From Saccoglossus kowalevskii (taxonomy: Eukaryota > Hemichordata > Enteropneusta > Harrimaniidae): a stretch of DNA of 35,156 nucleotides. A program made the translations under genes and the position numbers. Each line of letters opens with the position of its first letter. The stretch's first letter is position 1. Below the pieces are notes generated by a model. The model was not told where the DNA came from, ran no database searches, and saw only the letters and a program-made list of their open reading frames with translations. Location of the stretch: positions 164,972-200,127 of the forward strand of contig NW_003105110.1 in the NCBI RefSeq assembly GCF_000003605.2, written 5' to 3'. Below are positions 1 through 35,156 of the stretch, in pieces.

Positions 1-360
1 TGGACGTACTGGGAGCTCCATGGTCTCAAAAAAATCATGTGTAGCATTATCACGCGCAACTTGAATGTAAATATTATGCAATAATAATGGTAAAGTTTAA
101 TCTCTGACAAATAAAAAGACGCAACAAATTGACCTGGTGGTGTATTTGACCTCGAAAGCTTACTGCATAGCAAACATGAACAAAATGATTTATAAACAGA
201 CTATAACTACAAACTAAACAAATTCTACTCAAATTAATTCTACAGTTTTGCTTTCTCAGGCGATCCTGTGCATAAAACTGAAATTTAAACAGGTCGGCAT
301 TTTACCGGTAAACCGGAAAATCAATGCATAAATTAACTTGTCAGAAGTGTGAATTGCCTC

Positions 361-520
361 CTGCCAGTACGGTAACGGCCTTGCCGGTACGGCTAATGAC
401 CTTCGGGTACGGTAAAGCAGCGGCCGGTACGGTAAAGCAGCGGCCGGTACGGTAAAGCAGCGGCCGGTACGGTAAAGCAACGGCCGGTACGGTAAAGCAA
501 CGGCCGGTACGGTAAAGAAA
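361..520. repeat. 20-bp minisatellite
   Basis: Tandem unit CGGCCGGTACGGTAAAGCAR. Six near-identical copies fill 401-520 and two decayed copies fill 361-400. The unit carries GGTACGGTA, related to the TACCGGTA palindrome found elsewhere. Because 20 is not a multiple of 3, it yields open frames with a 20-aa period on the minus strand; these are not genes. Confidence 0.95.
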
Positions 521-1149
521 CGCATGCCGCAGGAGACTCACAGGAAACCGGCTTGGTAATGATCAGTTCCCTAAGTGAATAATTAATGCATTTATAGTAA
601 CTGGATGCTTACACCAGGATTTATGACACCTGATGAATATCCTGACAGATCCTGCTTTAAGTGCCACAGTTGTCATACTGCATCACGTTATATATGGGTC
701 CCATGCAACATACCGGTATACAATGCATGCAAAATACATTTTGTGTTTACATGAAATTCGTATACCTATATGGTTGAAAGCTTATTTTTCATTTGAAAAA
801 AACAAAACATTAATACCATATGTAAATTTTGACATTATAAAAACATTTAATATATAAAACAAAAATACTTCAAATGATATACATGGAAAATATCACAACT
901 TTGTTAATTAGAGGAAAGAGTGGGTGATATACACTGGGATTGCACAAACATTTGGAGAATGGTAAAAACAGAATTTTGTATTTTGAACGAATTAAATTTA
1001 TTCCATCCTTTTGTAGCCTCTGTAAAGTTTAATCTTTAAAAAAAACGATTTTTTTATGGTGGATATAAATTGGCTTGTTTTGATTCAAAATGGACTTTGA
1101 GACGAATATATTTGCAGAGAATGCTGTCATAGTTCAAGGTTGTTAGCAA

Positions 1150-1290
1150 AATTTAGTTGAAAGCCCTTTTAAGTATTAAACTTGACCAAAATAAGTTACA
1201 GCACTTGACATATTGCGCAAGTTATATTTTGTCTTCATTTCAATATTATGCTTTGGTGTTCTAATTCTGCTGGATTTTAAATGATAAAAA
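1150..1290. repeat. interspersed repeat C, decayed copy
   Basis: Shares patches such as CTTGACATATTG and ATTTTGTCTTCA..TCAATA..ATG with the repeat at 19735-20005. Only partial similarity is visible by eye, so the limits are approximate. Confidence 0.4.
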
Positions 1291-2739
1291 CTCGCAATCT
1301 ACAAAAATGCTTGGTGATGCCAATTGCCAAGGCACTTCCAACTTGGATATCTTGCTAAATTTTTAATGTACATGTCGCACTTATTACTCGACATGGATTC
1401 ACTTACATGTACCAATTCATAATAGTATCAATAGTACACACAAACAAACAATTGCATTTACTGTAAGCTGGGTCATAAAAGTACGACTCAATCCATAAGC
1501 CTATGAGCTAATGATTGTTGAACTGTGATCATCACTGTCTTTTATATTTTCATTTTTAGACTCGAAATAAGTGCATCTTAAATGCCAAATCTATGTAAAT
1601 GTGCGTATGTACAATCCCTCCAAAGCTAAGTCATAATGCTGTTCCAAAGCAACTTCAATTTTGAATATTATGCCTCAGATTATTGCGGTTTGCATTTTTT
1701 AAAATTATTTGAGGAATTCTCATAGGGTATTCTCAGAAAGTACCAGGATGTGTGACCTCTTTGGATGTCGCGCATGAAGCCTATTGTGAGGAATTTCGCA
1801 TGATCAATAGAGAAGGTGCTTTATGGCCATATTCAGATAAATTTGATATCAAATAAAGCCCCGCATGCGAAATGACTTGTTTCAAGCATGTGACCTTTGA
1901 CCTGTTAAAAATATTTTTGTCACTTTACAAATTTACACTTTACAAAGTATATTTATTTGGTCCAAAATGAAAATAATGGTATCTTCTGTTTAATATGAAT
2001 TTTCACTGATGAAAATGTTTTCAATGCATTCATGTGGACAAAATATTTTTCAAGTCATTATCTTTAGAATCTCGGTTCACAGCTGTTATTATCCCTGATT
2101 CACAAACACTTCCAGCATTCCTCTTACAGAGATTCACAACAGTACACTATTCCTACAAGTCTGGTTCCCTGCCCCAGTTTCAAAATTGAAATCGGGACAG
2201 GGGACCAGAATAAATGGGGGCCATGAATAGAGTTTCGATCTGAAGTCTTCATCAATAACAAATATTTTTCGTGAGATTTACATATTCAAAATATGGATGA
2301 TTGGAGTTTGTTGGTTTGAACTTGTATTGCTTACACCAATTTACGTCATTTTAATGTCACAGACGCGGCAAACAGTAGAGGGTGCGAAAAATGCATTATG
2401 CAGGTCTGTTATCATAAAAGCTGACTTTACAATTCAAAGGGTTTTAAACAAATTCTGTCCCAAAGAAAACCATTTGTATAAACAACATTGTGCAGCCATA
2501 TTGATGAGGTTAAAAAGACAAATCTGGATTTCAATTGTTTTATTCAAGAAAAACAAATGAAGCTATATTTGCCTTTATAATCCAATTTCTTAGAAACGGT
2601 AAAAAACTTGCATTTTGTTTTAAAGGAGACTTAAAAATAAGTCATTAATGTCAATACTATCCCTAATTGTCTAAAATGCTCGCTGGTGTACAACTGAAAA
2701 AAATTCTATACAATATTTACATATCGATAAAAATACACT

Positions 2740-2745
2740 TTTATT
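2740..2745 (-). terminator. candidate IQCH poly(A) signal
   Basis: AATAAA on the minus strand about 295 nt past the IQCH stop codon, followed by T-rich sequence. It is the first canonical hexamer I see downstream of the stop. In AT-rich DNA such hexamers are common by chance, and another lies at about 2539-2544. Confidence 0.35.
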
Positions 2746-3039
2746 CGTTGTTGAAAAATAACTAATTTCAAGATGTTTGGTTGTTAGCCATTACTTGTAA
2801 AAAGATATAGAAAAAGAAGAAAAGTTTGGCAGAGAAGAATATAATTTTTTTTCTTTAATTTTGTTCACACTCTGTAATTAAAGTGAAATAGAAAATCGTT
2901 TCATAAACAAACTCGGGGAAGAACAGGAGAACTATTTGCTGTCATGGATTTGTTCATTTCTGTTTTCATTTCTCTTCACAGTGATTCTTGAAGTTGCCAA
3001 GTAGTCAGTAGTACCGGTAAATGAATATTACTTTCAAAG

Positions 3040-3177
3040 TTATGAAGATGTTACAGAGGCTAGTTTTTCAGCGAGTTGTTTGTCTCGTTCCATTGCTGCT
3101 TCCTCTGCCTCTTGTTTTGCTCTATCGACATTTTGTATTGTTGTTCCTAAGATGCCTTCAATATCCTCAATGGCAGC
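3040..3177 (-). CDS. IQCH: IQCH exon 21 (last coding exon, residues 1090-1134, stop)
   Basis: 138 nt including the TAA stop (3042-3040), acceptor CTTCTTCAG, phase 0. Encodes [16 protein letters not shown], then a charged Glu/Ala/Lys helix ([20 protein letters not shown]), possibly a short coiled coil, ending SVTSS. The open frame from exon 20 joins without conflict. Confidence 0.94.
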   Translation of the reverse strand, partial: AAIEDIEGILGTTIQNVDRAKQEAEEAAMERDKQLAEKLASVTSS

Positions 3178-6100
3178 CTGAAGAAGAAAAGTAAACTTTA
3201 GATTAACTTTATAAGCTTTGGGTGTAATGTATGAACAGATGCAACATGCACAGGAAATTGAATTGGAAAAATGGTGTCAACAGGAAATTATCCATTTTCA
3301 ATAAATTGCACTCCTGCTCAAAAAATAAAAAAAATATTGACTTTAAAATGGTTTGGGGTCACCAGCCAATTTTTTGAGAATGCTTTTACCCTTGGGAGCT
3401 ATGATGGAGATATTATGTTGAATCTATCGAAATTATCCGCTGGTGATGTTTTTATTTATTTTATTTATTCTGGGTTTTATAAAGTTACGAAAATACTGTT
3501 TTGCAGCAATATTGTGTTCTATGGAATTGTTCTAAAAATAGCAATACTGTACTGTAACGCACTAAGGAATACTGTTACCAAGGAACTCGCTCCATGATAT
3601 TTATGACCAATTTTCATAAAAATAAGAGTATAGGGTTCATCATTCATCAAGCTTTATTGGGGGTTCCATGCGTTTGACTGTCTAAATTAGAATTTTTGGA
3701 AAATATATGATAAACATTGAAATTTCAATAGTTTTTTGGGTTGTTGCTTTGATAACACATATGAATTATTTCACAATATGCATGGATTCATAAAGGTTCA
3801 CATTTTGTTCGGAATTACTGGGGGCAACCTGGCCACAGTAATTCAAAACAAGGAAGAATCCCGATGAATTCTTTCTTTTTTCTGTGATGCATGCAAATTT
3901 AAACCCCCAAATATTGCACATAATAGTCCCAAGACCCCAATAAAGAATATGTGTTGCACAGAAGTCCACTTACACAGTGCTAACATACTATGTGCACTTA
4001 ACGTTGAATAGAACACCAGTCAATTTTATTTCAAGTTTCCTACAGTTACTTGTTCATGTCCATTGTGTGTGATACACTTTATAACAATCTGAATAAAATG
4101 TTCCCAGCTACACAATTTCTAGATTTTCTCTGTCTCTCGTGAAATCAATTTTGATTATCTCAATAAAGCAAATAAAGTTAAGGGAATATTCATCTCTGAT
4201 TTGGTTTTCATGCAGATATCTTCTTACCTTAAAGTTGGTTTGTCCTTGCATGTTTGGAGCTGAAATTTCTTGGTGAATGACTGACAGATTTCTTGCAAAC
4301 GTTGCGAGAGATCCTTGTAATTCCTCCCCTATAGTCAGCATACCAATACCTTCCCGTTTAAAACTGTCAATCAGTGTAAATACAGTGCCTTGTTTCTCCT
4401 GAAAGGAAAGAGAAGACTTTAAGTTTAGCGTCAAATATACCAATGGAAATGCATTTTTTATATTTGGTTAATGCAACAAAACATTGCAATACCAAGTATA
4501 TCTCCTCTTGCAACTTCTACTACTGGACTGATCCATAGAACAACTGATTTGATCTCTGTCACAATTTCTGAATGTAAATTGAGCCCAAGATACGCTTGAT
4601 AACTGTAAAAGGCAAAATATTCCTTAGCTTTTGAAATCATTAGCCTGTGAAGGGATTAAACTACAATGTATATGTTAACTTTTCATACTCGCTGGGTTAA
4701 TAATTTACACCATTTAGTTATCAGTGAAATAAGCGTAAATAAAACTCAGCTAATAATTAAGTCATTTACAGAATACCACAAAATACTTCTTTTATAATGT
4801 AAAGCAGGTATAGAACAAATAGTGTTTTTGATTTGAAAAGCGATCTTCGCCACCAAAATACAATTGAATTATTGGACGTGTTAAAGGGCAGAAGTCGTCG
4901 CATCACATACGTGCATGTAAACAAAGCATCTCATGTAAACAAAGATGACTTTGACTGTTGAACAAGTGAACGAGTACAGATTTTACCAAGCTTTGATTAG
5001 GTGATTGGAAGGTATCGAAGGAGTCAATGGCAGTAATTAGTGCAAGTGGCGCCCGGGTCAAACCTCGTACATTGGATTGTGGGTAAATCAATGTTTATCA
5101 ACACAAATGTTGTACATGTGCAGCGCAACAACTAATAAGTATAATTTGCAAGTGTAATGCATCAGCGCTTTGAGCCGGAGGTGGATCAACCTATTAAAAG
5201 GGAATGATAAATTCATTTTATTCAGTCACTTGTTTGGCAGGAACCATACAGAAGAACAATGACATTAATGCGATAGTAGAGGACTCATCACGTCTTACCT
5301 TAATATCAAAGCCAATGCCATGTGCTCTACACATCTGAAAGAACACGCTGTAGTGTACGACTGCTAAGTTGGTATGCAGCAGCCTGGTACTCATCACGGC
5401 AAAACGATTGATGTTTGGTGGCACCTGGAAGATTAATATAGTTTATAATGAATTTTCTTTGTTTCATATTACCGGTATCTTCAAAAAGAATTAAGTGATG
5501 TTAGTGCACTTACGTCAGGTTCTTCAGGCTCCCATCGACTCCTTCTCTTGGTTTTCTTCTCTTTCTTTGGTGGTGGCACTTCAAACACAGAATTCTTTGT
5601 ATCCAGCTTACCACCCGTGACATACAACATCAATCCAGTCATCGCCATGGTGTCATTGTATGACAAATTTAGATCTATAGCCCAGAGCTTTTGATCCATC
5701 TAGTTAATAAATTAGATAATGTCATGTGGCACGGTTAAATTTACAGAAATGCATGTGTGGTATGTATGTAAAGGTGAGTATGATTTCAAATATGGAGGCC
5801 AGTTAAAACCTTGCCAATAAAGATATAAAATACAACTCGGCTACTTTCCTCTCAGATGACAATAATTGTTATTTGAAAGGGAAACTGATTCAGCAGCGCA
5901 ACTGCTCAAAGCCATCATAATTTGAAAAAACAAAAACGCCCCTTACCGTTTTTGCATCAATAAACGTTAAAAAGTCAACCGTGAAGTGACCAATCACACC
6001 ACGTTGGTGGCAGGCTTTAGCAATCTTCATACAGGCATCATTCAACACAGTAGGTTCCACTGACGACTGGGGAATGGATATACCCCACGCAGTGAAGGGT

Positions 6101-9100
6101 GTTTCTGCATGTATCTGATCCCCACAGGAAATAACATTAATTTTACCAGTTGGTTCTATTAACACATCTACAGATAACGCAGTGACACTCTCAGATGGCG
6201 GGCATGCTTCTATGATGCCTCCTAGTGATGAAAAAGACAGAAAATATGAGGTGAACACTGACTTATATTTCTTCAAATACATGTACAAGAAAAATGTAGA
6301 CCTACTAATTGAGATATAAAATGATGCTTTGCTTTAATCCTCTGAATGCCATAATTATTCTCATTTTGTCTATTTTTATGTATTTCTATAATTTCTTATA
6401 GGCTATATGTCTTAATTCAATTTTTTCAAAAATTATGAAAACGTTATGTGAATTTAAAATTTGTGTATGGTGACAAAAGTTGTGTTTGGTGCTCAAAGGG
6501 TTAATGATATGCAAATTACCTAATTAATATGCACATACGGTGTATAGAACTATTTTGTGAATGGTGAGAAAAGTAGACTTTGGTGCTCAAAGGGTTAATG
6601 ATATGCAAATTACCTAATTAATATGCACATACGGTGTATAGAACTATTTTGTGAATGGTGACAAAAGTAGACTTTGGTGCTCAAAGGGTTAATGATATGC
6701 AAATTACCTAATTAATATGCACATACCCTATATAAAACTATTTTGTGAATAGTGACAAAAGTTGACTTTGGTGCTCAAAGTGTTAATGATATGCAAAATA
6801 CCTAATATGCACATATGGTATATAGAACTATTTTGTGAATGGTGACAAAAGTTGACTGGAGCTCAAAGGGTTAATTATATGCAAATTACCTAATTAATAT
6901 GCACATACAGTATATATAACTATTTTGTGAATATGACAAAACTTGACTTTGGTGCTCAAAGGGTTAATGATATGTAAATTACCTAATTAATATGCACATA
7001 TGGTATATAGAACTATTTTGTGAATAGTGACAAAAGTTGACTTTGGTGCTCAAAGGGTTAATGATATGCAAATTACCTAATTGTGTCAGTGGTTTGGAAT
7101 TTTTATAATATTCAATTAGTAAAATGAGTACACAATACCTTTACTTAGAAAAGCTTCTAAGAATTTCTGCCATGTTGGAAAGACTGTGGTATTAACTGGT
7201 CTTGCATTTTTCTCGAGTACATCTGGAATTTCAGCATGAATCCTGATAAAAGCGGCTTCCTGAAAGTGAGGTCAATTTGAGGTCAAGATTAGAGTATTTA
7301 GCAGTTTTAATAAGCTAGAATGAAAGTTTAAAATGTGCCACATTACCAGCATCTATGTTGTATGTCAAAAATCACCATTCATTCAGCCATTGCCTCACTA
7401 CTCTCCATGTACATGTATTAAATGCTAATTCCACTCATCAATGCAGTTTGACAACCACACAATGTGTTCTCAGTAACAAGTCAAGTACTGTTTGCATGGG
7501 ATCTCCCTCAAACACAACTTGGAGTAACAAATATTTTATTTTTTCTCATATAGTCCCATGTGTTAACTCCGTAATCATTTTTACACAAGCACATGCTTCT
7601 AATAGAACAGATACGACGTACTGGATAACTAATATAAATTAAACTATAAAATAGTTTACCTGTGCCCATTTCTTGCTCCATTTCTCGCCATACCTCTGTT
7701 CTTCTTTCTTTGCCCATGTATAAGCTCTCAGGTGTGTCGTGACATCACAGTACGCAATCCCCCTACCATCAAATTCATCATCTAATTTAAATAACCACCG
7801 TTTAACGTCCAAGTTCTCAGTTACTAGTTGTGCTAAACATTCGTGTAACTATTCAAAAAAAAAAGAAAAACAGTAAGCTCCCACAAGAGAAGTTTTAACG
7901 AAAAGTTTTGATTATAAAAAAAAGAAAGTAAATTATTATTTGAACACTTGGTGGCGCTATATTTGACCTACCTGAGGTAAACTATACACATCATATTCAC
8001 TGGGAGGCACTTCAATTTTAGCACTGTTGAAAACTCTTTTACACCCAGACTTTGTACTATACAACTGAGCTACGTCCGGCTCTGAACCTAATACTGGTAT
8101 GTCTGTAGAGAACAATAAATCAATAAAAGGAAAATCAACAAAGGACAAAACATACAGAATAACCAATTCTTTTCTCAGATTTTCTGTAATTGTGGTTACG
8201 GAATACGGGTGCCATATTCAATATTTGTAAAATACACTGACTGAAGTAAATGTCAGTTTTCACACCTTGTTGATCAAAACATATAAAAACATGTGTTTGT
8301 ACCACAGCACAGCATGGTAGCGTATGCACTATAAACAATGACTCTTTGCACATCTTGACATTCTCTGTAATTTCACTTCATTTCAATGTTAACTTTGAAC
8401 CAATAACAGACATAATTTGATACTTCTTTCATACACTGATCAAATATTTCAAACTTTGATTAACTTTCATAGAAAGAAACAAATTAGGAACAAGACTATA
8501 TTTTGAAAAAAATGCCAGTGAAAAAGGTAATAACAAGTGAATAACAATATTTGGGTGATTCCACTACAGAGAGGGGTGGATGCATAAGATAACTTACCTA
8601 ATTCATGTGCTACAGCTAGATCGTCTTTATGCATGACACCAGGGACTAAGTAAGCTTCTCGTCCTTTGATTAAGTTTTTAATTCTATTGAGAGCCTTGGG
8701 ACTATATTTTAGATGTGTTGCTAGGCACATGGAGTGACTCTGTGGAACAATGAATGGATTGATATCAAAGTCATAAAAGGTGATTTGACACTTTAGAAAC
8801 ACACGACAAAGAAGATGAAACAACATTTGTAATGCCGTCAATATACAGTTGTCTACTTTTGCAGTGGTAAATATAGACTAGCCCAGCCATGTAATGTTAT
8901 AATTTTTTTTTCCTTAGATCGTGGTTTGATGTGATATTACCATGATTGGTTTACTCTGTGGCGTAATCACTTCTATTAATTAATCATGATATGCAGTGAC
9001 ATTATGGGACCCAGGAGTGGAACACTTCCAAAAAAAGAAAATAGGTGTGCGCTTGCGCAAAAGATTCTAAACGTGAGGCTACGTGTAAGTTATAGTTACG

Positions 9101-12100
9101 TAGAACAGATCTGACCAAAAGCTGCCTTTCTTATTGGTTGGCAGCTTACAAGTATTTATCACCACAAAAACTGGGTAACAACTATAGAGGACGTGGCAGA
9201 ATAGACCAGTCGTGCTAATTTCGTTTGAACATGAAAAATTCTATAAACTCACTAAAGGAATTATATAAAAGAATAGAAGTACCCTGACTGGGCCAGTCTA
9301 TGGTAAATACTGTATTATTGTCACTGGTATTTAATTTCACTATTTTGAAGTTTTTAAGGTCACTGGGTTTCAAGTTCATGAACTTGGCAGGGAAACAAAG
9401 AGTTCTGTTGTTATTTACGTGTTTACGTAGATTTAATTCAGCAAATTTTACTCAAATTAAACCCAAGATGGCGTCCACCCAAGACAAGACCCAAGACATT
9501 CCATTAAACATAAATCTTATGGCAGTAAGTGTTTTTAAACTTCTAGCTTGATTTAGAAATGAAGAGAGCTTCCTGCATTGATACTAAATATTAATTAAAA
9601 TTACTGAATAACTTACTGGAAATCTATTGGAAGCCTCTGGTACAATAATTTTATATCTGTCTGTGACATCAGACTGGTCTTCCACATTGCCCGATGAGAC
9701 AGCTGACCTTAAACCCAATAATTTAGAATAGTACTGTAGAGTTTCATCGTTCACTTCAACTGGACATATATAAATTACTTCAACGTTTGGATCTGAAGAA
9801 CAAAGAGATTACAGTATTGTAATAATAACAAGAATGCTATCAGAGACGGCTGATGTACCCTAGCTGTGGATCAGCCATCCTTATCAAATCATGTAAGAAA
9901 TGCATGTGTACATGTATGTTTATAATATAATGTGTTATATATGTGTAAAGGTATATAACAAAATCTGTTCAGACGGGCCCAAGGTACGGGCAAGAAAATT
10001 CATTTTTAAAAAACAATAATGACCACCAGTCAGCCATTTTGAATCAAATTAAAAATCATCAATGTTTGCATGGTCTACCGGTAATCCTGTTGCAATGTTT
10101 GTATGGTCTACCGGTAATCCTGTTGCAATGTTTGCACGGTCTACCGGTAATCCTGTTGCAATGTTTGTACGGTCTACCGGTAATCCTGTTGCAATGTTTG
10201 TACGATCTAACGGTAATCCTGTTGCAATGTTTGCACGGTCTACCGGTAATCCTGTTGCAATGTTTGCACGGTCTACCGGTAATCCTGTTGCAATGTTTGC
10301 ACGGTCTACCGGTAATCCTGTTGCAATGTTTGCATGGTCTACCAGTAATCCTATTGCAATGTTTGCACAGTCTACCGGTAATCATGTTGCAATGTTTGCA
10401 CGGTCTACCGGTAATCCTGTTGCAATGTTTGCACGGTCTACTGGTAATCCTGTTGCAATGTTTGTACGGTCTATCGGTAATCCTGTTGCAATGTTTGCAC
10501 GGTCTACCGGTAATCCTGTTGCAATGTTTGCACGGTCTACCGGTAATCCTGTTGCAATGTTTGTATGGTCTACCGGTAATCCTGTTGCAATGTTTGCACG
10601 GTCTACCGGTAATCCTGTTGCAATGTTTGCACGGTCTACCGGTAATCCTGTTGCAATGTTTGCACGGTCTACCGGTAATCCTGTTGCAATGTTTGCACGG
10701 TCTACCGGTAATCCTGTTGCAATGTTTGTACGGTCTACTGGTAATCCTGTTGCAATGTTTGTACAAATTCCATACATTGATAGTGTCCCAAATAACAGAA
10801 TGGCAAAAATGGTACATTTTGATAAGCAATAATAATTACCTGATATGTCACATATCCTCGCCATTTGTAAATTTTGTCTAATATTCATATCTTTAACAGT
10901 GTCTCGTATTTTTTGTGAGTAACCAAGGGATGGAAGATGAATAAGTACTCTCCTAGATTGCTGGATGCGACTCCAATTAGTCTTGAATTTCTACAATGAA
11001 TCAGAATATGGTAAAGTCAATGACCTACAACAATAGATGACAATGGAGTAGTTGATGTGCCAGACCCGTAACAAATACAGTGTAACAGTAGGTCCTGTGT
11101 TGGACCTACCTGTGGCTGAACACCAAAAAGGAGTTGATACTTATACCATGGAAACTAGAGGATGTTTCAGTGGAGTGGCCAAAGCCACATTCAATATTGT
11201 AGATGCGAGGTTGGAAGAATCTGTGTCTGGTTGATGGTTGCTAGTAGTGGACCACGCCTAGTTGTCTATATATAACCAGGCTTGTCAAATAAAATCAGTG
11301 CTTTAACAAAGATTACACCAAAATCTTAACCAGTTGTTTTAAGCTCCTGGAACTAAGCTTTACGAGGTTGTTATGGAAACCTAACAGTAAAATAAAAAAA
11401 CAATTCCTACCTTGGCTCTTTCTCTAAATTCATCTAAATACATTTGCCTAGTGGTTCGTAATTGTTTTCTAATTTTAGACAGTTTGACGTTCATAATCCA
11501 CGATATTGCTATTACACCTGCCGCCCACTTCTTCCGCCTATACTCCAGGTAAGCCATTCGGTCCTTGTATCGCCTCCATGTTGCTTGTATCTTAGTTGCT
11601 GCCACATGTTCACCATCGGGACCCAAGAACCGCCTTCCTGGTCTTTTGATTATTGCTAAAACATCATCTATGTTTATTATTACACTCAGCAAGTCTTTTA
11701 TAGTAGGCTGCTTTTCAAGTTCAAATTCTAAAGACAAATCTGCAAGTCTGATAAGGAAAAACAAGCCAATAGTACTTTACATATTTGGCAATAAACAAAA
11801 TGACACACATGAGTACGTATAGGGTTTAACGTTCAGTTCAAAGCAATTTCAATTTTGAAAAACGTGTCATATTGCACCAGTTGTCGACTAAGTTGTTAAA
11901 GTGGGTCACCTGCACATGCGTCAGATGACCATAGCATGCGTCTACCCTTTGAGTTTTGTGACTCAATTCCTGCATGTGCACAGATGACCACCCTCCTGCT
12001 TTAGCAGTTCACATTAAGTAAATCTTGTCATGCAATGCTGTTCAAATTCTGCTTGCTAAACAAAACTAACCTAGGAAATATGCAATGAACGATGAACAAT

Positions 12101-15100
12101 CAGACACAGTAGTAACATGTGTAAAATACTTGTCCTATAAATTCAAAATGGAGCAATCTAATGGCTTTACAGAAAATAATGAACTCGCAGGTCTATTGTA
12201 ATTATTATCACGCAAATATTAATAGGAAATATTTCACATCAAATTTTAATTCTGAAATATGATAATTTTTTTGATCATTGAACAGAAAATATCAAATGCA
12301 ATTCAGTATTAAACTTAATATGCTATTCCTAAGATCTTGAGAACTCAATCACGATACAAATCTGCTGAAATTCCAATAAACATTGGTCAAAGCATACCGG
12401 TACATGTATGTCAGGAAAAATGATGATAAATGGGCCAAAACCATAATCCAATTTCAGACAGGGACAATACTACAAAAGATAAACTTACTTGTCGCCATTA
12501 ATGAAAGCCAATGGTATTGCATAATTTTGTAGCATCCTTTCCATGTATTGTAACATTGTGACGATACTACCCCAAGATAGACAATAATGTTGCTTGAAAG
12601 CCATAAAGTCTTGTGACTGTTCACGGATTTTACCATGTTGGATTGGAAACCGATGACTGAGGTGTTTGAATTCACTAGCTGGAGTTGTAGGTGGGGGCTG
12701 TAAAAATGAACATAATTCAAAAATGTTAACACAACAAATTTTTTGTTGTTATAATAACTGCAAACAAAAAAGTGCTTTGACCAATATGCTAGGCAGGTGA
12801 GTTTCACGGGCATCAATAAAAGTCACTGATTGATGGAGCTTGCTTCTTGTGCTATGTAAAAACATGCTATGTGTACCAGTGAATGTGTGCATCTAACTGC
12901 TCTACATGCATGGTGATGATTTCACTCAACTGAGCAGAGCGGAGCGGAGCGGAGCGGAGCGGAACAGAGCGGAACAGAATAGCTGTTAATGTTGTTAGTG
13001 ATAATGACTATTCTCTCTATTGGTTAATAGGATGTTGAGTCATTACTAACAGGATTAATAATGAGAAGATATGATTGTGAATGCCAAGGTTTTTTTTTTA
13101 TACAGTGGTGACATGCAAGATATTAACTGTCAATCAAAGTGTCAATGTGAGCCTAGCATAACATCAAAGACTGCTACCGAGTACTGTAATATGACTAATT
13201 TTCACTGGGTTCAAATTTCGCTGATTTACCATTTCAGGCATATAAAGTGGGTTTTATCATTTAGATAATGTGTTCTATGCTAAATTTTACATATTTACTG
13301 GGTTTTAATTTAGCACATTCTGCAGTCAGCGAAATGAGCAAAATTAAAACCCAGTGAATAATTAATCCTTTTACAGTACTATTCCACTGCGTTCAATCTT
13401 TTGAGAGACAAAGTCAACTTTTGTTAACATTCACAAAATTAAATCCACATCATTTTTTTCATATTATTTTCCATATTTTTATCAAGAGATGTAGCCAACA
13501 GGAAATTATGTCTATTTTGTCCAAATTTATCAACAAAATACATATAAATCTGAAAAATGTTGCACCAAAATATTGGCAGGAAAATTAGGCCAAAAAAAAA
13601 AATTGTTTTGTTGCCCTCAGCGACCAACCGAAAAATATGAAATATTGGGTCGCGTTTTTTTTTTTTAATAGGCCCAAATATTAAAAACTCACCATTTTAA
13701 GCAGTAAAAAAATTGTTTCCTCTAAAAATTAAGGATCCCGGACCATTGTTTGATCCCAAGAGTCCCCGTAAATGGCGACTTTGAACCTTGGGTTGATCTG
13801 TATTTCTCTGACATGTTCCGAATACTATGAAGTCCATATACCTTGGCTATTTACGATACTCTTAATTTTCACGAATTTAAAAAACTTGAAGGCAACATAA
13901 GTTTTTTATTTTTTTGGCCTTTTGGTGGTCAAAGAGCAATGCAGTGAATAAAAAACACAGTTTTTTTGGGTGCATGCATGAAGGTTTTCGCTATATATTC
14001 AGGCATTCCATAATGATGGCTCAATTTTCAAATACTGTAAAATACTTAATCCTTAGCTGGAATAAATTTTTGCTGAAAGGGCATTTTTGCTGTTTTGTAT
14101 GAATGACATTTATTTTCACTGAATTTTGATGAGTGGAATGTAAAACATAGAAAAAAAAATTTAAAGTATTTTAACGGGAATATATTTCCGCTGATTCATC
14201 TCTTCAGCGAAAATAAATTCTAAGTGAAACTATTAGTTTAAATTTGTTGGTGGAACAATTAAATCAGATATTAAAAATTAACAAAATGTAGAATAACAGC
14301 GTAGCAATTCATCCATCTTAATATTAAGATAATCTATTAATTTTAAAGCTGAGTTATAATTGTTGGCTGACTCCAGTTATTCCTTTGTGGACCAAAAGTT
14401 GTCGACCAGTATGGAAAATATAATGTCCATTCATCACTGACATCTGTCAGTCAACGCTGTTGAGTGATTTTCATTGTTCATGTAATGTTATTTCAAGACA
14501 GGAATAGTCAGAAGTAACAAACAGCAGGTGGATTCCCAAGTTGTGTGCATGTGTAACACTGGGATTTCTATAGTTTCCCATATAGAATGTGTAATCTAGT
14601 GTAGTATTGGTATACCTTTCAATGTCAAAGTCAACCTTTGCTGCCTTTCACAAAATTAACCCAATTTTTTTCTTTATATTTGTTCAAAAACGTTTGATCA
14701 ATGCCTGTAGTCAATGGGAACTATGTTCATTGGGTTCAAATTTAACCAAAAAAAATATTAAAAAAAACCATAAAAAAATGCAAACTGATGAATCAGAATT
14801 TTCAATGTGAAAAATTAGGGTTTGCATTCATTAGACTTACCAATTCAATTACATGTAAAGAATGCTAAGTGTATTTTAACAAAAGGAAATGACAATGGTG
14901 TATTGTTATTACTGTAGTATTAAAAGGTTATTAATAAAGTCAACAGACAATGACACGGCATACAATGTATGAACCCAATTCAAAGTCATAGACAATGATA
15001 AGCCTGAATTAATAACGTATTAAATGTACATAAATAACGTATTAATTCAGTGAACACTATAAAAACCACAGAAACAGATGGTAGCTGAAAAGATATATTA

Positions 15101-18100
15101 GAGACAGGCTGAACAAAACATAAACACGGCAACAGTGTATTCTTTTCAAGACCATTAAGTATTCATGTTTGCATGATCAAACATTTTCTCAATTAGTTTC
15201 AGCTTTCAGTCTGCTAATGTAGGCTGGTCAAAATGCTTGTATTACATTTCAGTTTGTTTGACAGATATCAAAATGCTAGCTCTTTCTTCCAATATATGTC
15301 ACCTGATCAGTTATTAATTTGCATATAGTATTGGGTGGCTACATGGCTAATGCACTTTTAACATTTTGGGAAGCAATTTTCTATTTATTTGAAACTTAGA
15401 AGATAAAACTTTAAGTACCTGAACTTATTTTCTAATTATTGAACCTCAGTTGTGTCAACTTGTATGCATTATTATTTTACCCAATTTTCAATCCAAAATG
15501 GCCATCAGCATAACATTATGGGAAAATCATAAAATTAGTATTTTCAAAGTAAACAAGTTTTATTTGATGATCAAGAATTTGTAATGCTTTTAAAATTTCC
15601 ACATTGTTGATAAGTTAACTACGTCCATCCTTAAATGCGAATTTTGAACAGCGGACAAAAAGAACAAACAAGAGAACAAAAAGAAGCTGCTTGTTTATTT
15701 TAGAGTTGAGCTGATGCCATATTATTGCTCAGAATGCAGTGCCAAAAGCATGCATGGAACTTAAGTGGAAACATGATTCAGAACTTAGGCAACCTGGAAT
15801 AAACTTGATGACTAGAAATCACTTATTATTTGTTTTTCTTAAAGGGTGGTAGTTGTTGCGCCATGCATGCACAAGACATATGGGGCTTCATATACCGGTA
15901 AACAAAGATGGCGACTTCGAATGCGCAGCGCGGCGACTATCGCCCTTTAAAAACTATATAAGTTTCTTGGTCATTTTTATTTATTGGTTTAGATAAATAT
16001 CTATCATAACATATATACATGTATATATTTAATAAAATGAATATTGCTTCCCAGAAATTGAAATAATTTCCACTATATGAAACATTATATAAACTCACCA
16101 GCGGTTGTAATGCTCCATCAAGTGGTTTAATAGGTACCATGCTTTTACTGGATTTGGCAGATGATACCATTCTGGAATGCGAGGGACCATGGCCCCATGT
16201 GCTATCAACTTCTCGCTCAGATGCTTTACCGGCAGATTTTGATCTGGATGACATAGACATGGAATCTGTAGACTTATTATAAAGTAAGTCCATCTTAACA
16301 AAATTGAAATTACCATCTGTGTTAAAAAAAAAAAAAAATATTTGTTTTAAATCATTAAATTTGCTGCTGTTACAGAGCTTTTTTTCTATTCTATTCTTGT
16401 CTAGTGTAAGTAGTATGTAAGATTAACAAGAAGACTGAAGAGTCACAGATCAGTGACACGTACATGTATTCTATTTGCTCTAATAGAAGTATGGTATTTG
16501 TTGTATTTAGAATCATTAAAACATTACTGATATTTAAAGTGGGGGAGTCGTCACCTACGCATGTGTCAGATGGCCATATCGTGTCATTGTTTACAAACAA
16601 GCATCTACCCATGAGTCTTTGCATTTTTAGCGTGTGTTGTTATCAGCGATTGGGACTCAATTCCTGTGTGTGGGCAGGTGACGATCCTCCCGCTTTAATT
16701 TCACCATGAAAATGCTTCTGTAATTTATATAAGCGCATGCGATACTGTTATAATCTTTATGGACTGGTTACGAATTTCGCAGCCCAAGGTATGCTGTACG
16801 ACCAAGGGCAGCAAAAGCCATGTCCAGATTTCATCATATTCCTTATAGGTGTAATTACAATTTTACCACGGTGTGACCTCAAACACATGTCGTAATTTAG
16901 AATGACGTGATGTGAGGGTGCACTTGCCATAGCGATATGAGGCCGGGAAATATTGGAATATAGGTTCTGTTCCACATTATGGGTCACTACATCAAGTGTA
17001 AAATATAACGATTGTTTATATTACAAGACATTCGGACACCTACAACATCAACATGATGAGTAGATCGCTTTACAAATTTCACACCAACTGCAGTGAAGGT
17101 GTACTCATTATTGGATATTCATTTAACAAACAATCACAGTATAAGCGTGGGAAACAATATACTGACCGCCAACACCAGCTACAGGTACTTTAGGTTCTTT
17201 TTTTTCAATAGGATCTCGTAACTCCACCATCTTATGCCTGACGGGTGAAGGATCTAACGTCAGTTCAGCTGCTGGAGGAATTAGTCCCCTTTCTAATAAA
17301 CTTAAAATTCCTTTCTTGGCATCTTTTTCTGTTATTGCTGGTGGAATAATCTGATAAGAGAGAAAATAGAAGAGTGCATAATGTATATGATGCTAGTATT
17401 GGGATATTTCTATGCTTAGGAACCATGCCACATACACTGCCATAAACAATATGACGTATTCATGTATATTAATATTATTTTTCATGAAGATATATCATAT
17501 AAATTATAATATCATGTCATTTTTGTTGTTTTGTATTATAGTCATTCCCTTTTTCTTCTTCTTTTGATTATGTTTTTGTACACTGTATCTATTATCATTT
17601 ATTCAAATAGACTTCTAGAGATTAATAAATATATTACCGATATATCTTATTACACACATACAAAAATGTATATGTATCAATATAGTGACGAAATACAAGA
17701 CAAATGACAACCAAACGTGGTTTCTATATGAAAACTACAGGGGGGTATGAAGTATTATAATACATATGATCCATTATGGCCAGCTCATTGATTTATTGTA
17801 AAACACCAAATACACGGCAAAGTAAATACTATATAAAATCTAAGTAAACATGTACTGCGTGCCTGACTCACAACCAATGCTTGTGTACGACACCAAATTG
17901 TCTAGCTTTTGTGTCATGACATAGCACAGCACAACATGTCTTCTCTTTAGCCACTTAGATAAAAGATGCCTAATAACCAAGCTTATTATGAGAAACCCAT
18001 TCACATCACACTGCGTAAAAATGATAAATACTCAATTTTTCAAAAAATCGGATGAAATGACAACATTTTCTGGTTAATTGGAGCAACTATCACAAATTAT

Positions 18101-21100
18101 TACCCAGTACCTTGATGCAGTCAAAATAGAAGAAAATATTGTAGATATTATATATCGATTACTTCACTTGAAAGAGGTGACTTACCGATGGATCAACACG
18201 ATTGGCTCTGGGTAGGACAGCTAGGTGTTCCACTGTGTTGCCCATAATTACTTTCTGTGGTGTTTTATGCTTTCGTTTATCTACTATAAGTGGTAATGAG
18301 ACGCCGTACGTATCACTAAGTACTTGTCTATTATACTGGTTTGTGGGATCATGGATGGCCCGCATATTCCATGCATATTTAGACTACAGACAAAGAAATA
18401 TTCAAAAGTACATGTATGGAATATACTAAAAATACACTGAGAAAGTGGGTTACCATAACCCTTTCACTAATTGGACCAGGGATGGAAACATTTTTTATAA
18501 AAATAAAATGATATTTTTTAGGTGGCTGAATCCCATTTAAGTTTTAGTCAGTGATATTACGATTTCAACAAGAAAATTTAAAACATTGGAACAAAAACAT
18601 AGACAGAATCAAAAGTGTAACTAGATTTAATACAGCATCCATAAAGTGTGATCAATCCATCAGTAGGTTGAATTGCTGAGAAAAACACAAAATTATCTTT
18701 TTTTTTTAATACAGAAATTAGGTGATCCAACTAATAGAAAGATTAAGGTAATTCAATTTTTAATTTTGAAAATCGTAAGATTCAGAAACAAGCTTTACAT
18801 GACTGGGAGGTTTTTAGCACATTTTAAAATTCCATCAAAATCAAAATTCAAATTCTAAAGATTTTTTTTTAAATTCTGGACAAAATGAATATAATTCCTA
18901 ATAGCTAGACGTCTTAATTAAATTGTTTGAAAGATATGGCAATATTACTATACACCAACTAAAACATTATTAACACATAGATATCCTGTCGAAGAAAAAT
19001 AGACCATTTTCCGTTCACTGCGAGAATCATGCGTTATGCGTGAAATCAAACGTAAAAACAGGACAAACAAAGGTCATAGTGTTGTAGTGGCGTCAAACAT
19101 CGCGTAGGATTCGACAAACGCGAAAGTATTTGGGGGGACAATATGATATTTCTATGCTTAATAATGTGCTGTTCACATTTGATGATAGGCAATTTCGATT
19201 AAGTAAGGGTATTTAGAAGCAATATTCCTCTGCCGAAGATCGTCCAGTTGATGTGAGCTACGAAATAAAGAAATTCAAGTTCAAAATCAAATCGTTCAAT
19301 TTTTGAGGCAGATGTTTAACGCGTGTCTTTCATGCAACTCGCGAGATCTCGCAATTGTACGAAAAATCACCTATTACGCAAAAGAAAACAATGTAGATTG
19401 TTAGGCACCTCAGACAGCTAGAAAAAACTTCACAGTTTACTATATACACTTGCAATGAGGATTGAAACAAATATAAATACTGTTTTATACCTGTTGCCCT
19501 GGAGATGGACCTTGCATATTTTGTAAAGGTTCCATTTTGGTGAGTCTGGGAACAGGTTTTTTATCAAAATCTCTGAAACAAAAAAGAAAAACACAATTAT
19601 TAAGATAATCTTAACAAGACTACAAAGAAGAAAAACTGTTAAAGTGAATATTAAATTTGTATTGATAGTAAAATTTAATTGGAAGCCCTTACAATTTTGA
19701 GTAACTTGGCAAAAAATAAAATATGAAAGTTATGATGTTCCACTACCAGTACTTATACTGATCAACCCTGACATATTGTACTATTTATCAACTAAGTTAT
19801 TATTTGTCTTCACTACAATAAATCAGTGCACTGCTGTTTGAAATCTGCTTTGAGAACACGCTTAACCACAACTAACCTAGCAAGTACGTAATGTTTGATA
19901 TTCAATGTTGCCCCAGTCAAAAGGTAACATGAATAATATAGTCGTTTTTTTAGATTTCAAAATGAAGGGATCTAATGGCTATACAGAAAACAATCTACGA
20001 GTTTGGCGTGCATCTTGGACTAACGCTTCACATCATTGATTTTGTAATAGAGTTCATCTTCAACTGACAAACAGAGAAACTTGAGTGTAAATTTGGTGAC
20101 TTGATGACATCAAAACTACATAACTCCTCAGTGATGTTTGGCTATTGACCAGATGATTACAATTAATCCTTTCACCACCGCCTTTTATCCCAAATTTGAC
20201 TGCACTATTTTCTTGTATGCTTCAATATTTCTGGAAACGAACCATAATTTTGGAGCCAACAGGTAGAGCTGAGTAAATTTTAAGTTTTTCTATTTTAGGA
20301 CTATTTTGTGAATTTGTGATGAAAAGAGAGAACTGATGATGAAAAGGTTAAATGAATTAGCTGATTGGACTCAGGTTTTAAAATTGAAATATTGATAATA
20401 TTAATTATTATGTGACAGAATTAATTTACCTTATTCGCAAACATCTGCCAAAATTTAACTCACCTCTCTGCTAAACCTAGTGTGTGTCTCCGCGAATAGC
20501 TTTTCTCTAATTTTTGTCCAGTTTGAAGATCATATAAAGCTTCCCTGAAAAATGAAATAACAATATTTACTGATGGGAGTCAATACAAATTAGAATATAA
20601 TAAAATTTATTGAAAAATCATACCACTGATGAGTGATATATTGCAATACTTTCAAAACATCTAAACTTGTCAAAAAAAAGTTGCAGGTCAAGTGTTCAAA
20701 TTGTGCTTTCCAGTTTGAATTTAGCTGCACAATTAATTGATTTTTCTAAAATTCTGACAAAAAGCTAAAAAAAAAATCAGTGATGTGCACACTTTTAACT
20801 GCATCATGCATGACCAGCATCGTGAATATTTTTTGCTTGACCCTACAGATATACACGTCATGTATCACCCATACATCACCCATCACTAATGCCCAGACAA
20901 GACAGATAACAATGCTAGCGACAGCTCCCCACACAAAAGAGTAATGGTATTCTACTTACTGGGTACCAAGATGTCCGGGATGTCTTTGTCCGGCGAGATC
21001 TAAAGCAGGTAAGGTCATAACTTGATTGTTAGCTGAATGTAGCACATTTTCAGTTTGGCCCTGACAATAAAACAAAACAAAATACGATTGAGGTAAATAA

Positions 21101-24100
21101 ACAAAAAAGAACAATGCATTTATATGCTTTCTAAATCTTCATAAATTAAGGCAGTAAATCAATGAAAGCAGACAATAAAGTGCATCATAGCATGGTATTA
21201 TTGGAAACCATAAATTAATTTGACTACTCTCAATAATAGCTGTGAATCCATTGGATGCAGTCCACTTGGTGATAAACCACACTATAAATATCGAACATAA
21301 GAAAACTACACACAAGGACATCACTGTTTTTTCTCAGTTCGTGTTTGGTACAATATACAACTATAATAGCAAATAGGTTAACAAAGTTAGTACATTATTA
21401 GTAAGAAGAATCTAAACTTTGAGACTACTGGTATTAACAGAAACATTCTATAAAAAAACAACAACAAGCATTTTCCAGTTAATAAAACTATAATGTTTTG
21501 TGAGTCAACTTACAACACTTTTCATAATATAAATATTGCTTCGATGCCCATGAAATTGAAGCACCAATGAATCTCCCTATATTATTTTCTTTTGTACATA
21601 TTGGTATATGTGAAAACAATTTTACTAAACTTTGCATTGAATTTCATGACCTGTTTTTAGACTTATAATAATGACCAATAGAAAATTGCTGTAAAATATT
21701 CAATTTTAGCTGGAATTAGTTTTTCACTGAGCCATCCCTTCATCCTTAAATGTAGTAGCCAAAATTTGGCAGAAAAAAATCATGTATTCAAATGGTTATT
21801 CTTCCTCTGAAAAATGTTGTGGCTGTAGTCCAGGACATGATGAATAATTATTTACAAACCTTTTTAACTGGGTAGGGCCTGAATAACTCACCTGAACACC
21901 TTCCTGTGTTCTCTGTATGGCATTTTCGAGCGCACGGATATCTAGAATTTCTCTAGCGCCCTCAGACAAACTTTTCTGAATAAGGTGCTCCTTCAGCTGT
22001 TGCAAATCTTCTTGAACCTTGAAAAACAACAACCTTTATTGTAACTTTAAAATACTGCAAAACATTCACAACTGCAATACTTCAGGGAAATATTAGCAAA
22101 AATGTTAATAAAAAAAAAGCATTATTTTTTTCCTCTGAAATTATATACAAAATACTGGTAGTACTTCTATGAGTTCTCCATTACCTAAAATGTTAGATAA
22201 CACAAGTCATAAGAGTTATTAGTTTAATAGTAGTAATTTACACACCTAAGCAATACAAAAGAAGTTGGTCGATGTTAAAAGGTTGTTGGGTGCATGGCAG
22301 CCACCCCCAGTGTATAAGAACAAATTTGTCAGAATTTTAAAAGTTCTATAATACATCTGTACACAGTGTACATGTACATGGTGGATGATAGTCCATTGTA
22401 GTTTTGTCATGAAAACTAATTATTATATACAACAGTGAAACAAGCCAGCAATTATTACGGTAACCAGTAATTTCATTTAGTTGGGAAACTAAATATACGC
22501 CTAATTAAAGCCTTACATGTCAATATTAATATACTGTTACTATGGTAACTACCGGGTATGCCATAATAAGAATGTGTGTATAATGGTGGGAGGTAGAGCC
22601 CATGGACTGCTATTTTCAGGGAACATAAATGTTGCCTAAAAATAATAGACAACAACAAAGTGTTGTGAACCGAAAAAACATGTACCGGTAAATCGGTATC
22701 GGTACCGGTAAAAGTTTGAGAGTACAGTTATACATGTAAGCCTCACTCTGTTATACTACCGGTAGTATGCTCTACATCTTGTATGTATTTTACTAAAATA
22801 TTTTTTTTGTTTATATCGTGTTGTGGACAACGTAAAAGTACTACATTGTATTTTAATTCTGCCTCAAACGAGATTGTTTTCCTTATTAAATTTTGTGCAT
22901 ACAGTCTGATCTTATAAACATTTGTACATATTCTGTGCTTGAACAACTTTGAGAGGAAAACACAGATTCTCGAGTTGAGTTATAAGTATTAATGGTCTTC
23001 GAGAAAAGATAAAATCAAGAAGAAGTTCCTAAAATTCTATATAGCGAACACCCACCACAAAACGAGATATGGAAATGATGAGCAAAATTTGTCCTAATCA
23101 TCAGAATTTTCTCCAGTAGTGGTGTTGAAATACATATACCATTATATTGATAAAAATAAAGTGTAAACAAAAAGTTATGGATACATCTGTAATTGAAAAG
23201 ATTCCCCCTGCTTTTCAAATGGCCACCCCTCAATCTGTTTGACAAATTTTTTACTCAACAAAATGTTGCCAACCACTTATCCAACCTCACTACAGACTAG
23301 CTGCTGATAAATTAAGGATGTTGAAACTGAGTACATGTACACACATGATGTTACTACCAGATAGTCGAGTATTCAAAGTAACAAGGTAAGGTATGGTACA
23401 AGTAAAGCCAGGAAAACAGAATAAAATAAAATAGAATCATGGTAAAGAAAATATATTTTTGGTTATAAATAAAATGTGTTTTGTTGAGCAAACAAACAGG
23501 TTATTGTTCAGCTATACTTTACTTCGTGGGCTGCACGGGAACCCAAAAATTGAGAAACAACTATTTTTATTTGTTCATTTTCTATGAATGTATTTCAGAG
23601 CTGTCAACACAAAGGCATAGTAGTTAACCATCAATATTTGCTGTGTTCTTAAAAGTGTTATTTAAGTGTTAGCATTTGAACATTTTCTTTTTCAATTACC
23701 GATAGTAAAGAAAATTAATATTCAGCTTGTACATGTACATGTATATCTAAAATGCTCCAGGACACAGTGCTTCTAAGCTATAAATATACTACAATAGTAG
23801 ATTGGTTAAGTGAAGCTACCGATAATGATATGAGTGGCCAACAATAAATCAAATGCACCTTATTTCATGAACGTCAAAACTGTTTACATAACATCAGCGT
23901 CTAAACTTTAGATAGATAAGGCAGATTTCACTGAAAGACAAACAGTTGCTCGGAGTGTAAACAACTACAGTTGACAGAATGCACCACCAACATTTGGACA
24001 ATATCACCTTTCTCGATAATTGATTTTCTCTTAGTAAATTAATTCTACAATAATGGGAATAACGTTACTTTTGGGATCTACAAACCAGTTGTTGTAAAAG

Positions 24101-27100
24101 TTGGTGGTTGTGCCACGCATACATGAGATATTGGTCTCAGCCTCTCAGGAGCAAAGATGGCAACTTTGACTGTTGTGTGGACCCAGGGTGTGTGGATCAA
24201 TGAGTACAAACTGAGACAATACAAAGCTCTAACTAGGTAATTTCTTTGGGAAGTAAAAGGTATCGAAGAGTCACCGACGATAATTAGTTCACATAACGCC
24301 CTGGTCAAAACTCGTACATGTGATTTCCATTAGAAGAGCGCATTCGATTGTGGGAAACTCAATATTTATCAACACATGCACGACACGACGACCACTGCCC
24401 TTCCTAACCTTTATAATGTTTGAACCTAATAAGCAAATACAATCAGCAACTCTGAAACCTGCTGAAAGCATTGATATTTAAATGTTTACCAACTGATCTA
24501 TGATTTATAAATATTTCTAAAAGAAAATATGTCAGAATGTCAAATTTTAATAATAGCGATATAAATAAATTATTGATTACGTGATAATAATAAAGCGCAG
24601 AATCAGAGTGGTTATGTTTTCTAATTTCCTTTGTAGTGTTATTTTAACTCAATTTAGTTTAGAAGTCCTTGGTTCCGAAGTGTATTTAGATGGCAATATA
24701 TTGCTTAAGATATACCGGTACCACAAATAGAGTAATTCCACATGACAATTACAAATGTAAGTCAATCCTGAAAAACTAAATCGTAGTTAATAAATTAATT
24801 CAATTGATTTTGAGTTGATTACTTTAAAGTTTACAGGCAAGGAAATATAATGCTAGGAAATGTCATCAATTTTTAACTGAGAACATTTGTTGACAGTAAC
24901 CTTTTTAATAATTATATATATATCATTATCATTACAATAACATTCCTCAAGTACAAAATAAAAATGTAGATTTGAAAATGAAAAAAATATGGGTCACTGC
25001 ACTTATTTCCATGGACATCGTAATTAATTTATATTATAATTAGAGTATTGATCAAAACATGTGGTAGCAGTGGAGAGCACAGTACATGCACTATTTGATG
25101 TGGGGATTACTGTCAAGCATCAAATGATTTGCTTTGTCGCATTATTGACTCAAATATATTTAAAATTAGAGAATATTAAATATTTTCTGATTTCTCACAA
25201 AGTACTGAGGTGAATTTGAATCCGAAATGTTAAACTTGTGCATAATTTTGAATATGCACATAAATATAATATCTACATTTGGGATTAAAATCGCCAAAGA
25301 CTCTACTTTTAGTATTTGTTCTTAGGGTAAAACAAGAAAAATATTGCAAGTGGCAATAAAATCCCTGCATTCAGAGTTGCACTCTGGGTGATGTTATGTG
25401 TTGACAGTAAAAACAGTTTCTCATTTGATAATTGGTAATATCTGAGACAAAGTTCTACTAAGAAAAATTGGTAACCTTTTTTGGCTATTTCAGAATATAT
25501 ACTTACAAATTTAATACAAATATAATAAATAGCAAAATTGGGGATCATTCTTGGTTGATAAATATATGCCATGGCACATTAGCTATATTAGTTATATTGA
25601 TTTATTTTCATGTTTACTTTAAAGCAGAGGGGTCGTCACCTGCGCACATGCGGGAATTGAGTCCCAAGCGACGATAACAACACACGCTACAAACGCAAAG
25701 GCTCTGGGGGAAACATGCGTAGGTGACAACTCCCCCGCTTTAATGATGTTTATTCATTAAAACTTTAATAACACCTGTCCCTCGCATAGCAACTAGTAAA
25801 TAAGATTATCAAGCAAGCATGCAGCCAATATGCTAGTAAACATTATTCATTTAGACATGATTCCAGTAAGAACCAAGCAATTCAACAATAACAAGGTAAC
25901 TATGATATGTCATATGCAGTGTAAACATTAAACCATGGGTCAAAAAAAATCAATTCGGAGTTTCTAAAAAGTTGAATTAGTATTTTATTGAAAGCCAGAT
26001 TACACATTAACTGTAGCATAGGCACAAATGTGCAGATTGGCATGCATTTCATACCAGTAGTTAGTGACTTATAAAAGCTCAAGTACAATGTCAATGTCAA
26101 AATGCTGTTCAGGCGAACAAAAGACTGGTCATGAATGTGAATTGCTTCAATTTTATCAAAGAGACTTTTTCACAAATTTTAAAAAAGAAAACAAATTAAT
26201 AAAAGTTTTTTTCATTCAGCTTAAAAAAGATATTTTACCTACATGATATAGATATATACTGGGTATACTTATAAGCTTAGCTGTATTGAAATATTTTGGA
26301 ATGTTAATATGGAGGTAATTTAGAGATAAATTTATAATCAAACTATTACTATTTGATGAAATTACATCAAAATAAACAGATTTGTTCTCAGTTTGACCAT
26401 TATGCACAGACTGCCTCACTCAAATCATATCAAGTATCAATCAATTTGACTAGAAGCCATTGATGAAACTGTGTTTACTAAATTTGAGTGCATAGAAACT
26501 GCTTGACCCTTGGTATAGTGAGGTCACAAGCATGCTCAATTGTAAGTAAAGATATGAAAAACACAACCTAGGTAATGAAGCCAACCCATTGGTGGGCAGT
26601 GAAAAAAGACAACTCTTTTGTTACAAACATGTACATGTACATGTATATATGAGTCTTGGTGGAACAAATTAGGAATAAGTTCATTTAAATCACAAAAACA
26701 TTTGGAACACAAATCGAAGCATTGTAAGGACAATAGTCTCAAAAGACTAAACACCCTCAGGAGTAATTGTTTATCCACTTTGAATAAATAAAAAGTTTTG
26801 CTAGGTTAGAAGAAAGGGTATCTTTTTGAAGGCGCTGTATGTGCTTGTTCATTGAAATGTAAACACGCAATGCTCATTATAAACAGAATTCGCACCAATG
26901 ATGATGTCATGATCGATGATGAGTGATTACAGCAACTAACTGATAGTTATACCCCCGTATGTCCAAATTTCCATTATGCCATTTTTCTTCTGAAATACCT
27001 TTATTTCTTACTTTTGCAGCTTTATCGTTCCTCGTCGTGTTGTATTTTGTATGTCTTAGTTATAGTTTTTGTTATGCGTAAGACTATACAATGATACAGG

Positions 27101-27705
27101 GACTGTGCCAAAATGGTCAAAACAAGTGAAAGTTACAGATTAAACATTTAGCTTATTCTTTCCACTCTGGAACTGGAGGAAGCGATGCTGTAGACAACGA
27201 GATCATGATGATAAGAATATTAAATGTGATTGGCTGTGAAATAAAAGTTAAAATGTCAAATGATCCAATTCATATAATCATGTTTTTGTTTGTCGAATGT
27301 TGTACATCATCAACAAGCAAACATTGTAGCGCTGCGCAGTTCATGAACGTATCAACGATCGTTTGGAGTGCCTCGTAAAATAGCGGTCGATCACTTATAC
27401 TATTTCGACCTGCCGGGCTATATTGCGATTGCGACGAGCTATCGTTCTTGTTCAGTAGTCAACTAATGGTTGTAATAGAAAAAGGTACAAAGCAACGGAG
27501 GGAAACGTTTATATTAATTAACATGCTTGTGAGACACCTGTCTCTCGAGAGCTCATTCTCGTCAAAAAACTCGCGACTTCCGTTCCAGCTCAATTTTGCT
27601 TGGCACGGCACTGTGAACCGAGACGCGACTTCGACTACTCACCTTGACCAAGATTTCCCCAACATCTTCGTGCCTTCGGTCGATCTCCATTCCGGCATAC
27701 ATCAT
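3040..27705 (-). CDS. IQCH: IQCH, IQ motif-containing protein H (complete spliced CDS, 21 exons)
   Basis: Joined from 21 exons on the minus strand (each listed separately); lengths sum to 3405 nt, giving 1134 aa plus stop with no frame conflict, against about 1,030 aa for human IQCH from memory. Seen: N-terminal conserved block with GEILV and QEDL; conserved [14 protein letters not shown] block (about residues 226-244); one IQ motif with core [11 protein letters not shown] at 474-484, followed by an aromatic and basic helical stretch; then a long C-terminal half (about 560-1090) with features of an ATP-grasp fold (TKSG at 706-709, K754, DGRG at 760-763, E841, D871-Q872, DLN at 937-939); and a charged helical tail at 1107-1130. 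Known for the family: calmodulin binding through the IQ motif, testis or sperm expression, link to male fertility. No signal peptide or membrane segment was seen, so it is probably cytosolic or flagellar. It shares its promoter with AAGAB. The assignment is from remembered family sequence, not a search. Confidence 0.95.
3178..4227. other. IQCH intron 20
   Basis: GT-AG intron of 1,050 bp with no feature I can name. The 108-codon open frame on the plus strand at 3271-3597 is AT-rich, lacks recognisable motifs and lies wholly in this intron, so I treat it as chance. Confidence 0.6.
4228..4398 (-). CDS. IQCH: IQCH exon 20 (residues 1033-1089)
   Basis: 171 nt, phase 0 at both ends, acceptor CCTTTCAG, donor AAG|GTAAGA. 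Encodes [40 protein letters not shown] and [22 protein letters not shown](V/I)F is conserved in the family. The APNM..TNF end joins the helical tail of exon 21. Confidence 0.96.
4684..4776. repeat. foldback-type repeat E, fragment
   Basis: Reverse strand reads CTGTAAATGACTTAATTATT then AGCTGAGTTTTATTTACGC and TTTCACTGA, clearly related to the arms of the foldback element at 13180-13380. A single arm only. Confidence 0.5.
4881..5134. mobile_element. MITE-like element, family B, copy 1
   Basis: Begins TTAAAGGGCAGAAGTCGTCG and ends with the inverted, partly decayed counterpart (GCGCAACAACTAA). The interior shares many blocks with the copy at 24093-24407 (AAAGATG..ACTTTGACTGTTG, AAGGTATCGAAG.GTCA, CGTACAT, ATTTATCAACACA). 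No coding capacity. Lies in IQCH intron 19. Confidence 0.65.
5299..5424 (-). CDS. IQCH: IQCH exon 19 (residues 991-1032)
   Basis: 126 nt, phase 0 at both ends, acceptor CTTCCAG, donor AAG|GTAAGA. Encodes [20 protein letters not shown] and [15 protein letters not shown], matching the conserved H.N...HYS.FF..C..HGIGFD signature I recall for the IQCH C-terminal region. Confidence 0.96.
5514..5699 (-). CDS. IQCH: IQCH exon 18 (residues 929-990, DxN metal-site candidate)
   Basis: 186 nt, phase 0 at both ends, acceptor TTAACTAG, donor GAC|GTAAGT. Starts [20 protein letters not shown] (Asp937, Asn939), where ATP-grasp enzymes usually have E-x-N for Mg2+. The second half is a Lys/Arg- and Pro-rich linker ([16 protein letters not shown] followed by an acidic EPEEPD). 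Phase and splice sites are unambiguous. Confidence 0.95.
5947..6221 (-). CDS. IQCH: IQCH exon 17 (residues 837-928, putative ATP-grasp C-lobe)
   Basis: 275 nt, acceptor ATCACTAG, donor ACG|GTAAGG. Encodes [20 protein letters not shown] (Glu841), then [18 protein letters not shown] (Asp871-Gln872), [11 protein letters not shown] and [14 protein letters not shown] (Asp919). The order E(x)n, DQ, P-rich helix start, then GxxG..VDF matches the C-lobe of PGM1-like ATP-grasp proteins as I remember it. Strongly conserved in IQCH. Confidence 0.96.
6222..7138. other. IQCH intron 16
   Basis: 917-bp GT-AG intron, two-thirds of which is a 94-bp satellite array (listed separately). Outside the array I see only AT-rich sequence. 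Confidence 0.8.
6476..7085. repeat. 94-bp tandem satellite, about 6.5 copies
   Basis: The word TGGTGCTCAAAG recurs at 6487, 6581, 6675, 6769, 6950 and 7044, a 94-bp step broken by one slightly shortened unit that reads GGAGCTCAAAGG near 6858. Each unit runs GCTCAAAGGGTTAATGATAT, then GCAAATTACCTAATTAATAT, then a CTATTTTGTGAATGGTGAC block. Copies differ by a few substitutions. Confidence 0.95.
7139..7259 (-). CDS. IQCH: IQCH exon 16 (residues 797-837)
   Basis: 121 nt, acceptor CTTTCAG, donor AAAG|GTATTG, ends in phase 1. Encodes [20 protein letters not shown] and [16 protein letters not shown]. The WQKFLEAF helix precedes the GGIIEA strand encoded by exon 17. A 94-bp satellite array begins about 55 bp downstream, in intron 16. 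Confidence 0.95.
7660..7848 (-). CDS. IQCH: IQCH exon 15 (residues 734-796, Lys and Gly-rich loop)
   Basis: 189 nt, phase 0 at both ends, acceptor GAATAG after a long T tract, donor CAG|GTAAAC. Encodes [18 protein letters not shown], then [18 protein letters not shown] with Lys754 and the loop DGRG at 760-763. In ATP-grasp enzymes a strand-borne Lys and a following glycine-rich loop contact the ATP phosphates; the spacing fits. The tail is Lys- and Trp-rich (KWSKKWAQ). Confidence 0.96.
7972..8102 (-). CDS. IQCH: IQCH exon 14 (residues 690-733, TKSG loop)
   Basis: 131 nt, acceptor TCTACAG, donor CAG|GTAGGT. Two bases complete Asp690, then [20 protein letters not shown] (691-710) and [18 protein letters not shown]. 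In PGM1-like ATP-grasp ligases the corresponding stretch has the form G..P....L.sKSG.rrlF..ag...P, an N-lobe element. That comparison is from memory. Confidence 0.96.
8598..8739 (-). CDS. IQCH: IQCH exon 13 (residues 643-690)
   Basis: 142 nt, acceptor TTCCACAG, donor TTAG|GTAAGT, ends in phase 1. Encodes [20 protein letters not shown] and [19 protein letters not shown]. Highly conserved in the family. The segment from AYLVPG to the end resembles the strand-helix just before the first ATP-grasp lobe. Confidence 0.96.
9617..9792 (-). CDS. IQCH: IQCH exon 12 (residues 584-642)
   Basis: 176 nt, acceptor CTTCAG, donor CCA|GTAAGT. Two bases complete Asp584, then [19 protein letters not shown] and a final [14 protein letters not shown]. 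Alternating hydrophobic strands (VEVIYIC, YKIIVPE) fit a Rossmann-like pre-ATP-grasp subdomain. The closing PEA..RFP block is conserved in IQCH as I recall it. Confidence 0.95.
9793..10839. other. IQCH intron 11
   Basis: 1,047-bp GT-AG intron, most of whose second half is the 33-bp minisatellite. No exon is supported, even though long open frames cross the array. Confidence 0.85.
10060..10763. repeat. 33-bp minisatellite, 21 full units plus a partial
   Basis: Unit starts CAATGTTTGCACGGTCTACC and continues GGTAATCCTGTTG; copies start at 10060, 10093 and so on to 10753. Units differ mainly at GCACGG/GTACGG/GTATGG and a few single changes. As 33 is 3 x 11 and several frames lack stops, it makes open frames of 168-280 codons on both strands with 11-aa periods (for example [11 protein letters not shown]). 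It sits inside IQCH intron 11. Confidence 0.98.
10840..10990 (-). CDS. IQCH: IQCH exon 11 (residues 534-584)
   Basis: 151 nt, acceptor ATTGTAG, donor TCAG|GTAATT, ends in phase 1. Encodes [19 protein letters not shown] and LGYSQKIRD, then [11 protein letters not shown]. The pattern VLIHLPSLG with a following helix looks like a beta-alpha opening unit of the C-terminal fold. A 33-bp minisatellite ends about 75 bp downstream of this exon, in intron 11. Confidence 0.94.
11411..11747 (-). CDS. IQCH: IQCH exon 10 (IQ motif exon, residues 421-533)
   Basis: 337 nt, the largest exon; acceptor CTTATCAG, donor AAG|GTAGGA. It carries the IQ motif: [15 protein letters not shown], with Ile474, Gln475, Arg479 or Arg480 and Arg484 at consensus positions (IQxxxRGxxxR; the Gly position is Arg or Tyr here). 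Next come [17 protein letters not shown] and a basic helical tail ([14 protein letters not shown]). The IQ motif is the expected calmodulin or light-chain binding site. The flanking [17 protein letters not shown] is also typical of IQCH. Confidence 0.97.
11830..12195. repeat. interspersed repeat C, copy interrupted by a MITE
   Basis: Matches 19735-20005 in order: CATATTG, ACTAAGTT, then after the MITE at 11896-12004 ACAATGCTGTT-like, AAATTCTGCTT, CAAAACTAACCTAG, AAAATGGAG.AATCTAATGGCT and ACAGAAAATAATG. Function unknown, no coding capacity. Confidence 0.6.
11896..12004. mobile_element. MITE-like element, family A, copy 1
   Basis: Left end TTAAAGTGGGTCACCTGCAC, right end CCTCCTGCTTTAG (inverse of the left end, final TTAA decayed to TTAG). 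Interior GTGACTCAATTCCTG is shared with the copy at 16534-16698. It interrupts repeat C, so that repeat gives a paralogous empty site. Confidence 0.75.
12489..12697 (-). CDS. IQCH: IQCH exon 9 (residues 352-421)
   Basis: 209 nt, acceptor TTTACAG, donor ACAA|GTAAGT, ends two bases into Lys421. Begins [17 protein letters not shown], then aromatic and Met-rich helical sequence ([16 protein letters not shown]) ending FINGDK. It leads straight into the region before the IQ motif. Confidence 0.94.
12932..12978. repeat. (GAGCG)n short tandem repeat
   Basis: Five-base repeat GAGCG with two GAACAGAGCG interruptions at the distal end; G- and purine-rich on the plus strand in otherwise AT-rich intron sequence. 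Confidence 0.9.
13180..13380. mobile_element. foldback element E, full copy
   Basis: Ends are exact inverses: AGTACTGTAA (13180-13189) and TTACAGTACT (13371-13380). The arms stay alike for about 55 bp (CTAATTTTCACTGGGTT and the inverse of AACCCAGTGAATAATTAATC, then a TTTCGCTGA block). No ORF, so non-autonomous. Lies in IQCH intron 8. Confidence 0.75.
13391..13441 (-). repeat. 94-bp satellite relic
   Basis: On the minus strand reads AATTTTGTGAATG..AACAAAAGTTGACTTTG then CTCAAAAGATT, matching the TTTTGTGAATGGTGACAAAA, GTTGACTTTGGTGCTCAAAG part of the satellite in intron 16. Confidence 0.55.
14034..14235. repeat. foldback element E, decayed copy
   Basis: Left arm TACTGTAAAATACTTAATCC with AGCTGGAATAAATTTTTGCTG; right side TTCAGCGAAAATAAATTCT gives the inverse of a GAATTTATTTTCGCTGAA arm. 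Arms are less alike than in the 13180-13380 copy. Confidence 0.5.
14622..14660 (-). repeat. 94-bp satellite relic
   Basis: Minus strand reads TTTTGTGAAAGGCAGCAAAG then GTTGACTTTGACATT, similar to the core of the intron-16 satellite unit. Confidence 0.45.
15839..15950. mobile_element. MITE-like element, family B, short copy 2
   Basis: 112 bp from TTAA to TTAA: left TTAAAGGGTGGTAGTTGTTG, right CGGCGACTATCGCCCTTTAA, whose inverse is TTAAAGGGCGATAGTCGCCG. The interior keeps ACAAAGATGGCGACTT of the longer copies and has lost the rest. Contains one TACCGGTA. Confidence 0.75.
16099..16316 (-). CDS. IQCH: IQCH exon 8 (residues 279-351)
   Basis: 218 nt, acceptor AACACAG behind a long T-rich tract, donor CTG|GTGAGT. 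Two bases complete Asp279, then a Ser-rich, low-complexity segment ([27 protein letters not shown]) ending in LQPL. Probably a disordered linker carrying phosphorylatable serines. Confidence 0.92.
16534..16698. mobile_element. MITE-like element, family A, copy 2
   Basis: Left TTAAAGTGGGGGAGTCGTCA then CCTACGCATG; right GGCAGGTGACGATCCTCCCG then CTTTAA, an inverted counterpart of about 28 bp. TTAA at both edges. The interior (AGCGTGTGTTGTTATCAGCG, GGGACTCAATTCC) is shared, inverted, with the copy at 25619-25743. Lies in IQCH intron 7. Confidence 0.8.
17167..17350 (-). CDS. IQCH: IQCH exon 7 (residues 218-279, conserved ERGLIPP block)
   Basis: 184 nt, acceptor TTATCAG, donor GGCG|GTCAGT, ends in phase 1. 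Encodes [19 protein letters not shown] followed by [12 protein letters not shown]. This matches a strongly conserved IQCH block I recall from vertebrates and is one of the best family diagnostics in the gene. Confidence 0.95.
18186..18383 (-). CDS. IQCH: IQCH exon 6 (residues 152-217)
   Basis: 198 nt, phase 0 at both ends, acceptor TCTGTAG, donor TCG|GTAAG. Encodes [31 protein letters not shown] and [19 protein letters not shown]. This is a well-ordered conserved stretch of the N-terminal half with no named domain that I recognise. Confidence 0.95.
18384..19490. other. IQCH intron 5, with a CpG-retaining stretch
   Basis: 1.1-kb GT-AG intron. The part at about 18990-19390 keeps many CpGs (GCGTTATGCGTG, CATCGCGTAGG, AACGCGTGTC, CTCGCGAGATCTCGC), unlike the other introns. 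No exon is supported there. Confidence 0.6.
19491..19572 (-). CDS. IQCH: IQCH exon 5 (residues 124-151)
   Basis: 82 nt, acceptor GTTTCAG, donor CAG|GTATAA. The first base completes Arg124, then [15 protein letters not shown] and a Gln/Pro/Met-rich end ([10 protein letters not shown]). Probably a flexible linker. The short length leaves slightly more doubt than for other exons, but both phases fit. Confidence 0.9.
19735..20005. repeat. interspersed repeat C, uninterrupted copy
   Basis: Contains CTGACATATTG, CAACTAAGTTATTATTTGTC, CTGCTGTTTGAAATCTGCTT, CACAACTAACCTAG, GGGATCTAATGGCTATACAG. Homologous in order to 11830-12195 but without the family A MITE, so it supplies an empty site. Confidence 0.6.
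20300..20357 (+). repeat. 94-bp satellite relic
   Basis: Reads CTATTTTGTGAATTTGTGAT, GAAAAG..GAACTGATGATGAAA, AGGTTAAATGA, a worn version of the satellite core from intron 16. Confidence 0.4.
20464..20544 (-). CDS. IQCH: IQCH exon 4 (residues 97-124)
   Basis: 81 nt, acceptor TTTTCAG, donor AGAG|GTGAGT. The first base completes Gln97 and the last two bases begin Arg124. Encodes [19 protein letters not shown] and HTLGLAER. Phase agreement with both neighbours supports the boundaries. Confidence 0.92.
20960..21060 (-). CDS. IQCH: IQCH exon 3 (residues 64-97)
   Basis: 101 nt, acceptor TTGTCAG, donor CCA|GTAAGTA, starts in phase 0 and leaves two bases of a Gln codon completed by exon 4. Encodes [12 protein letters not shown] and [17 protein letters not shown], which I do not recognise as a named domain. 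Confidence 0.92.
21686..21770. repeat. foldback-type repeat E, fragment
   Basis: CTGTAAAATATTCAATTTTA, GCTGGAATTAGTTTTTCACT, GA: one arm of the element family seen complete at 13180-13380. Lies in IQCH intron 2. Confidence 0.5.
21892..22017 (-). CDS. IQCH: IQCH exon 2 (residues 22-63)
   Basis: 126 nt, phase 0 at both ends, acceptor TTTCAAG, donor CAG|GTGAGT. Encodes a Gln/Glu/Leu-rich, probably helical segment beginning [14 protein letters not shown] and ending RTQEGVQ. It is separated from exon 1 by the longest intron of the gene (about 5.6 kb). Confidence 0.95.
22683..22710. repeat. CGGTA-rich short tandem sequence
   Basis: Two TACCGGTA palindromes (22683-22690 and 22703-22710) joined by AATCGGTATCGG; a third lies at 22757-22764. 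Confidence 0.7.
24093..24407. mobile_element. MITE-like element, family B, long copy 3
   Basis: Left end decayed (TTGTAAAAGTTGGTGGTTGT, then GCCACGCATAC), right end CGACGACCACTGCCCTTCC, whose inverse GGAAGGGCAGTGGTCGTCG matches the family B end. The interior is the same length class as copy 1 and collinear with it. Confidence 0.6.
25619..25743. mobile_element. MITE-like element, family A, copy 3
   Basis: 125 bp, TTAA at both edges. Left TTAAAGCAGAGGGGTCGTCA then CCTGCGCA; right TGCGTAGGTGACAACTCCCC then CGCTTTAA, giving inverted ends of about 28 bp. The interior is inverted relative to copy 2. No coding capacity. Confidence 0.8.
26628..26648. repeat. ACATGT microsatellite
   Basis: Run of ACATGTACATGTACATGTAT, a self-complementary six-base repeat; similar shorter runs occur near 22365-22378 and 23728-23744. 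Confidence 0.85.
27643..27705 (-). CDS. IQCH: IQCH exon 1 (start codon, residues 1-21)
   Basis: 63 nt ending in GTCAAG before a GTGAGT donor, phase 0. It encodes the conserved GEILVK that joins to VQEDLQQL of exon 2, matching the N-terminus I recall for vertebrate IQCH. The first ATG is at 27705-27703 and an in-frame TAG lies 15 nt upstream of it. A second ATG follows at once, and the ATG at codon 6 has the best context (GGAATGG), so the true start could be Met1, Met2 or Met6. Confidence 0.88.
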
Positions 27706-27814
27706 GTAAATATACCACTAGGTGGTTAGGTGAGGGATAAATATGGGACGGAATAATGAAACTCTTGCAAATTCGGGTTATAAAAGTCCAAAAGTCGCCA
27801 TTGCTTCTCGGTCA

Positions 27815-27828
27815 CGTTCCTCGGCAAC
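27815..27828. promoter_or_regulatory. degenerate RFX X-box candidate
   Basis: CGTTCCTCGGCAAC: the right half GGCAAC matches the X-box half-site RGYAAC exactly and the left half is a poor match. RFX factors drive ciliary and sperm-flagellar genes, which would suit IQCH. A single half-site can occur by chance. Confidence 0.35.
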
Positions 27829-27846
27829 CAGACCCAAACACGAATT

Positions 27847-27863
27847 GACACATGCGCAGTGTC
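27847..27863. promoter_or_regulatory. dyad with NRF1-like core
   Basis: GACACATGCGCAGTGTC: arms GACAC and GTGTC are exact inverses around ATGCGCA, and CATGCGCA resembles half of the NRF1 site (YGCGCAYGCGCR). It lies between the two start codons. Confidence 0.4.
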
Positions 27864-27921
27864 ATCTATTACATAAAAACGATATAATCTATGTTATGGT
27901 CGCTCGAGGGCGCTGTACACA

Positions 27922-27932
27922 CAAAATGGCCG
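27922..27932 (+). promoter_or_regulatory. YY1-like motif over the AAGAB start codon
   Basis: CAAAATGGCCG contains AAAATGGC, close to the YY1 consensus AANATGGCGGC, with its ATG being the AAGAB initiator. This arrangement is common in TATA-less promoters and also gives a good start context (A at -3, G at +4). Confidence 0.4.
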
Positions 27933-27989
27933 CTTCTGCCGTCATTGCCAGTTGTTGCTCCGTTGTCGATCCTCGAAACCTAATTAAAG
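27926..27989 (+). CDS. AAGAB: AAGAB exon 1 (residues 1-22)
   Basis: 64 nt from ATGGCC to AAAG|GTATAG, phase 1. Encodes MAASAVIASCCSVVDPRNLI then K, equivalent to the first strand of the pseudo-GTPase fold. The start has good context (ACAAAATGG). Confidence 0.9.
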
Positions 27990-30900
27990 GTATAGTTGCC
28001 AGTTTTTGTTTGTTGGTTCATTATAAGAAATGTATTACCTACAATTTATATTAACTATGAATCTCGAATAATGGGTTAAAAATGGGCCACTGAACGTGAA
28101 GTGAACTGAAAACGTGGATCAGTACAGTGGACGCTTTGACGCGCACAATGTACAGGAAGTTGACAATCAGATGTTTAATATAGCTCCCGAAGTTTGTACT
28201 AGTATTTGAATTATCAGTTGAAAATTGACAGAAAAATCAGATATATACTGAGGTTGGCCTTATAGTGGGCGCAATTTTCCTATCAATTTTCCTTGGAACA
28301 TCGCAGCATTATTCCTTACTTTAATAGCCATGTTTTGAACGTAGCACTATATTTGATGCAGGTATTTTTTATGCTTGTGTAGAACACCATTTTATTTTTT
28401 ACTAATATTTCACTCAATCCCTTTGCTTAAAATCTGATTGAAAAAAATTTTCTGCAACATGATTTAGAGGCTCAGAGCATTTAGCTAGTCAACAGTTTGA
28501 ATATGGATGACAACGTCTCATGATATTCAGCCATATTTACAATCATATTGAAAGATAAACTGGGATTTGAAAAAAAAAAAAAAATATAAAAACATTACTT
28601 TCCTTTTTTGACAAAATTATTCGCCCAATTTTGGTCTATGTTAGTGACATCTGGCAGGCTCAACTCAACTACTTGTCTATTGTCTACTCTACTGTCTTTA
28701 ATCTTTTAGGTGTCTCTAGAAACACGCGTAAAATAGAAATCTATGGTGAATTAGGCAAATATCTTTTGGATGTCTCACAGTCCCTCTATCATATATGATA
28801 AAACAAATGATTAAATATTACCGTGTCTAAATGAAGCAGGTCGCCTAAATAGATGGATAAATAAAAATAGTATAAAGAAGTACAATCACATCTAACACAA
28901 TTCAAATTAATCTTACTAAAATTATTACCACCCATAAAACAAATCGCAAATACGCGAGTAAAACATTGAATAAAAATTCTGAAAAATCATTCATAAAACA
29001 TTGGGAAAATGTGTAATAAAAAAAAAGACCAATAAATGCCTCAAATTACTAAGAATATTAAAAAAACAAAAAGATTTTAATTGGGAGATTATTTATTGCA
29101 TGAACAACTATGTATATTTTAAATAAGTAACCACTGTCTAATGATATAGACTGGACATTTCCCAGAAAATGAAATTGAAGACGATGTCCATTTCTTGAAA
29201 TCATGCTCATTCAACAATTAACAAAGATGTTTTTTGTTTGAAGAAACAACCAAATATACTTATCCATTTCACCAACATGCCAGATGATAAAACATTCAAA
29301 ATTTTGATGAACACAAACTGTTTAGTCATTCCAGTAGCCATATGGCTTCAGTACCAGACAGCAATCGTGACCAATATACACAAGTATATCTAGTATTACT
29401 CTATAATAACTTCCTTTTCATTTCCCTCAGCTTTGCAATATATGTAAACTTCTCTTATTTTCCCTTTTTTTTGTGTGACCTTACTGCTGTTCTTTCCCAA
29501 GTCAAGATTTTGTCAATAAATATTTTTACCGATAGTATCTCAATATAACAGGTGGGTTATGTGGCAAAAACCAAAAATTGGAAAAACAAAACAAAATGTA
29601 TATTTTTTTATAATTTTTACCACCCAAGCACCCCTGGTGACAAATTATGGTTGTTTCCAGGGGTGTAGTCTATTAGGCTTGAAAGCGTTAAAATCAAAAT
29701 GATCTAAAGAATATTTCAACGGAACTTAATTGGGAGTTAGCGGTTTTCATGATCTGTTTATTTTGGTGCTCATTGTAAATCTTCTCATTTGTTTATTTTT
29801 ATTTACCCAGACATTCTTGGTTTAAGCAGTTTACCAAGTTACCAAACACGAATTGAAAACATAGAAGCTTATCCATGGACCATCAGTAATAAATATTACA
29901 CAGCAGATGTTGAATTATGTTATCCACCTCGGAAGACACTCGGCAACGAAGAATTTGCAGACTCTGTTCAAGCAGTTGTCATAGCGTTTGAAAACAAGGT
30001 ATATATCATATCAAATCTGAATAAAAGTATGAACATGTAACTATGGTGACATGTGATGAAAATCTCATTGATCACAAAAAAATCATAAGACAAACACAAA
30101 TTTCTATTATAGTAAATTTCTATTATTTCCATGTTTCTAAGTATTAATGCACATGAGTGCATGTGTCAGGAATCATTTCTCATAAAGGAATAGAACTTTG
30201 TATAAGGATTATATAAACTGGGTTACAGGCACACATCAAAAATCATAATATTTTACACCAGGTCCCTAGGGAGTAACAATGACTTTCACTTGGATCCTAG
30301 GGAGTCACAGTGACTTTCACCAGTGTCCTATGGACTCACAGTGACACAGTTAAACATTGAAAAAAAGATATCAGATAGCAGTTCTCCCTGTACCTTCTTT
30401 TCAGCAAGGTAGTTTTGACGAGGTAAAAACATGGCTGCCATTTGTAGAAGCATGGAATCCTGAAGTTCGAATTCTGGCATGTCATCAGTTCCAAGACCAA
30501 GGTAAGTCATTGCAATCTTCATATAAAGGCAATGTCCATGATGCTCAATGTTTTTGCCTAGGTCCCCTTTCAAGTTTCCAATGTTCCAATCCTCTATAGC
30601 TATGACTATTCAGACAAATCAAAAGCCATAATGTATTATCATAGGTTATCATAAGAATGCTGTAAAGTATGCATGAAGGTATGATCATATCAACAGATGG
30701 GTAGTTGAGGTCATTGTGTTCCTGGTACTGTCTTAGTTATGAGGTTATTACGAGGACAGTACATCGTCGCACCGACCTCTGCGCATTGGACGATACTCCC
30801 TTGTACTGTCTTTGTGCATACTTTGAGGTATCCTCGTAATAACCTCATAGTATTACACACAGCAATATAATTATTATTATACATCTTTTATTTTCAAAGA

Positions 30901-33900
30901 TACATCATGGGAATGCTGAAATCCAAAATGTTTAAAAACAGAGTCAGCAAACTTCTTTGTATGGATCGAGTCCTGTCAAACCCTGGTGGCAGCCATGTTT
31001 GTTTTTATTATTAGAGGACGCTTACACGCGTAATCATTCTATATTTGGAATTCGCATTTCCTAATATGGTAGGATGAAAATACCCAGTAAAATACCGCAA
31101 AATTACAGCATGCTGTAACTTATGGCTTTACGGTGACAGATGTATAATAATGTGCATTGTTCTCATAACATTTTTTTTCCCAAGTTTGTTTTAATAATTT
31201 AATATTAAACAACACTTGACACTGTGTGAATGTCTAGTCCAGGAATGAGATTTTATTTTCATCACATACTTGAATATCTGCGTCTGATCTAAACTAGACT
31301 AAAAGTTTGAATGGGATGTCAATAGTCTTGAATGTGTCAATGTTAGTGATGTACATGTAGTTCATACCAAATAAGGGAAACTTTGAATGAGTGCAGATAC
31401 ATTTTCAAATGAGTGCAGATACAGCTTTGTGCTATATGATAATGTAGCATTACTATTGTTTATTTCAGGCATATCAAGGCATGACATACTATTATGGTGT
31501 ATTGATAATGAGTTTGAATTAGTTGAATTAAACACAGAACGTGAAGAAGATGATGATGATGAGGAATATGGTAGAGATAATCTAACTTATTCACTTTTTG
31601 TAAATTGATCTTTCCACCTTTTAGAACAGGACAGGAATTTTTTTTCTCAACAGAAAGTTTTGAAACATGCTAGCAAATTATTTACCAGTATATGCAAATT
31701 TTATGCAATTTTATAATAAGTTGTCCCAATGGTGCATTCATATTTTCAGACAATTCTGGGTGTTGACTTGAATAATCCTCTCGTAAATAAATTGTGCACC
31801 AAAATTTGCATAATAACAACTTATAATATGATTCATAATTTACTGATATTAATTAATGTTTATTTTTAGATATATGTGGATTGAAGAGAATAATTTCAGC
31901 TTTACATGCTCACACATGGCCAAATCTTGTGATGAAAGGTATGTAAGTTTTTGTTTTCATTGTTAGAACAGAACACAGAAAATGAATATTATATGTATGG
32001 AACAGTAAAGAGAGGATACGTGACTCATGAAAATTATAATGATATAAATCTGATATCATTCGGTCACGAATAGGAGATACTATTTATCCTATGTATGCTT
32101 TTTACAGCTTTTATTCATCTTAACTACATTGGAATCAAAACATTTGTGAGAAGGTCAAGGATTCTTAACTTAGGATTCTTATTAATTTGCATAATAAAAT
32201 GCTGTTTCTTGAGTAAAGTTGACTAACATTTTATAGCTATATAGCATTTTATATAACAATTTTGCAGTTGTAACAATTTACTTATTTTGGAAGTAATTCT
32301 ATCTTTGGATTTTATTGATTTTACACAAGATTTTATGACAATTTGGCAACCGGTACATTGAGGAAACTGCCAAGTTGAATTTGGGAGAATTAGAAATGGC
32401 AAAGTCCATATATATAAAACATTAACACCATAACGCATGTTGGTGAATGTCCGATAACAAAAATATCTAATGAGCTGTATTACATGGGACAGGTATGATA
32501 CATAAAATAATCATATATAAATTATTTTGAATATTAACAGTTATGGTATTAAAATGTTTTTTTGTTTTTTTTTGTATTCAAAGATATTTTTTATTAAGTC
32601 ATGTCATTTAAAATATAAATTTCAATTTTACTTATCAATCATATGAAATACTTGTACTTAGTCAGTATGTCAGAAATTTGATACCCCATGTCCTAATATG
32701 TGCATTTAATTTCCTTTTTTTGTTGGCAATAACATACATTTGTATTCATTCTTCTGAATATTTTGAACAAAAGGTTTAAGATGTTTGAAACATTTGCAGA
32801 TATAAATTAAATGCTTTGTAACTAATAAGAAACAAATTAAGCAACAATGGCTCATGTGAATCTCCCAACAAAATTGTTTCATCAGATATTTCTCAACCAT
32901 GGCATTGAAATGTTAAGTGAGATTAATCCACACAATAAATTGACAACAAATCACTTACTATGGGCGCAAAATTTCTGAATACCATAAAGTCGGCCATTCA
33001 GTCAGCTAATATTTCTAGTTTGCAACATCACTAGCCACTTTGCTGGATGGTTTAGTGCACATAGTAAAAGCTGCAATAAAATATTGGAATTGGGTTATTT
33101 TTTCATATCTCAAAATTATATCTGGTGACATGGGAGGAAAAATAGCATAATATTGTCAAAACATTTTAAATATTTGACATTCAATTCAATAAGTTTACAG
33201 TGTGAACAAATTTGAATTTGGCTCAAATTTCTTAATACAGCAAACAAATGATACATTGTAAGTATCGATAGACTGTTTATCAATTTCTCTTTCCATTGTC
33301 ATTACTTTTTTTGACCTACGGTACATTGTTTTTGACAAAAATACTTTATTTTCGCTATTTTCGGGATGATTCCTTGAAAATAAAATCCAGCGAATATACT
33401 TTTTTTCCTATATTTCACATTAAACTCATCAAAAATCAGTGAAAATAAATTCTATACAAAACGCCAAAAAAGCCTTTTCAGCGAAAATTAATTCTAGCAA
33501 AAATAAAGTATTCCACAGTATATGGGCAAAATTATGCAGGTCTATTTTATGATAGGTGACAAACTATTTTGACGTTCAAAAGGTTAGATGTGCACATGTT
33601 AACTTATTATACTTCACTTTAAATAATTTCAGATAGGCCTGGCCTAGGTCCACTTGACCTTCTAAGCTTTGGAGGAAGTCCACTCAGTCACAGAGCGCCT
33701 CTTCCTGATAATTCAGAGGAAGCGGAAGAGATCCCAGCATGTGGTGAAAAGGCTGAGACTGAAACTCAAGAACGAGCCAATAAAACAGATGATGCTGATC
33801 CTGAGGAAGTCGTCACTTCAAAAAATAAAAATTTGGAGAAAAACAAACCTGAAAGTAATTTACATGATAGTGAACAAAATGAACATGATAATGACACAAG

Positions 33901-34969
33901 TGAAAAAATGGAGAAAGCTGACTGTGAACCGATGGAAAAAGTGAAACCTGACGATAGTTCAGCGTCAAATGTATCACAGGGTGCAAGAAAAAAAGAAAAG
34001 CAAGCAAGTCATACAGAAATGATAGGTATGATTTGTTGATGTAAATAATCTAATGACATCTTTTTATAATTGCTGATTATCTAGTAATTTGAATCTTCGT
34101 CAGCCAAGAACCGTTTATTCGGCCGAAGCCTCAACATTAACTCTTGGCAGATTTCACCATGATTTACTGCATGTCACACCGAATTAGAACTCACGATAGA
34201 AATGACACATTATTTGGTAAAATCATGGAGCTAGCTCCATGGTAAAATTAGTTGAATATGTGATGACCCTGAATCTTCACATTTATGATACAGAAACGCT
34301 GATTGGTGGCACCAGCTCTTTGGCACTCCCAATCAAATGACTCAATTTAGCTGAAGTGAAATACAGCTTTTCCTAACACGATCACGCTCGGGTTCGTGGG
34401 CCGGTTATGAATGGCCGGCTTTAGCGAAACCGTGTGATTGGGACAATGAGTAATTTGAGGCACAGAAAATGGGTTTCAGATTCTGTTCATCAGGAAATTC
34501 ATACGTCAACTTTTTCAATATCAAACTAAAGCTTGCCCTTTATGGCAAATACTAGTACTATAGAACTTGTTGAAATACTGGTAGGTACATATACCGGGTA
34601 CATACTATTTTAGCAAATTTGACTATGAATAAATCTTAATTAAGATAAAGTATCAACCATCTCATTGTGAGAATATATTCTATATACATGTATTAGCGAC
34701 ATTAGCTAATATAACATGCCAGCTAAAAAGACATGTTTTACAGTATGACACCTTCTGAAGTTCTTTTTTCAAGTTCCCTGGTACTGGATTTCTCTTTAAA
34801 ATCAGGAAATAAAACCACTATCATTGTATTTATTCTCAACATAAAAAAATTGTTTTTGTAGATGATTTGCTTGGTGATGATGAGAGGAGATTATATGAAG
34901 CGTTAGGAAGCGAAGACCCTGGTGATACGTCATTTGAACAGATGTTCTCGCAGTTTTTAAAGATGAAAG
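27926..34969 (+). CDS. AAGAB: AAGAB, alpha- and gamma-adaptin-binding protein p34 (exons 1-7, 3' end outside window)
   Basis: Seven exons (listed separately) join in frame to 340 codons plus one base; human AAGAB is 315 aa, and its last roughly 45 residues should lie in one or more exons beyond 35156. Seen: N-terminal MAASAVIASCCSVV; the signature YPWTISNKYYTADVELC (about 42-58); SVQAVVIAFENK; WLPFVEAWNPEVRILAC; WCIDNEFELVEL followed by an acidic run; GLKRIISALHAHTWPN; then a long charged linker (174-304) and the start of the C-terminal helix region (FEQMFSQFLKMK). Known: a cytosolic assembly chaperone for AP-1 and AP-2 clathrin adaptors with an N-terminal pseudo-GTPase fold. The start at 27926 is chosen by alignment with human MAA.., though the frame stays open upstream to 27743. 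It shares the promoter with IQCH. Confidence 0.94.
27990..29810. other. AAGAB intron 1
   Basis: 1.8-kb GT-AG intron, AT-rich, with poly(A/T) runs. No gene or clear repeat was recognised. Confidence 0.7.
29811..29998 (+). CDS. AAGAB: AAGAB exon 2 (residues 22-84)
   Basis: 188 nt, acceptor TTTACCCAG, donor AAG|GTATAT, ends in phase 0. Two bases complete Asp22, then ILGLSSLPSYQ, IEAYPWTISNKYYTADVELC and FADSVQAVVIAFENK. The PWTI.NKYY.AD block is the most diagnostic AAGAB sequence here. Confidence 0.97.
30261..30348. repeat. 31-bp tandem repeat, three copies
   Basis: Units start at 30261, 30292 and 30323 with CCTAGGGAGTMACARTGACT followed by TTCAC; the third unit is shorter and diverged (CCTATGGACTCACAGTGAC). 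It ends about 55 bp before the acceptor of AAGAB exon 3. Confidence 0.85.
30405..30501 (+). CDS. AAGAB: AAGAB exon 3 (residues 85-117)
   Basis: 97 nt, acceptor CTTTTCAG, donor CAAG|GTAAGT, ends in phase 1. Encodes QGSFDEVKTWLPFVEAWNPE then VRILACHQFQDQ, matching the W(L)P..(E/K)AW.PEV.IL.C signature. A 31-bp tandem triplet lies just upstream of the acceptor. Confidence 0.96.
30738..30849. mobile_element. small inverted-repeat element D (MITE-like)
   Basis: Perfect 19-bp inverted ends TATGAGGTTATTACGAGGA (30738-30756) and its complement (30831-30849), total 112 bp. The interior also has ACAGTAC inverted near both arms. TA at each edge would suit a Tc1/mariner-type target duplication. Lies in AAGAB intron 3. 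Confidence 0.75.
31469..31570 (+). CDS. AAGAB: AAGAB exon 4 (residues 117-151)
   Basis: 102 nt, acceptor TTATTTCAG, donor TATG|GTAGAG. Encodes GISRHDILLWCIDNEFELVE then LNTEREEDDDDEEY. The WCI..(E/G)FELVEL motif followed by an acidic stretch matches human p34. The donor has a weak +4 to +6, but phase with exon 5 is right. Confidence 0.94.
31870..31938 (+). CDS. AAGAB: AAGAB exon 5 (residues 151-174)
   Basis: 69 nt, acceptor TTTTTAG, donor AAAG|GTATGT. Encodes ICGLKRIISALHAHTWPNLV then MK, equivalent to human GVKRIVQALNANVW. Short but unambiguous by motif and phase. Confidence 0.95.
31939..33632. other. AAGAB intron 5
   Basis: 1.7-kb GT-AG intron. Apart from the foldback repeat at about 33316-33522 and a faint satellite relic after it (about 33541-33598), I see only AT-rich DNA. 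Confidence 0.65.
33316..33522. mobile_element. foldback element E, diverged copy
   Basis: Left arm AATACTTTATTTTCGCTATT; right arm AGCAAAAATAAAGTATTCCA, inverse TGGAATACTTTATTTTTGCT; interior GCGAAAATTAATTC and GTGAAAATAAATTC blocks. Related to the element at 13180-13380 by its GCTG/TTTCGCTGA and CTGTR..A words. Confidence 0.6.
33633..34025 (+). CDS. AAGAB: AAGAB exon 6 (residues 174-305, charged linker)
   Basis: 393 nt, acceptor ATTTCAG, donor ATAG|GTATGA. Begins RPGLGPLDLLSFGGSPLSHR, then about 100 residues very rich in Glu, Asp, Lys, Asn and Ser (TETQERANKTDDADPEE, EKMEKADCEPMEKVK), ending KQASHTEMI. Probably disordered. It is longer than the equivalent human linker as I recall it. Confidence 0.92.
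34026..34861. other. AAGAB intron 6
   Basis: 836-bp GT-AG intron. The part at about 34100-34450 is richer in GC than its surroundings and contains a perfect 18-bp palindrome at 34224-34241 and GGCCGG blocks near 34400. No exon is supported. Confidence 0.6.
34224..34241. repeat. perfect 18-bp palindrome
   Basis: CATGGAGCTAGCTCCATG is its own reverse complement and is flanked on the two sides by GGTAAAAT and GGTAAAAT in direct orientation. Confidence 0.9.
34862..34969 (+). CDS. AAGAB: AAGAB exon 7 (residues 305-341, C-terminal helix start)
   Basis: 108 nt, acceptor TTTTTGTAG, donor AAAG|GTATTT, ends in phase 1. Encodes DDLLGDDERRLYEALGSEDP then GDTSFEQMFSQFLKMK, matching human DVENFERLFSKLKEMK. 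The remaining conserved C-terminal residues must lie past the window edge. Confidence 0.93.
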
Positions 34970-35156
34970 GTATTTATCATGTGGTCTTATTTAGACTAAT
35001 TTATTCCATTGTGAATGTCAAAGACATTTAGATGTGAATCAGTGGTACCCGGTAGGCAAATTAACACCTGTTATAATAATGATAATAATGACCGTAGCAT
35101 TTCTACCCATATTATACACTGTTCTGGCTGTTCTGGTAGTTCAATGCAGTTGTTAA

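Follow-up and report, generated by a model that had tools for sequence, protein, structure and literature searches.

The back half of Saccoglossus kowalevskii IQCH is homologous to bacterial ATP-grasp ligases and may be a nucleotide-binding pseudo-ligase

We found that the back half of the sperm protein IQCH in Saccoglossus kowalevskii is homologous to bacterial ligases over three domains; it keeps the residues of the ATP pocket and exchanges several on the catalytic side. We lean towards the view that this half is a bacterial-type ligase turned ATP-grasp pseudo-ligase, predicted from sequence comparison to act as a nucleotide-dependent clamp or scaffold.

Gene model and genome setting

In the window, the whole stretch of 35,156 nucleotides that we analyzed, 20 minus-strand IQCH exons join in frame at AG/GT sites into 1113 codons with no stop among them, as judged from splice sites and open frames. 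A first exon at 27643-27705 adds 21 residues, for a protein of 1134 residues.

3040..27705, minus strand: IQCH coding region, 21 exons, 1134 codons plus stop (splice-site model without stop, plus first exon)

A sequence-only reading of this DNA had named candidate ATP-grasp residues within an interval (5514-8739) that takes in 6 of the 21 exons. Once the 21-residue exon is added, its numbers agree exactly with ours: LYSTKSG is found at 703-709, the second lysine at Lys754, and DGRG at 760-763, and Glu841, Asp871-Gln872, Asp919, Asp937, and Asn939 are likewise recovered. The IQCH gene model in this species is established.

The host genome comprises 572 Mb in 4830 contigs. Searching it exon by exon and scoring the best candidates, we found matches to the Pfam family PF24923 at five places, all within the window, and matches to a bacterial protein at exon 16 only (E 7.9e-7). 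A second, intact copy in the animal genome was considered and rejected, as both searches match window exons only. Among 14 control genomes, PF24923 gave one match, in Synechococcus elongatus, and a single-sequence genome scan confirmed none of its 15 candidates.

IQCH carries a three-part ligase architecture

The domain layout of the window protein is as follows.

11549..11605, minus strand: IQ calmodulin-binding motif, residues 469-487 (PF00612, 19.9 bits, E 0.00057)
8080..10957, minus strand: pre-ATP-grasp (N-terminal) ligase part, about residues 545-697, 4 exons (alignment with bacterial relatives)
5598..8079, minus strand: ATP-grasp domain, residues 698-962, 5 exons (PF24923, E 5.8e-127)
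4261..5406, minus strand: PGM1_C-like C-terminal part, residues 997-1078 (second bacterial-profile stretch, independent E 4.6e-5)

The protein has the arrangement of an IQCH orthologue, an IQ motif (scoring just below the PF00612 cut-off of 20.3) followed by the PF24923 domain. The IQ motif stands shortly upstream of the ligase-like part, which begins near residue 518. PF24923 (ATP-grasp_IQCH, 'IQCH-like, ATP-grasp') is matched at profile positions 1-265 of 266, making the window protein a full-length, 423-bit member with no difference within the domain; the 266 positions of the model are confined to the ATP-grasp part. The assignment of IQCH to the ATP-grasp fold is therefore already recorded in a family database; in the open-licence library searched, where 91 papers name IQCH, we found none that joins it with ATP-grasp and none that combines ATP-grasp, 'IQ motif', and sperm. 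In the Pfam scan, the pre-ATP-grasp part had no match of its own and did not match PF18604 directly, the PGM1_C-like part did not match PF18105 directly, and the last part of the protein gave a sub-threshold match to PF20287 (12.7 bits against a cut-off of 25).

Bacterial relatives were sought with IQCH residues 545-1077 as a tblastn query against plasmid records. Six records were hit, three of them credibly: Gemmatirosa (3e-11), Robbsia (3e-10; annotated 'peptide ligase PGM1-related protein'), and Nonomuraea (7e-10; spanning 96% of the query); the remaining three had E values of 4 to 8. Phage records held nothing matching at E up to 0.1. An alignment of the plasmid relatives was used to scan bacterial and archaeal genomes, where at least 518 of 584 candidates were confirmed and the best 80 taken on; none of 92 candidates from viral contigs was confirmed. 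All ten of the relatives scanned matched PF24923 (47.7-98.1 bits) and PGM1_C (37-51.7 bits), and five of the ten had PreAtp-grasp matches, every one below its own cut-off.

A profile of 30 bacterial relatives scored 187.2 bits against the window protein in two stretches (518-971 and 997-1078), compared with a maximum of 3.4 bits among 500 shuffled versions of the IQCH C-terminal part; the profile did not match the N-terminal half of IQCH or its reversed C-terminal part. In hhalign, IQCH and the bacterial profile aligned over 499 columns with a probability of 99.95, and the profile alignment runs through pre-ATP-grasp, ATP-grasp, and PGM1_C parts in that order (504-1070 in the 1113-residue numbering). 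IQCH is thus homologous to bacterial ligases over three domains, and the proposed membership of the ATP-grasp fold family and kinship with PGM1-like ligases is borne out by Pfam, by PGM1_C in all ten relatives, by the profile alignment, and by the structural match of one relative's model described below.

Searched directly against PDB sequences, the window protein had a single match, a weak one to BesA (E 0.81); its match to the NCBIfam model of BesA (NF042917; E 5.3e-5, 22.2 bits) is far under the cut-off of 750. Against the PDB, the bacterial profile matched BesA at E 4.8e-63, and seven weak matches (E 0.0043-0.89; POB3-type and mandelate-racemase-type chains) were judged to be chance. The suggested Foldseek check was run on the model of one bacterial relative, L004, instead of IQCH. 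This confident model (pLDDT 92.3) matches BesA and ATP-grasp peptide ligases (VIA-align over Foldseek's top 1000). This structural support comes from the bacterial relative, and two alpha+beta lobes flanking a nucleotide are putative for IQCH.

Two further leads were dropped. A bacterial donor was not taken from the tree, in which the IQCH branch is about 10 long and its placement unusable; the branch of the bacterial relative L002 is also long (8.4). Bacterial gene neighbours (10 proteins at 6 loci, 9 of the 10 with a family match) had no common theme that could guide the search for a substrate.

The ATP pocket is kept and the catalytic side exchanged

We compared IQCH of this species with 83 bacterial proteins, a sample that is not neutral because, of at least 518 confirmed scan relatives, the 80 nearest IQCH were retained and the scan pattern was set on the ExN loop, either bacterial or IQCH letters being accepted at most places. 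The following pocket residues are the same in IQCH and the bacteria.

8050..8052, minus strand: Lys707 codon (TKSG), first ATP-pocket lysine; Lys in 83/83 bacteria
7786..7788, minus strand: Lys754 codon, second ATP-pocket lysine; Lys in 83/83 bacteria
7759..7770, minus strand: DGRG glycine loop, 760-763; Gly761 and Gly763 each in 83/83 bacteria
6208..6210, minus strand: Glu841 codon; Glu in 83/83 bacteria
5974..5976, minus strand: Asp919 codon, metal-site aspartate; Asp in 83/83 bacteria

Gln872, Phe920, Asn939, and Thr945, among others, also agree with all 83, so that IQCH has the pocket lysines, the glycine loop, and the acidic and metal residues, save for Glu to Asp at 937. The roles of Lys707, Lys754, Gly761, Gly763, Glu841, Asp919, and Asn939 are presumably those in ATP-grasp enzymes generally. 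Other positions are exchanged, among them the following.

10868..10876, minus strand: Gln572-Asn-Leu574, for bacterial Glu-Glu-Arg (83/83 each; alignment)
6115..6123, minus strand: Gly870-Asp871-Gln872, Gly for His of 83/83 bacteria (alignment)
5667..5675, minus strand: Asp937-Leu-Asn939, Asp for Glu of 83/83 bacteria (alignment)
5640..5663, minus strand: exchanged catalytic loop 941-948, SYNDTMAM for bacterial RKGGTTHP (alignment and profile scores)

Within the loop, IQCH has Ser for Arg941 (83/83 bacteria), Tyr for Lys942 (82/83), Asn for Gly943 (83/83), Asp for Gly944 (82/83), Met for Thr946 (82/83), Ala for His947 (77/83), and Met for Pro948 (81/83); Arg711 (83/83) is Lys. In ATP-grasp enzymes, the Arg/Gly-Gly loop makes and passes on the acyl-phosphate. 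The functional BesA/PGM1-type signature (Arg-Lys-Gly-Gly loop, HDQ histidine, and Glu-Glu-Arg) is absent from IQCH. As a control for divergence, we took 48 columns invariant in 81 bacteria, of which IQCH keeps 25, L001 38, and L002 36. L002 is nearly as distant from L004 as IQCH is (28.5% and 25.3% identity overall) and retains the partners of Glu-Glu-Arg, His870, Glu937, and Arg941.

Probing the IQCH family with the PF24923 profile

As a stand-in for IQCH orthologues we used the PF24923 profile, scoring window fragments with substitutions, and our family-wide statements on IQCH depend on these scores. Single values are only suggestive, because alanine at 10 spread positions (including Tyr942) of fragment 906-961 changed its base score of 78.3 bits by -5.7 to +0.5. 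The costs at pocket residues lie in the upper part of this range, not beyond it: K707A scored 64.5 (-4.8; fragment 696-743, base 69.3), K754A 82.2 (-4.2), G761A 83.8, and G763A 83.4 (fragment 737-796, base 86.4), E841A 89.8 (-2.8; fragment 830-893, base 92.6), and D919A 75.0 (-3.3) and D919E 76.0 in fragment 906-961. Elsewhere in these fragments we obtained K711R 68.8, S853A 91.9, G870H 90.2, D871A 89.0, Q872A 89.5, D937A 74.8, D937E 75.8, and D937N 75.7. Within the loop, S941R and S941T left the base score at 78.3, so Ser941 is not favoured over Arg; Y942A gave 72.6, Y942K 72.3, Y942F 75.9, N943G 77.7, D944G 74.8, D944E 77.3 (-1.0), D944N 77.5 (-0.8), and T945A 78.0, and N943S with T945Q raised the score to 83.5.

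Two results of this probing are firmer. Putting the bacterial RKGGTTHP block into fragment 906-961 lowered the score from 78.3 to 59.8 bits. Position 939 was nearly flat (Asn 78.3, Asp 78.9, Ser 78.0, Glu 78.0, Lys 77.9, His 77.5, Arg 77.4, Thr 77.3, Ala 77.2, Gly 76.3), and the profile consequently does not hold Asn939: Asn is present in this species, with Asp, Ser, Lys, and Glu all within 0.6 bit of it. Of the three residues proposed earlier for a conservation test, PF24923 favours Lys754 and Glu841 over Ala but gives Asn939 hardly any preference over other residues. The flat position might also indicate that the metal site is weakened and that nucleotide is bound poorly.

Interpretation and alternatives

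We propose that an animal protein took over a whole bacterial-type amino-acid/peptide ligase, with pre-ATP-grasp, ATP-grasp, and PGM1_C-like parts. Nucleotide and metal would probably still be held between the two lobes, and the formation of an acyl-phosphate and its joining to an amine have probably been lost, because another conserved set has taken the place of the substrate-side residues and of the loop that follows the metal ligands. We infer that other IQCH proteins share these changes. With the calmodulin-binding IQ helix directly upstream, the open or closed state of the domain, or its partners, may respond to Ca2+/calmodulin.

The replacement loop, being conserved, might just as well support an altered chemistry. 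IQCH might be an active, re-tooled enzyme that uses ATP to carry out ligation or phosphotransfer, its substrate differing from that of the bacterial ligases; SY(N/S)D would be the new catalytic loop, and the metal would be bound by Asp919, Asp937, and perhaps Asp944. We consider this unlikely: the pocket is intact and the new loop, rather than being random, is conserved (Y942A -5.7, D944G -3.5, N943S with T945Q +5.2 bits), but the partners of Arg941, the first Gly, and His870 (83/83 bacteria) and the second Gly (82/83) are all lost, and Asn939 has no hold in the profile. It is likewise improbable, in our estimate, that IQCH is a calmodulin-gated, ATP-using sperm enzyme with its own conserved S-Y-x-D loop, derived from a bacterial BesA/PGM1-type ligase.

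We are also doubtful that the fold is a structural relic that binds no nucleotide and serves as a scaffold or docking platform for partners reported in the literature, be it calmodulin, RNA-binding proteins, or splicing factors. Just 25 of the 48 core-invariant positions are kept, and the IQCH branch is very long, though so is that of L002. Mammalian IQCH binds calmodulin via its IQ motif, according to the part of PMC11259432 available to us, and the accessible parts of this paper and of PMC10112910 tie IQCH to RNA-binding proteins. In its accessible part, PMC10112910 uses other domain labels for IQCH; the stretches that it predicts (944-949 and 1019-1026 in mouse numbering) would bind RNA and DNA, and no ATP site is among them. 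No word beginning with 'ATP' or 'domain' occurs in the main text of PMC11259432, and the available passages of PMC12832936 do not mention ATP. Against a relic, however, all six pocket residues are kept, and both lysines are among the costliest single substitutions tried (4.8 and 4.2 bits).

The idea that IQCH is a functioning PGM1/BesA-like ligase of amino acids or peptides, implied by the title of the sequence-only reading, fits the full-length homology, the Lys754, Glu841, Asp919, and Asn939 kept in this species, and the variation that BesA shows at some invariant places, but is very improbable given that catalytic-side residues invariant in 83/83 bacteria are exchanged and the profile disfavours the bacterial loop; we set intact ligase function aside because of the changed catalytic loop.

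The pseudo-ligase reading, a complete ligase-derived ATP module with its pocket kept and its loop exchanged, would give IQCH a testable function, nucleotide binding beside a calmodulin site, and points to specific residues to change.

Comparison with known systems

BesA, the L-propargylglycine--L-glutamate ligase (PDB 8yi6; NF042917), is named for its ligase reaction. It retains EINLRKxGxxH, the HDQ histidine, and the Glu-Arg of Glu-Glu-Arg, whereas IQCH has a different stretch of 14 residues (letters not shown) and QNL; the partners of Arg941, Lys942, His870, Glu937, and the second Gly, and the His that follows, are thus all present in BesA. BesA departs from the bacterial invariants at the partners of Gly761, Gly943, Thr945, and Glu572, so that not every invariant residue is needed for ligation. 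Among PGM1-type ATP-grasp peptide ligases (PDB 3wvq, which we take to be PGM1, and 3wvr, 8ynd, and 8ynq), none was matched in sequence by the window protein at E up to 10 or by the bacterial profile at E up to 1.

The simplest model for IQCH would be an ATP clamp linked to Ca2+/calmodulin, similar in kind to synapsin, which is not known to act as a ligase. This likeness is one of working mode only. The animal protein synapsin has a C domain that is ATP-grasp-like and binds ATP in dependence on Ca2+, as described in the accessible parts of PMC9678998 and PMC2922380, the latter likening the C domain to glutathione synthase. In synapsin, according to the available part of PMC9678998, Ca2+ is at the ATP site itself, whereas in IQCH we propose that it would act by way of calmodulin.

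A basic stretch in IQCH and the bacterial gene neighbourhood

A Lys/Arg-rich stretch of IQCH, KKEKKTKRR (residues 973-981), lies between the ATP-grasp part and the PGM1_C-like part, and the insert that holds it is missing in all five of the bacterial relatives compared.

5541-5567, minus strand: KKEKKTKRR

In Filomicrobium, the ligase gene of a bacterial relative is immediately preceded by an AstE/AspA-like deacylase gene.

L004 (the Filomicrobium locus), 2760-3821: AstE/AspA-like deacylase gene

This adjacency might hint that the bacterial ligase family takes part in N-acyl amino acid chemistry.

Tandem arrays and the gene beside IQCH

Tandem arrays lie near the start of the window and in two places within IQCH introns.

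406-522: 20-bp unit, 5.8 copies
6460-7082: 94-bp unit, 6.7 copies, within the IQCH intron upstream of exon 5947-6221
10060-10761: 33-bp unit, 21.3 copies, 95% matches, within an IQCH intron

IQCH (minus strand) is arranged head to head with a plus-strand gene, the start codons being 220 bases apart.

27926-34970, plus strand: AAGAB-like gene (PF10199 match, 24.1 bits, under the cut-off of 32)

Judged from its sequence, this gene resembles AAGAB, which adjoins IQCH in human too.
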